From NCBI GenBank assembly GCA_947458455.1, contig CANGYJ010000005.1, forward strand, positions 186,001-250,000: 64,000 bases of DNA, given 5' to 3'. The DNA comes from Verrucomicrobiaceae bacterium. GTDB taxonomy: Bacteria > Verrucomicrobiota > Verrucomicrobiia > Verrucomicrobiales > Verrucomicrobiaceae. The notes beneath the pieces are model-generated. The model did no database searches, had not been told where the DNA came from, and saw only the letters and a list, made by a program, of their open reading frames with translations. The translations under genes and the position numbers were made by a program. Shown here piece after piece: positions 1 to 64,000 of this stretch (the first letter of the stretch is position 1; every line of letters starts with the position of its first letter).

Positions 1-123
1 GACATCGAGGTCGATTTGCGCCGCATTGCCACTGTGCGCGGCATTGAACATGAACTGCGGCCAGTCCTCCGCAGAGGCGTTCAGGCTAAAAACGAGGGCG
101 AGAGGCAGAAACAGGCGCTTCAT
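1..123 (-). CDS. Secreted PQQ-like beta-propeller protein, N-terminal fragment
   Basis: Only the first 41 codons are inside the window; the gene continues beyond base 1. The reading begins with a Sec signal peptide (MKRLFLPLALVFSLNASA) and continues with EDWPQFMFNAAHSGNA. A WPQF...SG stretch just after the signal peptide is typical of secreted PQQ-binding-like (BamB/YncE-type) beta-propeller proteins of Planctomycetes and Verrucomicrobia. It is divergent from ribBA. The propeller assignment rests on this short motif alone. Confidence 0.6.
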   Translation of the reverse strand, partial: MKRLFLPLALVFSLNASAEDWPQFMFNAAHSGNAAQIDLDV

Positions 124-280
124 GGCTGAGAATACGGACACCCAACAGATTTTTCACGGTTTGAAAGCGCAAGGGCCTATGCCACCTCGTTTCGACGCTT
201 CTTTCTTGCTGGAAATCCTTTCTCCAGTGGCTAAGGGAGCGTCCCGCTTTTCTCAATGGGCGGTTCTTTCTCATCTCCCC

Positions 281-1495
281 ATGCCCCGCTCTTCAAAACA
301 GGTCTGTGATCCCGTGGAAGCCGTCATCGCTGACATCCGCGCTGGGCGCATGGTGATCGTCACCGACGATGCCGACCGCGAAAACGAGGGCGATCTCATC
401 TGTGCGGCGGAAAAGATCACGCCGGAGATGGTCACCTTCATGGTCCGCGAAGGCGCGGGCATGCTCTGCGTGGCCGTTTCGACGGAGATCGCTAAGAATT
501 TGGGCCTCGAAAGCATGGTGCCGCAGAATCGCGAGGCCTTCACCACGGCTTTCACCGTCACCGTCGATGCCGCCAAAGGCATCACCACCGGCATCAGCGC
601 TGCGGACCGCGCCCGCACCATCTGCCTGCTCGCCGATCCGAAAAGCAGCGCCAAATCCTTCGTCCAGCCGGGTCACATCAATCCGCTGGTCGCCAAGCCC
701 GGCGGTGTGCTGCGCCGCGCAGGCCACACGGAAGCCGCCACGGATCTGGCCCGTCTCGCCGGACTTCGCGAAGCCGGTGTGCTCATCGAAATCATGAATG
801 CCGATGGCACCATGGCCCGGCTGCCGGATCTGCTGAAGTTCGCCAAGAAGCACAAACTCAAGATTTGCAGCATCGCCGATCTCATCGCCTACCGCCGCAA
901 GAGTGAAAAGCTCGTCGAGCGCATCGAAGTCGTCGATATGCCCACGGATTACGGCGAGTTCAAACTGCACCTCTACAAGAGCCATCTCGACGGGATTCAT
1001 CATGTGGCCCTCGTGAAAGGCGACATCAAAGCTAGCGAGCCCACGCTCGTCCGCGTGCATAGCGAGTGCCTCACTGGCGACATCTTTGCCTCACGCCGTT
1101 GTGATTGCGGCAGCCAGCTTCATGCCGCGATGCAGCACATCGAAAAGGCCGGCAAGGGCGTCATCATCTACATGCGCGGCCACGAAGGCCGAGGCATCGG
1201 CCTCCACGGTAAAATCATGGCCTACAAGCTCCAGGAGCAAGGCCTCGACACCGTCGAAGCCAATCTCAAGCTCGGCTTCCCGATGGATCTGCGTGATTAC
1301 GGCATCGGTGCCCAGATCATCTACGATCTCGGCGTTCGGAAGATCCGCCTCATGACCAACAACCCGCGCAAGGTAATCGGTCTCGAAGGCCACAAGCTGC
1401 AAATCACCGAGCAGGTGCCCGTCAAATCCCAACCCAAGCCCGAAAACGCCCGCTACCTCGAAACCAAGAAGAAGAAGATGGGGCATAAATTGTGA
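281..1495 (+). CDS. ribBA: Bifunctional 3,4-dihydroxy-2-butanone-4-phosphate synthase / GTP cyclohydrolase II
   Basis: Riboflavin biosynthesis, cytosolic. The N-terminal half makes the four-carbon unit from ribulose 5-phosphate: DDADRENEGDL acidic motif near residue 28 and GHINPLVAKPGGVLRRAGHTEA further on. The C-terminal half opens GTP: zinc-binding HSECLTGD followed by RRCDCGSQL, then RGHEGRGIGL. The 404-residue length fits the fused family. The frame stays open upstream to base 26, but homology starts near MPRSSKQ, so ATG 281 is chosen. It is first in a probable ribBA-ribH-nusB-ftsY operon. I see no FMN riboswitch in the 157 bases upstream. The stop codon touches an inverted repeat. Confidence 0.96.
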   Translation: MPRSSKQVCDPVEAVIADIRAGRMVIVTDDADRENEGDLICAAEKITPEMVTFMVREGAGMLCVAVSTEIAKNLGLESMVPQNREAFTTAFTVTVDAAKGITTGISAADRARTICLLADPKSSAKSFVQPGHINPLVAKPGGVLRRAGHTEAATDLARLAGLREAGVLIEIMNADGTMARLPDLLKFAKKHKLKICSIADLIAYRRKSEKLVERIEVVDMPTDYGEFKLHLYKSHLDGIHHVALVKGDIKASEPTLVRVHSECLTGDIFASRRCDCGSQLHAAMQHIEKAGKGVIIYMRGHEGRGIGLHGKIMAYKLQEQGLDTVEANLKLGFPMDLRDYGIGAQIIYDLGVRKIRLMTNNPRKVIGLEGHKLQITEQVPVKSQPKPENARYLETKKKKMGHKL

Positions 1496-1622
1496 ATGAC
1501 GAAACCAGAATGAGGAATGACGAATGAAATCCCAAACCCCAATCATCTCGTGAGCCATCGCTTCCTGTTCGTCATTCGTGCTTCTGCATTCTTTCGTCAT
1601 TCCTCATTCTAAATTCGTCATT
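1495..1622. repeat. Imperfect inverted repeat of AATGACGAA words
   Basis: The left arm (1495-1524) and right arm (1592-1622) are reverse complements at about 27 of 30 positions. The shared core is AGAATGAGGAATGACGAA. The left arm begins at the last base of the ribBA stop codon. The right arm ends just before ribH. The middle repeats the same words (TTCGTCATTCG). A related string lies at 29817-29845. It could fold as a long hairpin in the ribBA-ribH mRNA. No transposase is nearby. Confidence 0.7.
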
Positions 1623-1629
1623 TCCCCTC

Positions 1630-2130
1630 ATGTCCCAATTCGCCCCCGCTCGACCCCGCCCGCTTGAAGACCCGGTATCCATTACCGTCGTCGCCAGCAT
1701 GTACAACAACCAGTTCGTTCAGGGACTCGTGAATGCCGTCGCGGCAGAACTGGAGGACCTCGCGCCGCAGGCCACGGTGGATGTGTATCGCGTGCCGGGA
1801 GCCTTTGAGATCCCCGTCACGACGGAGCTCGTGCTGCGCAATTCGAAGCCGGATGGCATCATCGCCCTCGGGGTGATCATCCGTGGAAGCACGCAGCATG
1901 CGGACCTCGTAGGCAGCAGCGTCACGCAGGCCGTGCAGGACATGGCGGTGAGGCATTGCACGCCCATCGTGCATGAGGTGCTGCTCGTGGATGATGCCGA
2001 GCAGGCCGAGGAGCGCTGCCTGGGAGCCACCATCAATCGCGGCACGGAAGCTGCCCGCGTGTGCGTGCAGATGATCAATCTCTTCGCCAAAATGCGTGCC
2101 GGATTCGCCGGTGAAACCGAACTCGCCTGA
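1630..2130 (+). CDS. ribH: 6,7-dimethyl-8-ribityllumazine synthase
   Basis: Condenses the RibBA product dihydroxybutanone phosphate with the ribitylamino-pyrimidine, the penultimate step to riboflavin. VPGAFEIP (substrate loop), RGSTQHADLV with the catalytic His, and NRGTEAA near the C terminus are all present. The length of 166 residues is normal for this capsid-forming enzyme. It lies downstream of ribBA with the hairpin repeat between, and 11 bases before nusB. Confidence 0.95.
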   Translation: MSQFAPARPRPLEDPVSITVVASMYNNQFVQGLVNAVAAELEDLAPQATVDVYRVPGAFEIPVTTELVLRNSKPDGIIALGVIIRGSTQHADLVGSSVTQAVQDMAVRHCTPIVHEVLLVDDAEQAEERCLGATINRGTEAARVCVQMINLFAKMRAGFAGETELA

Positions 2131-2141
2131 TCCACGCCACC

Positions 2142-2594
2142 ATGGGAAAACGCCGCGAAGGCCGCGAAGCCGCCGTCCAATACCTTTTCTCCTGTGACAT
2201 GCACAGCGAGAAGCCCGAGGACCAATTGGAGGCCTTTTGGTCCATCCACACCGCCAAGACCTCCACCCGCCTCTATGCGGAAAGCCTCATCAAAGGGGTC
2301 GTCGGTCATCAGGCGGACATCGATGAGCACATCCGCGGCTGCATTCTCAATTTCAGCTTTGAGCGCCTCGCCAGCGTGGATCGCAATGTGCTTCGCGTGG
2401 CCGTTTACGAACTCGCCTACTGCCCCGAAGTGCCCGGTCCCGTCATTTTAAATGAAGCCATCGAAGTGGCCAAGGCTCTCAGTGCCGGTGAATCCGGTTC
2501 CTTCGTGAATGGCGTGCTCGACCGCCTCTCCAAGAAGGTCCGGCCAAACGAGCCGAAGTATTCCAAACCCGCGCCAGCACCCAAGGAGGACTGA
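2142..2594 (+). CDS. nusB: Transcription antitermination factor NusB
   Basis: Small all-helical RNA-binding protein that binds boxA RNA with NusE/S10 and aids rRNA antitermination. It shows the family start RREGREAAVQYLF, the middle VDRNVLRVAVYELAY and the C-terminal ILNEAIEVAK...SFVNGVLDRL signature. At 150 residues it is full length. The ribH-nusB neighbourhood is common across bacteria. It ends 2 bases before ftsY. Confidence 0.95.
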   Translation: MGKRREGREAAVQYLFSCDMHSEKPEDQLEAFWSIHTAKTSTRLYAESLIKGVVGHQADIDEHIRGCILNFSFERLASVDRNVLRVAVYELAYCPEVPGPVILNEAIEVAKALSAGESGSFVNGVLDRLSKKVRPNEPKYSKPAPAPKED

Positions 2595-2596
2595 TC

Positions 2597-3442
2597 ATGG
2601 CCGGCTTCTTCAAATCCCTGCTCCAGCGCTTCACCAAGCCCGATATTGATTGGGACGACCTCGAAGCCTCACTCATCGCGGGTGATCTCGGCCCGCGTCT
2701 CGCCCTTCAGATCGTCGCCGACCTCAAAGCGCAGCAGCGGAAGCTCCATGGGGCTGACATCGTCCAAGTGGCCCGGGAGCATGTGCGGAAGATTTTGCCC
2801 GAAAGCGTGCCCGCCATCACCCCGCTCGAAGGAAAGCCGAAAGTGCTCCTCATCGTCGGCGTGAACGGCACCGGCAAAACCACCTCCACCGCGAAGCTCG
2901 CCCACGTTTTGCATCACCGCGGTCACAAGGTCGTCCTCGCCGCAGCGGACACCTTCCGCGCCGCCGCCGTGGAGCAGCTCACGGTGTGGAGCGAGCGTCT
3001 CGGCATCCCGCTCGTCAAAGGCCCGCCGAACTGCGATCCTGCTTCGGTGTGCTTCGATGGCTATGAGAAGGCGGTCAAAGAGAAGGCCGATTTCCTCATC
3101 TGCGATACCGCCGGCCGTCTCCACACGAAGCACAACCTCATGGAGGAGCTGAAGAAGATTCACCGCATCCTTGGCCGTCACGATGAAACCTCCCCGCACG
3201 AGGTTTTGCTCGTCTGCGATGCCACGACGGGCGGTAATGCCCTCTCTCAAGCCCGCGAATTCCACAAAGCCATCCCGCTCACCGGCGTCATCGTCACCAA
3301 ACTCGATGGCAGCGGCAAAGGCGGCGTCCTCGTCGCCATTCAGCAGGAACTCGGCGTCCCCACCCGCTTCATCGGCCTCGGTGAGAAGGTGGAAGACTTC
3401 CAGCCTTTCGATCCGAAGCGGTTCGTCGAAGAACTGCTGTAG
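2597..3442 (+). CDS. ftsY: Signal recognition particle receptor FtsY
   Basis: SRP-family GTPase that docks SRP-ribosome complexes at the membrane. The short N helical domain is followed by the G domain: GVNGTGKTTSTAKLAH (G1), DTFRAAAVEQL, DTAGRLHTKHNLMEEL (G3) and TKLDGSGKGG (G4/G5 region). At 281 residues it lacks the long acidic A domain of E. coli FtsY, as in many bacteria. An AAGGAGGA ribosome-binding site at 2583-2590 lies inside the end of nusB, suggesting translational coupling. Confidence 0.95.
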   Translation: MAGFFKSLLQRFTKPDIDWDDLEASLIAGDLGPRLALQIVADLKAQQRKLHGADIVQVAREHVRKILPESVPAITPLEGKPKVLLIVGVNGTGKTTSTAKLAHVLHHRGHKVVLAAADTFRAAAVEQLTVWSERLGIPLVKGPPNCDPASVCFDGYEKAVKEKADFLICDTAGRLHTKHNLMEELKKIHRILGRHDETSPHEVLLVCDATTGGNALSQAREFHKAIPLTGVIVTKLDGSGKGGVLVAIQQELGVPTRFIGLGEKVEDFQPFDPKRFVEELL

Positions 3443-3596
3443 AGGCGGCCCGTTTTCGTCCTCCTACTCGTCCTCGTCCTCGTCCTCGACTCAGGCGCTG
3501 AGTTTCAAGTTCCAGGTTTCAAGTCATGACACCACCGCGATAGCAGTGACGGGTAGCTCTCATTCTCACATATACCACGCTGCACCTACCAAAGCG

Positions 3597-3688
3597 TTTG
3601 CCGCAAAGGGGCAGAGGAGCGGAGGACGCAGAGATGAAAACCGAAGCAAACCTTTGCGTCCTCTGCCTCTTTGCCCCTCTGCGGCAAA
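3597..3688. repeat. Inverted repeat of TTTGCCGCA / GGGGCA / GAGGACGCA words
   Basis: The left arm (3597-3630) starts TTTGCCGCAAAGGGGCAGAG. The right arm (3653-3688), read in reverse complement, starts TTTGCCGCAGAGGGGCAAAG. The arms match at most positions over about 36 bases with a short A-rich loop. It resembles intergenic hairpin repeats built of similar words that I recall from several environmental bacteria; that is memory, not a search. No coding content. Confidence 0.7.
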
Positions 3689-3713
3689 AACGAGTGTGAG
3701 TAATTCAGGCCAA

Positions 3714-3759
3714 ACGAGCCGAAGCGAAGATCGCCTCGGCTCGTGCCATGGGTTTTTTT
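3714..3759 (+). terminator. Terminator-like hairpin after ftsY
   Basis: ACGAGCCGA (3714-3722) pairs with TCGGCTCGT (3736-3744). Seven T residues follow at 3753-3759 after an 8-base gap. The gap makes it less canonical, but the position between convergent genes fits. Confidence 0.5.
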
Positions 3760-3796
3760 GCGCAACGCTATTTTTGCCTCTCAGAGGCATCTCAAA

Positions 3797-4714
3797 TCAC
3801 GCAAACTGCGTGTAGAGCTTCAGCTCGGCGATGCGCTGGGCGACATCGAGCGGCGTCACGGATTGCAGTTTGTGCGTGCTGAAGGCTTCGCAGGTGTAGC
3901 TGGCGACGACGCTGCCGTGGACGACGGCGGATTTGAGGTCGTCAAAGGTAGGCTTGGTCTTGCCGTGGGCGGCGAGCCATCCGACGAGGCCGCCGAGGAA
4001 GCTATCGCCCGCGCCGGTGGGATCAAAGACGGAGTGCAGCGGATAAGCTGAGCAGGAGAAGAAGTGCTCCTTCTTCTCGCCGAAGAGGTAGCTGCCATGC
4101 TCACCGCGCTTCACGATGACAAACTTCGGACCTTTGGCGAGCAGCTTGCGGCCGGCCTCGACGAGGTTCGTGGTGCCAGCGAATTCCTTGGCCTCGCCGT
4201 CGTTGATGACGAGCAGGTCGATGCGCTTGAGGACATCGTGAAGGCGCTCATTGGCGATGCTGATCCAGAGATCCATGGTGTCCGCAGCGATGAAATCGAC
4301 GGCACTGCATTGGTCGATCATCTGCATCTGGTTTTCGGGATGCATGTTCGCGGCGACGGCGATTTTGGCCTTCTGCGCCTCCTCGGGGATTTTCACGGTC
4401 CAGTTTTCGAGGACGTTCACGGCCACGTTGTGGGTGGTGCGGTTGTTCATGTCCTCATGATACTCGCCGCTCCAGGTGAAGGATGCACCGCTGCTGCGCT
4501 CCAGGCCGCTGATGTCCACGCCGTGGCTGGAGAGCATGTCGAGATGCTGCGGTGGGAAGTCGTGGCCGATGATGCCGACGAGATGCACGGGCTTTACAAA
4601 GACGCTCGCAGCGAGGGCAGCATAGCTGGCGGAGCCTCCGAGCAGGTTTTTTTGCTCATCCTGAGGGGTTTTGACATTATCAAGGGCGACGCTGCCTGCG
4701 ATGACGACGGACAT
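3797..4714 (-). CDS. PfkB-family carbohydrate/nucleoside kinase
   Basis: ATP-dependent ribokinase-like sugar or nucleoside kinase, cytosolic. The N-terminal GGSASYAALAASVF matches the substrate-binding glycine motif. FDPTGAGDSFLGG near residue 236 carries the catalytic Asp and anion hole. INDGEAKEF and IVKRGEHGSYLF are standard ATP-side elements. At 305 residues it is full length. The substrate cannot be told from sequence. It is divergent from the OmpA-like gene and has no operon partners. Confidence 0.9.
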   Translation of the reverse strand: MSVVIAGSVALDNVKTPQDEQKNLLGGSASYAALAASVFVKPVHLVGIIGHDFPPQHLDMLSSHGVDISGLERSSGASFTWSGEYHEDMNNRTTHNVAVNVLENWTVKIPEEAQKAKIAVAANMHPENQMQMIDQCSAVDFIAADTMDLWISIANERLHDVLKRIDLLVINDGEAKEFAGTTNLVEAGRKLLAKGPKFVIVKRGEHGSYLFGEKKEHFFSCSAYPLHSVFDPTGAGDSFLGGLVGWLAAHGKTKPTFDDLKSAVVHGSVVASYTCEAFSTHKLQSVTPLDVAQRIAELKLYTQFA

Positions 4715-4850
4715 GAGAGGTTAGGGAAGGTGAAGTGTTTAATTCTTGCCCAACCGGCAGCATGCTCCTAAAACGAAGCCGTGCCAGAAAGGGCCGCCGA
4801 TCTTCGGTTTGCCCCCCGTCCTGTCAAGCAGCACCTCCGCCCGCCCTGTC

Positions 4851-6125
4851 ATGCGTTTGAGCCTTTTCTTTCTCATGGTCATCCTCCTTCCGGTGGCGGC
4901 TGTCGCTCACGCTTACTTCATCGCCTTTCACCGGCTGCCGCTGCTGCGCTCGGAGGTGATCGGCATCCTCGAAAAGGCTGGCGTGCAGTCCCCGAAGGTC
5001 GATCTCGCCTTTCTCGATATCGACCTCGCCGGCGAGGCCCCCTCCCCGCAGGCCCACCGGCAGGCCGTGGAGTCCATCCGCCGCATCGGTCCGCTGCGGC
5101 TGAAGTCCGGCGCGGATCGCCTGCATGTGAATGCCAGCGTGAAAGCCCACCTGCATGAGAAGCGCCTGCGCCTCACTGGATGGCTACCACAGCAGAAAGA
5201 TGCCGAAAAGCTCGCCCGCATCCTCACGGAGCTGCGCCCGGATTTGATCCTCGATAGCACCGAACTCCAGCATGCCCCGGAGGTGCGCTGGCCGACGTAT
5301 TTCAAACCACCGCTGGAGGCCGCGAACCCTTTTCTCAGTCCCATCCTCGATCATCTGCGCATCCCGTCCGAGCTGAGGATCGAGTTTAAAGATGGCACGC
5401 TGCGGCTCACCGGCATGCTGCCTGACGGAGGGCTGAAAGAGGAGATCATTTCCGCCCTCGCTGGAGATTCGGGAACCTCGGAGATCGATCCCTCGGGCCT
5501 CATCGCCAGCCCGCATGTCAAAGCGGCTCCCTTCGCGAAGAAAAAAGCGCTCGCCGCCTTCCTCGCGAGCTTCTTCGCTGCGCCACCGCCACGAGGTTTC
5601 GAGATCAAAGACGAGGGCCGTCCGAGGCTCACCGGCATCGCCACCCGAAAGCTAGAGAGTGAATGGCTCACCCTGCTGCGCCCCGTGACGGGCGCGGCGC
5701 AGGTGGATTCGCAGCTCGTTCTACTGCCCTCGCTCTATCACCAGCCTGGTTACCAGCCCCGCTCACCACTTCCACCTGCCATGCTCGATCAACTCCGCGA
5801 GGTGCTCCATGGCACGACCATCTCCTTTGAATCAGGCACTTCCACGCTCCCGCCGCTCGATCAAACAAAGCTCGCCGCACTCGCCCCCTCACTACTGGCC
5901 GCAGGCCCCGCCCTCGGCCTCATCATTGGCGGCCATCCTGATCCCCTCGGCGATGCCACCCAGGAAGCCACGATGGCAAAAACCCGCGCCGAGACCGTGC
6001 TCTCCTTTCTCATCGAGCAGGGCGTCCCAGCCACAGACATCACGGCAACGGCCTTTGAACCTGTCCCTCCTAGCTCCCCGGCTGCACCTGACATGCCCCG
6101 AAGCGTCGAAATCCTCGTCAAATAA
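4851..6125 (+). CDS. OmpA-family protein with BON-like repeats
   Basis: It begins with a signal peptide or anchor (MRLSLFFLMVILLPVAAVAHA). Repeated modules of roughly 60-70 residues follow, with a DGTLRLTG / EKRLRLTG pattern resembling BON domains. The C terminus, from about residue 310, resembles the OmpA peptidoglycan-binding fold: SFESGTSTL, then IIGGHPDPLGD, then RAETVLSFLIEQGV. The usual GHTD is GHPD, so peptidoglycan binding is a family inference. The frame is open upstream to 4746, but ATG 4851 starts the signal sequence. It lies 6 bases before the next gene, probably in one operon. Confidence 0.7.
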   Translation: MRLSLFFLMVILLPVAAVAHAYFIAFHRLPLLRSEVIGILEKAGVQSPKVDLAFLDIDLAGEAPSPQAHRQAVESIRRIGPLRLKSGADRLHVNASVKAHLHEKRLRLTGWLPQQKDAEKLARILTELRPDLILDSTELQHAPEVRWPTYFKPPLEAANPFLSPILDHLRIPSELRIEFKDGTLRLTGMLPDGGLKEEIISALAGDSGTSEIDPSGLIASPHVKAAPFAKKKALAAFLASFFAAPPPRGFEIKDEGRPRLTGIATRKLESEWLTLLRPVTGAAQVDSQLVLLPSLYHQPGYQPRSPLPPAMLDQLREVLHGTTISFESGTSTLPPLDQTKLAALAPSLLAAGPALGLIIGGHPDPLGDATQEATMAKTRAETVLSFLIEQGVPATDITATAFEPVPPSSPAAPDMPRSVEILVK

Positions 6126-6131
6126 CCAGCC

Positions 6132-7106
6132 ATGCCTCTCGACCTTCCATCCCTCTCGACGGACACGCTTCTCTACATGCTCATGCATAGCGGCATCTTT
6201 GTCGCCATCCTGGGCGTGGTGTTTTTCCTCATCGGCCTCCTCTTCGGCCATTCCACCTGGGGCCGTTACAAAACACAGTCGCGCCTGCTCGTTCGTGAAA
6301 TCGAGCAGCAGCGCCACGAGATCGCCACCCTGAAGCGCAAGCTTGGCGATCACTCCGTGAAGCCCGGCAGCGTCTCGCTCGACACCGGTTCCATCACCAT
6401 GCCATCCGCAGGCAGCGAGCCCTCCACCAGCGACATCCCGCCGCCCGCCCCCTCCCCCGTGGAGCATCAGCCGCCTCCACCGCCCTCCCCTGCCCTGCCC
6501 GCCGAAGTCATCCGCGATAGCCTCGCTCCCGCCGAGCCATCCACCGCCAGCCTCACCGCGAAAACAAAAGCCCCCAAGGCAAAGCCCCTCCTCAAAGCCA
6601 AGCCCGCCGAGCCCAATATCACCATCGAACCTATCCCTACGCCCATCGAGCCACCTTCCACCCTGCCGGAAGCACCCACAGCCCCATCCCCGCTCGCCGC
6701 CATCATCGCCCCGCAAGCCGCCCCAGGCCTTCCAAAGCCTGAAAAGTCCGCCTCCGAAACCCTCGCCACCGCCGTCGAGTACCTCGACATCATTCCCGCT
6801 TTGCCCGAGCTGCCGAGTTCCACCGCACCCACCGAAGTCAAACCCGAGCACGATGCCAAACTGGGCCTCGTTTACAAATCACCACCTCCGAAGCACGATG
6901 ACCTCACCGCTCTCAAAGGCATCGCCAGAGTGCTCGAACAGCGCCTCCACGAATTCGGCATCTACACCTATGAGCAGATCGCCGCATGGACCGAGGATCA
7001 GATCAAGGAATTCTCCTCCCGCCTCGCCTTCAAAGACCGCATCCATCGCGAAAAATGGGTGGAGCAGGCCCAAAAGCTCCTCTCAGGGAAAACAGCCCAT
7101 TCATGA
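6132..7106 (+). CDS. Membrane-anchored protein with Pro/Ala-rich linker and C-terminal helix-hairpin-helix domain
   Basis: One N-terminal transmembrane helix (about residues 18-40, ILGVVFFLIGLLFG) is followed by a short coiled stretch (REIEQQRHEIATLKRK). A Pro/Ala/Ser/Lys-rich low-complexity linker covers roughly residues 90-250. The C-terminal 65 residues (DDLTALKGIARVLEQRLHEF, then YTYEQIAAWTEDQI, then KEKW-like end) match the helix-hairpin-helix domain often fused to membrane proteins and NADH-dehydrogenase subunit E homologues. DNA binding is suggested by the fold only. The stop overlaps the start of the next gene (ATGA). Confidence 0.75.
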   Translation: MPLDLPSLSTDTLLYMLMHSGIFVAILGVVFFLIGLLFGHSTWGRYKTQSRLLVREIEQQRHEIATLKRKLGDHSVKPGSVSLDTGSITMPSAGSEPSTSDIPPPAPSPVEHQPPPPPSPALPAEVIRDSLAPAEPSTASLTAKTKAPKAKPLLKAKPAEPNITIEPIPTPIEPPSTLPEAPTAPSPLAAIIAPQAAPGLPKPEKSASETLATAVEYLDIIPALPELPSSTAPTEVKPEHDAKLGLVYKSPPPKHDDLTALKGIARVLEQRLHEFGIYTYEQIAAWTEDQIKEFSSRLAFKDRIHREKWVEQAQKLLSGKTAHS

Positions 7107-8353
7107 TTCACTCGATCTCCGTCTCGCTTCTCCTTTTCCTCGCCATCCTCCCCTACGCAGCCGCCGAGGCTGTGCCCGTGGTCATCGTGCCGGGCCAAGG
7201 CATCACTCGCGGAGGTCAGCCCTACTTCGTCAAAGGTGCGGGAGGTGAGAAGCATCTCGATGAACTCGTGGCCACCGGCGGAAACAGCATCCGCACCTGG
7301 ATCACCAATGGCCTGCAGCTCATCCTCGATACCGCCCAGCAGCGTGGACTCACCGTTTGTGCGGGCATCTGGCTGGAGCCCGAGTGCAATTGGTTCTCGT
7401 ATGCCAATTCCAAGCACTGTGCGAAGCAGATCGCACGGGTCGTGAATGAGGTCGTGCAGCATCGTGACCACCCAGCCCTGCTCTTTTGGGGCCTCGGCAA
7501 TGAAGCCGAGGGCGATGGCGAAAACGCGGCCTACTGGAAGCAGCTCGAAGTGCTGGCTCAAGTGGTGAAAGCACTCGATCCAACTCACCCCACCTTCACC
7601 GCCGTCGCCGGCCTCCAGCCGAAAAAGATCGCCGGGCTAGAGGCTCACACGCCCAGTCTCGACTTCATCGGCATCAACACCTACGGAGCGCTGCCGCAGC
7701 TTCGGAAATACCTCGCCGAAAACGGCTGGAAGCGCCCCTGGATCGTCACCGAATATGGCGCACGCGGTTTCTGGGAAAGCCCCCGCACCTCCTGGAATGC
7801 CCCCATCGAGCCCCCCAGTCAGGAGAAGGCCAAATTCATCCACAAAGCCTACCAAGCCGCCATCCAGCCCGGCGGCGATTGCTGGGGCAGTTATGTTTTT
7901 CTATGGGGACAGAAGCAGGAAGCCACCTCGACGTGGTTTGGCATCTTCACCGATCACGGCGAATCCACCGCCATTCGCGATGTGATGCATGAGCTATGGA
8001 AAGGCGAGGCACCGTCTGATCGAGCCCCCCTTCTCACGAAACTCGAAAGCAGCGCGGCCAAAAAAGAAATCGCCGCAGGCACTGAATTCCAAGCCGAAGC
8101 CACCGCCAGTGATCCCGATGGCGATGCCCTTGCCTGGCACTGGACCGTCACCGCCGAGAGCGCCGGACGGGATGCCAAAGGGAATGAACGCATCACTCAG
8201 CCCATCCCCGAGTGCGTGGTGAAAGCCGAAGCATCCTCCGCGACCTTCCGCGCCCCCAAAAAGCCCGGCGACTACCGCGTCCACCTCCGCATCACCGATA
8301 CCCATCACCGCGCCGCGACGGCCAATTTCCCCTTCAAGGTCAGCGATCACTGA
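7103..8353 (+). CDS. Secreted glycoside hydrolase, GH2-type TIM barrel, with C-terminal beta domain
   Basis: The signal peptide is MIHSISVSLLLFLAILPYAAA. The barrel follows the clan GH-A plan: FVKGAGG entry, NSIRTW, acid/base Glu in FWGLGNEAEGD near residue 137, and nucleophile Glu in WIVTEYGARGFW near residue 218. This resembles the catalytic part of family 2 glucuronidases and galactosidases without their usual N-terminal sandwich domains. The last 110 residues (ASDPDGDALAWHWTV) look like a PKD/cadherin-like sandwich. The start is set by the ATGA overlap with the previous gene. Substrate unknown. Confidence 0.75.
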   Translation: MIHSISVSLLLFLAILPYAAAEAVPVVIVPGQGITRGGQPYFVKGAGGEKHLDELVATGGNSIRTWITNGLQLILDTAQQRGLTVCAGIWLEPECNWFSYANSKHCAKQIARVVNEVVQHRDHPALLFWGLGNEAEGDGENAAYWKQLEVLAQVVKALDPTHPTFTAVAGLQPKKIAGLEAHTPSLDFIGINTYGALPQLRKYLAENGWKRPWIVTEYGARGFWESPRTSWNAPIEPPSQEKAKFIHKAYQAAIQPGGDCWGSYVFLWGQKQEATSTWFGIFTDHGESTAIRDVMHELWKGEAPSDRAPLLTKLESSAAKKEIAAGTEFQAEATASDPDGDALAWHWTVTAESAGRDAKGNERITQPIPECVVKAEASSATFRAPKKPGDYRVHLRITDTHHRAATANFPFKVSDH

Positions 8354-9948
8354 GCGGGCGCTTCGAGCTCCTGCCGTGTGGCAATCGGCACATAACCGAT
8401 CTCAAACCCCTTCGGTGGCGTGAGGATGAGCGCAGGATCCATATCCGCCAGCTTGCCGAGATCCGGCGGAGCAAGGTAATCACGATCTTTCGTCCACGCA
8501 CGATGCAGTTTCTCGACACGTTGCTGCACCTGCTCGCGTTCCTCGGGCGTGAGGTCGGCGTTGAGCATCGCGGGCTGGTCGGCGAAACGATACCAAGAGT
8601 AAGTGACGGTACTGCCATCGCCGAGTTTCACTTTGAAGGGGCCGGCGACCGGGCCGGGCTTCTTCCAACAACTGTTTGCATCCTCCGGTGTGGTGCGTGG
8701 CTCCTGCGGCTTTTCTTTTGGCGTCTCAAAGCGGTGCTGCGCCAGCTTCGAGCCTGAGGGCACCTGCTTCGTATCCATCACCTGCCACTGCGGCTTACCG
8801 CGAGGATTGGTGCCGAGTTGATAATACTCCGGCAGCGTGACGAGCGAGCCTTCGCGGCGGGTGAGCTGCTCATTCCATTGATAGCCGAAGGTAATCGGAT
8901 TCGGCGTGAAGGAGGTGGCGAAGGCATTCCATGCGAGCGGCGTCTTGTCATCGCGCTTCGTGCCAGGCGGGTAGATGCTCCAGTTCGAGCCGCCGCCGCT
9001 ACGGAAGGTATGAATCGCCGCGGCCTCAGGCTTGATTTTGCCATCCGCAGCCGAGCCGCCGTCGAACCAGCGCTGCACGTCGTCCCACAGTGCTTTCTTT
9101 TTATACGCGGTGAGGCGATGCAATACGGTGGAGGTGCCATCGGCACCGATGGGGAAGCGTGTCGGCGCGACGCGTGCTTGCTTGTCAGACAAAATCGCGG
9201 GCACATGCTGAGTCTCCATTTGAATCGCCTTGTTCGCCCCGGCGGGGCAGGCATCGAGCAGCTTGCCCGCCCACTCGGGATGCTCGATAAGCGCCTGTGA
9301 CCAGAAGAACGGCGTGAAGAAAGCCACGGGGCCTTTGAAGTTGCCCGAGCTCAAAAAGAGCGTCCAGCACTGGTTGCCGGTCGGCACATTTTTGCCTGCG
9401 GTGGCACTCTTTTTATTCGTGAGCGGCAGCGGCAGATAGCCGTAGCCGAAAAGCTCGCCGCTCGTGCCTTGCTTGAGGTTCAAACCATCGAGCGGCATCA
9501 ATAGCCACGGGCTGAGCTGCGCCACGCCATACTGCCCACGCGGCTTTTCCCAGGTGCCCGAACCATAACCAGGCCCATTCGCGATCACTGAGAAGTTCGG
9601 CCCCACGCCGCCCATGATAAACTTCGGCGTGATCGTCGGAAAATGCGTGTCTCGCCACCAACCGAGCCCGCCCTCAATGTCCGTGTAGCACTTCTCCTTC
9701 GGCTTTTCCGCCTCCGACCACTGCGGATGCATCCACGTCCCGCAAAGCCCCGTCTGAAACCGATGCCCCGGATAGGTGCCCACCAGCGGCCAAGCCGCGG
9801 CATACAACGAGAAGCCGCCATTAAACTCCTCCGGCACTTTTTCAGCGGGACCAAAGAGATAACCGGCCATCTCGCCTTCTTGAACTTCGGTGGACAAGAG
9901 CAGTGAAGGCAGAGCGAGTGTGGCGACGAGAGCGGAGAGAGCTTTCAT
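8347..9948 (-). CDS. Large secreted protein of unknown function
   Basis: Not recognised. It is 533 residues with a signal peptide (MKALSALVATLALPSLLLS). The mature part is rich in Trp, Gly and Pro (GLCGTWMHPQW, GGLGWWRDTHFP, GYGSGTWEKPRGQYG) with many aromatic beta-type segments. This suggests a large beta-structured extracellular protein. No catalytic motif or membrane anchor is seen. Its last 7 bases overlap the end of the convergent hydrolase gene, so no terminator separates them. Confidence 0.75.
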   Translation of the reverse strand: MKALSALVATLALPSLLLSTEVQEGEMAGYLFGPAEKVPEEFNGGFSLYAAAWPLVGTYPGHRFQTGLCGTWMHPQWSEAEKPKEKCYTDIEGGLGWWRDTHFPTITPKFIMGGVGPNFSVIANGPGYGSGTWEKPRGQYGVAQLSPWLLMPLDGLNLKQGTSGELFGYGYLPLPLTNKKSATAGKNVPTGNQCWTLFLSSGNFKGPVAFFTPFFWSQALIEHPEWAGKLLDACPAGANKAIQMETQHVPAILSDKQARVAPTRFPIGADGTSTVLHRLTAYKKKALWDDVQRWFDGGSAADGKIKPEAAAIHTFRSGGGSNWSIYPPGTKRDDKTPLAWNAFATSFTPNPITFGYQWNEQLTRREGSLVTLPEYYQLGTNPRGKPQWQVMDTKQVPSGSKLAQHRFETPKEKPQEPRTTPEDANSCWKKPGPVAGPFKVKLGDGSTVTYSWYRFADQPAMLNADLTPEEREQVQQRVEKLHRAWTKDRDYLAPPDLGKLADMDPALILTPPKGFEIGYVPIATRQELEAPAQ

Positions 9949-9954
9949 GCATTC

Positions 9955-10089
9955 ATGTTTGGCACAGAAAGCACGGTTGTCTTGGCCCTGATGGCTGCCG
10001 AAACTTCTTTCGTGTATCTCAAGACGTCCGATGGCCGCGACGTCGAGTTTGGCGCAAAGGAATCCGACAAGCCCTACGCTCCGAAGTGA
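9955..10089 (+). CDS. Possible 44-residue small protein
   Basis: An ATG at 9955 opens a 44-codon frame (MFGTESTVVLALMAAETSFV..., ending SDKPYAPK). The composition is protein-like, but I see no clear ribosome-binding site and no family resemblance. It sits 6 bases from a divergent start and 3 bases from the convergent DUF1232 gene. It may instead be the tail of a decayed gene. Confidence 0.25.
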   Translation: MFGTESTVVLALMAAETSFVYLKTSDGRDVEFGAKESDKPYAPK

Positions 10090-10092
10090 GCC

Positions 10093-10482
10093 TCAGACGT
10101 CGATCACCGGCCCCGAGCCGGATTTCGATTTGGCGGCCAGCCATTGCTTGTACTTTTCGAGGTCCTGCTCCACCAGCTTGAGACAGAAGGCGATCACCGC
10201 CGCGTCATCGAGGTAGCCCAGGCCGGGGATGACATCTGGAAACAGATCCGCCGGATTCAGCACATACAGCAAGGCCAGCGCCACCGCCGCGATGGCCCAG
10301 TAAGGTGTCTCGCGATACCGCCCGGCCGCGAAGTCTTTGACGAGGCTGAGCATGACCTTCGCCTGCTCGAAGAACTGCTTCAGCTTCGGCAGCTTTCCCT
10401 CGATGTCGTTGGCACGTTGCGTGACCTTTTCGATGCTGACATCGTGGTTGTGACCGGGTTCGGGAGAGGCGGGCGTGCTCAT
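10093..10482 (-). CDS. YkvA/DUF1232 family membrane protein
   Basis: The C-terminal half carries the DUF1232 signature: AVALALLYVLNPADLFPDVIPGLGYLDDAAV, with the conserved P-x-D-L-x-P-D and G-x-x-D-D around a hydrophobic helix. The N-terminal half is charged and helical. The 129-residue length fits. The biological role of the family is not established. It is divergent from the toxin-antitoxin pair. Confidence 0.85.
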   Translation of the reverse strand: MSTPASPEPGHNHDVSIEKVTQRANDIEGKLPKLKQFFEQAKVMLSLVKDFAAGRYRETPYWAIAAVALALLYVLNPADLFPDVIPGLGYLDDAAVIAFCLKLVEQDLEKYKQWLAAKSKSGSGPVIDV

Positions 10483-10525
10483 GGCGGAAATGAAAAGCAG
10501 TCCCGGGGTTTGTTCAATGCCGTGT

Positions 10526-10553
10526 TTGACGATCTGGAGCGCAGCACTAACCT
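10526..10553 (+). promoter_or_regulatory. Candidate sigma-70 promoter of the yefM-yoeB pair
   Basis: TTGACG (10526-10531), 16-base spacer, TAACCT (10548-10553). A start about 7 bases downstream would fall on the A of the yefM ATG (10560), giving a leaderless or nearly leaderless mRNA. This fits the lack of a Shine-Dalgarno sequence there. Confidence 0.35.
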
Positions 10554-10559
10554 TCCAGT

Positions 10560-10817
10560 ATGAAAGCCATCGCCTACTCGAAAGTCAAAAACAGCCTCGC
10601 CGATACAATGCAGGAGGTTTGCCGTGACCGGCTGCCGGTGGTGATCCAGCGTGGCAAGCAGGAGGCTGTGGTGATGGTTAGTCTGGCGGATTACAGCAGC
10701 CTTGAGGAGACAGCCTACCTCCTGCGTTCTCCTGCGAATGCCCGACGGCTTCGTCGTTCCCTTTCGGATCTGAAGCGCGGCAAAGGCATGCAGGTGGACA
10801 TCAAGTCTCTGGCATGA
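10560..10817 (+). CDS. yefM: Type II antitoxin, YefM/Phd family
   Basis: Antitoxin and probable autorepressor of the downstream YoeB toxin. The N-terminal Phd/YefM fold is visible (MKAIAYSKVKNSLADTMQEV, then PVVIQRGKQEAVVMVSLADY), followed by a basic C-terminal tail (residues 55-85) of the kind that wraps the toxin. The length of 85 residues is typical. It overlaps yoeB by 4 bp (ATGA), so the two are co-translated. Confidence 0.88.
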   Translation: MKAIAYSKVKNSLADTMQEVCRDRLPVVIQRGKQEAVVMVSLADYSSLEETAYLLRSPANARRLRRSLSDLKRGKGMQVDIKSLA

Positions 10818-11068
10818 ACCTGCTTTTCTCGCCAAACGCCTGGGAGGATTATCTGCACTGGCAGCAGACGGACAAAGCCGTCGTGAAACGCATCCATTTG
10901 ATCATCAAGGATGTCCTTCGCACGCCATGCACCGGCATCGGCAAGCCTGAGCCGCTGCGCCATGATTTAGCCGGTTGCTGGTCTCGACGTATCACCGATG
11001 AGCACCGGCTGGTTTACCGGGTGACAGACACAGCGGTCGAGCTGTTACAATTGCGCTACCACTATTGA
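10814..11068 (+). CDS. yoeB: YoeB-family mRNA interferase toxin
   Basis: Ribosome-dependent endoribonuclease of the RelE fold. Strong signatures run the length of the protein: FSPNAWEDYLHWQQTDKAVVK, GIGKPEPLRHDLAGCWSRRI, DEHRLVY and the C-terminal RYHY. The Glu of KPEPL, the Arg of SRRI and the terminal His match the known E. coli catalytic positions, so the toxin appears intact. 84 residues, full length. Confidence 0.93.
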   Translation: MNLLFSPNAWEDYLHWQQTDKAVVKRIHLIIKDVLRTPCTGIGKPEPLRHDLAGCWSRRITDEHRLVYRVTDTAVELLQLRYHY

Positions 11069-11079
11069 TTGACCTGCCC

Positions 11080-12507
11080 ATGACCTTCACCATTCAGCGT
11101 TTTCGATTTTACGTTTTGCCGATGCGACTGCGGTTTCCGTTCAAGTATGGGATCGCGAGTATGACGGTGGTACCGCATGTGTTTGTGAAGGTGGACCTGC
11201 TAGTGAACGGCCGTGAGGTGAGCGGGCTGAGCAGCGAGGGGCTGGCGCTGAAATGGTTCACGAAGAACCCGGAGACGCCTTTCGAGGTGGATTTGTGCGA
11301 GATGATCGCGGTCATCCAGAATGCCTCGCGCATCGGTCGGCTGGCGACGGAGAAGGCGACGGGCTTTTTTGCGTGGTGGAAGGATTTGTATGCGGAGCAG
11401 GGCAACTGGGCCAAAATCCGCGAGGTGCCGCCGCTACTATCGAACCTGGGCGTGAGCCTGATGGAGCGGGCGGTGCTGGATGGCCTCTGCAAGGCGCTGG
11501 GAAGGCCGCTGCATGCGGTTTTGCAGTCGGAGGAGCTGGGGATTGATCTCAGTGATGTTCGCGGGGTGAAGGTGGGGAAGGCGCTGGTGGAGCGTCCGCT
11601 GGAGCGGGTGCATGTGCGGCACACGGTGGGGCTGGGCGATGAGCTGCGGGCGTCTGAGATCCCGGTGTCGGAACGGGTAAGTGACGGGCTGCCGCAGGCG
11701 CTGGATGAATCGATCCGGGCTTACGGGCTGTCGTTTTTCAAGATCAAGATCAGCGGGAAGGCGGAGACGGATGTGCCGAGGCTCCGCGAGGTGACTCGCC
11801 TCCTGATGGAGAACTGTCCGCAGGGCTTCAAGACGACGCTGGATGGCAATGAGCAGTTTCATGAGCTGGCGGCGTTTCGGGATTACTTCACGCTGCTGCG
11901 TGGGGATGCGGCTCTGAGGCCGTTGTTTGAGAACTTGCTGCTCATCGAGCAGCCGCTGCACCGGGCGAAGGCGCTGGGTGATGAGGTGGCGGCGTTGCGT
12001 GAATGGAAGGACCTGCCGGGGATGATCATCGACGAGAGCGATGGCTCGCTGGATGATCTGCCGAGGGCGCTGGAGCTGGGCTATCGCGGCACGAGCCACA
12101 AGAACTGCAAAGGCATCGTCAAAGGCCTGGCGAATGCGGCGCTGCTGCGCACGCGGCCGGATTCGATCCTGAGCGGTGAGGACCTGTGCAGCATCGGCCC
12201 GGTGGCGATGCTGCAAGACGTGGCGATGCAGGCGGCGCTGGGCGTTTCGCATGTGGAACGGAACGGTCACCACTACCTCCGTGGGTTGAGTGCGTATCCC
12301 GAGGCCTTGCAACGCGATGTGCTGGCGGCGCATGGCGGGCTCTATGAACGGCACGTGGAAGGTTTCCCCGCGCTGCGCATCGAGAACGGCCAGCTCGATC
12401 TCACAAGTGTGAACGCCGCCACCTTTGGCTGCGGCGCGGTTTTGGACATGGCGGACTACGAGCCACTGGATGCCTGGATCAAACGCGGCGGACTGGGGGA
12501 GATGTGA
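11080..12507 (+). CDS. Enolase-superfamily (mandelate racemase/muconate lactonising-like) enzyme
   Basis: Probably abstracts a proton alpha to a carboxylate using Mg2+ in a TIM barrel. The K-x-K motif (FFKIKISGK, about residue 226), metal ligands in TLDGNEQF, LLIEQPL and IIDESDGS, and a later GTSHKNCKGI with Lys in the general-base region are present. At 475 residues it is longer than most members. The frame opens with TTG 11065, but ATG 11080 better fits the fold. It follows yoeB by 11 bases, though functional linkage is doubtful. Substrate unknown; a sugar-acid dehydratase or epimerase is possible. Confidence 0.8.
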   Translation: MTFTIQRFRFYVLPMRLRFPFKYGIASMTVVPHVFVKVDLLVNGREVSGLSSEGLALKWFTKNPETPFEVDLCEMIAVIQNASRIGRLATEKATGFFAWWKDLYAEQGNWAKIREVPPLLSNLGVSLMERAVLDGLCKALGRPLHAVLQSEELGIDLSDVRGVKVGKALVERPLERVHVRHTVGLGDELRASEIPVSERVSDGLPQALDESIRAYGLSFFKIKISGKAETDVPRLREVTRLLMENCPQGFKTTLDGNEQFHELAAFRDYFTLLRGDAALRPLFENLLLIEQPLHRAKALGDEVAALREWKDLPGMIIDESDGSLDDLPRALELGYRGTSHKNCKGIVKGLANAALLRTRPDSILSGEDLCSIGPVAMLQDVAMQAALGVSHVERNGHHYLRGLSAYPEALQRDVLAAHGGLYERHVEGFPALRIENGQLDLTSVNAATFGCGAVLDMADYEPLDAWIKRGGLGEM

Positions 12508-12612
12508 GAGGGGAAGAGTCAAGAGGGTCAAGAGGGCAAGGGGTCAAGACGCGGTGCCTTGACGAACTTGACCGGCGAAGCCTTGACCTTGCCTGAAGCC
12601 CGTGACACGGCG
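12508..12612. repeat. Intergenic region of GTCAAG / CTTGAC words
   Basis: Direct GTCAAGAGGG words in the first half, then their inverses (CTTGAC) in the second half (for example GTCAAG...CTTGAC around 12544-12564). It starts directly after a stop codon, like the repeats at 1495 and 16433, with different words. It can form several alternative stems. Confidence 0.55.
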
Positions 12613-12637
12613 AGATCCTCGCTATCGTCATTCCCAC

Positions 12638-14119
12638 ATGAAAATCTCCCCCGCGTTGCTGCTGCTCGTTTTGATCCTCTTCGGAGGTGTGGCGGCCTTT
12701 TTTCTTAGCGGTGACAAGGTCGTGCCGAAGGCTGAGGCAGCGCTTTTGAGTGATCGGGCACAAGGGACGGAAACCGTGGAGGATTTGAAGAAGCAGATCG
12801 ATCTGCTATTGGGCCAGAACGAGTATCTGCAAGGTCAGGTGCAGGTACTTCAGGATGAGAATGCGCAGCTCATTCAGAAGCTGGGCACGCTGGGCATGAA
12901 GGGCGGCACGCAACCCGCCGCCATGCCGGCGGATGATGGCATCGCGCCGGACTTTGTGGGCATGGGCGTGGACATGATGAAATTCCGCCAGATCAAGGCG
13001 CTGCCGCTGGTGACCTCGCCCGCGACGGAGACAGAGGTGGAGAAGGTGGTGCTGACATGGCTGAAGCGTTTACAGCCCGGCGATGAAGCGCAGAGGCAGG
13101 CCCGGGCGCTGGCGGCGCTGGGCTGGATACCCCAGGAGATCGATCCGCTGCCGCTGCGCGCAAAGCTACTCACGCGGCAGCTCGGCGGCTGGTATGATTC
13201 GGAAAACGATACGATGCTCACCGTCGATCCACTGAGTGATCCGCCGCCTTCGGCGAAGCCGGATGAGCCGCTGGCGGTGGCCTTTGGACAGCTCCTGCGT
13301 GAGTATGAGCCGATCCTCTTTCAGCCGCAGCACGGCCGCCTCTCGATGGATGAGCGGGCAGCCCGCGAGAGCCTGCTGGCGGGCGATGCGGGCCTGACGC
13401 GCTTCCTTTTTTCGATCCAAAATCCGAAGGCGGAGCCGAAGAATGGCATTCCCGCCGAAGATCCCGATCATCCGCTGAATCAGGTGCCGATGCCGGTCTT
13501 CCTGCGAGAGATGGCGATGTTTCCCTTCATGCGCGGCTTTGAGTTTGCGCAGGCTTTGCACAGCGCGGGGGAGTTTCCGCAGATGAACGCGGCTTACAGT
13601 CGTCCGCCGGTGAGCACGGCCGAGGTGATCGAGCCGGAGCGGTATCTCGATGCCGCCACCCGCGATGCGAAGGTGGAAGTGAGTTTCCCATCGGTGGCGT
13701 GGAATGGTGTGGAGCCGTTTTGGGATGATCAGCTCGGTAAATTTGCCTGCGTGACCGCTTTGCGTGCTCACAACGAGGACACTGCGGCCGCAGAAGGTGC
13801 TCGCGGATTGCTGGCGGATCGTTTGCTGGCCTGGCAGGCCGGGGTGGAGGCAAAACGTCATCACGCGGCCTGGCAGACGCTGTTTCAGGACGCGGAAGCG
13901 GCGCAGGCCTTTGTGAAAGCGATAACGAAGGCGCTGGTGGAGCGTTACGGCTTGGAAAAAGCCCCGGAGCCAGTGGCGGGTGCCATCGCTTTCGCAGCTC
14001 AAAACCGCTTTGTGATGCTGAAGCTCAATCGTGGAAGCCAAGGGGCACTGCTGCTCGATACAGCCAGCGAGGTGGCGCGGACAGAGCTTGCCGCTTTGCT
14101 CGAAGGAGGCGCGAAATGA
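12638..14119 (+). CDS. Membrane-anchored homologue of a metalloprotease family, catalytic residues missing
   Basis: The N-terminal anchor (LLLLVLILFGGVAAFFLSG) is followed by a coiled coil (about residues 45-85, LKKQIDLLLGQNEYLQGQVQ) and a globular domain. The domain order QLGGWYDSENDTMLTVDP, then AVAFGQLLREYEPILF, then LAGDAGL, FMRGFEFAQAL and SRPPVSTAEVIEPERYL matches a known secreted metalloprotease pattern (G-x-Y-D, HExxH helix, EGDA, pPvST...HPEKY). Here the HExxH positions read FGQLLREY (about residues 216-223), so zinc cannot bind there. This is probably a pseudoprotease. It overlaps acylphosphatase by 4 bp. Confidence 0.65.
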   Translation: MKISPALLLLVLILFGGVAAFFLSGDKVVPKAEAALLSDRAQGTETVEDLKKQIDLLLGQNEYLQGQVQVLQDENAQLIQKLGTLGMKGGTQPAAMPADDGIAPDFVGMGVDMMKFRQIKALPLVTSPATETEVEKVVLTWLKRLQPGDEAQRQARALAALGWIPQEIDPLPLRAKLLTRQLGGWYDSENDTMLTVDPLSDPPPSAKPDEPLAVAFGQLLREYEPILFQPQHGRLSMDERAARESLLAGDAGLTRFLFSIQNPKAEPKNGIPAEDPDHPLNQVPMPVFLREMAMFPFMRGFEFAQALHSAGEFPQMNAAYSRPPVSTAEVIEPERYLDAATRDAKVEVSFPSVAWNGVEPFWDDQLGKFACVTALRAHNEDTAAAEGARGLLADRLLAWQAGVEAKRHHAAWQTLFQDAEAAQAFVKAITKALVERYGLEKAPEPVAGAIAFAAQNRFVMLKLNRGSQGALLLDTASEVARTELAALLEGGAK

Positions 14120-14391
14120 CGGCCAAACGCGTGCTTTACGCTGGCCGCGTGCAGGGCGTGGGTTTTCGCTTCAGCTCGAAGCAGTTTGCGCGTGGCTTTG
14201 ACGTGTGCGGCTGGGTGAAAAACCTGCCGGATGGTCGCGTGGAGCTGCATGCGCAGGCCTGGGAGCCGGATGAGGTGGATGCCTTCCTCGCAGGCATTCA
14301 GGAGAGCAATCTGGGCTCTCACATCAAGGAAGCAGCCGTACGTGGGATCGCGGTGGAGGCAGGGCTGCGCGGGTTTGAGATCGTGCGGTGA
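14116..14391 (+). CDS. acyP: Acylphosphatase
   Basis: Hydrolyses carboxyl-phosphate bonds such as acetyl or carbamoyl phosphate. It carries the phosphate-binding loop GRVQGVGFR with the catalytic Arg and GWVKNLPDGRVEL with the catalytic Asn. 91 residues is the family length. It is translationally coupled to the protease-like gene by an ATGA overlap. Confidence 0.95.
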   Translation: MTAKRVLYAGRVQGVGFRFSSKQFARGFDVCGWVKNLPDGRVELHAQAWEPDEVDAFLAGIQESNLGSHIKEAAVRGIAVEAGLRGFEIVR

Positions 14392-14394
14392 CGA

Positions 14395-14595
14395 TCAGGC
14401 GGCCAGCAGCCGCTCACGGCCCGCCTGGGCGAGCTGCCGGGCGAGACCGGGCACATAACGGGCCATCTCGTAGGCGAGGACTTCAAGCTGCGTTTCATTT
14501 ACCGGCTCATTGCGAGTGGGGCGCTCGGTCATCTTCACCTCGGCGATGACTCCGAAGACGCTGGCGTTGGCTTGAAGTTCGAGTTGCGCAGGCAT
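14395..14595 (-). CDS. Small hypothetical protein downstream of the RHH regulator
   Basis: 66 residues, not recognised. Its first 20 residues (QLELQANASVFGVIAEVKMT) look like beta strands and the rest is helical (ETQLEVLAYEMARYVPGLAR). It begins 19 bases after the stop of the ribbon-helix-helix gene and is likely cotranscribed with it, so it could be a functional partner. Confidence 0.6.
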   Translation of the reverse strand: MPAQLELQANASVFGVIAEVKMTERPTRNEPVNETQLEVLAYEMARYVPGLARQLAQAGRERLLAA

Positions 14596-14614
14596 GGCGT
14601 GAGGTGGTTAGATG

Positions 14615-14845
14615 TCAGTTATTGGCGAGCACGAGCTTGCCTTCGTTCATGATCCATTTGCGGCGGTCCAAAGCGCCGCCATTCAGCATGTTTTCGATCG
14701 CCCCATTCACAATCATGCGCACAGCCTCGGAAGGGCTGCTGCCGAACGTGCCTTTCAGGGTCAGGTCATCGAGGTACTGCCTGATCTGGGGCGTAAACGC
14801 CACCGTCAGGGAGGAGGACTCGAAGTTGTTAGAAGGGCGGGCCAT
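14615..14845 (-). CDS. Ribbon-helix-helix (CopG/Arc-like) regulator
   Basis: 76 residues. A short beta segment (SSLTVAFTPQI) is followed by two helices (RQYLDDLTLKGTFG, then PSEAVRMIVNGAIENML), the usual RHH dimeric DNA-binding plan. A perfect-spaced dyad overlaps its promoter (see 14856-14880), which supports autoregulation. With the 66-residue gene downstream it resembles a small regulatory or toxin-antitoxin-like pair, but neither partner looks like a known toxin. Confidence 0.7.
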   Translation of the reverse strand: MARPSNNFESSSLTVAFTPQIRQYLDDLTLKGTFGSSPSEAVRMIVNGAIENMLNGGALDRRKWIMNEGKLVLANN

Positions 14846-14855
14846 CGATTAAAAC

Positions 14856-14880
14856 CGAATAATAACCCCATTATAATTCG
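14856..14880. promoter_or_regulatory. 25-bp operator dyad over the RHH gene promoter
   Basis: Arms CGAATAATAA (14856-14865) and TTATAATTCG (14871-14880) are inverted repeats with one mismatch around a 5-base centre. The dyad covers the -10 box and starts 10 bases before the RHH start codon, where an autorepressor would bind. Confidence 0.6.
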
Positions 14881-14899
14881 AGCTTGGCCTGATGGTCAA
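14870..14899 (-). promoter_or_regulatory. Sigma-70 promoter of the RHH gene
   Basis: On the minus strand, TTGACC (14899-14894), 18-base spacer, TATAAT (14875-14870). The -10 box is consensus. It leaves a leader of roughly 18 bases before ATG at 14845. Confidence 0.55.
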
Positions 14900-14917
14900 G
14901 TTTGGATCCCATTCTTT

Positions 14918-14949
14918 GGGGTTTTTATGCCGTTAAAACCCCGCTTTTT
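14918..14949 (+). terminator. Terminator-like hairpin in front of the DUF1080 gene
   Basis: GGGGTTTTTA (14918-14927) pairs with TTAAAACCCC (14933-14942), followed by GCTTTTT. It points rightward but no rightward gene ends here, since the two genes just upstream run leftward. It may be a leader attenuator of the DUF1080 gene or stop stray transcription from acyP. Confidence 0.45.
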
Positions 14950-15027
14950 ATTAAGGTTGGTTAAACAACTCGCTTCTAACGATGGAAATCGCCCCCTCGC
15001 GACGTTTTTGGCAGCCCTTTTCCAACC

Positions 15028-15732
15028 ATGAAACGTCTCCTTCTCGCCTCTGCCGCCTCCTTGGCTGTCTTTGCCGCCACTTTCACCTCGCTTAGTGCCC
15101 TCGCCGCTGAAGGTGAATGGCAAACCTGGTTCGCCGATGGCACGCTTGGCGGTGGCCAGATCATCAGCGGCACCGCTTCTTATAAGGTGGAGGACGGCGT
15201 GCTCGTGGGCACGACGGTCGATGGCAGCCCGAATACCTTCCTGGCCATCGGGCCGTTCAAGGACTTTGAACTCGAATTCGAGGTGAAGGTGGATGACGAG
15301 CTGAATTCCGGCGTGCAAGTGCGCAGCCACATCGCCAAAGAAGGCGATCCCGCCCCCGAAGGCAGCAAAGGTGGCAAACCGCTGCCCGCCGGCCGCCTTT
15401 TTGGCCCTCAGTGCGAGATCGCCGTGAACGGCACCGCCGGTGATTTTTATGACGAAGCCCGCCGCGGCACCTGGTGGAGCATTTTAACGAAAACCGAGGC
15501 TGTGCGCACGGATGCCGCGAAAGCCGCCTTCAAGAAGGGCGAATGGAACCACTACCGCATCGTCGTGAAGGGCGATCACTACCAGAGCTTCGTCAATGGC
15601 GTGGCGACGGCTGATTTCACCCAGCCCGGTGATCCTGAGGGCCACATCGGCTTCCAGGTGCATGGCATTCAAAAGGGCAGCGGCCCCTACAGCGTGCGGT
15701 GGAGGAAGGTGAAGTTCCGCGAGACGAAGTGA
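15028..15732 (+). CDS. Secreted DUF1080 (3-keto-disaccharide hydrolase-like) protein
   Basis: The signal peptide ends near SALAAEG. The remaining 205 residues form one DUF1080 concanavalin-like sandwich: WQTWFADGTLGGGQ, VEDGVLVGT, DFELEFEVKVDDELNSGVQVRS, EWNHYRIVVKGDHYQSFVNGV and GHIGFQVHG. The family is abundant in Planctomycetes and Verrucomicrobia. Some members hydrolyse 3-keto-glycosides, but this cannot be confirmed here. Single gene with a possible attenuator in its leader. Confidence 0.85.
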   Translation: MKRLLLASAASLAVFAATFTSLSALAAEGEWQTWFADGTLGGGQIISGTASYKVEDGVLVGTTVDGSPNTFLAIGPFKDFELEFEVKVDDELNSGVQVRSHIAKEGDPAPEGSKGGKPLPAGRLFGPQCEIAVNGTAGDFYDEARRGTWWSILTKTEAVRTDAAKAAFKKGEWNHYRIVVKGDHYQSFVNGVATADFTQPGDPEGHIGFQVHGIQKGSGPYSVRWRKVKFRETK

Positions 15733-15852
15733 GGCACCCCGTGGAAGCGGAATTGGTTGTGCTCAATTGACCATCAAGCTGCCTTTGGTCTTGCCACAGG
15801 CGGCGAGGGCGTTAGTGTTGGCCCCGCCAGTCGCAACTAACTCTCCCGTCAC

Positions 15853-16434
15853 ATGCCCAAACGCAAAACGACCGCCAAAAAGGCCGCCGCTCCCGCCGCA
15901 AAGTCCGCCCCCAAGTCTGGAGCACCTGCTGCCTCAAATTTCGACCTCGCCCACATCCGCGAAATCGTCGGCCTCATGGCTGACAATGATCTGTCCTACT
16001 TCCACTTCGAGCAGAAGGAATCGAAGCTCGAAATCCGCCGCGGCTCCGACTTCGCCGCCGCAGGCGATCTTCTGAAGCATCTCCCCGTTTCTGCCCCTGC
16101 AGCCGCCCCGGTGGCCGTGGCTGCTCCGGCTGCCGTCGCCGCTGCCCCTGTAACGGCACCTGCGGCTCAATCGGCTCCCGCCGCTGCTTCTCCGGTCGGC
16201 CCCACGATCAATTCGCCCATGGTCGGCACCTTCTACCGCTCCGCCGCCCCCGGCGAGAAGTCCTTCGCGAACGTCGGCGATCAGGTGGATGAAAACACCA
16301 CCGTCTGCATCATCGAGGCCATGAAAGTCATGAACGAGATCAAGGCCGAGGCCCGTGGCACCATCGCCCGCATCCTCGCTGAAGACGGCAAGCCCGTTCA
16401 ATACGGCCAGCCTCTCTTTGAGCTGAAGGCCTAG
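15853..16434 (+). CDS. accB: Biotin carboxyl carrier protein of acetyl-CoA carboxylase
   Basis: Carries biotin for the first step of fatty acid synthesis. A Lys/Ala-rich start leads into the conserved N-terminal region IREIVGLMADNDLSYFHFEQKESKLEIRRG. An Ala/Pro linker (residues 80-115) follows, then the biotinyl domain with the target lysine in IEAMKVMNEIKAE. 193 residues. accC follows after an inverted repeat that begins at the accB stop. Confidence 0.95.
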   Translation: MPKRKTTAKKAAAPAAKSAPKSGAPAASNFDLAHIREIVGLMADNDLSYFHFEQKESKLEIRRGSDFAAAGDLLKHLPVSAPAAAPVAVAAPAAVAAAPVTAPAAQSAPAAASPVGPTINSPMVGTFYRSAAPGEKSFANVGDQVDENTTVCIIEAMKVMNEIKAEARGTIARILAEDGKPVQYGQPLFELKA

Positions 16435-16540
16435 GGCAAAGGGCGAAGGGCAAAGAGTTCCAAACCTTTCACTTCGCCCGTCCGCACCTTTTCGCCTTCT
16501 CTTTTGCCCCTTCGCTCTACGCTCTACGCCCTTAGCCCTC
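16433..16540. repeat. Inverted repeat of AGGGC(A/G)AAGGG words between accB and accC
   Basis: The left block (16433-16457) is AGGGCAAAGGGCGAAGGGC followed by AAAGAG. The right block (16501-16538) contains its approximate reverse complement (TTTTGCCCCTTCGC, CGCCCTTAGCCCT). The left block overlaps the accB stop codon. It probably forms a hairpin in the accBC mRNA. Confidence 0.6.
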
Positions 16541-16547
16541 CGCTCTG

Positions 16548-17909
<1,362 letters not shown>

Positions 17910-18094
17910 TCGGAAGGCGCAGCGGTGAAATTTGGTGGTGTCCTCGTTTGAAGCGGGCACTCATTTCGTTTCAACAGTCAGCAATCGTCATTCCGAGTTT
18001 GCGGATGGCTTCAACCGCAGATGAATGATTTTCCGATGGCTGAATATTGTGGTTAGAAACGAAAGCAAAAGCAGAGAAGGAGTTCAGTGAGCAG

Positions 18095-18123
18095 TTGACG
18101 CCTCTTGAAGCTTTTGATCTAAT
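18095..18123 (+). promoter_or_regulatory. Candidate sigma-70 promoter of the Ig/RCC1 protein gene
   Basis: TTGACG (18095-18100), 17-base spacer, TCTAAT (18118-18123). Transcription would start about 18130, four bases before ATG 18134, which has no Shine-Dalgarno sequence. It supports 18134 over the earlier in-frame start at 18047. Confidence 0.4.
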
Positions 18124-18133
18124 CCGGCTTCAC

Positions 18134-21100
18134 ATGATTCCCGAGAAAAATCCCCCCGGCTTTTGGAAGCCGTTCGCCTTTCTGGCGTTGCTGGCTGCGG
18201 GTGAATTGTGCGCCGCACCGACGATCACGACGCATCCGACCACGCCACTCATGGGTCTGGGGATGCCCAGCTTGACGCTGAATGTGGCAGCGACTGGCAA
18301 TGGCACACTTTCTTACCAGTGGCTACGCAATGGCGCGGTCATTCCTGGTGCCTCGCAGGCGAGCCTGACGCTCGCCCCAGTCGATCATACCACTCGGGGT
18401 GTCTATCAGGTCCGCGTGACCGATGATGACGGCACCACGCTGAGCCGGATGACACGCGTGGGGTATGCGGCGGGCAAGCTGCTGCTTTGGGATGGGTTTG
18501 GTGATCTGGACATCACCTACGGTGCGGTTCGTGGGCTGGCGAAGGGCAGCGGGCCTGTGGGCTATCAGGTTTATGCGAATGGCACGGTCGGCGGCACCAT
18601 GGTCAGTCCGAACGTTTTTCCGGGCACGAAAGTTCAACGATGGGCAGTCACTATGGTAGGGCCTGGATCTGGAGCCTACTGGTGGAAACCATCCAACCTG
18701 GAGCCAGTCGTGGCCCTGGCATCCGCCGGCAATAAAGCCTTCGCAGTGGAAACCGATGGTGATGTGATCGGCTGGAGCGGCACTTCCGGCGGTGACTGGC
18801 CTGCAATTGGCACGGTGAGCATGTATCACACCCCGCCCGGCCTCGGCCCATGCCTGGATGTCTCGATGAACGCCCAAGAGGTCGTGGCGGTGAAAGCGGA
18901 TGGGACGCTGGCACAGTGGGCTGTGACCACAGACTCCATGCCACCACCTGCTGGCACGCCGCCCGCCGGTGTGGCCAATGTCATCGCGGTGAGCAGCTCG
19001 CCGACGCATCACCTCGCTTTGATCCGTGATGGCTCAGTGGCGGCCTGGGGAACAAACGCAAACGGCGAGTGCGATGTGCCCCCCGGTCTTTCAGGTGTGG
19101 TCGAAATCGCAGCGGGTCATGGATTCAGCCTCGTTTTGAAGCAGGACGGCACCGTCGCAGCTTGGGGTGACAATGCCACCGGGCAGACCACGATCCCTTC
19201 CAGCCTCAACTCGGTACTCAGCATCTATGCTGGCACCCACTGCATGGCCACTCGTGCGGATGGCAGCGTGGTGAAGTGGGGGACGCTGGCTCCTCAGGTG
19301 CCCAGCTTTGTCACCAGCGGCGTCTCGCCCGGTCAGGTCACATCTGCTTGGAGTAGTTCCTACCCCGCCGTGGTGGAGCCGTATCGGATGCCGTCGATTG
19401 CCCGCTCTCCCGACTCGGTTTCGACACGGCCCGGCTATTCCATCACCTTGGAGGCGGAGGCTTCCGGTTTCCCCGCACCGACCATCCGCTGGCAAAAAAA
19501 CGAGATCGATGTGCCTGGAGCCACGTCCAAAAAACTCGTGCTCCGAAACATCACCGCGGCCGAGGTGGGTAGCTACCGGGCCGTCTTCACCAGTCTCGTC
19601 GGCGAGGTCCCCACCACAGCGGCGGTCGTCACGCTGCTGGATGAGCCCGTGATCACCAGCCAGCCGGTGGATCAAAATGTGCTGCTGGGCACGGCGGCCC
19701 GCTTCGTGGTAAGTGTGACTCCGCCTGCGGCGAATTCCACCCTGCCGCTGAGCTTCCAGTGGTTGAAAAATGGCTTCATCATCCCCGGAGCCACCCAGGC
19801 CGTGCTCAACATCCCGGCCGTGCGCACGGCGGACATCGGAGAGTATCAAGCGGTCATCAACGGCACGGTCATCGAGGGCGGCACCTTGAAACTGGTCCCC
19901 AATGCTCAAAGGTCCAAAGTGGCCCGCCTGCGCATCAAGGGCGAGCCGGTGACCTGGGGCCGCCAGGGCTACAGCAGCGAGTGGCTGAAAAACTACGGCA
20001 CCCAGATCCCGTCTGGCGTCCAGGTGACGGACACCGTCGAGGTGGCCGCTGCGGGCCTAAGCTTCCTCATCCGCGATGCGAGCGGCGTGATGAAGCAGTG
20101 GAATATCGTGGGCGAGTCTCCGGAGTATGGCACGCCACCGGCTCCGGTCGCCACGATCGCCTCCGGGAATGGTCGCTTCATCTCCATCGCGGCGGACGGC
20201 CTCGTGCGGGAATGGTTCGCGGATGTGAGCCGCATCAATCCTGGCTATTTCGCACCCAGCGGTTCCGCGAGAGTGGTGCAACCTCGGAACTACTATCGTG
20301 ACAACACGGAGGAACCCATTCTGCCTTGGTTTCATGCCCAGGGCGCTCCGGCGGTGAAAATCGCGTGCGGAGCCTATCATAACCTGGCCCTCCTTGAGGA
20401 CGGCGGTGTCAGCGCCTGGGTGAGCCAGATCGCCACGGCGAAGCCCGACTATTTCGGCAGCGTCAGCAGCGGACGCACTCACCAGCAGAGCAGCCTGCCC
20501 ACGGGCTTCATGGCCGGACGCACGGCGGCTGCGGTGGCGGCAGGAGCCTATCATAACCTCGTCCTCTTCTCAGACGGCACGGTGGGAGCCTGGGGGAAAA
20601 ACGACGCCGGGCAGGCCACCGTGCCCGCCGGACTCTCCAACGTGGTCCGCATCATCGCCTTCGGAGACACCAGCATCGCCATCAAAGCCGATGGACAAAT
20701 CGTGAGCTGGGGGCGAGTTTCCAACACCGTCCCGATGCTGGACCGCCCTGCTTTGACGCCGGTGACGCCGATGAACCCCTTCCGGCATCGCAGCACTCGC
20801 TTCTCCATCAGCAGTACGGGCACCCCGTCAGGCACTCAAATCTCGCTCAACAGCCCTGGCGCAGCCCAGCTCGGCTACACCAGCGCCATCTCCACCACGA
20901 CCGGTGCAACACTCTCACTCAGCTCAGGCGTTTCCACGCTCACCGGCCTCATCAAAGTCGGCAACGTCACGCTCAACACGGGCCTTCTCACCCTCAATCC
21001 CGTCAACACCATCCAGGGAGGTGTGCTCACCGTCTCTCCCACGAGCACCACGACCAATTCTTCCACGAATACAGGCAGCCTTGCTGGCCTCATCACCAGC

Positions 21101-22711
21101 GGCTCGACGCTCACACTCGGCTCCAGCGGTCCCATCTCGACGGGCACCTCCACCCTCGGCAGCGTTCAGCTCTCCAGCGGAGTCCTCCCGACTTTGCAGA
21201 CGGTTTCCACTGGCACCGTCGTCACCGTCAATTCCAGCACCATCACAACAGGCAGCACTTTGAACCTCTCAAGCACCGCCTCCCCCCTGCTGCTCTCCAC
21301 GGCGAACCTCACCGTCAACTCTGGGTCCACGATCACCGGCACAAGCCTTTTGTCCTCCAGCAGTCTCACCTTGGCGACGCCCAGTTCGCTCACCATCAAC
21401 AGCGGAAATGTCACCCTCTCAGATGCCACCCTCGCCACGGGCGCGCATCCCACCATCACCATTGGAGCAGGTGCCACCGTCACCATTGGCAGCGTGACCC
21501 ACACCGGGCCTCTCACCCTCCAGCGTCAGACAGACGGAACCTATGCGCCCGCAGCAGCGTCCATTGTTGTCAACTCCAGCACAACTTCAGCCACCATCCA
21601 GATCACCAATCCCTCCGTTTCCTCCGTTTCCTCCGTTGCCACCACGACAACGACGTCCGGCACTTCAAATCTCACCTTGAGCTCCACAAGCGGGCTGAAT
21701 TTGATCGACTTCACCACGATTCCAACCTTTGACCTTGGCTCGATCTCTTGGGACACTTCACTCTTTTCATTGGGAGGAGGCAGTTCGGTCCCCATGGAGC
21801 CCTACACCTCCTACAACAGCCCGCCGCTCGCCCTTCCGGCTGCCTCTGCTGAGGCCGGCACGGCTCTGATGCCCTGTGAATTCGGAGGCTTCATGCTCTC
21901 TCCAGACGGAGCTCTGACAAGCTGGGGCCTGCTGCCAGCGCCGCCTGCCGATCTGGCGGACATCGTCGATGTGGCCGCCAATAGCTACGGGGTGATCGCC
22001 CTGCGGGCCTATAGCGCGCCACGCATCGTGCTCCAGCCCGTGAGCCAGGAAATCTTCACGGGTTATAGCGGTCCGGCCTTCAGGGCGCAGGCGGCAGGGT
22101 TCCCGGCTCCGGCTCTCCAATGGCAAAAAGGCACGGAGCTTGTTCCCGGGCAAACCCAGGCCGTCCTCACCGTGGCCCAGGCCGGAGCCGCCGATGCTGG
22201 AAGCTATCGACTCACCGCCACCAATGCCTACGGCAGCGCCACCAGCGATGCGGCGGTGCTCACCGTCATCATCCCCGATGTCTTCACCGCGTGGAGGGAT
22301 CAAAACTTCACCCCGGCAGCCATCACAGCGGGCCTCACCGCCCCCCATGCCGATCCAGACAGTCGCGGCATCCCCAACCTGCTGCGCTATGCCCTCGGGC
22401 TTGATCCCGCGAAACCAGACGCGGCGGAACTGCCCCGCCTCGCCTTTGGCCGCCACCCGCAGCTGCCCGCCAATGTCGGCGGCCTCTTCTTCTGCGTGCC
22501 TGAGAACGTCTCTGATGTCTCTTTCCGTCTCGGCGTATCGACCAATCTCGGCGCTTGGAAGGTGCTGGACGTCGAGCCGGTGCTCGGCCCCGTGGTGAAT
22601 GGAAAACGCCAGGTGTGGCTCCCATGCCCTCCAGACGAGCAGGATGTCGGCAAGACCTTCTACAAGCTCATCGTCGAACCTGTCGCACCGAAGCTCACGC
22701 CACAGTTTTAA
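18134..22711 (+). CDS. Giant secreted protein with Ig-like domains, RCC1-type repeats and a Ser/Thr-rich insert
   Basis: 1525 residues. After a signal sequence (FAFLALLAAGELCA) come an Ig-like domain (about residues 30-110), RCC1-like repeats (about 260-390: VAAWGTNANGECDVPPGL, TVAAWGDNATGQTTIP), two Ig-like domains (about 420-590), more RCC1-like repeats (about 640-870), a long Ser/Thr-rich segment (about 895-1215), another RCC1-like piece (LSPDGALTSWG), an Ig-like domain (about 1295-1380), and a C-terminal module with DPDSRGIPNLLRYALGLDP. That last motif is common near the ends of verrucomicrobial secreted proteins. No enzyme motif is seen; an adhesion or surface role is inferred. Confidence 0.8.
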   Translation: MIPEKNPPGFWKPFAFLALLAAGELCAAPTITTHPTTPLMGLGMPSLTLNVAATGNGTLSYQWLRNGAVIPGASQASLTLAPVDHTTRGVYQVRVTDDDGTTLSRMTRVGYAAGKLLLWDGFGDLDITYGAVRGLAKGSGPVGYQVYANGTVGGTMVSPNVFPGTKVQRWAVTMVGPGSGAYWWKPSNLEPVVALASAGNKAFAVETDGDVIGWSGTSGGDWPAIGTVSMYHTPPGLGPCLDVSMNAQEVVAVKADGTLAQWAVTTDSMPPPAGTPPAGVANVIAVSSSPTHHLALIRDGSVAAWGTNANGECDVPPGLSGVVEIAAGHGFSLVLKQDGTVAAWGDNATGQTTIPSSLNSVLSIYAGTHCMATRADGSVVKWGTLAPQVPSFVTSGVSPGQVTSAWSSSYPAVVEPYRMPSIARSPDSVSTRPGYSITLEAEASGFPAPTIRWQKNEIDVPGATSKKLVLRNITAAEVGSYRAVFTSLVGEVPTTAAVVTLLDEPVITSQPVDQNVLLGTAARFVVSVTPPAANSTLPLSFQWLKNGFIIPGATQAVLNIPAVRTADIGEYQAVINGTVIEGGTLKLVPNAQRSKVARLRIKGEPVTWGRQGYSSEWLKNYGTQIPSGVQVTDTVEVAAAGLSFLIRDASGVMKQWNIVGESPEYGTPPAPVATIASGNGRFISIAADGLVREWFADVSRINPGYFAPSGSARVVQPRNYYRDNTEEPILPWFHAQGAPAVKIACGAYHNLALLEDGGVSAWVSQIATAKPDYFGSVSSGRTHQQSSLPTGFMAGRTAAAVAAGAYHNLVLFSDGTVGAWGKNDAGQATVPAGLSNVVRIIAFGDTSIAIKADGQIVSWGRVSNTVPMLDRPALTPVTPMNPFRHRSTRFSISSTGTPSGTQISLNSPGAAQLGYTSAISTTTGATLSLSSGVSTLTGLIKVGNVTLNTGLLTLNPVNTIQGGVLTVSPTSTTTNSSTNTGSLAGLITSGSTLTLGSSGPISTGTSTLGSVQLSSGVLPTLQTVSTGTVVTVNSSTITTGSTLNLSSTASPLLLSTANLTVNSGSTITGTSLLSSSSLTLATPSSLTINSGNVTLSDATLATGAHPTITIGAGATVTIGSVTHTGPLTLQRQTDGTYAPAAASIVVNSSTTSATIQITNPSVSSVSSVATTTTTSGTSNLTLSSTSGLNLIDFTTIPTFDLGSISWDTSLFSLGGGSSVPMEPYTSYNSPPLALPAASAEAGTALMPCEFGGFMLSPDGALTSWGLLPAPPADLADIVDVAANSYGVIALRAYSAPRIVLQPVSQEIFTGYSGPAFRAQAAGFPAPALQWQKGTELVPGQTQAVLTVAQAGAADAGSYRLTATNAYGSATSDAAVLTVIIPDVFTAWRDQNFTPAAITAGLTAPHADPDSRGIPNLLRYALGLDPAKPDAAELPRLAFGRHPQLPANVGGLFFCVPENVSDVSFRLGVSTNLGAWKVLDVEPVLGPVVNGKRQVWLPCPPDEQDVGKTFYKLIVEPVAPKLTPQF

Positions 22712-22724
22712 GGCCCAGGAGCCG

Positions 22725-23963
22725 ATGAAAAACTTCCGCTGGACCATCTGCGGCCTGCTTTTCGCGGCCACCACGATCAATTACATCGACCGCGCCGTGC
22801 TCGGCGTGCTCGAGCCGGAGCTCAAAAAGGTCATCCAGTGGACCGATACTGAGTATGGCGACATCAACGCTGCTTTCAGCTTCGCCTACGCTCTCGGCTT
22901 CTTGATCGTGGGACGCTTCATCGACCGCGTGGGCGTGCGTTTTGGCTACGCCGCCTCGCTCGTCTTTTGGAGCCTCGCCGCCGCCGCGCATGCACTCGCG
23001 GCCACGCCGTTCGGATTTGGCATCGCACGCTTTTTCCTCGGCCTCGGTGAAGCAGGCAATTTCCCCGCCGCCGTCAAAACCACCGCCGAATGGTTCCCAC
23101 AGCGCGAACGCGCCTTCGCCACCGGCATCTTCAATGCGGGCTCCAATGTCGGAGCCTTCCTCGCCCCATTGCTCGTGCCGTGGCTCGCCGTCGCGTATGG
23201 CTGGCAGGCGGCGTTTCTCGTCACCGGCATCGCCGGGCTGCTGTGGGTCGCGTTTTGGCTGCCCATCTACCGCGAACCCGAAACGCATCCGCGAGTCACC
23301 CCTGCCGAACTCGCCCACATCCGCAGCGATGGCGATGAAAACACCACCCGCGTCCCCTGGCTGCCTCTTTTGAGTCACCGACAGACCTGGGCCTTCGCGA
23401 TGGGCAAATTCCTGACCGATCCCGTGTGGTGGTTTTACCTCTTTTGGAGCGGCAAATTCTTCGCCGAGCATTTCGGTGTCAGCATCAAGACCATTGGTGC
23501 CCCGCTCATCACCATTTATGTGCTCGCCGATGTCGGCAGCGTCGCCGGAGGCTGGTTCTCATCATCGCTTTTGAAACGCGGCTGGACCGTCAATGCCGCA
23601 CGAAAGCTCACCATGCTGCTCTGCGCCCTCTGCGTGCTCCCCGTCGCCTACGCCCCGGTCACCGACAACCTCTGGACCGCCGTCCTGCTCATCTCCCTCG
23701 CCGCCGCCGCACATCAGGGCTTCTCCGCGAACCTCTTCACCCTCACCTCCGATCTCTTTCCGCGTCGTGCCGTCGGCTCCGTCGTCGGCATCGGCAGCAT
23801 GGCCGGAGCCGTGGGCGGCATCCTCATGCAAGCCGCCTCCGGCCGCATCAAAGAAGCCACCGGCAGCTACCTCACCATGTTCATCATCGCCGGTGTCGTC
23901 TATTTCCTCGGCCTCGCCGCCATCCATCTGCTGGCTCCGAAGCTCCAAAAAGCGGAAGTATGA
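22725..23963 (+). CDS. MFS transporter, hexuronate/anion:cation symporter type
   Basis: 412 residues with about 12 hydrophobic helices, inner membrane. The N terminus WTICGLLFAATTINYIDRAVLGVLEP and GRFIDRVGVRFGY are typical of the ExuT/GudP subfamily that imports hexuronates or aldarates. GLGEAGNFPAAVKTTAEWFP is another subfamily signature. A CCCAGGAG ribosome-binding site precedes ATG 22725, so the longer open frame upstream is not used. It follows the giant protein gene by 13 bases. Confidence 0.88.
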   Translation: MKNFRWTICGLLFAATTINYIDRAVLGVLEPELKKVIQWTDTEYGDINAAFSFAYALGFLIVGRFIDRVGVRFGYAASLVFWSLAAAAHALAATPFGFGIARFFLGLGEAGNFPAAVKTTAEWFPQRERAFATGIFNAGSNVGAFLAPLLVPWLAVAYGWQAAFLVTGIAGLLWVAFWLPIYREPETHPRVTPAELAHIRSDGDENTTRVPWLPLLSHRQTWAFAMGKFLTDPVWWFYLFWSGKFFAEHFGVSIKTIGAPLITIYVLADVGSVAGGWFSSSLLKRGWTVNAARKLTMLLCALCVLPVAYAPVTDNLWTAVLLISLAAAAHQGFSANLFTLTSDLFPRRAVGSVVGIGSMAGAVGGILMQAASGRIKEATGSYLTMFIIAGVVYFLGLAAIHLLAPKLQKAEV

Positions 23964-24005
23964 TGCACATCATCACGGCCCGTCCTCCGCTTCGATCAAC
24001 TCCAA

Positions 24006-24250
24006 CTAGGTGAACAGGCCGCCGCTCTGCCAGCGGACGCTGATGGTCAGATTCTTGCCGGATCCCCAAGGCAGCAGAGAGCCGAGTTTCGTGCTCAAGG
24101 CTTTGTTATCGGTGATGAAGGCATGGCAGTGAGCCGCGCCTGCGGATAGCGAATACCAATAGGCGAGGCAAGCGTCTCCAGCGCCTCGCGGGCGTCATGG
24201 GCATGAGAGGTCAGAAGATCATTCAAGATCGGCGGCCCAATATTACAAAC
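24006..24250 (-). pseudogene. Possible frameshifted gene remnant downstream of nadE
   Basis: On the minus strand one frame reads NIGPPILNDLLTSHAHDARE... and a second frame continues as HAFITDNKALSTKLGSLLPW...RWQSGGLFT then stop at 24006. The switch lies near 24130-24150. Both pieces look protein-like but neither has a start in the right place. The parent family is not recognised. Confidence 0.3.
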
Positions 24251-24258
24251 GGGGCCGC

Positions 24259-26214
24259 TCAAAGGCTCAAATCACCGCTGAAGTCGCTCGGCATACGCCA
24301 ATCGCCGCGAGGGGAGAGGGCGACGGTGCCGACTTTGGGGCCATCGGGCATGCTGGAGCGTTTGAACTGGTTTTGAGCGAAGCGCTTGAAGAAGACGGCG
24401 AGCCATTTGGCGATCACGGCGGGCTTGTGACGACCTTTGAAGGCGATCTCGGCGAGCCATTGGATCTTGGCGGCATCGCTGCCGTGGCGGAGGAAGTGGA
24501 AGAGGAAAAAATCGTGCAGCTCGTAGGGGCCGATGGTGTCCTCGGTCTTCTGCTTGAGGGATTTGTCGTCGTTGAGCGGCAGCAGCTCGGGCGTGATCGG
24601 CGTGTCGGCGATGTCGCGCAGGATGTCGCCCGCCTTCGCGGCGAAGGGACCTTCGGCGCACCATTCGATGAGGTAGCGCACGAGCGTCTTCGGCACGCCG
24701 GCGTTCACATGATACATGGACATGTGGTCACCATTGAAGGTACACCAGCCGAGGGCGGCTTCCGAGAGATCACCGGTGCCGACGAGGATGCCGCCGGTCT
24801 TGTTGGCGAGGTCCATGAGGATCTGTGTGCGCTCACGGGCCTGCGAGTTTTCGTAGGTCGCATCGTGCTGCGACTCGGCGTGGCCGATGTCCTTGAAGTG
24901 CTGGCGCACGGCGTCGTTGATCGAGATGGTGCGCAGCTCGATGCCGAGGGCTTCGGCAAGCTTTTCGGCATTGCCACGCGTGCGTTTGGTGGTGCCAAAA
25001 CCCGGCATGGTGACGGCGAGGATCTGGCAGGCGGGCAGCTTGGCGCGTTTCACCGCGTCGAGCATCACCAGCATGGCGAGCGTTGAATCGAGACCGCCAG
25101 AGAGGCCGATGACGGCGGTTTTGGACTGCGTTTGACGGAGGCGGCGAGCCAGCGCGGTGCTTTGAATGGCGAAGATCTCCTCGCAAACGGCATTTCGATC
25201 TCCTTTGGCATGCGGGACGAAGGGATGCGGCGTGAGGGGACGACGCAGGGAACTGTCTTTCGAGGTCGCCCCATGGAAGTGGAAAGTCACGATCTCGGTT
25301 TCGAGTTCGGGACGTTCATCGCGGAAGCAGGTGCTGCGCATGCGTTCGTGCAGCAGGTGCGGCACATCGACATCGGCGATGACGGCTTGCGTATCAAAGT
25401 TGAAGCGCTCGGACTCACCGAGGATGGAGCCATTTTCCGCGATGAGGCAATGACCGGAGTAAACGACATCCGTGCTCGACTCGCCTGCGCCTGCACCGGC
25501 ATACACATAGGCTGCGAGACAGCGGGCGGACTGCTGCGCGACGAGTGAGCGACGATACGGGGCCTTGCCGAGCAGCTCGGTGCTGGCGGAGGGATTTACG
25601 ATGATCGTGGCACCGGCGAGAGCGAGCGGTCCCGAAGGCGGATTCACGGTCCACAAGTCCTCGCAAAGCTCCACACCGAGCACGCAGCCAGGAATGCTGC
25701 TGAGCTGGAAAAGCAGGTTCGTGCCGATGGGAGCGCTGATTTGATCGGTGAGGCCGATTTCCGGCTCCACGAGCGTGTGGGCGGGCGAGAACCAGCGGCG
25801 CTCATAAAACTCCGCAGCATTCGGTAGATGCGTTTTCGGCACGAAACCTAGCACCTCGCCTCCGCCGAGCACGGCGGCCACATTGTAGAGACGACCTTCC
25901 ACGAGGAGCGGCAGGCCGGTGACGATGAGCGCATCACAATCGGCCGTGGCATCGGCCAGCATCGCGAGGGCCTGCATGGCCTGCGTGCGCAGCGTCTGGG
26001 TGTGAAACAAATCGCCGCAGGAGTAGCCGGTGAGGCTGAGCTCGGGGAAAACGATCACGCGGCAGCCTTCGCTCGCGAGCCGAGCGGCTTCTTTAGCCAG
26101 GATGATGGCATTCTTGCCCGGATGACCGAGCACAAGTTCCGGTGACACGGCGGCGACACGGACGAAGCCGTGCGATTCACGGATTTCGGCGGCGGAAGGC
26201 TGGCGGGCGGGCAT
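24259..26214 (-). CDS. nadE: Glutamine-dependent NAD+ synthetase
   Basis: Final step of NAD synthesis. The N-terminal nitrilase-type glutaminase domain has its triad in FPELSLTGYSCGDLF (Glu), KTHLPNAAEFYERRWF (Lys) and LGVELCEDLW (Cys). The C-terminal synthetase has the PP-loop GLSGGLDSTLAML, then GTGDLSEAALGWCT and the family end KRSSMPDGPKVG. 651 residues from ATG 26214; GTG 26232 is an alternative. Having the glutaminase fused means it uses glutamine as nitrogen donor. Confidence 0.95.
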   Translation of the reverse strand: MPARQPSAAEIRESHGFVRVAAVSPELVLGHPGKNAIILAKEAARLASEGCRVIVFPELSLTGYSCGDLFHTQTLRTQAMQALAMLADATADCDALIVTGLPLLVEGRLYNVAAVLGGGEVLGFVPKTHLPNAAEFYERRWFSPAHTLVEPEIGLTDQISAPIGTNLLFQLSSIPGCVLGVELCEDLWTVNPPSGPLALAGATIIVNPSASTELLGKAPYRRSLVAQQSARCLAAYVYAGAGAGESSTDVVYSGHCLIAENGSILGESERFNFDTQAVIADVDVPHLLHERMRSTCFRDERPELETEIVTFHFHGATSKDSSLRRPLTPHPFVPHAKGDRNAVCEEIFAIQSTALARRLRQTQSKTAVIGLSGGLDSTLAMLVMLDAVKRAKLPACQILAVTMPGFGTTKRTRGNAEKLAEALGIELRTISINDAVRQHFKDIGHAESQHDATYENSQARERTQILMDLANKTGGILVGTGDLSEAALGWCTFNGDHMSMYHVNAGVPKTLVRYLIEWCAEGPFAAKAGDILRDIADTPITPELLPLNDDKSLKQKTEDTIGPYELHDFFLFHFLRHGSDAAKIQWLAEIAFKGRHKPAVIAKWLAVFFKRFAQNQFKRSSMPDGPKVGTVALSPRGDWRMPSDFSGDLSL

Positions 26215-26259
26215 GGGGCGTGAGGCTAGCACGGCTTTGGCACGCCTGCACAGGGGGAA

Positions 26260-26640
26260 TCACGGCTCGCGGCGCAACTGCGGAGCGGCAGGCGAGAGGA
26301 GGCTGGCCAGGGTGATGCCGAGGAGATCAGCCACGAGATCCCTCCAATCACAGGTGCGGGCAGGAAACCATGCCTGACTATACTCTTCCGCCGCCACGAT
26401 CACCGAGATGACAATGGAGCCGGTCAGCAGGCGGAGCGAGCCAAGGTGAAGGCGATGATGATTCAGGGCGATGTTGGTGACCCAAGCGAGGAGGCCCATG
26501 AGGGCGAAGTGCAAGACCTTGTCGAGATGGGGCACGGAGGCCATCCAGCGAAAGAACTTCGAGTGGAGCCGCATATCCGCCGCATAGATGATGAGGGCGA
26601 CGGCAGAGAAGATGAGAATGAAAGGCAACCGGCGGAGCAT
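26260..26640 (-). CDS. VanZ-family membrane protein
   Basis: 126 residues with three or four hydrophobic segments. It carries the VanZ-like motifs DKVLHFALMGLLAW and EEYSQAWFPARTCDWRDLVADLLG. The family function is uncertain; some members affect teicoplanin resistance. It starts 45 bases after nadE's divergent side and is transcribed in the same direction as nadE, possibly with it. Confidence 0.85.
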   Translation of the reverse strand: MLRRLPFILIFSAVALIIYAADMRLHSKFFRWMASVPHLDKVLHFALMGLLAWVTNIALNHHRLHLGSLRLLTGSIVISVIVAAEEYSQAWFPARTCDWRDLVADLLGITLASLLSPAAPQLRREP

Positions 26641-26740
26641 GTCGTGCCCATGCTAGGTGGTGATGCCGTGCCGGACAGGGAAAAGCCGTCCTTCACCTCG
26701 AATTCACCGTGTCTTTGCCAAGGCGTGGAGGCTCGTTAGC

Positions 26741-27301
26741 ATGCGTCACCCTTTCATGAATGACTCCCCTGCCCTGCTCCAGCCTGCTGTGTTTTTTGAC
26801 CGCGATGGCGTGGTCAACGTCTCACCGGGCGAGGGCTATGTTTTAAAGCCAGAGGACTTTCATTTGAGTCCTGGCATCATCAAAGCGCTCGCGATTTGCC
26901 ATCAGCGTGGCTTCAAACTCATCCTCGTCACCAGCCAACAAGGCGTGGGCAAAGGTCTCATGAACCAGCCAACGCTGGATGCGATCCACGTGGCGATGCA
27001 GGAGGCGCTGGCACCTGCCGATGCCTGTTTTGATGGCATTTATTCCTGCACGCATCTCTCCGGCACCTGCTCATGCCGGAAGCCGAGTCCTGAAATGATC
27101 CTGCAAGCGCAGCGTGAACACGGCATCGACCTCACCCGAAGCTGGCTCGTGGGTGATCATGACCGCGACATCCAAATGGCGGTGAATGCCGGGGTGCCGA
27201 AAACGATCCGCATCCTGAGCCATCATGAGCCGGGCATCACAGCGACGCACACACTAGACTCCACCGAAGGGCTGACCGCGCTGCTGGCGGAGGTGCTTTG
27301 A
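26741..27301 (+). CDS. gmhB: HAD phosphatase, D-glycero-D-manno-heptose 1,7-bisphosphate 7-phosphatase type
   Basis: Histidinol-phosphatase/GmhB subfamily of the HAD superfamily, probably in ADP-heptose synthesis for LPS. Motif I is VFFDRDGVVN, motif II is LVTSQQGVGKG, the zinc-binding loop is CTHLSGTCSCRKPSP, and motif IV is LVGDHDRDIQMAVNAG. 186 residues from ATG 26741; ATG 26756 is an equally good start. Convergent with the chain-length/kinase gene, 4 bases apart. Confidence 0.85.
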   Translation: MRHPFMNDSPALLQPAVFFDRDGVVNVSPGEGYVLKPEDFHLSPGIIKALAICHQRGFKLILVTSQQGVGKGLMNQPTLDAIHVAMQEALAPADACFDGIYSCTHLSGTCSCRKPSPEMILQAQREHGIDLTRSWLVGDHDRDIQMAVNAGVPKTIRILSHHEPGITATHTLDSTEGLTALLAEVL

Positions 27302-27305
27302 GGCT

Positions 27306-29810
27306 CTACACCCCATTCAGCACCATGGCGCGCAGGGCGCTGGAGGACATCATCGGTTGAAGCAAGGCGATGCCGGCGCGGATTTTGGCGGGGGCGGTGA
27401 GGGAGGGATTGCTCACGATGATGACATCGGTGGCGAGCGGGGCGAGCGGGGCGACGTTGGCGAAGGCTTTGAGCAGCGGCGAGGCATCGAGGATGATCCA
27501 ATCGACCTGCGAGCGAGCGCGGTCGATCCAGGTGCGATAGCCATCGAGCAACTCATTGGTGGCGTGGGCCGGGAGATCGCGACCAGGCAGCAGGAAGAGA
27601 TTGGTGTGGCTGTAGCGGAGGGCTTCGAGATCATTGGCCCAGGCTTCAAAACCTCGCGTGCGGGGGAACCATTCGTGCAGGGTGGGAGACGATGGATTGC
27701 ACTCCATCATGAAGACGCTGCGGCCTTGATGGCAAAGGGCGGCGGCGAGGGTGGAGGCGACGAGCGTCTTGCCTTCGCGAGGTTCGGCGCTGGTAATGAG
27801 GATGACGCCACCGCTGCTGCCGCGAGAGGCGGCCTGCCGCTCCAGCGTGCCGGTGAGATGATGCAGCGCACTGCTGGCCCCGATGGGCTCCGGCTTGAGG
27901 AGTTGGGCGAGGATGGACTCGGGCGAGTTCGCATGCACATAAGGCAGGCGGGCGATGGTGTTGAGATCCTTCTCGGCGGGGCGGAGGAGTGAAGATGCGG
28001 CAGGCTGGGGAGCGGGCGCGGCCGTGAAGGGTGAAGGCTGCGGCGGTGGTGCCTGTCGAAGCGGCTGCGAGGCCGGAGTGAAAGGTGATGGCAGCGCTCC
28101 GGCGACGGGCGCGGTAGCCTGGGGCTGCGGCGCATAGAGCGGGCGGGTAAGCGGCTGCGTGGCGTAGCTCATGGCGGAGGCGCGGGCGGCCATTTCCTGC
28201 TCGTAATCTGGCTGCGGAGTGGATTTGGGCTTTAACAGCGTGGGCAGATGATCTTCGGCAAGGCCCCAGCCAATCGGCAGGCCGATCAAACTGAGTCCAA
28301 ACAGCATCGCCGCAGCGACGGCGGCGAGGGGCTTGCTGGGCTTCACGGGCTTTTCAGGTGCCACCGCACGATCCGCGATACGCAAAAGACCGCTGCCTCG
28401 GAAGTTGCCGGTGAGTGTGGCGGCACTGCGGCGCTGCTCGACCTTTTCATACATCTCGCGGTTCAGGCGCACTTCATCATTGAGCATTTTGAGCTGCACA
28501 TTTTTGCCACCGGCATCCACGGCCACGCCCTGAGCGGAGGCCAGCTGGTTTTGAAGATCGGTGGCCTGCCGCTGCTGCGTTTTCACTTCCTCCTGGATCA
28601 TGTAAACGACGGACTTCACCGCCTTATCGAGCGCGGCCTGGAGTGTGACGATCTCACTTTCGAGGGCGATGATGCTGGGATGACGACGTCCGAGCTGTGG
28701 CAGGGAGGAACGCATGGCCTGCTTCGCATCGAGGTTTCGTCGCGTTTCGGCCACGGTGGGATTTTCGGCAATGAGGCGCACGTCGAGCATGCTGTGACCG
28801 GCGGAGAGCGCGGCGTTGAGGCTCTGCGAATCATTCTCCGCGCGGGTCAATTTCACGCGGGCCTCGGTGAGGGCGGCATTGAGCTGGCGCACTCGCTCAC
28901 CGGAGACGCCCTTGTTTTCGATGTCCTCGATGATGCCGTTGGCTTGGCGATACTCGGAGAGCTTTTGCTCGGATTCTTGAAGGCGCTTCAAAAGCTCGGT
29001 GGATTGCGTGCGGAGGTAGTCGGAGGCGTCTTCGCTGAGCTGAGCCTCGTTATCGCCGACGTATTCGATGTAAAACTCGACATAGCGATTCGCCAGAGAA
29101 GCAGCCAGTTCGGGATCGCGGTCACGCACCTGCACGCGAAGCACATGGGATTCCTTCAGCGGCTCGACGGCCACATTACCGGCGAGGATTTCGATGAAAG
29201 TCTCGCGGGCGGGAGCGGGTGTGCCGGGTTTGTAGAGGCCGAGGAGTTTGAGGAGCTGATCTTTGCGCCCGAGCGTCTCGGACTCACGCTTTGCCACGAC
29301 CTCCACGGCGGTCTGTGGATAGTGATCGGCGAAGTATTCCATGAAGCGCCGGGAGGTCATCTCGGTGCGATGGTTGTTCACGAGCATGGGGGCGCTCAAA
29401 TCGGACACGATGCTGTTGGAGACGCCGTCGAGGCCGAAGGGATTGTCCGTCTTCAAGCTGAGCAGGATCTGCGACTCGGCCTGGTAGATTTTCATGCCCA
29501 TGCCGAGGTAGTAAAACAAGCCGATGCCAATCAGCAGACCCACCAGCGCTCCGATGAACCAGCGCTTCCGAACGTAGCGAATGAGATCCGGGATACTGAT
29601 GAGCGACTGCACATCAAACTCACCCGGCTTCACCGGAGGGAGGAAGGCATGCGGATCAAAAACGGGCGGGATGCCGGGGTGATACACCGCCGGAGCCTGC
29701 ATTCCTGCGTTTGGTGCCATCGGCATCAGCGTCCGCGTAGGCGCGAGCGCCAGAGCGGCGCCAAAGCCGCTATGGGTCGGGTATCCTGGGACGCTGTAAG
29801 GGATGGCCAT
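27306..29810 (-). CDS. Polysaccharide chain-length determinant fused to BY-kinase-like ATPase
   Basis: 834 residues, inner membrane. A Pro-rich cytoplasmic start leads into a Wzz domain with TM1 (FIGALVGLLIGIGLFYYLGM, about residue 90), a long periplasmic coiled coil (residues 230-440), TM2 (AAMLFGLSLIGLPIGWGL, about residue 510), a Pro-rich linker (550-640) and an ATPase domain: Walker A SAEPREGKT (674-682), A' VFMMECNPS (about 699), Walker B WIILDAS (about 771). The A' motif usually ends in I-D-x-D; here it is M-E-C-N. No tyrosine cluster is present at the end (LNGV). Likely controls exopolysaccharide length. Last gene of the operon. Confidence 0.85.
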   Translation of the reverse strand: MAIPYSVPGYPTHSGFGAALALAPTRTLMPMAPNAGMQAPAVYHPGIPPVFDPHAFLPPVKPGEFDVQSLISIPDLIRYVRKRWFIGALVGLLIGIGLFYYLGMGMKIYQAESQILLSLKTDNPFGLDGVSNSIVSDLSAPMLVNNHRTEMTSRRFMEYFADHYPQTAVEVVAKRESETLGRKDQLLKLLGLYKPGTPAPARETFIEILAGNVAVEPLKESHVLRVQVRDRDPELAASLANRYVEFYIEYVGDNEAQLSEDASDYLRTQSTELLKRLQESEQKLSEYRQANGIIEDIENKGVSGERVRQLNAALTEARVKLTRAENDSQSLNAALSAGHSMLDVRLIAENPTVAETRRNLDAKQAMRSSLPQLGRRHPSIIALESEIVTLQAALDKAVKSVVYMIQEEVKTQQRQATDLQNQLASAQGVAVDAGGKNVQLKMLNDEVRLNREMYEKVEQRRSAATLTGNFRGSGLLRIADRAVAPEKPVKPSKPLAAVAAAMLFGLSLIGLPIGWGLAEDHLPTLLKPKSTPQPDYEQEMAARASAMSYATQPLTRPLYAPQPQATAPVAGALPSPFTPASQPLRQAPPPQPSPFTAAPAPQPAASSLLRPAEKDLNTIARLPYVHANSPESILAQLLKPEPIGASSALHHLTGTLERQAASRGSSGGVILITSAEPREGKTLVASTLAAALCHQGRSVFMMECNPSSPTLHEWFPRTRGFEAWANDLEALRYSHTNLFLLPGRDLPAHATNELLDGYRTWIDRARSQVDWIILDASPLLKAFANVAPLAPLATDVIIVSNPSLTAPAKIRAGIALLQPMMSSSALRAMVLNGV

Positions 29811-29813
29811 GAG

Positions 29814-31064
29814 TTAGAATGACGAATGAGGAAGGACGAATGATGAAGGGGCGGATGCCGCGACCTCTTCCGAAGAGCGCTGGCCGCCTTTGAGCTGCAT
29901 GGCGCGGAGGATGATGTCGTTCACAAGGCGGACATCGAAGACATCGGCGGCGAGCTGGCGGCTGCTCTGACCGTGGAGGGCGATTTGAGTTGGATTTTCG
30001 AGGTAGAAAGCCATCGCGGCTTCGACGGCGTCGATGCTTTGCGGAGCACAGAGGAAGCCGTTTTCGCCTTCCATGAGGCTTTCGGAGGCTTCGCGTTGTT
30101 TTTCACCTTTCGCGGTGAGTTTGACGCATTCCTTGGCGCCGACGGAATTCGTGGTGATGACGGCGCGGCCAGTGGCGAGAGCTTCGAGCGTGGCATGTGG
30201 CACGCCTTCGCGATACCAAGTGGGCAGGCAGAAGATGTGCATCGTCTGGATCAGGCTGGCGACATCCTTCACCATACCATGATGCGTGAGCGTGCCCTCG
30301 GCCACCCAGTGGGCGACTTCGCTTTCTTCGACGCGGTTCGGATTGGGATCGAAGGGGCCGATGAGATGGAATTCGGCATTCGGGAACCTTTGGCGAATGT
30401 TGCGTGCCGCTTCGGCGAAGACGCGGACGCCTTTGCTGATGAGCAAACGGCTCACGAGGCAGAAGCGCACGGTTTTCGGCGTTTCGGTGATCGGCGCATG
30501 CGGGAACTCATCGAGGTTCACGCCGCTACCAGCGGTGACATGCACGGGAACGCCTTTCGGCAGCAGGTTCAGTTCGGTGAAGAGCTGCCGGTCATCTTCG
30601 TTTTGCATGAAGATGACATCCGCACGGCGCAGCGCGAAGCGGTGAAGAGCCTTGGAAATGGCGGAGAGGATCTTTTGCTTCCACGTCACCGGTTTGACGA
30701 AGGTGAAGCCGAGGCCGGGAAGCAAGGCGTAGATCTTCGGCACACCCGCAAGGCGTGCGATGGGGCAACCGTAGAGTACGCTCTTGATGGTGTAGGCGAA
30801 GAGCGCCTCCGGCTTTTCAGAGCGGAAGAGACGCCACATATCGAGCCAGGTATCGAGATCGCGGCGCGGGTTGATCTGCGAGCGCACCATGCGGATGGCG
30901 CGATGTTTGCCACCGAGGCTCTTCATAAATTCACGCACATGCGGATAGTCCTCCGCAGCGCTGGTGGTGACCTCGCAGCCATGCGCGGCGAAGTCGCGAA
31001 TCAGATCGCCCCGGTGATAAATGAGCGTGTTGGCATCGGCGGTGAGGACGACGACTTTTTTCAT
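29814..31064 (-). CDS. Glycosyltransferase family 4-like (exopolysaccharide)
   Basis: 416 residues, GT-B fold, cytosolic face of the membrane. The N-terminal half has FAYTIKSVLYGCPIARLAGV and YALLPGLGFTF, as in PglA/WbpH-type undecaprenyl-linked sugar transferases. The C-terminal nucleotide-sugar half has LVSRLLISKGVRVFAEA and the E-x7-E-like REGVPHATLEALATGRAVITT. The last 12 residues (APSSFVLPHSSF) are encoded by an AATGACGAATGAGG-type repeat and look like an added tail. It overlaps the DUF4091 gene by 4 bp. Confidence 0.88.
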   Translation of the reverse strand: MKKVVVLTADANTLIYHRGDLIRDFAAHGCEVTTSAAEDYPHVREFMKSLGGKHRAIRMVRSQINPRRDLDTWLDMWRLFRSEKPEALFAYTIKSVLYGCPIARLAGVPKIYALLPGLGFTFVKPVTWKQKILSAISKALHRFALRRADVIFMQNEDDRQLFTELNLLPKGVPVHVTAGSGVNLDEFPHAPITETPKTVRFCLVSRLLISKGVRVFAEAARNIRQRFPNAEFHLIGPFDPNPNRVEESEVAHWVAEGTLTHHGMVKDVASLIQTMHIFCLPTWYREGVPHATLEALATGRAVITTNSVGAKECVKLTAKGEKQREASESLMEGENGFLCAPQSIDAVEAAMAFYLENPTQIALHGQSSRQLAADVFDVRLVNDIILRAMQLKGGQRSSEEVAASAPSSFVLPHSSF

Positions 31065-32818
31065 GGTTTCACTCCTTTCGCTTCGGCGGTTTGGCGGCGC
31101 ACGGTGGCCTTCTCGATAAGGGCGGCGAGGGTGGTGCGTGCTTCGAGCAGGGCGGGAAGGTTGTCATCCCAATCGCCAAAGCCACGCGCAAAGGTCTCGG
31201 TGAGTTGGCGGGCCTTTTCATCGAGGCCCAGCTCGCGGGCGAGCATGAGGTAATCGTAGTCTTCGACGGCTTCACGCAGCCATTTGAGCCGGATGGAGGC
31301 CACCGGAGCATCGCGGCCATGGCGTTCCTTCGTGGCGGGATAGATGAAGAAGCCATCGCCATTGTAGGTGTGGCCTTCGGCATCGTTTCGGAAGGTGCCA
31401 GCTTCCTTCCAAGGATCGACGCCATCGGCGATATAAAGCGTGTCCCAGTAGGTGACGCCGGTGATGCCATGCTTCGGGAAAAGCCACGAGGTGAGGCGAT
31501 GATTGATGGCGGGATAATCGGTACACCAAACAGGCGAGTGACTGTTTTTGAACATCTTCGGATGGTTGTGCGCCCGGTCCCAACCTTCGGAGTTTTGCAC
31601 GAGGGCGGCATAGCCCCACACTTCCTCGCCGGCCTGACGACGAGCGAAGATCTCGTGTGAACCGCCGGCCCATTCCATGTCATCCCAAATGCTGCTGAAG
31701 TGGGCGGACCAGATGTCCACGCTGCCATGCAGCTTGCCCCAGGCAGCTTTTTCCGGTGCAGGCTGCTCGGTGACGAGCAGCGGAACACGCACGCCGTGCT
31801 TCTTTTCGACGTCGTTGAAGAATTCACCCCAGCGACGCACGGTGGCGTAGGCATCAGCATCATTCGGCTCATCGAGATCGCCCATGATGACGTAGCCGCG
31901 ACCTGCGCAACGGATCTTTGCCAAGATGCGGGCATAGGTGGCGACGTGCTTCATCGCGGCTTCGCGATCTTTGCCGAGCGGGTCTTTGAAGGGCCAATCC
32001 GGCCAGATGGGAATGCTGATGGTGCTGGCGTGGCGGTGGAGCAGTTGCTTGCGCAGCGAACGCTCGATTTTTTCCTCGTTGAGGCTGCCATCGGGCTCGG
32101 GAAGCGCCCCGTGGATCTGATCAATGGCCAGGCGATGTCGGGCGAGCACATCGTAGTATTGATTGAGGAGCTGGGCGTGCTCGAGCGAGAAGCGGGAGCC
32201 GTCATACTCAAGGCCATGGACCTGCGAGACGCGGCGTGGCGTGGTCATGATGGAGGTGCGCAGACGAGGCACGACGGGCAGGTCGAAATTCCACACATGC
32301 AGCGTGAAGTTCGCCGTGAGACTGGTGCCATCAGCGAGACGGAAACGCAGCGTGCCTTTGTAATCACCGGCGACGGCGTCGTAAGGCACGAAGACATCCA
32401 CCCAGAAGGGCTGGTTCGTCGATTCGACTGCGGGATGTGGCTCGGCAGGCATGTCGAGCGGCAGCAGCGCATCGGGATACTCACCTGGAAGCAGCGGGGC
32501 ATTCATCGTGCTTTTGCTGACGCGGACGTAGTGCTCGTGAAAAATCTCCGGCGCTGGCAACGCGGTGCCGGATTCATGCAGGATCGTGGCGGCATCGACA
32601 TCGACCTGTTTGAGCTGCGCTGGCGACGCATGGATGACGGCCTGGAGAGGTTCCCACTCACCACGGGCGGCATGCAGTGTGAGGTTCTTCGCCGGGCGCG
32701 GTTTTTCCTCGCGAGACACCCGCGTCATGCCATCCACCAGCCAGATGGCGGGCGCTGCCGACGCTTCGAAAGCGATGGCAAGGCCGAGGCAAAGGATGGC
32801 GCTGAAGGTGCGGGTCAT
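31061..32818 (-). CDS. Secreted DUF4091 glycosidase-like protein inside the polysaccharide operon
   Basis: 585 residues with signal peptide (ILCLGLAIAFEASA). The N-terminal sandwich domain has GEWEPLQAVIHA and NQPFWVDVFVPYDAVAGDYKGTL. The TIM-barrel part follows with GYVIMGDLDEPNDADAY. The C terminus, with WLFPKHGITGVTYWDTLYI and IRLKWLREAVEDYDYLMLA, is the DUF4091 signature seen with GH123-like enzymes. Catalysis is not demonstrated for most members. Its 4-bp overlaps with glycosyltransferases on both sides imply a role in processing the same polymer. Confidence 0.8.
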   Translation of the reverse strand: MTRTFSAILCLGLAIAFEASAAPAIWLVDGMTRVSREEKPRPAKNLTLHAARGEWEPLQAVIHASPAQLKQVDVDAATILHESGTALPAPEIFHEHYVRVSKSTMNAPLLPGEYPDALLPLDMPAEPHPAVESTNQPFWVDVFVPYDAVAGDYKGTLRFRLADGTSLTANFTLHVWNFDLPVVPRLRTSIMTTPRRVSQVHGLEYDGSRFSLEHAQLLNQYYDVLARHRLAIDQIHGALPEPDGSLNEEKIERSLRKQLLHRHASTISIPIWPDWPFKDPLGKDREAAMKHVATYARILAKIRCAGRGYVIMGDLDEPNDADAYATVRRWGEFFNDVEKKHGVRVPLLVTEQPAPEKAAWGKLHGSVDIWSAHFSSIWDDMEWAGGSHEIFARRQAGEEVWGYAALVQNSEGWDRAHNHPKMFKNSHSPVWCTDYPAINHRLTSWLFPKHGITGVTYWDTLYIADGVDPWKEAGTFRNDAEGHTYNGDGFFIYPATKERHGRDAPVASIRLKWLREAVEDYDYLMLARELGLDEKARQLTETFARGFGDWDDNLPALLEARTTLAALIEKATVRRQTAEAKGVKP

Positions 32819-34080
32819 TTGTTGAGATGAAGGAGCTGCGAGTAAGTCTCCGCGTATCGTTGAGTGGCTCCGGCGATGGTGAAATGCTCGATCACTCGCT
32901 GACGCGAGGCTTCGCCGATCTGATGAAGCGTGGCGGCATCGAGCGTGGTGGTGACCTGCCAGGCTTTGGCAAGACCTTCCGCATCATGCAGCGGCACCGT
33001 GTGGCCAACTTCATCGAGCAGGCGGCCGCAATCACCCGCCTCGGTGGTGATGCAGGGTACGCCGCAGGCCATCGCTTCCATGACGGTCATCGGGCAAGCC
33101 TCGGTGCGTGAGGAGAGCGAGAAGATATCAAAGGCCGGATACAGGTTCCAAGGATCGGCGCGGAAGGGCACGAAGCGCACCTGCGAGCGATTTGGTATCG
33201 TGGCGAAGGCTTCGCGTTCAGTTTCGCTCAATTCGACCTCGCGACCGCCGCAGAGCACGAAATGCGCCTCGGGCCTTTTTTGCTGCAAAAGGGCGGCGGC
33301 ACGGAAAAAGGTCGGCAGGTCCTTCATCTCATGAAAACGTCCCACATAGCCGATGAGCGGTGCGCTCTCGGGAATGCCTAGCTCGGCACGCGTGGCGGCG
33401 CGGGCCTGCTCGGAGGGGCGGAAGCGGCTGGCATCGATGCCATTGGGGATCCACAGCATTTTTTTGCGTGGATAGCCCATCTTCACATGGTCCTCGATGG
33501 CCTCGGCGGAGCAGGAAAGGATGCGCGAGGGAATGAATTTCGAGCTGAGGCCGAGGGCACGGCGGAAGAAGGCGCTCTTCGCGGCGCTCTCGCCCGGATT
33601 CCGATGAATCTCGCGGCAATGAATGCTCCACAGCACCTTTTTGACACCGGCAATGCGGGCCAGCCAGCCGCCGACGAGATCCGCATGATGCATCCAGGTT
33701 TGCATCACATCCGGCCGCTCGGCGTGGAGCACCATGCGCAGGCGGGCGAGCGTGCTGCGGCTCAAATAAGCCTCACCTTCGAGATCATGCAAAGCCGCAC
33801 CGGCATCGCGGAGGCGCTTCGCGGCATGCGGCCACGGGCTGGCATTCACGGCCACGACGACCGTGCGAAATTTCGCCGGATCGAGGGACTCAACGAGGTT
33901 CACGAGCATCGCTTCCGCACCGCCACCGCCGATGCTGTAGGTGAGGTGCAGGATCGTGGGGCGCTTGTCTTTGGCGAAAGCGCGGGGCTGCACCGGAGCG
34001 GATGGATGCAAAGCCCGGTGCGCCATGAACGGGAGCGGCAGCGCGGCCTCCTTGGAAGTATGGATGACGATCGACTTCAT
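32815..34080 (-). CDS. Glycosyltransferase family 4
   Basis: 421 residues, GT-B. The acceptor half starts HLTYSIGGGGAEAMLVNL, with QTWMHHADLVGGWLA further in. The donor half has LIGYVGRFHEMKDLPTFFRAA and SSRTEACPMTVMEAMACGVPCITT (E-x7-E type). The order of genes (deacetylase, this GT, DUF4091, GT, Wzz-kinase) marks it as part of exopolysaccharide assembly. It overlaps both neighbours by 4 bp. Confidence 0.92.
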   Translation of the reverse strand: MKSIVIHTSKEAALPLPFMAHRALHPSAPVQPRAFAKDKRPTILHLTYSIGGGGAEAMLVNLVESLDPAKFRTVVVAVNASPWPHAAKRLRDAGAALHDLEGEAYLSRSTLARLRMVLHAERPDVMQTWMHHADLVGGWLARIAGVKKVLWSIHCREIHRNPGESAAKSAFFRRALGLSSKFIPSRILSCSAEAIEDHVKMGYPRKKMLWIPNGIDASRFRPSEQARAATRAELGIPESAPLIGYVGRFHEMKDLPTFFRAAALLQQKRPEAHFVLCGGREVELSETEREAFATIPNRSQVRFVPFRADPWNLYPAFDIFSLSSRTEACPMTVMEAMACGVPCITTEAGDCGRLLDEVGHTVPLHDAEGLAKAWQVTTTLDAATLHQIGEASRQRVIEHFTIAGATQRYAETYSQLLHLNK

Positions 34081-35159
34081 GGCAGAAAGCTCCAGAGCGA
34101 GTTCCTCGCGGTTTTGCGCCAGGCTTTGACCGCCTCAAAGGCACCCGAGACCGTGGCCTCCGCCTCCCAGACGGATTCCGGCGAGCCGTAGCGCGGCAAT
34201 TCCATGAGCGATGAGTTTTGATCCACGCGTCCACTGCGCAGCGTGCAGGCTGCTTCAAAGCCCGCTCCCTGGAGCAGGGCGATCGTTTCCGCCGTGTAGT
34301 CCGCCTGGCCTCCATTTGGGAAGCAAAACAGCTTCGGCGCACGACCCAGTTCCTGACGCAGCCTTTCGTGGCAGGTAAAAATCTCTCCGTGCATGGCCTC
34401 CGGGTGGCATCGGGAAAGCACCGGATGCGTGTGCGTATGCCCGCCGATCTCAATCAAGCCAGTTGCAGCCAGTTCCCGCACCTGCGGCCATGTCAGCGGG
34501 CGCATCGGCTCAGGCAAAGCACCCACAGCGGGCGGCTCTACGCCGAGAGCCTGCTCAATGCGGTCAATTTCGTCGAGCATGTCCTCATCCGGCATACGCT
34601 TCAGTTCCGGCAGCAGCCTGCCGAGTGCCATCTGGCGCTTCTCGCGAGTGCCCAGCGGCAGCCGATCTTTGCCATGAGGAAACTTCCAATCCAAAAAGGG
34701 CTTGGCTGAGGTGCCCAACGCCAGATCGAGCCGCTGAAACCACATCGGCTCCGTGCCATCGAGGAAGCCCGTGGCGACGAAGATGGTGGCAGGCAGATTA
34801 AACTCCCGCAGCACCGGCCAGGCGAGGTGGTAATTCGACGCGTAGCCATCATCAAAGGTGAGCACCACGCTGTTTGGCTCCAGCTTTGCGCCCGCTTTCA
34901 GCCTATCCACGACGCTTTGCAGCGAGACGACGCTGTAGTTTGAAGCCAGGAAGGCGCAGACACGCCGGAAAATCTCCAGCGGGAGATGCAGGGACCAGTC
35001 CAGCACACGATCCGTGCCCATGCCCTCGCACAGCCCGTGGAAAGACAGGATGCTGACCTCATGCGTGTCCCTGATTCGAGCCAGACCGGCCATACCGGAG
35101 CCGACGAGGGCCACCGATTTCAGCTTCTGGCTGGTGCGGGAGGGATAGAGGGTTGGCAT
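34077..35159 (-). CDS. Polysaccharide deacetylase (NodB-like)
   Basis: First gene of the exopolysaccharide operon. 360 residues. The metal-binding motif 1 is VVLTFDDGYASNYH and motif 2 is EIGGHTHTHPVLSRCH, both intact, with FCFPNGG matching motif 3. No clear signal peptide (start MPTLYPSRTSQKLKS), so a cytosolic site or unconventional export is possible. It probably removes acetyl groups from the polymer or a lipid-linked intermediate. The upstream 229 bases are AT-rich. Confidence 0.9.
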   Translation of the reverse strand: MPTLYPSRTSQKLKSVALVGSGMAGLARIRDTHEVSILSFHGLCEGMGTDRVLDWSLHLPLEIFRRVCAFLASNYSVVSLQSVVDRLKAGAKLEPNSVVLTFDDGYASNYHLAWPVLREFNLPATIFVATGFLDGTEPMWFQRLDLALGTSAKPFLDWKFPHGKDRLPLGTREKRQMALGRLLPELKRMPDEDMLDEIDRIEQALGVEPPAVGALPEPMRPLTWPQVRELAATGLIEIGGHTHTHPVLSRCHPEAMHGEIFTCHERLRQELGRAPKLFCFPNGGQADYTAETIALLQGAGFEAACTLRSGRVDQNSSLMELPRYGSPESVWEAEATVSGAFEAVKAWRKTARNSLWSFLP

Positions 35160-35199
35160 GGCGGTGAAAGGAGGAGGATGCGCCTATGAGAGTGTATTT

Positions 35200-35227
35200 T
35201 TTGTATGGTTTTTCTAACTTATCACAA
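35200..35227 (-). promoter_or_regulatory. Candidate promoter of the exopolysaccharide operon
   Basis: In the AT-rich gap between divergent genes, minus strand TTGTGA (35227-35222), 16-base spacer, TACAAA (35205-35200). The boxes are only fair; several other A/T-rich choices exist in 35190-35280, including a TATAAT at 35266-35271 facing the fadJ-like gene without a good -35. Confidence 0.3.
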
Positions 35228-35388
35228 TTAATACAAGCTAACATCATGATTTTTTAACTTCAATGTATAATTCATAACAGCCATGCAAAGCCAGGCGGCC
35301 CCCTAGCCTAGGCATTTCCCCCTTCCCTGCCCCCTTTTGAACCTTCCCACCCCAGCACCGTCAGAGCCTGCAACAACCTTAGCAGGCT

Positions 35389-37389
35389 ATGAAAACGAGT
35401 CTCTCCGACCGTCCTGACGTGCTCCACGATGCGCCGCACGCCCTTTGGGAAATCATCCACGGTCCTTCCGCTCCGGCGCATCATTTCCGGGTCGATGTCG
35501 ATCACGACGGCATCGCCTGGCTGGTCTTCGATTCCCCAGGCAAACCCGCCAATGTCTGGAACGAGGAAACCCTCCGCGAGTTCAACCACCACCTCGAAAC
35601 CCTCGAACACGACACCCGCGTGCGGGCTCTCGTCCTGCGTAGCGGCAAGGATCGCATCTTTGTGGCCGGGGCGGACCTGAAAGCCATCCGCCGCATGCCC
35701 CACGCCCGGGTGAACGACCTCATCTGGCTTGGGCAGGCCGTTTTCGACCGGCTGGCGAGACTCAAAATCCCAAAAATCGCTGCCATTCATGGCGCGGCGA
35801 TGGGTGGCGGCTTCGAGGTGGCCCTCGCCTGCGATTGGCGCATCGCCAGCGACCATGAATCGACGAAAATCGGCCTGCCAGAGACCCAGCTCGGCATTCT
35901 CCCGGCCTGGGGTGGCTCCACAAGGCTGCCGAGGCTCGTCGGCGTACGCAAAGCGCTCGATCTCATCACCAGCGGCAAACTCCTCAGTGCCAGCGCCGCC
36001 AAACACGCCGGCCTCGTCAGCCATGTCGTGGCACCGGAAAACCTCGAAAAGCTTGCCCGCAGGCTGGTTCGCGAAAAGCGGCCCGCGCCACGTTTTCACT
36101 TCGAGAACCTCTTTTCGCGGCTCATCGGCCCTTTTGCCAAAAAGAAGGCGCTCACTAAAACTCGCGGCCTTTACCCCGCCATCACGAAGGCCATCGACGT
36201 CGTCACGCGGTCCGCTCATGGCAGCATCGACGACGGTTTGAAATTCGAACGCGAAGCCGTGGCCGAGCTCATCCAAAACCGCGACACCTCCCGGCTCATC
36301 GACCTCTTCTTCAAACGCGAAGAAGCAGCCAAACGCCCCGCTGCGACTGGAACCGCCATCCCCATTCATGACGCCGTCGTCATCGGTGCTGGCGTGATGG
36401 GCAGCGGCATCGCCCACGCCCTCGCTTCGCGGGGTGTTCGCGTCTTGATGACCGATGTGGCGGCCGAAAGCCTCTCTCGCGGCCTGGAGCGCATTCGCGG
36501 CGTGGTTTCCGAGGCCTCCCATCGCAGGCTCGTCACCCAGGTGCAGGCCCGCGACACCCTCGACCGCATCGCCACCACCACCGACAAGGTCCCGCTCACT
36601 CGCCACCACCTTCTCATCGAGGCCGCCACCGAGAGCATGGACCTTAAAAAGAAGATCTTCGCCGATCTCGCCTCCCGCGTCTCTGCTGACACCATCCTCG
36701 CCACGAATACCAGCGCCCTTTCCGTGGCCGAACTGGCCCAAACCGTGCCGCATCCCGAGCGCGTCATCGGCCTGCACTTCTTCAATCCGGTGCATCGAAT
36801 GCCACTCGTCGAGATCATCACCCTGCCGGAGACCTCGCCCGAGGTGCTTGCCACGGCGGTGAGCTTCGTGCAAAAGATCGGCAAAACGCCCATCGTCGTC
36901 AAAGACAGCCCCGGCTTCCTCGTGAACCGCATTTTGGTGCCTTACCTGATGGAAGCGGTGCGACTTCATCAAAGCGGCATCGCGGTGAGGGACATCGACG
37001 AGGCGATGCTCGAATTCGGCATGCCGATGGGGCCGATGCGCCTGCTCGATGAGATCGGCCTCGATGTGGCCACGCATGTCGCCCAAACGGATGCCTTTGA
37101 AAAGATGATCGCCGCCGGTCACCTCGGCAAAAAGAGCGGCCAGGGCTTCTACCGCTACGAAAAAGGCCGCGAGATCCCGCCGCCCATCCACCACCGCCTG
37201 CCCAGCCATGAGAGCATCCAATCGAAGCTGGCCCTCCTGCTCAGCCAGGAAGCCATGAAGTGCCTCAAAGAAGGCATCGCCCGCAGCGCCGATGACATCG
37301 ACCTCGCCATGGTCCTCGGCACCGGCTACCCACCCTTCCGCGGCGGCCCCATCACCTTCGCCCGCGACAGCGGCATCATTGATTACTGA
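35389..37389 (+). CDS. fadJ: Fatty acid oxidation multifunctional protein (enoyl-CoA hydratase / 3-hydroxyacyl-CoA dehydrogenase)
   Basis: Beta-oxidation steps two and three. The N-terminal crotonase domain (residues 25-220) has VAGADLKAI, MGGGFEVALA and LPETQLGILPAWGGSTRLPRLVG with both catalytic Glu residues. The NAD-binding domain starts AVVIGAGVMGSGIAHALASRG (about 325). GLHFFNPVHRMPLVEII holds the catalytic His. Two C-terminal helical domains end with GYPPFRGGP. 666 residues, close to FadJ/FadB. No thiolase (fadA/I) is adjacent. FadB or FadJ cannot be distinguished with certainty. Confidence 0.9.
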   Translation: MKTSLSDRPDVLHDAPHALWEIIHGPSAPAHHFRVDVDHDGIAWLVFDSPGKPANVWNEETLREFNHHLETLEHDTRVRALVLRSGKDRIFVAGADLKAIRRMPHARVNDLIWLGQAVFDRLARLKIPKIAAIHGAAMGGGFEVALACDWRIASDHESTKIGLPETQLGILPAWGGSTRLPRLVGVRKALDLITSGKLLSASAAKHAGLVSHVVAPENLEKLARRLVREKRPAPRFHFENLFSRLIGPFAKKKALTKTRGLYPAITKAIDVVTRSAHGSIDDGLKFEREAVAELIQNRDTSRLIDLFFKREEAAKRPAATGTAIPIHDAVVIGAGVMGSGIAHALASRGVRVLMTDVAAESLSRGLERIRGVVSEASHRRLVTQVQARDTLDRIATTTDKVPLTRHHLLIEAATESMDLKKKIFADLASRVSADTILATNTSALSVAELAQTVPHPERVIGLHFFNPVHRMPLVEIITLPETSPEVLATAVSFVQKIGKTPIVVKDSPGFLVNRILVPYLMEAVRLHQSGIAVRDIDEAMLEFGMPMGPMRLLDEIGLDVATHVAQTDAFEKMIAAGHLGKKSGQGFYRYEKGREIPPPIHHRLPSHESIQSKLALLLSQEAMKCLKEGIARSADDIDLAMVLGTGYPPFRGGPITFARDSGIIDY

Positions 37390-37438
37390 GCAAAAGAGGG
37401 ATGACAGCGCTGCGAAGGTGCGTTTTTTCTCCGCACAC

Positions 37439-37891
37439 ATGTCCCAGCCCCAGCCGAAGCCGATTGATCCCGCCGAAGTGCCCGCCCTCGCTCTTGAAAC
37501 GATGAAGCGAGCGAAGTTTCCCGTGCTCGCTACCTGTGAGGGAGATCAGGCGAGGGCCAGGCCGGTCTCGCCGGTGCGCACGGATGGCTTTGTCGTGTAT
37601 GTGGCCAATCTGAGGCGCTACGGCAAGACGCGGGAGATTGAGGCCAATCCAAAAGCGGAGCTTTGCTACATGGATGACGAGCACAACCAAGTGCGCATCA
37701 CCGCCACCGCGGAGATCGTGACGGATCGCACGCTGCTCGAAGAGATCTGGAGCTCGAGTCCCCTGCTCCGCTCCTACCTCGGCAGTCTCGAAAATCCCGA
37801 GCTGATCATCTACCGCTTCACGCCGAATCGCGTGCGCTACATGCGGGAGTGGGCGCTGGAATATTACGAGGTGGATCTCACGGTGCGGTGA
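37439..37891 (+). CDS. Pyridoxamine 5'-phosphate oxidase-fold (FMN-binding) protein
   Basis: 150 residues forming one split-barrel flavin-binding domain: KFPVLATCEGDQARARPVSPV, VYVANLRRYGKTREIEANPKAELCYMD and VRITATAEIV. This matches general-stress-protein-26-like PNPOx members, not true PdxH. ATG 37439 is chosen because homology starts there. Its last 14 bases overlap the convergent gene's end. Confidence 0.82.
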   Translation: MSQPQPKPIDPAEVPALALETMKRAKFPVLATCEGDQARARPVSPVRTDGFVVYVANLRRYGKTREIEANPKAELCYMDDEHNQVRITATAEIVTDRTLLEEIWSSSPLLRSYLGSLENPELIIYRFTPNRVRYMREWALEYYEVDLTVR

Positions 37892-38888
37892 GCCCCACCA
37901 CCGGCGGCGGCTTCCGGCGAACACCAATGTACACTGGTGAGAGCTGGCGTTCGAGCGGTTTCCTCTCGACGGGTAGCAGCGTGTTGAAAGCCGTGAAGTG
38001 CCACGGGCCATCTTCGGTGCGGATGGAGTATTGCAAGGCACGCCCCCCATCGAGCAGCGTGGCATGCTGCACATCCAGCTTCCGGGCGATTTCAGACACC
38101 TCGGCCACATTCATCACCCCGCCATCGCCACTGAGCACGAAGACGATGCTGCCATCTTTTTTCATGCCGCCAAGCGCCCGGTAGGTGATCTTCGAGCCGT
38201 CGAAGAACTCGTCCGGCTTCAATTCCACATAGGAGAAGATGGTGTGGTTCTTCATCACGGCCGGATACACCTGCGAACCTTCTTGAATCGGCCCCGGCAC
38301 CTCCACTTCGAGTGATTTAGGGCCGAAGAAGGGCCTCCCACCTTTCACAAAGAAGCAGCCGCTCCAGTCGCCGAAGGGGTTGTTCTGCCGGACGCCCTCG
38401 TGATACACCCAACCCATCGGTTTGCCCTTCGGGTCGCGAAAATTCGAGGTGATGGAGAACCACAGGTTCTCCGAATCCATCCGCTCCCGAGCCGTGGTGA
38501 CGGCAAATTTCGGTCGGAAGGAGGTCATGAAATCAAAACGATCCGGCAAAATGGTGACGACATGGACCTGCGCTCCGAAAATCTTCTGCACCAGATTGGC
38601 CCGCAGCCCCGCATCACGGTTGACGTGCAGCGATGCCCAGCGCAGCCCCGGTTCGGAATGCCGCTCGATCAACGCCGCAGCTAGATCAGCAGGCGTGAGA
38701 TCGGCAGGAGATTTCCACGCACCGCGTCTCAGGCGCACTTTCAGCGGCGTGCTCTCCGCATCCCGCACGGCCACAAAGACCAGATTGCTGTTCAGATTAT
38801 AAAAGACCTCGCCAGCCATGTACGCACCCAGCATGCCCGTAAGGACAATGATCAGCACGATTTTGAGCCAGCGGCGTTTTTTGAACAT
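37878..38888 (-). CDS. Phosphodiester glycosidase (NAGPA/DUF2233)-like membrane protein
   Basis: 336 residues. After a transmembrane anchor (IVLIIVLTGMLGAYMAG) the periplasmic domain shows the NAGPA-like features: LRWASLHVNRD, FAVTTARERMDSENLWFSITSNF, then VLSGDGGVMNVAEVSEIARKL and the signature ATLLDGGRALQY (D-G-G). The human enzyme removes GlcNAc from phosphodiesters; the bacterial substrate is unknown. Met 17 of the longest frame (38888) directly precedes the anchor and is chosen. Confidence 0.75.
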   Translation of the reverse strand: MFKKRRWLKIVLIIVLTGMLGAYMAGEVFYNLNSNLVFVAVRDAESTPLKVRLRRGAWKSPADLTPADLAAALIERHSEPGLRWASLHVNRDAGLRANLVQKIFGAQVHVVTILPDRFDFMTSFRPKFAVTTARERMDSENLWFSITSNFRDPKGKPMGWVYHEGVRQNNPFGDWSGCFFVKGGRPFFGPKSLEVEVPGPIQEGSQVYPAVMKNHTIFSYVELKPDEFFDGSKITYRALGGMKKDGSIVFVLSGDGGVMNVAEVSEIARKLDVQHATLLDGGRALQYSIRTEDGPWHFTAFNTLLPVERKPLERQLSPVYIGVRRKPPPVVGLTAP

Positions 38889-38945
38889 GAAGAGGGCGCT
38901 CAAAGTGGAGCAGGCCACCCGTGGTTCAAGATGCAAAACACGGTG

Positions 38946-41111
38946 TCAGCGAACGAAAAGGAACTGCTGCGTGTTGATCAGCGCGAAAACGAGGTCTTCG
39001 ATGCTCGTGAGGCAGGAATTGGACCACGCTGCTTTTTCGGCAGGAGTTGGAAAACGGGACAAAATGGTCAGATAAGCTGCGGTGACCTGCGCTTCCATGC
39101 CGTGAGCATCGTCAAGGTTCTGACGGAGCTGGGTGTGAGGCCTGAGGATACTCTCGAATAGCTCGCCGTTCATCAGCACGAGTGCCTGAGGCATGGACGC
39201 ATCCGCGTTCGAGTTCTCGATGAGGTCGCGGTCGCTCTGGCCGAACTCGCGCAGATAATGGCCGCGAGGCGCGGGAGAGTCGAGATCGGCGGCGCGGGGC
39301 CAGTCGCGGGCCTGGGCACGGCGGGCTTTGAGATAGGTATCGAGATCGGAGAGGCCGAAACGACGGGCTTCCTCGCGGAAGACGACGTCGCGGGCTTCTT
39401 CGGCGGCTTTTTCATCCCTCGGGATGGCTTGGTCGATGTCGTAGCCGGGCACGGCGATATAGGCGCGGTTTTGACCGGCTTTTTTGAGTTCTTCGAGGCT
39501 CGGTTTCACGACAGGGATGGACGGCGGTGCGGGCTGGCCGGCCTTTTTCGTGTAAAGCCGTGCCACGGCGGGAACGACGACATGATCGTGAATGCCGGTG
39601 CGGGCCACGAACTCGACGCTGCGGATTTCGACGTTGAGTTTTTCGATGAGCGGCTTGTCCTTGGCCTTCTGCGCGGCGGTGTAGGCCTCGCGCAGCGGCT
39701 TGGCACGGGCGGAGACAGATTCGTAAGCCTCGGAGGCCTTCATCGAGCCGTCGAATATCTCCTGCGGCGTCATCAAATCGAGCGCGTCGCTGAGCTTGCC
39801 CCGATAGACGAGCTTTTGTGCCATCTCCGCGTCGATGCCCTTGCGACGCGGGAGGTCGGGCGTGGCATGGATGAGCGTGACGAAGCTGTCGTAGATCTGC
39901 TCGGCGGTGAGGCGGCGGAGCAGCGGGCCGGTGAAGTGACACGGCTCGCCAGCGACGAGTTCCTGCCGGGTGGCTTCGTTCTGATAAGCACCAGTGTGGT
40001 AGAGCACCCGCAGGAAGGCCTTCACATCATAGTGCAGCTCGACCATGAGCTTTTCGAGCCGGGTCATGAGCGCGGGATTCATCGCCACGGTGGTGTCGAA
40101 CAGCTCGTCCACCGGCTCGATGAGGCCGAGGCCGAAAACCCGTTTCCAAAGGCGGTTGGCGATGACCTTGGTGAAGCGCGGATTCTCCGGCGAGGTCATC
40201 CAGGCGGCGAAGGCCTTCAAATCGCCTGCGGCCGGCTTTCCAAGCATCGTGGCGGGCTGGATGGCGTCGTGGGGTTTGGCGTCGGAGTATTGATAATCGT
40301 GCGGGAGCTTCAGCACACGGCTGGGGAGGGCCTGCACCTTGCTGTAGCGGACGAAATCGCCGAGGTTTTCAAACACGCGACCGAGGTGGCGCACGCCGAC
40401 GGCCAGTTCCGGCTTCTTTTCGGCTGCCCGCTTGAGGTCGGTGAGTGCGCCTTTTTCCGCCACGCCGGTGAAATTCGTCTCCAGCGGGTAGGTGAAGGCC
40501 GCCATCTGGTAGAACTGCATCTGCGTCCACTTGTCGAAGGGGTGATTGTGGCACTGGGCGCACTCGACGCGGGTGCCAAGGAAGACACGCATGGTGTTCG
40601 AGAGGTTCTCGAGCGGCATCCCGAGATCCCGCATGTAGTAGCCGATGGCGGGATGGTCCCACACCTTGCCCTGCGCGGTGAGCAGCTCACGGGCGAAGGC
40701 ATCGTAGGGCATGTTTTCGCGGATGCGACGCTTTACATGCTCCAGGTAGGGCTTGGAAGTCATGTCCCCCTGGCCGCCATTGGCCCGCGACTGCACGCGG
40801 AGGAGGTCGGCGAAGAAATGAAACTGATGCTGGTCAAAGCCCTCGGTGGCGAGCAGCCGGTCGATGAGCCGCGAGCGCTTGTCTGGTGCCGGATCGGTGA
40901 GGAAGCTAAGAAGCTCCTCCCGTGTGGGAATGCGCCCGATCACATCAAGATGGAGGCGCCGGGCAAAGGCCTCGTCCGAGGCCGTCGGGTTACCTCGGAG
41001 ACTATTTTTGCTCCAGTCCTGCTCCAAGAGGGCGTCGATCTCCTCCGAAGGCCCGGCGAAGGCGGAGGCACCCAGAAGACAGGTGAGGAGAAAACGCTTA
41101 AGTTTCTTCAT
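38946..41111 (-). CDS. DUF1549/DUF1553 secreted protein without the N-terminal cytochrome domain
   Basis: 721 residues with signal peptide (FLLTCLLGASAFA). The DUF1549 domain has FARRLHLDVIGRIPTREEL, YLEHVKRRIRENMPYDAF and VECAQCHNHPFDKW. The DUF1553 domain has FTKVIANRLWKRVFG, LIEPVDEL, then MPQALVLMNGEL and FLFVR at the end. The usual N-terminal planctomycete cytochrome C module (CxxCH) is absent. Members occur in large numbers in these phyla, often beside sulfatases, and their function is not settled. Confidence 0.85.
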   Translation of the reverse strand: MKKLKRFLLTCLLGASAFAGPSEEIDALLEQDWSKNSLRGNPTASDEAFARRLHLDVIGRIPTREELLSFLTDPAPDKRSRLIDRLLATEGFDQHQFHFFADLLRVQSRANGGQGDMTSKPYLEHVKRRIRENMPYDAFARELLTAQGKVWDHPAIGYYMRDLGMPLENLSNTMRVFLGTRVECAQCHNHPFDKWTQMQFYQMAAFTYPLETNFTGVAEKGALTDLKRAAEKKPELAVGVRHLGRVFENLGDFVRYSKVQALPSRVLKLPHDYQYSDAKPHDAIQPATMLGKPAAGDLKAFAAWMTSPENPRFTKVIANRLWKRVFGLGLIEPVDELFDTTVAMNPALMTRLEKLMVELHYDVKAFLRVLYHTGAYQNEATRQELVAGEPCHFTGPLLRRLTAEQIYDSFVTLIHATPDLPRRKGIDAEMAQKLVYRGKLSDALDLMTPQEIFDGSMKASEAYESVSARAKPLREAYTAAQKAKDKPLIEKLNVEIRSVEFVARTGIHDHVVVPAVARLYTKKAGQPAPPSIPVVKPSLEELKKAGQNRAYIAVPGYDIDQAIPRDEKAAEEARDVVFREEARRFGLSDLDTYLKARRAQARDWPRAADLDSPAPRGHYLREFGQSDRDLIENSNADASMPQALVLMNGELFESILRPHTQLRQNLDDAHGMEAQVTAAYLTILSRFPTPAEKAAWSNSCLTSIEDLVFALINTQQFLFVR

Positions 41112-41270
41112 GTGGGCGAGGCAAAACGAGCTCGGCGCGGTCTTCTATCCTTGGACGCCCCGTGGCCATGGCCACAAAAAGAGGACAAATTCCCATCCAA
41201 GATTTTCTCCAGGCATGAATCCCGGTTGCACGCTTGTTCCGTATCTCCATGATGAATTTCCACTTCCCAC

Positions 41271-41981
41271 ATGAGCGCTGTTTTTGACTCCTTTTCACGG
41301 TTTTACGCCTCCTCCATCGGCAAGAAGATCCTCGTCGCCCTGACGGGTCTGATGCTGATCGGCTTCGTCTTCGGGCATCTCGTCGGCAACCTGCTCATTT
41401 TCGCCGGTCAGGATGCGATCAATGAATACGGCCATCTGCTGCAAACAGCGCTTCACGGAGGCGGTGTCTGGATCGCCCGAGTCGGCCTGCTAGCAGCTGT
41501 TTTGATCCATGTGGTGGCCACAGTTTCGCTCACGAAACAGAACAACGCAGCCCGCCCGGACAAATACGGCCAGCACAAGGCCCAGGTGAGCTCGAAATCC
41601 TCCCACACGATGATCCTGAGCGGCCTGACGATCCTAGCCTTCGTGGTTTATCACCTGCTGCACTACACGGTGCGTATCGGAAACAGTTTCAATTCCGACG
41701 CCTACAAGATCGACCTCCACGGCGAGAAGGTGCACAACGTCTATAAGATGGTCATCGACGGCTTTTCTTGGGCTCCGGCGTCCCTTTTTTATCTCATCGC
41801 CATGGCGCTGCTCTCCAGCCACCTGAGCCACGGCTTCAGCAGCCTCTTCCAGACGCTCGGCATCAGCACGGACAAGTCCGAGCCTGTCTTTAAGAAGGCC
41901 GGTTACGCCTTTGCCGGCCTCATCTTCGCCGGAAACGCTGCCATCGTCCTCTCTATCTGGCTCTTTGGCTACGGCCGCTGA
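41271..41981 (+). CDS. sdhC: Succinate dehydrogenase cytochrome b subunit (B-type)
   Basis: 236 residues with five predicted membrane helices, the single large subunit found in B-type succinate:quinone oxidoreductases such as those of Bacteroidetes and Wolinella. GHLVGNLLIFAGQDAINEYGH, LIHVVATVSL, LAFVVYHLLHYTVR and LLSSHLSHGFSSLFQTLG supply the haem-ligand histidines. No sdhD is present, consistent with this type. First of sdhCAB. Confidence 0.93.
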   Translation: MSAVFDSFSRFYASSIGKKILVALTGLMLIGFVFGHLVGNLLIFAGQDAINEYGHLLQTALHGGGVWIARVGLLAAVLIHVVATVSLTKQNNAARPDKYGQHKAQVSSKSSHTMILSGLTILAFVVYHLLHYTVRIGNSFNSDAYKIDLHGEKVHNVYKMVIDGFSWAPASLFYLIAMALLSSHLSHGFSSLFQTLGISTDKSEPVFKKAGYAFAGLIFAGNAAIVLSIWLFGYGR

Positions 41982-42008
41982 ATTTGAACCTTTTTGCTCC
42001 TTTTCGCC

Positions 42009-43925
42009 ATGTCTCTCGATTCTCACATTCCCAGTGGCCCGATGGCCATGAAGTGGTCCAAGCACAAGCAGGACTCGAAGCTCATCAATCCGAAGAACAA
42101 GCGCAAGTTCACCGTGCTCGTCGTCGGCAGCGGTCTTGCCGGTTCCTCGGCTGCGGCGACGCTTTCGGAGCTCGGCTACAAGGTGAAGTGCTTCTGCTTC
42201 CAGGACAGCGCTCGTCGTGCGCACTCCATCGCGGCCCAGGGCGGCATCAACGCGGCGAAGAACTACCAAAACGACGGCGACAGCGTGCATCGCCTCTTTT
42301 ATGACACGGTCAAAGGCGGCGACTTCCGTGCTCGCGAGTCGAATGTGCATCGTCTGGCCGAAGTCAGCGTGAACATCATCGACCAATGCGTGGCGCAGGG
42401 CGTGCCCTTTGCCCGCGAATACGGCGGCATGCTGGCGAATCGCTCCTTCGGCGGTGCACAGGTGAGCCGCACGTTTTATGCGCGTGGCCAGACTGGTCAG
42501 CAGCTCCTGCTCGGTGCCTACTCGGCTTTGAACAAAGAGATCGCCGCAGGTGGCGTGCAGATGTATCCGCGCACCGAGATGCTCGATGTAGTGACTGTTG
42601 ACGGCCACGCAAAGGGCATCATCACGCGCAACCTCGTCACCGGTAAAATCGAGTCCCACGCCGGCGACGCGGTGCTCCTCTGCACCGGCGGCTACGGCAA
42701 CGTTTTCTACCTCTCCACGAACGCCATGGGCTGCAACGTCACCGCGACGTGGCGCGCACACAAGAAGGGCGCTTACTTCGCGAATCCCTGCTACACGCAG
42801 ATCCACCCGACCTGCATTCCCGTGAGCGGCGATTATCAGAGCAAACTCACGCTCATGTCCGAGTCGCTGCGCAATGACGGGCGCATCTGGGTGCCGAAAA
42901 AGGCCGCTGACATCGGCAAACCGCCGGCACAAATCCCCGAGTCAGATCGCGATTACTTTCTCGAGCGTAAATATCCGAGTTTCGGCAACCTCGCCCCGCG
43001 TGACATTTCCTCCCGCACCGCCAAAGAAGTGTGCGATGAAGGTCGCGGCGTCGGCCCTGGTGGTCGCGGTGTGTATCTCGACTTTGCCGAGGCCATCGGC
43101 CAGTTCGGCCAGAAGACCATCGCCGAGCGCTACGGCAATCTGTTCGCCATGTATGAAAAGATCACCGGCGAAGACGGCTACAAGCAGCCCATGCGCATCT
43201 ACCCGGCCGTGCATTACACGATGGGCGGCCTTTGGGTGGACTACAACCTCATGAGCAACCTTCCCGGCCTCCATGTGCTTGGCGAGGCCAACTTCTCCGA
43301 TCACGGCGCGAACCGTCTGGGCGCTTCCGCTCTCATGCAGGGCCTCGCCGATGGTTATTTCGTCATTCCGACGACCATCGCGAACTACCTCGTGCATCAA
43401 AAGCCCGGCAGCGTCACCGCCGAGCATCCCGAATTCAAAAAGGCGCTCGAAGTCTGCACCGCGCAGACGAAGGGTTTCCTCAACAGCAAGGGCAAGCGCA
43501 GCGTGGACAGCTTCCACCGCGAGCTGGGTCTCCTCGTCTGGGACAAATGCGGCATGGCACGCGACCGCGCCGGCCTCACGGAGGCTCTCAAACGCATCCC
43601 CGAGCTGCGTGAAGAGTTCCGCACCAATGTCGTCGTCCCCGGCAGCGGCGAAGCCTGCAATCCCGAGCTCGAAAAAGCCGGACGCGTGGCCGACTTCATG
43701 GAGTTCGCCGAATTGCTCTGCCTCGACGCCTTGAACCGCGAAGAAAGCTGCGGCGGTCACTTCCGCACCGAGCACCAATACCCTGATGGCGAGGCAAAAC
43801 GCGACGACGAAAACTTCAGTTACGCCGCCGCCTGGGGCTATACCGGCGACTTCGCCAAGCCCACGCTCAACAAGGAGCCGCTGACCTTCGAAGAAGTCCA
43901 CCTCGCCGTCCGCAGCTACAAGTAA
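42009..43925 (+). CDS. sdhA: Succinate dehydrogenase flavoprotein subunit
   Basis: 638 residues. FAD-binding [21 protein letters not shown] at the N terminus, [16 protein letters not shown] with the flavin-linking His region, [44 protein letters not shown] and [17 protein letters not shown] with the catalytic Arg. Start ATG 42009 (MSLDSHIP). Oxidises succinate at the membrane together with SdhB and SdhC. Confidence 0.97.
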
Positions 43926-43946
43926 AACGCCTTCCTTCCCGTCCCC

Positions 43947-44735
43947 ATGTCCCAACTCAATCTTCACCTCAAAGTCTGGCGTCAAAACGCAGGTCAGCCC
44001 GGTCACTTCCAGGACATCGAAGCGCCGGAGATCCCAGATCATGCCTCGTTCCTCGAAATGATGGACATCGTGAACGAGCGCCTCATTTCCAAAGGTCAGG
44101 AGCCCGTCGCCTTCGACCATGACTGCCGCGAAGGCATCTGCGGCATGTGCTCCATGCAGATCAACGGCGTGCCTCACGGCCCCGAGAAAGCCACCACGAC
44201 CTGCCAGCTTCACATGCGCAAGTTCCGCACGGGCGACACGATCTGGGTCGAGCCGTTCCGCGCGAAGGCCTTCCCCGTGATCAAGGACCTCGTCGTCGAT
44301 CGCGGTGCCTTTGATCGCATCCAGCAAGCCGGTGGTTTCATCAGCGTGCGCACCGGTGCACCGCAGGACGCAAACGCACTGCCCATCGGCAAAGTCGTGG
44401 CTGACGCCGCGATGGACGCCGCCGCGTGCATCGGCTGCGGCGCCTGCGTGGCAGCCTGCAAAAACGCCAGCGCCATGCTCTTCGTCTCCGCCAAGGCAGG
44501 CCAGCTCAATGTTCTGCCGCAAGGCCAGCCTGAAAAGGATCGCCGCACCCTCGGCATGGTCCGCCAGATGGACAAAGAAGGCTTCGGCAACTGCACCAAC
44601 CAATACGAGTGCGAAGCCGCCTGCCCGAAGGAGATCAGCGTCCGCTGGATCACCAAGCTCAATCGCGACTACGCCGTCGCCGCCGTCAAAGAAGCCCTTG
44701 GCAACACGCCGAAGGTTGCGGGTGGCGGGGATTGA
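43947..44735 (+). CDS. sdhB: Succinate dehydrogenase iron-sulfur subunit
   Basis: 262 residues. The 2Fe-2S ligands lie in [16 protein letters not shown] and TTTCQLHMR. The 4Fe-4S and 3Fe-4S clusters are bound by [15 protein letters not shown] and [15 protein letters not shown]. It passes electrons from the SdhA flavin to the cytochrome subunit. Last gene of the operon, followed by a strong terminator. Confidence 0.97.
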
Positions 44736-44765
44736 TCGACAGACATGTCGCGTCTCGTTTCTGAA

Positions 44766-44801
44766 TGGAGATTTGGCCCATGTGCCAAATCTCCATTTTT
44801 T
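44766..44801 (+). terminator. Rho-independent terminator of sdhCAB
   Basis: A perfect 12-bp stem, TGGAGATTTGGC (44766-44777) with GCCAAATCTCCA (44784-44795), a 6-base loop and six T residues (44796-44801). It lies 31 bases after the sdhB stop. Confidence 0.88.
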
Positions 44802-44948
44802 GATGCCCCTCACGGTGGCCTATACGACCGCTTTCGCATCTGAATCGGATAAAGAGCTGACAGCGAAGCGTGATAGCCAAACGAAACGTTTGGAACGAGG
44901 TGTGGCAGACCTTCATCCCACCGCCAAGCATTGGACGAACGAGATTCC

Positions 44949-45467
44949 TTACTTCAAAGCCGCCTCGATGGCGGAAAGGAGGTCGCCTGATTCGGGTTCG
45001 GCATCGGAGCCGAAGCGCTGGATGAGTTTACCATCCTTGCCGACGAGGAATTTTTCGAAGTTCCAGCCGACCTCACCGCCGCCCTCAGTGAGGAGGGCAT
45101 AGAGCGAGTGTTTGGCATCGCCCTTGATGGTGACTTTGGAGGTCATCGGAAAGGTGACCTTGTAATTCGAGCTGCAGAAGGTCTGGATGTTTTTTTCGTC
45201 TCCGGGCTCCTGGCCGCCGAAATCGTTGCAGGGCACACCGAGCACCACGAGACCCTTCGCGGCCATTTTCTCGCTCAGGGCCTGCAAGCCGGCATACTGG
45301 CCGGTGTAGCCGCACTCGGAGGCCACGTTGACGATGAGCACAGCTTTGCCCGCGTAGGTTTTGAGGGCGAGTTCTTTGCCTTCGATGTCCTTCATCGTGA
45401 GGTCATGGATGGAATCGGCGGCGAAAGTGGAGAGCGTCATGGTGAGGAGGGCGAGGAGGGTTTTCAT
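44949..45467 (-). CDS. Glutathione peroxidase-family peroxidase, exported
   Basis: 172 residues. The signal peptide (MKTLLALLTMTLSTFAA) suggests a periplasmic site. The catalytic Cys lies in NVASECGYTGQY, the catalytic Gln in PCNDFGGQEPGDE, the resolving-Cys position in IQTFCSSNYKV, and the Trp/Asn pair in VGWNFEKFLV. The Cys form (not selenocysteine) with the QTFC cysteine resembles thioredoxin-dependent members. It starts 20 bases downstream of the beta-CASP gene's end in the same direction. Confidence 0.92.
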   Translation of the reverse strand: MKTLLALLTMTLSTFAADSIHDLTMKDIEGKELALKTYAGKAVLIVNVASECGYTGQYAGLQALSEKMAAKGLVVLGVPCNDFGGQEPGDEKNIQTFCSSNYKVTFPMTSKVTIKGDAKHSLYALLTEGGGEVGWNFEKFLVGKDGKLIQRFGSDAEPESGDLLSAIEAALK

Positions 45468-45486
45468 GGTGGAAGGTGGGCGCGGG

Positions 45487-46884
45487 TTAGAGTTCGACCG
45501 TCTGCTTGAACGTGGCGGCTTCGATCTTGGATTCAGGATGGCGTGTCTGGAGGTCGGTTTGCAGCAGGGCGGAGCGTTCTGGCTCACCGTGAACGAGAAA
45601 GACCTGCTTTTTCGGGCCGGTGACCTTGTCGAACCATTGCAACAGCTCGTCGTGGTCGGCGTGACCCGAAAAGGAATCCAGCGTCTCGATCTCCGCATTT
45701 ACTTCAAACTCCTCGCCGAGGATGTGGACGCGTTTGTGACCTTCACGCAGCCTCCAGCCGAGGGTATTCTCGGCGCAGTAACCGACGAAGAGGATGATGT
45801 TCTTCGGATTGCTGACGTTGTTGCGCAGGTGGTGAAGGATTCGGCCGCTCTCCGCCATGCCGGAGGCGGAGATGATGACGGCAGCACCTTTGAGGCGGTT
45901 GAGCTTTTTGGAGTCATCCACCGTGCGGATGAGTTGGAGGCCCTCAAAGCCGAAGGGATCGTTTCGCATGAAAACGGCATCACGCAGCTCGGGGCGGAGG
46001 TCGTCGATGTGCAGGCGGAAAATTTCCGTGGCCCGCACGGCGAGCGGACTGTCCACATAGGTGGGAATCTCTGCGATGGTGTTGTGATGGCGCATGCGGT
46101 CGATGGCGCAAAGGAGCTGCTGAGTGCGTTCGACGGCGAAGGCGGGGATGATGAGCTTGCCGCGTTTTTGCGAGGTGCGCCGGATGATGGCGGCGAGGTG
46201 CTCATCGGCCACCGTGGAGAGTTCATGCCTCCGGCCGCCATAGGTGCTCTCCATGATGACGTAGTCCACGTTTTCACATGGCTCGGCACTGTTGAGCAGT
46301 TCATTACCAGGGCGGCCGATGTCGCCGGAGAAAAGCAGGCGGGATTTGCGGCCCGTGGCACGGTCGTCGATGTCGAGTACGACCTGCGCGGAACCGAGCA
46401 CATGGCCTGCATCAATGAAGGTGAGCCTCACGCCGTCGGCGATGGGCAGCGGACGATGATACGAAACGGTAACGAACTGCCGCATGCACTTTTCCGCATC
46501 CACGACGGTGTAGCTTGGCTCCAGCTCGGCCTCACCCTCCTGGCGGTGCTTGTTCAGCCACAGGATGTCGTTCACATGAATGTGCGCCGCATCTGGAAGC
46601 ATGATGCTGCACAGGTCACGCGTAGCCGGCGTGGCGTAGATGTTTCCTTCAAAGCCCAGCTTGCTCAGATGCGGCAGGGCACCGCAGTGATCGATGTGCG
46701 CATGGGAGAGCACGACGAGATCGACGGTCTTCGGATCAAAGGGGAAGTGCTTGTTGCGTTCGATGGTGTCCTTCCGGCGTCCCTGGTAGAGCCCGCAATC
46801 GAGCAGGATGCGCTGGCCGTTGACTTCGAGGAGATGCTTCGAGCCGGTGGTGGTGCCGGCGGCACCGCAGAAGGAGATTTTCAT
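45487..46884 (-). CDS. MBL-fold beta-CASP RNA-processing nuclease
   Basis: 465 residues. The metallo-beta-lactamase motif 2 is LSHAHIDHCG. The N-terminal GAAGTTTGSKHLLE, SGDIGRPG, MESTYGGR, IPAFAVERTQQLL, ISASGMAESGRILHHL and the C-terminal DSFSGHADHDELL and VHGEPE motifs are those of CPSF73/YbcI-type beta-CASP proteins. Zinc-dependent RNA endonuclease activity is the family expectation. It sits just upstream of the peroxidase gene. Confidence 0.93.
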   Translation of the reverse strand: MKISFCGAAGTTTGSKHLLEVNGQRILLDCGLYQGRRKDTIERNKHFPFDPKTVDLVVLSHAHIDHCGALPHLSKLGFEGNIYATPATRDLCSIMLPDAAHIHVNDILWLNKHRQEGEAELEPSYTVVDAEKCMRQFVTVSYHRPLPIADGVRLTFIDAGHVLGSAQVVLDIDDRATGRKSRLLFSGDIGRPGNELLNSAEPCENVDYVIMESTYGGRRHELSTVADEHLAAIIRRTSQKRGKLIIPAFAVERTQQLLCAIDRMRHHNTIAEIPTYVDSPLAVRATEIFRLHIDDLRPELRDAVFMRNDPFGFEGLQLIRTVDDSKKLNRLKGAAVIISASGMAESGRILHHLRNNVSNPKNIILFVGYCAENTLGWRLREGHKRVHILGEEFEVNAEIETLDSFSGHADHDELLQWFDKVTGPKKQVFLVHGEPERSALLQTDLQTRHPESKIEAATFKQTVEL

Positions 46885-46929
46885 CGCAGGAAAGACGCCG
46901 GGGGCTGGGCGAGTGCAAGCGGCTTGTCC

Positions 46930-47769
46930 TCACACCGGGTCCACCTTCTTGCCACGCCTCATGAGCCAGGCAAACGGTTCCCAAAGCTGACCAAAGAACC
47001 CCTTCGGCATGGGCTCGCAGATGCCGAAATTCTCCGGGTAACGACCGCGTGGCATGTAAAAGGTGCCGAAGAGGATGTCCCACAGCGGCAGCAGACCAGC
47101 GAAGTTTTTGTCCCAGGCTTCCCGCTCCCGCGAGTGATGCCAGCGGTGGAAGACGGGCGTGGCGATCACATAGCGCAGCGGGCCGAAGTCCCAGTTCACA
47201 TTCGCGTGGATGAAGATGGCGAAAAAGGTGAGCACGGGCGCGGTGCTCAGCGTCACCAGCGGATTGAAGCCCATGAGCAGCAGCGGCACGGCTTGCGAAA
47301 GTTTGTTCACCAGTTCATTCACCGGATGCACCCGCACGCTGCCGAGCCAGTCGAGATCCTCGGAAGAGTGATGCACCGCGTGAAAGGGCCACCATCTGCC
47401 GCGATGAAAAAGCCGGTGCGTCCAGTAACCCGCGAAATCGCCGATCACATAGATTTCGATGGCTTGCAGCCATACCGGCTGGTGGCTCAGCGGGCCAAAT
47501 CCGGCATACAAGCCGGCTTTGAAGGTCTCCGCAGGCACTACCTGTGTGATGACAAGAATCGCGGCAGGGAAAAACAGCAGCAGACGCATCAACGGCTTCG
47601 TGAACAAACCCGTGGCGAAGAGGTAAATGACATCCGTGAACCATCCGCGACGGATCACTGGCTGCGCACGATTTCTCCCACGCCCGGCGAGGCGCTCGAT
47701 GATGAAAAAGATCGCGGACAGGATGAGCAGCGCCGCTGCGGTGCCGAGGAGAGTCTTGTTGTCTTTCAT
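46930..47769 (-). CDS. Sterol desaturase / fatty acid hydroxylase family membrane protein
   Basis: 279 residues with several membrane helices and the di-iron histidine clusters HRLFHRGRWWPFHAVHH (HxxxH...HxxHH) and FHRWHHSRER, plus HANVNWDFG. Integral membrane non-haem iron oxygenase fold. The substrate (sterol, lipid or carotenoid) cannot be told. It is followed closely by the beta-CASP gene in the same direction. Confidence 0.88.
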   Translation of the reverse strand: MKDNKTLLGTAAALLILSAIFFIIERLAGRGRNRAQPVIRRGWFTDVIYLFATGLFTKPLMRLLLFFPAAILVITQVVPAETFKAGLYAGFGPLSHQPVWLQAIEIYVIGDFAGYWTHRLFHRGRWWPFHAVHHSSEDLDWLGSVRVHPVNELVNKLSQAVPLLLMGFNPLVTLSTAPVLTFFAIFIHANVNWDFGPLRYVIATPVFHRWHHSREREAWDKNFAGLLPLWDILFGTFYMPRGRYPENFGICEPMPKGFFGQLWEPFAWLMRRGKKVDPV

Positions 47770-47924
47770 GGGAGGAAGCGGCTGGAACCACGCTAGGCGA
47801 TAATGGTTTCCACTATGCCGCTTTTGCGGTCATCCCGGACAAATCATGCCGTATCCGACCACAATATCGGAACAGCGCACCGAGGGCATCATGGCGTCGT
47901 CAACCTTCAACAACCAAACGCGCC

Positions 47925-48743
47925 ATGAACACCACCACCGCTCCCCTCAATGCTCGTCAACGCTTTATCCAGAACCTCGCGGATAGCGAGCTCTTCCAGC
48001 ATTACCAGAAGGCTTTCAATACCCTCACCAGCCTGCCGCTGTGCCTTGAGACCGCTCCTGAGGACTGCCACTACGAAGGCGTGATCACCCGCACCGGCGT
48101 CGCTGGCGTGGTGGAAACCAAGGTTCCAGTGAAAGTCGGCAAAAACGTCATCGCGCTCATGCTCACCGGTGCCGTCCGCCTCCAGCCCGCGAATGCGGAC
48201 ACCTTCGCACCGGTCGCCAAAGCCCTCCTCGATGAAGACCGCTCCGCTGCTGAAATTCGCAGCGCCAAGGTCCACTTCGACCACGCCCCGGTCATGGCTC
48301 CTGAGCGCTACGATGCCGCCATCGCCATCCTGCAATCCTTCGCCCTCCAACTTGGCGAAAGCGCCCACCGCCTCCTGTTTGCCACCGCTACGAATGAGCC
48401 CGAGGCCGTGCGCAATGCGAAGTCCTTCATCCATCAGCATCTCGCCGAGCCGATGTCCCTCGAAGCCGTCGCCAAGGCGGTGAACGTGAGTCCCTTCCAC
48501 TTCTGCAAGCTCTTCAAGCGTGCCACCGGCCTCACCTTCACAGACTTTGTGAACCGCGCCCGTGTGGAAAAAGCCAAGCGCATGCTCATGAAACCCGCCG
48601 CCCGCATCACCGAGGTGGCCTACGATGTCGGCTTCCAGAGCCTGTCCCATTTCAACCGCAGCTTCCGCCGCATCGCCTCGGAGTCCCCCACCGAGTTCCG
48701 CGGCCGAATGAAGCACGGCTCCCCTGCCCTCGCGGCAGCGTGA
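47925..48743 (+). CDS. AraC-family transcriptional regulator, PocR-like sensor
   Basis: 272 residues. The C-terminal 100 residues are the two helix-turn-helix AraC domain: EPMSLEAVAKAVNVSPFHFCKLFKRATG and ITEVAYDVGFQSLSHFNRSFRRI. The N-terminal domain (residues 12-140) has PLCLETAPEDCHYEGV and resembles the PocR ligand-sensing fold; this part is tentative. Stand-alone gene ending before a terminator. Confidence 0.85.
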   Translation: MNTTTAPLNARQRFIQNLADSELFQHYQKAFNTLTSLPLCLETAPEDCHYEGVITRTGVAGVVETKVPVKVGKNVIALMLTGAVRLQPANADTFAPVAKALLDEDRSAAEIRSAKVHFDHAPVMAPERYDAAIAILQSFALQLGESAHRLLFATATNEPEAVRNAKSFIHQHLAEPMSLEAVAKAVNVSPFHFCKLFKRATGLTFTDFVNRARVEKAKRMLMKPAARITEVAYDVGFQSLSHFNRSFRRIASESPTEFRGRMKHGSPALAAA

Positions 48744-48797
48744 TGCCCTAACAGCTTGCCGCCATGCGCATCGCACTGCGATGTTTCGACGGCACGG

Positions 48798-48853
48798 CCC
48801 CGGAGAGAGAGTACCGAGCGCGTCGGGATCTCCTCTCCGGGGTTTCTGTTTTT
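48798..48853 (+). terminator. Terminator after the AraC gene
   Basis: CCCCGGAGAG (48798-48807) pairs with CTCTCCGGGG (48833-48842), followed by a T-rich run (TTTCTGTTTTT). It lies about 55 bases past the stop and just upstream of the next gene. Confidence 0.7.
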
Positions 48854-48888
48854 GACAATCCCGCCCGCTCCGGCGACATTCCGGCTGC

Positions 48889-49359
48889 TTGAAACGCGTC
48901 CTCTTTGTCTGCACCGGAAACACCTGCCGAAGCCCCATGGCCGAGGCGCTTTTTCGTGACCTCGTCAAAGACCGCGCTGATTACGAAGTCAGCAGCGCTG
49001 GCGTGGCCGCCGCTCCCGGCATGCCCGCCAGCAAGCACACCACGGCCATCCTGAAGGAAAAAGGCCTGCATCGCGATGACTTCTCCAGCCGCATGCTCAA
49101 CGAGAAGATGCTCAAGGCCGCCACACATGTCTTTGCCATGTCCAGCCACCACCTCGCCGCCATCGAGGATGAGTTTCCCGAGCACGCCGACAAGGTGTAC
49201 CTCGTCTCCGAGTTCACTCAAGAGGATGCCATTCGTGGCAAGGATGTGAGCGATCCCTTCGGCGCCGGCCGCGCCGCGTATGAAGAGACGCTCGCCGATC
49301 TCGAAAAGATGCTCCCGAGCCTCGTCGCCTACATCGATCAGACGCATAAGGAATCGTAA
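48889..49359 (+). CDS. Low-molecular-weight protein-tyrosine phosphatase
   Basis: 156 residues. The P-loop VCTGNTCRSPMAEALF holds the catalytic Cys and Arg (C-x5-R). The general acid Asp is in DVSDPFGAG. It has the full LMW-PTP fold. Starts with TTG at 48889, since no ATG lies in front of the P-loop and MKRVLFVCTGN is the family start. It could oppose the BY-kinase-like protein at 27.3 kb, but is not linked to it. Confidence 0.92.
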   Translation: MKRVLFVCTGNTCRSPMAEALFRDLVKDRADYEVSSAGVAAAPGMPASKHTTAILKEKGLHRDDFSSRMLNEKMLKAATHVFAMSSHHLAAIEDEFPEHADKVYLVSEFTQEDAIRGKDVSDPFGAGRAAYEETLADLEKMLPSLVAYIDQTHKES

Positions 49360-49360
49360 T

Positions 49361-49401
49361 CGGGGCATTCCTGCCCCGTTCGAAGGGCCAAGAATGGCCC
49401 T
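49361..49401. terminator. Twin hairpins between convergent genes
   Basis: CGGGGCA/TGCCCCG (49361-49378, loop TTCC) and AGGGCCA/TGGCCCT (49384-49401, loop AGAA) stand side by side. They separate the phosphatase from the convergent PSD1 gene. No T-run follows, so they may act as a repeat or an mRNA 3'-end protector. Confidence 0.5.
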
Positions 49402-49419
49402 GCTACTTTTCGCCGCTCC

Positions 49420-51573
49420 TCAGTTCACATAAACGAACTCATTCAAGCTCAGCACCACCTGGCCGTAATCCGCCAGCGAAGCGCCGGATTGCAGGAAATC
49501 GAGCCCGGAGGTCAGTTCGGCGGCTTTTGGAGCACGATTGAAGCAGAGGAGGTAAATCATGGCGATCTGCTTCGTGGCATCGCCAGCGGTTGAGACGCGT
49601 TTGGCGAGTCCATCGGCCCATTGACGAGCCTGCGGGCTGTTCATGAGCACGAGGGCCTGTGGAGCCACCGTCGTCGTGGGGCGTGCGCCCTGGCTCACGA
49701 GTGGTTCAGGCAGGTCAAAGGCCACCATGCTGCCGATGAGCTGGCTGCGCTTGATGTTGAAGTAGATGCTGCGGCGCTTGCTGTTTTCGTCGCGAGTGCC
49801 GGGACCAAACATGGTCTTGTCCAGCACGCCGCTCACGGCCAGCATCGAGTCGCGAATGGCCTCGGCTTCGAGGCGCTGCGGCACGAAGCGCATGAAAAGC
49901 CCGTTCGCGGGATCAGCGGCTTCCTTTTTCGCATCGCGAACGCTGCTTTGCTGCCAAGCACGACTGCTGAGGATCAGCTTGTGGATCGGTTTCAGCTTCC
50001 ATCCATTTTCGATGAGCTTCGCCGCCAGCCAATCGAGCAACTCCGGCTGCGTGCAGGCTGTGCCGGTCTTGCCAAAGTCATTCGGCGTCGGAACGAGACC
50101 GGTGCCGAAATGATGCTGCCACAGGCGGTTCACGATCACGCGTGCCAGCAGTGCACCCGCACCCTGATCGACATCCGTGATCCAGTTCGAGAGCGAGCGA
50201 CGACGACCACTGTATTTTGCGTCCTTCGGCGGCTGCCATTGCCAGCGTTTTGAGTCGCCGGGCTTGCTCAGCACTTGCAGGAAGCCCTGCGTGGCCTCGC
50301 CGTCCTTCATGAGCGGGTTGCCGCGCTTCAGCACATGCGTTTTTTCAAAGAACGGCCCGCCTTGCGTGTGCATCACGATGGGATCGTAGCCCTCGGCGCA
50401 GATCATCATGCGCGTGGCCCCCGGGACGGCTGCGGTGTTCTTTTTGGCGTTCATCGTCGTCACCGCGGAGGTCACTTTGCCATCGGGATGCACGTCCACA
50501 TTCATGCGCGTGGTCGTCGTGAAGGTGCTGAGCATCGCGTAGTAGTCGCGAGTGGGCAGCGGATCGAATTTGTGATCGTGACAGCGGGCGCAGCTCAGCG
50601 TGAGGCCGAGCATGGCACCCGCCGTGGTGCCCAGCATGTCGTCCATCGCGTCGTAGCGGGAGCTTTCGACCTCATTCGCGGTGATCTGAGAAGGAAACAC
50701 GCCCGCGCCGAGAAAGCCCGTCGCTGCCAGCGCCAGCGGGTTCTGCGGCTCGTATTCATCCCCCGCGAGCTGCCACTTCACGAACTGGTCATACGGCATG
50801 TCCGAGTTCAGCGCCTTGATGACAAAGTCCCGGTAATGAAACGCAAAGGGCCGGTCATAGTCCTGCTCAAAGCCCGTGCTTTCGGCATAGCGGGCCACAT
50901 CCAGCCAATGACGTGCCCAACGCTCACCATACGCCGGGCTGCTCAACAGCCCGTCAATCAGGTCACTCAGGTCAGCCGTGTCAGAAACCTTCGAGGGTGG
51001 CAGGCCTGTGAGATCCAGATACAGCCTCCGCACCAGCACTTCCTTCTCCGCTGACGGCGCAAAGCTCATCCCTTTCGCATTCTTCAAAAGCAGCTCATCA
51101 ATGCTCTTCGCCTGCACCTTCTTCAGCGGCTGAAAGGCCCACCACTGCCGGTCCTCGTCCGTGACCACGCTGCTGTCCTTTTTCGGCTTTTTGCCCGCGA
51201 TCAGCGGCGCGGAATACGGCGCTCCATCATCAATCCAGGCCGCGATCTTCGAAATGACGGCGTCCGGCAGCTTCGGACTGCTGTCCGGCATGTTCGGCTC
51301 CTTTTCGTGACGAATCAGCGCCATCAAAAGACTGCCCCTCGCCTCGAAAGGCACCACCACCGAGCCATGCGAGCCACCGCGCAGCAAATCCTCACGCGTC
51401 GCCATGTCGAAGTCGCTCTTCACTTTTTCGCCGCCGTGGCATTTGAGGCAGTTTTGCTTCAAAAGAGCCGCCACCTCGCTGTCGAAGAGCTTGAGGCCAC
51501 GAGCCATGCGCTGGGCATGATCCGGCGGCAAGGCGAGCGCAGAGGTCGTGAGGAATAGAAACAGGAGTCGCAT
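49420..51573 (-). CDS. PSD1-type protein: planctomycete cytochrome C + DUF1549 + DUF1553
   Basis: 717 residues from ATG 51573, where the signal peptide (MRLLFLFLTTSALA) begins. The N-terminal haem module has LLKQNCLKCHGGEKVKSDFD (CxxCH). DUF1549 follows with VRRLYLDLTGLPPSK and SCARCHDHKFDP. DUF1553 ends it with VNRLWQHHFGTGLVPTPNDFG and ALVLMNSPQ. Likely an exported redox protein; the substrate is unknown. A decayed AraC-like regulator sits just upstream. Confidence 0.9.
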   Translation of the reverse strand: MRLLFLFLTTSALALPPDHAQRMARGLKLFDSEVAALLKQNCLKCHGGEKVKSDFDMATREDLLRGGSHGSVVVPFEARGSLLMALIRHEKEPNMPDSSPKLPDAVISKIAAWIDDGAPYSAPLIAGKKPKKDSSVVTDEDRQWWAFQPLKKVQAKSIDELLLKNAKGMSFAPSAEKEVLVRRLYLDLTGLPPSKVSDTADLSDLIDGLLSSPAYGERWARHWLDVARYAESTGFEQDYDRPFAFHYRDFVIKALNSDMPYDQFVKWQLAGDEYEPQNPLALAATGFLGAGVFPSQITANEVESSRYDAMDDMLGTTAGAMLGLTLSCARCHDHKFDPLPTRDYYAMLSTFTTTTRMNVDVHPDGKVTSAVTTMNAKKNTAAVPGATRMMICAEGYDPIVMHTQGGPFFEKTHVLKRGNPLMKDGEATQGFLQVLSKPGDSKRWQWQPPKDAKYSGRRRSLSNWITDVDQGAGALLARVIVNRLWQHHFGTGLVPTPNDFGKTGTACTQPELLDWLAAKLIENGWKLKPIHKLILSSRAWQQSSVRDAKKEAADPANGLFMRFVPQRLEAEAIRDSMLAVSGVLDKTMFGPGTRDENSKRRSIYFNIKRSQLIGSMVAFDLPEPLVSQGARPTTTVAPQALVLMNSPQARQWADGLAKRVSTAGDATKQIAMIYLLCFNRAPKAAELTSGLDFLQSGASLADYGQVVLSLNEFVYVN

Positions 51574-51611
51574 CACCGAAACATACGCTGGACGAGCATG
51601 CCCTTTTCTGT

Positions 51612-51717
51612 CGTAGTTGTGTCCGATCATGGCTTCATGGCATCACCGCCACGGCCACGCTCCCGCTAGATACCAGCCCCTCCTTGATTCGTCACCCAAG
51701 CATGTGTCCTTTCCTGC
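51612..51717 (+). pseudogene. Shrunken copy of the 5' part of the AraC gene at 62 kb
   Basis: Three blocks occur in the same order as in the AraC gene at 62028. A 22-base exact block (51612-51633, equal to 62011-62032, including the start codon) is followed by TACCAGCCC (51671-51679 / 62133-62141) and a 15-base exact block TGTGTCCTTTCCTGC (51703-51717 / 62354-62368). The intervening DNA is deleted or diverged. It is the likely remnant of a paralogous regulator of the PSD1 gene next to it. Confidence 0.6.
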
Positions 51718-51773
51718 GCATCTAACGGGGCGTGGAGATGCCGCCCTAATGCGCGGCATCCTCCGATAATGCT

Positions 51774-53765
51774 TCAGCGTGCAGACTGAATGGACACAAG
51801 ATACACCATGATCTTCGCTTTGCTCTTGGTGGAGTCTTTGACGTTGGCGACGATCTTCACTGGCTTGCCGAGATGAGGCTCCACAGCTGCGGCGAGCTCT
51901 TTGATCGCGTAATAGACTTGTCCGCCCGCTTGCTCGGTGAAGACGATGCCTCCATCGGCGGCCTTGGTGAAGGTGCCGCTCGTTTGCAGACGTCCCGCGG
52001 CGGCGGGTGCCTTCGGACTGGCTTTTGTGTTAGCCTTGGGCTTCGTCACCTCACCCGCATCGAGTTTCTTTTTGTAATCCTGGTATTCGGGCCAGCTCAG
52101 CGTGCCATCGCCGTTCGCGTCGGCGGCGGGATGGCTTTTGAAGAAGGTGTCCTTCCACTCGGCGGCGGACATCTCCGCAGCAGGTTTGGCCGCAGGATCG
52201 GGCTTGGGCATCATCGCCAGCAGTTGGGTGCGGAAGGCTTCGAGCTGCGCGGCGTGCTCAGGACTGGCCGCGAGGTTGGTCCACTCACGCGGATCATCCG
52301 AGACACGATAAAGCTCCTCCTTGCCGTTCTCGTAGCGGATGTAGCGCCACTCCTTGCCGCGCAAGGCGTAGCTTTGTTGCACCGCGTCATTGGTCTTGCC
52401 CCACTTGCTCAGAGCGGTGAGCGCGGCATCCGGGCCGGTCCAGGTGCCGTTTTCGGGATCGGTGAGCAGCGGCTTGAGGCTGTGGCCGTCCAGCGGGCGG
52501 CCTTGCTCGTTTTTCTTCGTGTCAGCGGGCAGACCGCAGAGGTCCACCAGCGTCGGGCAGAGATCGATGAGCGAAACAGGGCGCGGGCACTGACCTCCTG
52601 CCTTTGCCACTCCCGGAGCACGAATCGCGAGCGGGATGCGCGTGCTCTCCTGCCAGAGCGAGTTCTTATACAGGTAAGCCTTCTGCCCCATCTGAAAGCC
52701 GTGGTCGCTGGTGAAGACGACGATGGTGTTCTCCTTCAAAGGTGAAGCATCGAGCGCATCCAAGATCTGCCCAATGTGATCATCCACGGACGCAATGCTC
52801 GCGAGATAGGCTTGCAGGAACTTCTTCAGGGCCAGCTCCCGGTCATTGCCAAACGAAGCCACCAGACTGTCGTGAATCTTTCTGCCGCGATCATCGCCAT
52901 CCTTGATGAGCGTGTGCTTGAACGTGTCTTCTGCGTCTCCGGCCTTGATCTCGGGCAGTTGGATCGTTTCGAGAGGAAAGAGGTCGAAGTATTTCTGCGG
53001 CACGATGAGGGGCGTATGCGGACGGATGAATCCAACGCCCATGAAGAAGGGCTTTGCCTTGGGTTTCGCCGCCAGTTCGTCCAGCTTCGACACCGCCCAC
53101 TGCGCATTCATTTCATCGGGCGTCAGGTCGCGGTCCGTGTCGGATGTGTAGCGCATCGGTCGCGGGCCCTGCCAACTGCTCGACATCCAGGAGAAGCCGC
53201 TGCCCTCCAGATTCCGCAGCGGACCGAACGAGCCGTCGATGGAGCCGAAGTCATCTCGAAAAGGCGCGGGCGTGTCCGGGTGGGCGACCTCTTTTTCCTG
53301 CTGCTTCGCAAAGGGGCCGTAATCCGAGGGATTCCCGTATTGCTGCCACTCTTTGCGGTCGCGGTTGTGCATGATCTTGCCCGTGCCCAGTGTCTGATAG
53401 CCCTGCGCTCGGAAATGGTCCATGAGCGTGCGGTTGTTTTTCAGGACCGCGTTTTCATCCCAGTTGTCCATGCCAAAGTTCCGCGAGGTGTGCGGATAAA
53501 GCCCGGTGAAGAGACTCGCACGGGAAGGTGCGCAGATGGGCACATTGCAATGCGCCTGCGTGAAGGACACGCCGCTGGCAAACAGCCGGTCGATGTTCGG
53601 CGTCTTCACCTGCGGATGCCCATCGAGAGCGCCTATGTAGTCGTTCAGGTCATCGCAGATGATAAAGAGCACGTTCGGCCGGGGCGATTCGGCGGCGCAC
53701 AGGGTTGAGCTGCTGAGGACGCAGAGAGAGCCGAGGATGGAAAAGAGGGGCGAGGTGAACTTCAT
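51774..53765 (-). CDS. Sulfatase, iduronate-2-sulfatase-like, with EF-hand
   Basis: 663 residues from ATG 53765 (signal peptide PLFSILGSLCVLSSSTLCA). The metal-binding start is NVLFIICDDLNDYIGALDGHP. The formylglycine site is CAPSRASLFTG (C-x-P-S-R), so it needs a maturase encoded elsewhere. A calcium-binding EF-hand (DANGDGTLSWPEY) lies near residue 560, then a Lys/Ala/Pro linker and an unidentified C-terminal domain. Likely exported and removes sulfate from glycans. Last gene of the esterase-sulfatase series. Confidence 0.92.
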   Translation of the reverse strand: MKFTSPLFSILGSLCVLSSSTLCAAESPRPNVLFIICDDLNDYIGALDGHPQVKTPNIDRLFASGVSFTQAHCNVPICAPSRASLFTGLYPHTSRNFGMDNWDENAVLKNNRTLMDHFRAQGYQTLGTGKIMHNRDRKEWQQYGNPSDYGPFAKQQEKEVAHPDTPAPFRDDFGSIDGSFGPLRNLEGSGFSWMSSSWQGPRPMRYTSDTDRDLTPDEMNAQWAVSKLDELAAKPKAKPFFMGVGFIRPHTPLIVPQKYFDLFPLETIQLPEIKAGDAEDTFKHTLIKDGDDRGRKIHDSLVASFGNDRELALKKFLQAYLASIASVDDHIGQILDALDASPLKENTIVVFTSDHGFQMGQKAYLYKNSLWQESTRIPLAIRAPGVAKAGGQCPRPVSLIDLCPTLVDLCGLPADTKKNEQGRPLDGHSLKPLLTDPENGTWTGPDAALTALSKWGKTNDAVQQSYALRGKEWRYIRYENGKEELYRVSDDPREWTNLAASPEHAAQLEAFRTQLLAMMPKPDPAAKPAAEMSAAEWKDTFFKSHPAADANGDGTLSWPEYQDYKKKLDAGEVTKPKANTKASPKAPAAAGRLQTSGTFTKAADGGIVFTEQAGGQVYYAIKELAAAVEPHLGKPVKIVANVKDSTKSKAKIMVYLVSIQSAR

Positions 53766-53883
53766 CTGCAAGGTACTGTAGCAGCCCCAGCCTTTCATCA
53801 ATGCCTGTGAACAGGGAGACTGAAGTTGTTCCAGATTTGAACCCTGAACGATTTCTATTCGCTGAACGAACTCCGTGCCTGGG

Positions 53884-55080
53884 TTACTTACCCACAAATG
53901 CCGGAATAATCCGCTGTGGCAAGGTCTTGAGCATATCGCCCATGCCTTTGTTGTGGGAGGTGATGACGGCGACCAGATCGAGTTCAGGGAACATGAAGAT
54001 GAACTGCCCGCCTGCGCCGCGGCCTTGGAAGCTGTGGTAGGTTTTTCCGCCAACGGTAAAGTCATCGACCCACCAGAAGAAGCCGTAGTGCTCGTTGATC
54101 TGGCTCGGTGTGGTCGCCCGCACGAGGTAGGCCTCGGGGATAAGTTGCTCGCCCTTCCATTTGCCTTTGTTGAGGATTAGCTGGCCGAACTTCAGCATGT
54201 CGCGGGAGAGGATGCTGCTGCCAGCGGCGGACTTCGGCAGGCCGCTGATGGCGTGCTCCCAATGATACTGGGTGATGTTGAGGCGTCCGAGCAGTTCGTT
54301 CTTGATGAACTCCTCCGCGCCGTGGGGAGCCACGGCGTTCACGACTTGCATGGCGATGGCGGTGTCGGGCTCCTGATACTTGAACTCGCGCGGCATGGGC
54401 GGGATCGGATCGGTGTGTTGCAGATAGGCCTGCAGTTCTCCCAGTCCCTTGAGCGCCGCCGGATTCTTCATCAACTCTTTCTCCTTCTCCTTCGCAAGCC
54501 GGATGCCGGACCCCATCTGCATGGCCTGCGCGAGCGTGATCGTATCGGCACCGGGGACGAGCTTGGTCGTGTCGAGTCCCTTGAGGAAAGAGATCACGGG
54601 CTTGTCGAGGTCTTCCATCTTCAGCAGTCCGAGCTGAATCGCGCGACCCACGGCCAGGGCAGCGTAGGATTTCGTGATCGACATCTGGTAGTGCGGGAAG
54701 TTCGCGCGGCCCCGGCGGTAGTAGGATTCAAAGAGCAGCTTGCCGCGATAGCTGATGAGCATGCTGTCCACATGGCCCGCCGTCTCGTCCTTCGCCGCTG
54801 CCGCCAGCTCGTTGGCAAAGGCTTCAATCATCGCGCGGTCACCGCCATCGATACCGAGCTTGCCCACGACGAGCCCGTCCTTCTTGTCTTCCGGAGCTGC
54901 GCTGATATAGGGCTTCTCCAAGTCCGGCAGCTTGGCTTCCAGCCGGTAAAGTTTGTCCGCCAAGTTCAGCCCAGGCACCTCGGGCGCGAGGCCGTTGCTA
55001 GGCTGCTGGGCGTGGAGAGGAAAGCCGCTACTCACGAGGGTGAGCGTCAGCAGCGAATAGAGCGTGGGATGGATTCTCAT
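53884..55080 (-). CDS. Secreted class C beta-lactamase-like serine hydrolase
   Basis: 398 residues, signal peptide ending near FPLHA. The nucleophile motif SITK (in HYQMSITKSYAALAVG) is the S-x-x-K of the beta-lactamase/DD-peptidase fold. HYEHAISGLPKSAAGSSILSRDML-like segments and GRGAGGQFIFMFPEL follow the esterase branch of the family. Within this cluster an esterase acting on acylated sugars is more likely than antibiotic resistance. Confidence 0.85.
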   Translation of the reverse strand: MRIHPTLYSLLTLTLVSSGFPLHAQQPSNGLAPEVPGLNLADKLYRLEAKLPDLEKPYISAAPEDKKDGLVVGKLGIDGGDRAMIEAFANELAAAAKDETAGHVDSMLISYRGKLLFESYYRRGRANFPHYQMSITKSYAALAVGRAIQLGLLKMEDLDKPVISFLKGLDTTKLVPGADTITLAQAMQMGSGIRLAKEKEKELMKNPAALKGLGELQAYLQHTDPIPPMPREFKYQEPDTAIAMQVVNAVAPHGAEEFIKNELLGRLNITQYHWEHAISGLPKSAAGSSILSRDMLKFGQLILNKGKWKGEQLIPEAYLVRATTPSQINEHYGFFWWVDDFTVGGKTYHSFQGRGAGGQFIFMFPELDLVAVITSHNKGMGDMLKTLPQRIIPAFVGK

Positions 55081-55103
55081 CGTGGGCATCAGGTTGGGTT
55101 TGA

Positions 55104-56684
55104 TCACTTCGCCTCCTTCGCCTCCTTCGCCTCCGCTGCCTTCTTCATCGCGCGGTTGGCCTTTCGCATGGCGGCCTTGTCGTCAGGTGCGGGTGGCATC
55201 GTGGTCTTGGAGTCCGGCTCCTCGCCAGCTTCGGTGGCGGTTCCGCCGGACTTGTCGAGTGCGGGGTAGTTTTTCACTGCTTCGGCGAGCTTGGCGGGAT
55301 CTTCGCGGACATCGAAGGCCGCTAGGCAGTGGTCGGTCTTTTCGATCATCCATTGGCGCAGACGATTCTGATACTTCTTCACGAGACCCTGATGCTTGGG
55401 ATCGTGGATGACGTTGTTCGTGCAGCCGGGATCTTTTTCGAGGTCGTAGAACTCCTGCGGGACACGGAGCCGGAACAGGTCCACGCGAGCTTGGATGGCG
55501 GCATCGGTTTTACCGGCTTGCTCCATCGCAGCGAAGGTCAGGCCTTCGTTGTTGTTCTTGTATTTGTATTTGCCGTCGGAGAAGGCGTTGAAAATGTAAG
55601 CGTAATGCGCGTCCTGGATGCTACGCATCGGCTTGGCCGGGCCGCCGATGGTGTAGTCGATCTGGGTGAAGACGTATTCGCGTCCGTCCTGCTCTCCGCC
55701 TTTGAGGAGCGGGACCATCGAGCGTCCGTCGAGTCCGCTGGGCATGGGCAGGCCCGTGGCCTCCATGAAAGTGACGAAGAAATCGACCTCGGAAACGAAG
55801 TGCGTTTTGTCCACCGAGCCGGGCTTGATCATGCCCGGCCAACGAAACAGCATCGGCGTGCGATTGCTGGCGAGATAGGTGTTGGCCTTCGCAAAGGGAA
55901 ACGCGGCGCCGTTGTCGGTGATGAAGACGACCAGCGTGCAGCTGGCGAGACCGGATTCGTCGAGCGCCTGGAGCACGCGGCCAACGGTGTCGTCGAGTCG
56001 GCGGACGGAGCTGAAGTAGTTCGCGTATTCCTCGCGCACCTTGGGGAGGTCAGGGAGATAGCTGGGGATGACCATCTCCTCCGGTTTGAAGATTCGCGAC
56101 GGCACTTCCTCCCCGTTTTTGGCGCGACCGTTGGGATCGTAGAACGGGCGATGAGGATCATGGGAGTTGACCATGAAGTAGAAGGGTTTGTTCTCCGCCT
56201 TGCAGCGTGCAAAGAACTCCTGTGCGAATCCGTGATACTTGGTCGGACTGCGACCCGCGCCGAGTTCATTTTGGTCGTGCGCGAAATCCCGCTTGAACGC
56301 CGCATCGGGCGTGGAGTGGCTCACCTTGCCGAGAACGCCCGTGAGATACCCCGCTTTCTTGAAGGTGCCAAACACCGTCGGGATCGGCTTGGTGAGCTTG
56401 TTGAAGCCAAACAACCCGCTGTTATGCCCATAGCGCCCCGTGGCGATGATGCTGCGGCTCGGACAACAAATGGCGTTGTTGACGAAGCCATGCTGAAAGC
56501 TGAGGCCCTCGGCAGCGAGCTTGCTGAGGTTCGGCGTGACGCCCGGCACCTTGCCATCGAGAAAGTCCATCGCCTCATAGCCGAGGTCATCGGCGGTGAT
56601 GAGGAGGACATTGAGCGGCGGCTCGGCGGCGTGGAGCGCGGCGAATGACCATACAGATGCGAGGAGAACAAGGAACGGTTTCAT
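55104..56684 (-). CDS. Sulfatase, heparan N-sulfatase-like, with repetitive C-terminal tail
   Basis: 526 residues from ATG 56684 (signal peptide ending FAALHAAE). Metal-binding NVLLITADDLGYEAMD, formylglycine site CCPSRSIIATGRYGHNSG, then FYFMVNSHDPHRPFYDP and VVFITDNGAAFPFAK. The pattern is that of N-sulfoglucosamine sulfohydrolase-like enzymes. The last 20 residues are Lys/Ala-rich, ending EAKEAKEAK from three tandem 9-base units (55108-55134). Cotranscribed with the esterase (29 bases) and the serine hydrolase (23 bases). Confidence 0.92.
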   Translation of the reverse strand: MKPFLVLLASVWSFAALHAAEPPLNVLLITADDLGYEAMDFLDGKVPGVTPNLSKLAAEGLSFQHGFVNNAICCPSRSIIATGRYGHNSGLFGFNKLTKPIPTVFGTFKKAGYLTGVLGKVSHSTPDAAFKRDFAHDQNELGAGRSPTKYHGFAQEFFARCKAENKPFYFMVNSHDPHRPFYDPNGRAKNGEEVPSRIFKPEEMVIPSYLPDLPKVREEYANYFSSVRRLDDTVGRVLQALDESGLASCTLVVFITDNGAAFPFAKANTYLASNRTPMLFRWPGMIKPGSVDKTHFVSEVDFFVTFMEATGLPMPSGLDGRSMVPLLKGGEQDGREYVFTQIDYTIGGPAKPMRSIQDAHYAYIFNAFSDGKYKYKNNNEGLTFAAMEQAGKTDAAIQARVDLFRLRVPQEFYDLEKDPGCTNNVIHDPKHQGLVKKYQNRLRQWMIEKTDHCLAAFDVREDPAKLAEAVKNYPALDKSGGTATEAGEEPDSKTTMPPAPDDKAAMRKANRAMKKAAEAKEAKEAK

Positions 56685-56713
56685 CGTCGGTGTGCGTGAT
56701 GGAATTGGGTGCG

Positions 56714-58522
56714 TTACTGTGTCATCCGCGGGCGCTCCCAGTCTTGGTAGCTCCGCTTGGCGTCGCGGGCTTCGTCGGTCATTTCGGGTTTTTCCACGCC
56801 CGCGTCGGGATGGTTGGGATCGAAGAGCGGCCAGGTGTCGGTGCGGAAGGGGGAGGCAGGAAGGCCTTCCTGGTTGTAGAGCAGATTGCGTTGTGAGGGA
56901 TTCATCGCCCAGGCGTAACGGACGGCCACGGGAGTGGGCACTTCTTTGGACGAAACGATGACTTTGTTTCCGTCGATCTCGGCATCGGCCCAATGCCATT
57001 TCTTGTCCGCTCCGGCGATGGCGAAGGCGTCCAGTTTGCCCGGCTTGGCGGGCATCATGCCGGTGCCGATGCTGTCGAATTCGAGGGTGATTTTGCTGCC
57101 TTCGATCTTCTGGCTGAGATAGCGCGGGCCGATGGGGACGATGTCTTTGCCATAGGCTTCTTTGAGCGCGAGATAGGCGTGGCGGATGCCGATAGGCTTC
57201 TTGTTTTGCGGATGCAGGGCAACAGGATCGCCGCAATCAATGCCCACGGCCATGCCGGTGTGCGGCATCTCCATGCTGACGAGCCGCATGGTCTCGCGGT
57301 TGACCGCCCAGGTGGCCTCGAAGCCTTCGACGGGCTGTGTTTGCGGTGCTTCCCAACTGGGCAACTGCGTGAAGAAAAAGGGGAAATCTTTCGCGACATT
57401 GCCGCCGGAGAGTTCATGCCATGAGGAGCGGTAGTAGCTGATCAGCCGCTTCAGTTGTTCGCCATAGGCAACGGCCTGGGGCGCGGTCTTGGAGTTGCGC
57501 TCGCCCTGATACCAGATGGCACCTTTGATGCCATAAGGCCGGATGGGATAGATCATGCCGTTGAAGATGTGAGCTGGATACTGATGCCCCAAGTCGGCGG
57601 GTTTGGTGATCGTGGGCGGTTGCAGCTCCCGCGCCTGGTTCTTCATGGTCTCGCCTGCGGCGATCCTGCCGTTGTAGTCAGCGAGTTCGCTTTCAAACTG
57701 CTGGAGCGCCTTCTCGCGGCTTTCGCCCTTGCCATCCTTTTGCCGCTGGGCGCTGCGATCCATGTCTTCCATCTGCAGCTTTGATTGCGCGATGTCCTGC
57801 TGGACCTCCCACGGTATCCAACCCTCAATCGGTGTGCCCGCATAAGCCTGCTGGATGATTCCGACGGGCACATTGAGAGCCTGATGGAGCTTCTTGCCAA
57901 AGTTATACGCCACGACGGAAGTCTCGGCGGCGGACTCGGGATTGCAGGGCTTCCATTGATCGAGCAGATCGCGTTTCTCCTGCAATGGCTCATGCCAGTG
58001 CTCGCGGGCCGATTTGAAGATCCGGTAGTTCGGCAGGTTGACGTTCGCCTCCATCTCCGCCTCTGCGGAGTTGCCCACCGACCAGCCCATGTTGGACTGC
58101 CCGGCACAGAGCCACACTTCGCCGATGGCCACGTCTTCAATATGGATGGTCTTCGAACCGGTAATTTTCAGCGAATGCCCCGTGCCAAACGCGGGCGTAT
58201 CTAAGAGCACCTTCCACGCGCCATCCGCACCGGCTTGCGCCGAGGCCGTGGCTCCCCAACTCGCCGTGACGGTGATGGATTCTTTCGGCTCGGCCCATCC
58301 CCAGATGGTGTTCTTCATGTTCTGCTGGAGGATCATGTGATCGCCAAAAAGGCTCGGCAGGCGAAGGCCCGTCTTCGCCGGCATGGCGATTTCTGATGGT
58401 TTCTGCGCGGCCTCCGCTGCCTTGCGCCTCGCCTGTCTTTTGGCGGCTTTGTCGTCCTCAGCTTTCGCCGTGTAGGACGCAGCCAAGAGAAGGATCAGCG
58501 AGAGTGTGGTCAATGTTTTCAT
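56714..58522 (-). CDS. Sialate O-acetylesterase (SGNH hydrolase)
   Basis: 602 residues with signal peptide (LILLLAASYTAKA). A beta domain precedes the catalytic domain, where WLCAGQSNMGWSVG holds the nucleophilic Ser. GIIQQAYAGTPIEGWIPW, KGAIWYQGERNS and a late CGDPVALHPQNK give further family motifs. It removes O-acetyl groups from sialic acid or plant/algal glycans. First structural gene after the second copy of the ECF-type promoter (58546-58576). Confidence 0.92.
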   Translation of the reverse strand: MKTLTTLSLILLLAASYTAKAEDDKAAKRQARRKAAEAAQKPSEIAMPAKTGLRLPSLFGDHMILQQNMKNTIWGWAEPKESITVTASWGATASAQAGADGAWKVLLDTPAFGTGHSLKITGSKTIHIEDVAIGEVWLCAGQSNMGWSVGNSAEAEMEANVNLPNYRIFKSAREHWHEPLQEKRDLLDQWKPCNPESAAETSVVAYNFGKKLHQALNVPVGIIQQAYAGTPIEGWIPWEVQQDIAQSKLQMEDMDRSAQRQKDGKGESREKALQQFESELADYNGRIAAGETMKNQARELQPPTITKPADLGHQYPAHIFNGMIYPIRPYGIKGAIWYQGERNSKTAPQAVAYGEQLKRLISYYRSSWHELSGGNVAKDFPFFFTQLPSWEAPQTQPVEGFEATWAVNRETMRLVSMEMPHTGMAVGIDCGDPVALHPQNKKPIGIRHAYLALKEAYGKDIVPIGPRYLSQKIEGSKITLEFDSIGTGMMPAKPGKLDAFAIAGADKKWHWADAEIDGNKVIVSSKEVPTPVAVRYAWAMNPSQRNLLYNQEGLPASPFRTDTWPLFDPNHPDAGVEKPEMTDEARDAKRSYQDWERPRMTQ

Positions 58523-58545
58523 GGTTTGATCAAAGGGATCGTCAT

Positions 58546-58576
58546 CGAAGTAGGGGCCAACGGGGGAAATGTCACA
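58546..58576 (-). promoter_or_regulatory. ECF-type promoter upstream of the sialate esterase gene
   Basis: Minus strand TGTGACA (58576-58570), 13 bases, CCCCTACTTCG (58556-58546). The same two blocks with the same 13-base spacing precede the sigma factor gene. The leader to ATG 58522 is about 23 bases. Confidence 0.65.
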
Positions 58577-58620
58577 ACGGCGTCGGAAATAGCGGAAGAA
58601 AACCAGCGTGCAGCCAATCG

Positions 58621-60030
58621 TCACCGCATTGTCGGTGAATCAGACACGTCCACGATGACGCGGATTTGAACCAATCCATGCTCGATGGCCTGGTCCACCT
58701 GCCAGTCGAGCTTGAGCGTCCGGCGGTCTTGACTCAGCGAAAGGCGGTCGCGGCTCCTGAGGGATCGTCCCCCGCCTGACGAATAGACGAACCTCTTTTT
58801 GCCGAGCACTTCATTGGAGGCCGTGAGTTGATCTACGTCCGCGATGATGGCGATGATCGGACGGTCAAAGCTCACTTCACTGACGAAACGCATGGGATCG
58901 GACTCGGCGGTGCCCTCCGCCAGTGGCGGACGGTATTGGATGAGATAGGTGTTCACGCGCCGCTTTTCAGGATGCAGCGTCTCCTCTCGTCCGACGATCT
59001 CATCCGGCCCGTAGTCTCCTGGCTCGGTGAGGCTCACGGTGAAATCCGTCCTCAGCTTGGTCGCGAATCGCTCCGGGAAAATCACGAGGTTGTCGGCATC
59101 TGTGACATCCGCCGGATTCAGACCGGGATGCGGATAGGCGAAGCGAATCTTGCCCCCCGTGTTCACGACGCCAAACAAGACCTCCGCGCCGCGAAACGTG
59201 CGCGTGTTGAACTGCCGAGGCTTCAGCGCACCCGAGCCTTCGTTGACAGTCACCTTGCTGCCTTCCTCAATGACCTTCTCCTCGCGGCTCGCTAGTGAAG
59301 TCACCGCGACCAGGCCCTCATAGACCGCCACATCCGTCACCCCATTCGTTCCCACCGAAACGCCGAAGGTCGTGCCGAGATCCACCACCTTCGCCCGCTC
59401 GGTGTGGACCTGAAATCCAATCCCCTCCGGCGGGACATTCGCGGTGAGCTTTCCTGAATGAAGCCGAGTCTCACCTGGGCCGATGAGTTCCAGATCAGCC
59501 GGACCTTCCAGAGTCAATCGAACGTCCTTGGCAAAATCCAGTCGCACCAAGCCCGCGACCAGCTTCAGGCGACCTTTTCCGACAGGCGCACCGGCAGCGA
59601 GCTTCCGATCACCCGACCATGTCCCATCGATCTGATGCGCGATGGTGGCGAGCGGCTCGTCCGCCTTTGGCAAACTCCACATCACGAAGAATCCGAGCGC
59701 GATCACCGCCGCGATGCCCGCCGCCCATTTCACGGGCGGATACCAGCGAATGCTCTTCGGCGATGGCCTCAGCGCGGACAAGACCGCGGCAGACACATCG
59801 TGCGAAGTCTTGTCGGGCAGAATGCATTGCATCACCTCCTGCGCCCGGCGTTCTCTTTCATCGAGCAGCGGCAGACCACGCAGCGAATTCTGAAGGCGGA
59901 GTTCATTCACAAAACGCGATTTCAAATCCGCGTCCTCAGCGAAAGCCATGAGCAATTCCCGTGAGGCCTCCTCATCGAGCGTCCCGTCCGCATAGCCCTC
60001 CAGTAGTTCGAGGAATCGTTCGTCGCTCAT
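58621..60030 (-). CDS. FecR-like transmembrane regulator (anti-sigma type)
   Basis: 469 residues. The N-terminal part (SDERFLELLEGYADGTLDEEASREL) is a zinc-less anti-sigma-like domain. One transmembrane helix (AGIAAVIALGFFVMWSL, about residue 115) follows. The periplasmic FecR domain has GRLKLVAGLVRLDF, GPADLELIGPGETRLHSGKL and VDLGTTFGVSVGTNGVTDVAVYEGLV. A C-terminal extension follows. Start is set by a 4-bp overlap with the sigma gene, so the two proteins are made together. It probably binds or senses for the sigma factor. Confidence 0.88.
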   Translation of the reverse strand: MSDERFLELLEGYADGTLDEEASRELLMAFAEDADLKSRFVNELRLQNSLRGLPLLDERERRAQEVMQCILPDKTSHDVSAAVLSALRPSPKSIRWYPPVKWAAGIAAVIALGFFVMWSLPKADEPLATIAHQIDGTWSGDRKLAAGAPVGKGRLKLVAGLVRLDFAKDVRLTLEGPADLELIGPGETRLHSGKLTANVPPEGIGFQVHTERAKVVDLGTTFGVSVGTNGVTDVAVYEGLVAVTSLASREEKVIEEGSKVTVNEGSGALKPRQFNTRTFRGAEVLFGVVNTGGKIRFAYPHPGLNPADVTDADNLVIFPERFATKLRTDFTVSLTEPGDYGPDEIVGREETLHPEKRRVNTYLIQYRPPLAEGTAESDPMRFVSEVSFDRPIIAIIADVDQLTASNEVLGKKRFVYSSGGGRSLRSRDRLSLSQDRRTLKLDWQVDQAIEHGLVQIRVIVDVSDSPTMR

Positions 60031-60590
60031 GCTGCACCTCCCGGTTGAAGCGGCCGCTCCATGCACTCACGCAGCGTCTTGCGGACGCGGTTCAAGGTCG
60101 TCGTCACCCAGCTCACCGTGCGCTGCTTTTGTGCAGCGATCTCCTTGCAGCTCCGCTTGTTGAAATAGCGGAGCGCCACCAGGTCCGACGCCTCACGCCC
60201 CAGCTTCCCCACGCAGTCCCGCAGCCCGGACAACTGATCCTGCTTGAAATCCGGCTCCATGTCCTCCGTCACCGCCGAGGCCATCTCCACGTCCAACTGC
60301 TCGCGATACTTCGATAGATTGTTCGCCTCCCGCCGCTTCTTCTCCAGCTCCGTGAGGATCAAATACTTGCACGTCACACAAAGCCACACGCCAAACTCCT
60401 CCTCCGCCCGAAACTCCGCCAGCCGCTGGTAGGCGCGAATAAACGTCAACTGCACCACCTCCTCCGCCAGTGTCCATTCCCCCAGCCGACGCAGCGCGTA
60501 TCCCAGCAGCATGTCCTGATGCTCGCGCACGACCTCGCCATAAGCGTCGAGATCGCCATCCAGGATTCGCTGTTGGGTGAATTGGTTCAT
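60027..60590 (-). CDS. ECF-type sigma-70 factor (Rhodopirellula/Verrucomicrobium type)
   Basis: 187 residues. Region 2 is DAYGEVVREHQDMLLGYALRRLG...EEVVQLTFIRAYQRLAEF. Region 4 is CVGKLGREASDLVALRYFNKRSCKEIAAQKQRTVSWVTTTLNRVRKTLRECM. It resembles the planctomycete-verrucomicrobial sigma-70 subfamily. ATG 60590 is chosen because region 2 begins there. It lies eight bases downstream of an ECF-type promoter element (60599-60629), so it probably autoregulates. It overlaps the FecR gene by 4 bp. Confidence 0.9.
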   Translation of the reverse strand: MNQFTQQRILDGDLDAYGEVVREHQDMLLGYALRRLGEWTLAEEVVQLTFIRAYQRLAEFRAEEEFGVWLCVTCKYLILTELEKKRREANNLSKYREQLDVEMASAVTEDMEPDFKQDQLSGLRDCVGKLGREASDLVALRYFNKRSCKEIAAQKQRTVSWVTTTLNRVRKTLRECMERPLQPGGAA

Positions 60591-60598
60591 GCCGTTTC

Positions 60599-60629
60599 CG
60601 AAGTAGGGGCCGGTATGAACTTTGTCACA
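60599..60629 (-). promoter_or_regulatory. ECF-type promoter upstream of the sigma factor gene
   Basis: Minus strand TGTGACA (60629-60623), 13 bases, CCCCTACTTCG (60609-60599), the twin of the site at 58546-58576. The 8-base gap to ATG 60590 suggests a leaderless or nearly leaderless mRNA. Confidence 0.65.
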
Positions 60630-60708
60630 GAAAAGGTCGCTGAGCCTCGATTGGCACTGGTTCTTCGGGAGATGTCCTTGGGGCGTTAAAACTAAAGACG
60701 GCAATGGG

Positions 60709-61833
60709 TCATTCCTGCGTCTTCATCCACTCCGCCGCTTTGCGGTTGGCGGCGGTGATCAAGGCCACGTTTTCTGCGTCGGGTGTTTCCTGTTCGTCGA
60801 GCAGTCCGTAACGGCGGGCTTTGTTGCGCAGATAGGCACCGCAGAGGTGAAAGCCGATGCAGCCAGGGTTCTGGAGCAGTCCTTCCAAAGTCTCCGCATA
60901 CCATGTGCCGTTGTTGCGGGTGAACTCGCCTGGAGCGGTCTGCCATTTGATGCGTGCTCCATCGGCCAGCAGAACAGGTTTGCCGGTCTTCTCGTGCCAC
61001 TCGCGTAGATGCTTCACCGGATCGCTGAAATCCTGAAAGGAAAGCACGTCCACGAACGGCAGCGCGGCGTTGATGACCTCCATCGCGATGGGCTGATTCG
61101 CCTCGTAGCGGTCGCCGAGGATGAGGTGATGGTTGTCGTAGCGGCGGATCGCGTCGTGCGTGGTCTGGTAGTAAATGCGGGCCAGTTCGGACAACTCTTT
61201 GCGGCCCGCTTCTGTCTTGAGTCGCTCGGGGTCGAAGATCGGGCCGCGCCAGGCATTGTCCGGGCGCTGGTGAATCCAGCAGGGGCAGTCGCTGTAGAAG
61301 TAACCGACGAGATGAGGATCGTCAGCGAGCTCGGCGCAGTGCGATCGGGCCACGTAATCGCACCATTCCTTCCAGTCGGCGCTGCGGAAGTCGTAATGGG
61401 CCGTGTGCTTGTCCCACTGGTGCGACTCCGTGAAGGGCAACATGTGGCAGTAGGGCAGGCCCAGCGCACGATATTCATCGTGGGTGAAGGACCGCGAGTG
61501 TTTCCAATTCCGGACGGTCGTGTCCTGGACCCATCCGACCGTGTTGAAGCCCCATAACTTGAGATTCGGTGCCACGGACTCCTGGAGCCATCGCTGCATG
61601 CTGCCGCCGTATTTGTCGCGCCAAAGGTGAATGTTCTCGGGGTAACGAAGGCTCGCCGGGTCGATGTGGTTCAAGCCGAGGCTGAAGAGCGGCCCGCCGT
61701 CTGGCTGGATCAGCCACCAGCGCCCTTTGCGTTGCGCGAGCGTGAAGAACTTGCCTTCCGACGCGGCGCGGAGGGAGAGTGCGGGAGCCAGGGTGGCCAG
61801 GGCGGCACGGGTGAGAAAGTGGCGGCGGTTCAT
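60709..61833 (-). CDS. Tat-exported glycoside hydrolase-like protein
   Basis: 374 residues from ATG 61833, where a twin-arginine signal MNRRHFLTRAALATLAPALS begins. The mature part reads GRWWLIQPDGGPLFSLGLNHID, VGYFYSDCPCWIHQRPDN, HLILGDRYEANQPIA and VLSFQDFSDPVKH, features of clan GH-A barrels. The WWLIxPDG-x-x-FFSLGL opening is seen in agarase-like families, so a red-algal galactan target is possible. Not firmly assigned to a family. Divergent from the AraC gene. Confidence 0.7.
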   Translation of the reverse strand: MNRRHFLTRAALATLAPALSLRAASEGKFFTLAQRKGRWWLIQPDGGPLFSLGLNHIDPASLRYPENIHLWRDKYGGSMQRWLQESVAPNLKLWGFNTVGWVQDTTVRNWKHSRSFTHDEYRALGLPYCHMLPFTESHQWDKHTAHYDFRSADWKEWCDYVARSHCAELADDPHLVGYFYSDCPCWIHQRPDNAWRGPIFDPERLKTEAGRKELSELARIYYQTTHDAIRRYDNHHLILGDRYEANQPIAMEVINAALPFVDVLSFQDFSDPVKHLREWHEKTGKPVLLADGARIKWQTAPGEFTRNNGTWYAETLEGLLQNPGCIGFHLCGAYLRNKARRYGLLDEQETPDAENVALITAANRKAAEWMKTQE

Positions 61834-62027
61834 GGGTGATTCTGGATTTAATGCTCCCTCGGGCATTTCTATCAGCCGATGGTGTTGGGCGGCTTTTCCT
61901 GCAAGCTGCGGTTTTCTTATCGCTGTTGAGAAGTGGGCGTTTGGGCACTGAAGGCCTTCCAGCTCGGTGAAACCGGCCAAACTCAACTGAACGAGTGCTC
62001 GCACCTTCGGCGTAGTTGTGTCCGATC

Positions 62028-62861
62028 ATGGCCACCAAGCGCAAATACCTCAACTACACCACGCCGTGGGGCGTGGACCTCGCCCGCGTCGCCACGGCGG
62101 GCTGGACGCCGTTTTTGATCCACGAAAGCGGCTACCAGCCCGCGTTGGAGAATTGGAACCACCAAGGCGTCGATTCGCCCTTCTGGCGCTTTTACTACAA
62201 TCCCAAGCCGGGTTGCCATCTCGTCTTTCGTGGCCGCAAAATCCCGTTGGAGCAGAAAAACGCCGTCTTGATCCCTGCGGACACCGTTTTCGACTGCGTC
62301 GGCCCCGTGCGGGCCTGCCACTACTGGCTGCACTTCACCACCAACCGCCCCGGTGTGTCCTTTCCTGCCGAGCCGATGCCTTTTCCGGTCGATGACACCA
62401 TGCGCAGCCTGCTCGCGCAGCTCATCGAAACGCATCAAAACAGCACCGAAGGCCATCGCCTGCTCCACCTCGCCTCCGCGCTGCTGCACGTCGTCTTCGC
62501 AAAGCTCGATTCACCTGCGCAAAGCCTGCCTGAGCGCCTTTCCGAGGTCCTCGCTCTCATCGCCCGTTCACCGCACACGAAACTCACGAACCAATTCCTC
62601 GCCGAGCGAGCTGGCATGAGCGTGGAGCGCTTCATCCGCAGTTTCCGCGAGCACACCGGTCAAACACCCGCCGCCTACGTCCTTACCACCCGGCTCCGCC
62701 TCGCGGGTGAAGCTTTGGCCCTCACGGATAAAACCATCGATCAAATCGCCGTCGAGACGGGCTTCCCCAATCGCCATTACATGAGCCGCATGTTCGCCCG
62801 GCAAGTCGGCTGCGGCCCCGCCGAATACCGCGCTCGGCAGCGAGAACGAAAGGGGCGATAG
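62028..62861 (+). CDS. AraC-family transcriptional regulator (cupin sensor)
   Basis: 277 residues from ATG 62028. The N-terminal half (FLIHESGYQPALENWNHQGV, YYNPKPGCHLVFRGRKIPLEQKNAVLIPAD) is an AraC-type cupin sugar-binding domain. The C-terminal HTH pair is TNQFLAERAGMSVERFIRSFREHTG and IDQIAVETGFPNRHYMSRMFARQVG. It probably controls the adjacent glycosidase or PSD1 gene. Its 5' region was duplicated to 51.6 kb and has decayed there. Confidence 0.9.
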   Translation: MATKRKYLNYTTPWGVDLARVATAGWTPFLIHESGYQPALENWNHQGVDSPFWRFYYNPKPGCHLVFRGRKIPLEQKNAVLIPADTVFDCVGPVRACHYWLHFTTNRPGVSFPAEPMPFPVDDTMRSLLAQLIETHQNSTEGHRLLHLASALLHVVFAKLDSPAQSLPERLSEVLALIARSPHTKLTNQFLAERAGMSVERFIRSFREHTGQTPAAYVLTTRLRLAGEALALTDKTIDQIAVETGFPNRHYMSRMFARQVGCGPAEYRARQRERKGR

Positions 62862-62893
62862 CCGCCTGCCTCGCGGTTCGTTCTACCGCGTAC

Positions 62894-64000
62894 ATGCGTC
62901 TCGTCCTGCTGCCCTTTTTGGTCCTGCCTGCCTCCGCCGTCGATTTCTCGAAGGAGGTCTATCCCGTGCTGCAACGTGCCTGCTTTGAATGCCATGGCGC
63001 GGAGGTGCAAAAAGGCGATCTCCGTCTCGATACCGCCTCACCCAAGCACGCGGAGATCGGTCAGGAAGTCCTCCGCCGCGTGCAGCTCCCGCGTGAGGAC
63101 AAAGAAGCCATGCCCAAACGTGGCGAACGCCTCAAGCCCGAGCAAATCACCGCCCTGAAAGCCTGGATCGACAACGGCGCGAAGTGGCCGGAGAAGATCG
63201 AGAACCTCACGCACTGGAGCTACATCCCGCCCGTGCGTCCAAAAGTGCCTGCGGGTGCGAAGAACCCCGTCGATGGCTTCATTCGAGAAAAACTCACGGC
63301 GAACGGCCTCCAGCCCGCACCTCCAGCCGCACCGGAAACGCTCATCCGCAGGCTCTCGCTCGATCTGACGGGCTTGCCGCCTTCGCCGTCCGAATTGACC
63401 GAAAAGAACTACGAGGCGCTCGTTGATAAGCTCCTCGCTTCAAAGCAGTTCGGCGTGCGTTGGGCACGCCCGTGGCTCGATCTCGCCCGTTATGCGGACT
63501 CGCATGGCTTTCAGCGGGATGACCTTCGAGACATCTGGGCCTATCGTGACTGGGTCGTCGATGCGCTGAATGCGAACATGCCGTTTGATCAATTCACGCT
63601 GGAACAGATCGCCGGGGACTTGCTCCCGAATGCCAAGCCCTCGCAGATCATCGCCACCGGTTTTCATCGCTGCACGCCGACGAATGTGGAAGCGGGCACC
63701 GAGCCGGAGGAAAGCCGCATCAATCAGGTGATCGACCGCGTAAATACCACCGGTGCCGTCTGGCTCGGCACCACGCTGGAATGCGCCCAGTGCCACAATC
63801 ACAAATACGATCCCATCACGCAAAAGGACTTCTACAGCCTACTCGCTTACTACAACAACACCGAGAAGGAAGCCGAACGTGCGAATCCGAAGACGCCCGG
63901 CTCCATCGCCTTCAACGGCAGCCCTTTTGCCCTACCCGATGCCGACCGCGCCGCCGAACGCGAAAAGCTAGCGGCTCAAATCAAAACGCTCGACACGCAG
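62894..64000 (+). CDS. PSD1-type protein (planctomycete cytochrome C + DUF1549), 3' end outside window
   Basis: 369 codons visible. Signal peptide (MRLVLLPFLVLPASA), then the haem module VLQRACFECHGAEVQKGDLRLD (CxxCH), KAWIDNGAKWPEKIENLTHWSY, and DUF1549 with IRRLSLDLTGLPPSPSEL, YADSHGFQRDDLRDIWAYRDWVV and LECAQCHNHKYDPITQKDFY. The gene runs off the right edge before DUF1553. It lies 32 bases after the AraC gene. Confidence 0.92.
   Translation, partial: MRLVLLPFLVLPASAVDFSKEVYPVLQRACFECHGAEVQKGDLRLDTASPKHAEIGQEVLRRVQLPREDKEAMPKRGERLKPEQITALKAWIDNGAKWPEKIENLTHWSYIPPVRPKVPAGAKNPVDGFIREKLTANGLQPAPPAAPETLIRRLSLDLTGLPPSPSELTEKNYEALVDKLLASKQFGVRWARPWLDLARYADSHGFQRDDLRDIWAYRDWVVDALNANMPFDQFTLEQIAGDLLPNAKPSQIIATGFHRCTPTNVEAGTEPEESRINQVIDRVNTTGAVWLGTTLECAQCHNHKYDPITQKDFYSLLAYYNNTEKEAERANPKTPGSIAFNGSPFALPDADRAAEREKLAAQIKTLDTQ

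Follow-up and report, generated by a model that had tools for sequence, protein, structure and literature searches.

Twin promoter-like elements are predicted to place glycan degradation genes under an autoregulated ECF sigma factor paired with a FecR-like protein in a Verrucomicrobiaceae bacterium

In the FecI/FecR and PupI/PupR systems of E. coli and Pseudomonas, the gene for an ECF sigma factor is followed by that for a single-pass FecR-type regulator, and the target is a receptor which, in the Fec system, carries an N-terminal STN domain. The fecIR genes are controlled by sigma70, and the periplasmic part of PupR consists of two subdomains (residues 110-238 and 250-324), and binding of the receptor signalling domain requires both (PMC9249621). 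Many ECF sigma factors are autoregulated, about 55% by prediction (PMC8103513), but FecI-like systems are exceptions and are usually not autoregulated (PMC8103513, PMC9249621). A second kind of system is SigI/RsgI of Clostridium thermocellum, an autoregulated sigma/anti-sigma operon with polysaccharide-degrading targets and an anti-sigma factor that bears an extracytoplasmic sensor module; SigI promoters carry an A-tract and CGAA (PMC6056542). In Bacteroides, ECF/anti-sigma pairs control glycan degradation genes and frequently regulate the TonB-dependent transporters SusC/D (PMC10766802). A word count of that review gives none beginning Verrucomicrobi-.

We analysed a 64,000-nucleotide stretch of DNA (hereafter the window) from a Verrucomicrobiaceae bacterium. 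Sulfatases and ECF sigma factors are numerous in Verrucomicrobiota. The locus resembles the Fec and Pup systems in gene order and in the single-pass FecR-type regulator, but its sigma factor would be autoregulated and its targets would be hydrolases rather than a receptor. By analogy, we regard SigI/RsgI as the closest functional counterpart: the same combination of autoregulated operon, polysaccharide-degrading targets and sensor-bearing anti-sigma factor is proposed here, although the boxes differ from those of SigI, the putative anti-sigma factor is of the FecR type and its proposed sensor domain gave no clear match to a carbohydrate-binding family. The twin elements described below very probably serve as -35/-10 promoters for a single ECF sigma factor that activates its own gene, is paired with an anti-sigma protein of the FecR type and controls glycan degradation. 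The features of the locus, with coordinates in the window, are as follows.

60599..60629, minus strand: putative promoter element 1 (sigma gene); -35 TGTGACA at 60623-60629, -10 region CCCTAC at 60603-60608
60027..60590, minus strand: ECF sigma factor, 187 aa; its stop codon and the start codon of FecR overlap (ATGA); Pfam Sigma70_r2, 3.6e-12
58621..60030, minus strand: putative FecR-type membrane anti-sigma factor, 469 aa; Pfam FecR, 9.9e-6; AlphaFold model; PDB 6ovk (PupR), Z 16.0
59185..59583, minus strand: FecR/PupR-like periplasmic subdomain, residues 150-282; structure match
58624..59184, minus strand: unclassified C-terminal beta domain of FecR, residues 283-469, proposed sensor; no clear match
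58546..58576, minus strand: putative promoter element 2 (esterase gene); present before esterase orthologs in relatives too
56714..58522, minus strand: SASA-family carbohydrate esterase, 602 aa, signal-peptide-like start; Pfam PF03629, 1.3e-15
55104..56684, minus strand: sulfatase 1, 526 aa; Pfam PF00884, 1.4e-38; 29-nt gap behind the esterase
53884..55107, minus strand: beta-lactamase-fold serine hydrolase, 407 aa; Pfam PF00144, 2e-22; overlaps the sulfatase 1 stop
51774..53765, minus strand: sulfatase 2, 663 aa; 118-nt gap behind the serine hydrolase, no element

The sigma factor and the twin elements

The pattern TGTGACA-N13-CCCCTACTTCG had two exact matches in the window, both on the minus strand (60629-60599 and 58576-58546). 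In the sigma-gene copy, TGTGACA occupies 60629-60623 and CCCCTACTTCG occupies 60609-60599. The element lies 8 bases from the sigma ATG (60590), and its second copy 23 bases from the esterase ATG (58522). The description given by the first-pass annotation, of two exact minus-strand copies at equal spacing, the first 8 bases from the sigma start codon, and no third in the window, was thus reproduced. No further exact copy of the core was found in the 5,352,110-base (5.35-Mb) genome. When one mismatch was allowed, TGTGACA-N15-CCTAC gave 10 matches genome-wide, two exact and eight with one mismatch, against 16 for the reversed control. As the one-mismatch matches were at control level and the exact matches were the two in the window, a larger regulon in this genome cannot be claimed and was rejected.

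The same annotation had judged an 18-base split match unlikely to arise by chance. This was weaker than stated: by our estimate, such a match at one fixed spacing, anywhere among all site pairs in 64 kb, has about a 1-in-10 chance. It is the placement ahead of two start codons, rather than the match itself, that makes chance unlikely, and we take sequence conservation in relatives as the decisive evidence for the element. For comparison, sequence upstream of the sigma gene was matched to the surrounding DNA at 18 other ECF-sigma loci of the genome (one, L079, spanning only 4.4 kb at a contig end). The best same-strand split matches were 14-17 of 18 bases, and none reached 18; comparable twin promoters for these other sigma genes were therefore rejected. 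The 17-base match, at L075, extends into the spacer and may be repeated coding sequence.

The minimal element is TGTGACA-N14-CCCTAC, with the trailing TTCG dispensable, because the bases 3′ of CCCTAC vary in one family of the genomes with the core (set f3). Transcription starts were placed about 9 nt after CCCTAC, guided by the sigma H -35 position of -34 to -29 (PMC6411747). Under this placement, the predicted 5′ leaders are about 4 nt for the sigma gene and about 19 nt for the esterase gene. In one relative (G151), the ATG of a hydrolase begins at the eighth nt after CCCTAC, and its mRNA is predicted to be leaderless. The suggestion that the sigma transcript may be leaderless was therefore nearly right, with a short leader predicted for the sigma gene itself and a leaderless start for the hydrolase of a relative. 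The leader at 58522-58545 and those of esterase, sulfatase and glucoamylase-like genes in L014, L018, L019, L021 and L032 share wording around CCCTTTGATC, perhaps as a copied promoter cassette. An eight-codon reading frame in the esterase leader of the window was dropped as a candidate, its ATG being missing from several other esterase leaders.

The sigma factor had a Sigma70_r2 match above cut-off; Sigma70_r4_2 scored 20.9 bits, below the 25.7 cut-off but at the expected place. Such a protein, made up only of sigma2 and sigma4 domains joined by a short linker, fits an ECF (group IV) sigma factor. The boxes TGTGACA and CCCTAC are unlike the AAC -35 and CGT -10 of classical ECF promoters; such boxes are listed as a classical feature of the group, which more recent definitions delimit by domain composition alone (PMC8103513). 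The best NCBIfam model was TIGR02989 (Rhodopirellula/Verrucomicrobium sigma-70 subfamily, Sig-70_gvs1), yet at 111.7 bits the protein falls under its cut-off of 124.55, a threshold passed by three further sigma genes in this genome. Its group may already have an entry in the current ECF classification. Among the matches listed in the open-licence literature, we recognised no description of this promoter or sigma factor, and no promoter sequence tied to a sigma factor of this kind.

Alignment of the recognition region provided a further link between protein and element. A helix in region 4.2, WVTxxLxRxR or [TS]WVT[TS]xL[NS]R, was common to seven aligned orthologs down to 54% identity, and was absent from all 17 own-genome paralogs aligned (17 of the 18 loci, L079 being left out). 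Such co-conservation of the helix that recognises the -35 would be expected if TGTGACA is the -35 target of this sigma factor.

Conservation, targets and loss of the module in relatives

Relatives of the sigma protein were found at 15 contig loci, 11 of them full-length with 85-100% identity (L011-L021). The other four comprised two cut by contig ends (L022 and L024), one of 62% identity (L023) and a remote Streptomyces match of 30% (L025), which was excluded from ortholog counts. The exact core was present in all 11 full-length loci, ending 12 nt upstream of the ATG; the element at L024 is a TGTGACT variant, and the sequence at L022 starts inside the gene. Conservation upstream of the sigma gene was 0.99 and 1.00 in the two boxes, 0.80 in the spacer, 0.90 in the leader and 0.60 in the upstream flank. 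This test was protein-led and independent of the pattern, whereas exact-pattern scans force invariant boxes among their matches; it used 12 distinct sequences from 13 loci (L011-L021, the window and L024), several of them near-identical. These relatives (set f1) are close, and common descent accounts for the similarity of their leaders and of some of the spacer sequence.

The core and the sigma factor also co-occurred on a wider scale. Among 48 genomes of the genus, 10 held the core (22 matches, against 3 for the reversed control), and the sigma ortholog (E 1e-40) was found in seven, all among those 10. Across 386 genomes of the order, the core was found in 21 (40 matches; reversed control, 15) and the ortholog (E 1e-35) in 13, a count that may miss some distant orthologs as eight candidates were scored per genome. 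The exact core occurred in 12 of the 13 ortholog genomes (29 matches) versus 9 of the 373 others (11 matches; Fisher 1.9e-16, a value overstated by the relatedness of the genomes). The element persisted down to 55-62% sigma identity. Many of the relatives are metagenome bins, in which contigs may be mis-assigned.

The exceptions were examined individually. In G117, the sole ortholog genome without a core match, the contig starts within the tail of the gene preceding sulfatase 1, so that the site at which G073 carries its element is not covered. Four of the nine non-ortholog genomes with the core hold a truncated or deleted module: in G021 the sigma gene is cut by a contig end; in G254 FecR, element and esterase lie at a contig edge, with a best sigma match elsewhere of 27%; G038 and G045 are described below. 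The remaining six matches, in five non-ortholog genomes, are no more than the reversed control yields; five fall within reading frames and the sixth, in G085, upstream of one. This last copy (L120, G085:C79, minus strand, 1527-1501) is exact and precedes a 344-aa frame by 22 nt; the best sigma match in that genome is 31%, and the copy reflects either chance or use by another factor.

Random placement of genome-wide hits had been named as grounds for abandoning the assignment. In ortholog genomes, 28 of the 29 matches lie just before start codons, at a distance of at most 35 nt. The targets, in changing gene orders, were sigma, FecR, esterase, sulfatase, serine-hydrolase and glucoamylase-like genes, the last in G036, G037 and G044 (Pfam Glycoamylase, 1.5e-48). 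Copies in the relatives precede sulfatase and glucoamylase-like genes; the genome of the window had no further exact copy. In G151, the targets are FecR, another sulfatase and a serine hydrolase; in G175, they are sigma and a sulfatase. In G073 (61% sigma identity), an N15 copy heads a sulfatase-sulfatase-sigma-FecR series and an N14 copy heads esterase-hydrolase. The lone exception to the placement (L106, G175:C152, minus strand, 1527-1501) is an exact element inside a 430-aa frame, with a terminator-like stem about 65 nt on; it is probably a chance match or, less likely, marks a small RNA.

These arrangements bear on which genes of the window belong to the regulon. Sulfatase 1 follows the esterase in the window, and its orthologs in L019, L032 and L034 have elements of their own, so both arrangements would give the same control. 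In G151, a homolog of the serine hydrolase (55%) is preceded by an element as well (L114). Since one relative or more has a separate element before the homolog of each gene, the comparison supports sulfatase 1 and the serine hydrolase as regulon members, as the first-pass annotation had proposed. Its inclusion of sulfatase 2 was unsupported: this gene lies behind a 118-nt gap with no element, and its matches among the relatives' modules were weak and paralogous throughout (24-40%).

The module is patchily distributed, occurring in 7 of the 48 genomes of the genus. In G054, from another genus, it lies on a 5-kb contig (L011; G054:C68) with 96.9% nucleotide identity to the window over 4,127 bases, whereas the longest match to window positions 36000-48000 is 3.4 kb and only 71% identical, compared with 77-84% in three genomes of the window's own genus. 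This disparity suggests either recent horizontal transfer or a mis-binned contig. In G038 (L031, G038:C584) and G045 (L041/L103, G045:C113), the start of sigma is fused to the end of FecR and the putative promoter is kept. The first six sigma codons are joined to the FecR C-terminus, giving a 41-codon frame in G045, where the sulfatase gene that follows the other element has a frame of just 75 codons. The best other sigma matches in the two genomes are 31% and 27% identical, respectively. Recent loss is a simpler reading of these relics than use by another factor. Sigma and FecR were lost together, as expected of a sigma/anti-sigma pair; where both are visible in ortholog loci, the two genes are adjacent.

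Domain architecture of the FecR-type protein

The FecR-type protein was modelled with AlphaFold from 13 sequences, all of which contained the Pfam FecR domain (mean pLDDT 69.7; below 50 for residues 48-123, which include the membrane stretch). In the model, N-terminal helices (residues 3-50) are followed by a predicted membrane helix (99-118), a FecR/PupR-like region (150-282) and a C-terminal beta domain (283-469). Residues 150-282 matched PupR (6ovk) with Z 16.0 and rmsd 2.2 over 124 aligned residues, and a Parabacteroides anti-sigma factor (4m0n) with Z 14.8. About 187 residues with beta strands occupy the place of the short second subdomain of PupR. The modelled fold therefore suggests that an unclassified beta domain has taken over the position of the STN-docking subdomain.

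A known sensor fold for residues 283-469 was rejected, as neither a clear match nor a named family came from Foldseek (top E-value 0.14), VIA-align (top Z 5.0; rmsd 4.4, 123 aligned) or a profile search of PDB sequences (top E-value 0.0084, to Cep192), and no Pfam family was found at E 0.1. Two sibling FecRs of the same genome carry CBM96 (1.1e-11) and Laminin_G_3 (8.2e-15) domains behind the FecR domain; their sigma-FecR modules lie at L077:473-2017 and L081:4482-6011, and both FecRs end in these domains. Neither domain had a significant profile match to residues 283-469, in a comparison of single sequences with a thin profile. Because two siblings carry CBM96 or lectin-like domains at this place, direct glycan sensing is suggested, and we hypothesize that the C-terminal beta domain is the likely sensor and a glycan its likely ligand. 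A bolder generalisation, which we put forward tentatively and consider rather doubtful, is that the FecRs of this lineage are direct glycan receptors in which the STN-docking subdomain has been swapped for interchangeable sugar-binding domains (CBM96, lectin-like or unclassified beta), each with its own sigma factor and boxes, forming orthogonal TonB-independent switches.

Proposed regulation and alternative explanations

The element, its targets, its conservation and the pairing of sigma with FecR are supported by the sequence comparisons, from which we infer promoter activity, anti-sigma function, release and the cue. The view that one ECF sigma factor drives itself and the esterase gained support from co-occurrence, re-use of the element in relatives and the co-conserved recognition helix. 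As to positive autoregulation, the sigma gene's own putative promoter matches those of the targets, in the window and in orthologs. RNA polymerase with this sigma factor would read TGTGACA-N14-CCCTAC ahead of the sigma-FecR operon, creating positive feedback, and would read the second copy to express the esterase, sulfatase 1 and the serine hydrolase. FecR, which spans the membrane once, would use its N-terminal helices to keep sigma inactive or to condition sigma activity. Sigma would be released when a periplasmic cue acts on the FecR-like and C-terminal beta domains; the most likely cue would be a fragment of the sulfated or acetylated glycan attacked by the exported enzymes. The locus thus offers a specific, testable sigma/promoter pair with a small defined regulon and likely FecR sensing without an STN domain. 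Glycan sensing in Verrucomicrobiota would become testable, and a candidate orthogonal sigma/promoter pair is added.

The alternative closest to this mechanism is that the sigma factor uses the element but FecR works through a TonB receptor, as in FecA/FecR, with a transported ligand as cue. The FecR domain, the PupR-like fold and the six TonB-receptor plug domains in the genome would all be consistent with this. However, the STN domain (PF07660) had no matches in the 96%-complete genome, by a search that was positive in 4 of 14 control genomes, so the FecA-type route appears closed. Nor was a TonB-receptor domain, including any of the SusC/D kind common in Bacteroides, found in the nine proteins scanned around sigma, and FecR ends in a domain that differs from the one in PupR and is larger. 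We therefore consider this version unlikely. For the proposal of the first-pass annotation that FecR acts as sensor, topology and fold fit; it is the STN route that appears unavailable.

An improbable reading is that the element is the operator of another one- or two-component regulator controlling both operons. The two genomes that kept the element without sigma and FecR (G038 and G045), and the G085 copy, would fit such a regulator. The asymmetric two-block layout, with 14-base spacing (15 once) right before start codons, is against it, as are the co-occurrence with sigma and the co-conserved region 4.2 helix. It would also need another promoter, and no sigma-70-type promoter-like site was found in 49000-62000. 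Least credible of all, and very nearly dismissed, is that the match is a functionless relic of a duplicated upstream region, or a product of chance or hitchhiking. The esterase, sulfatase and glucoamylase-like leaders of the f1 relatives do share spacer and leader wording, as if copied. In the f3 genomes, however, the boxes stay the same but the spacers do not, and the copies stand ahead of sigma, FecR, sulfatase, esterase and hydrolase genes; as these matches were found by exact pattern, the invariance of their boxes is by selection, but their placement is not. The two elements thus remain best read as promoters of the autoregulated sigma factor.

The gene upstream of sigma (window 60709-61834, minus strand; scanned as 60709-62004) had no Pfam or NCBIfam match at E 0.001, and is kept at 92% in L011.
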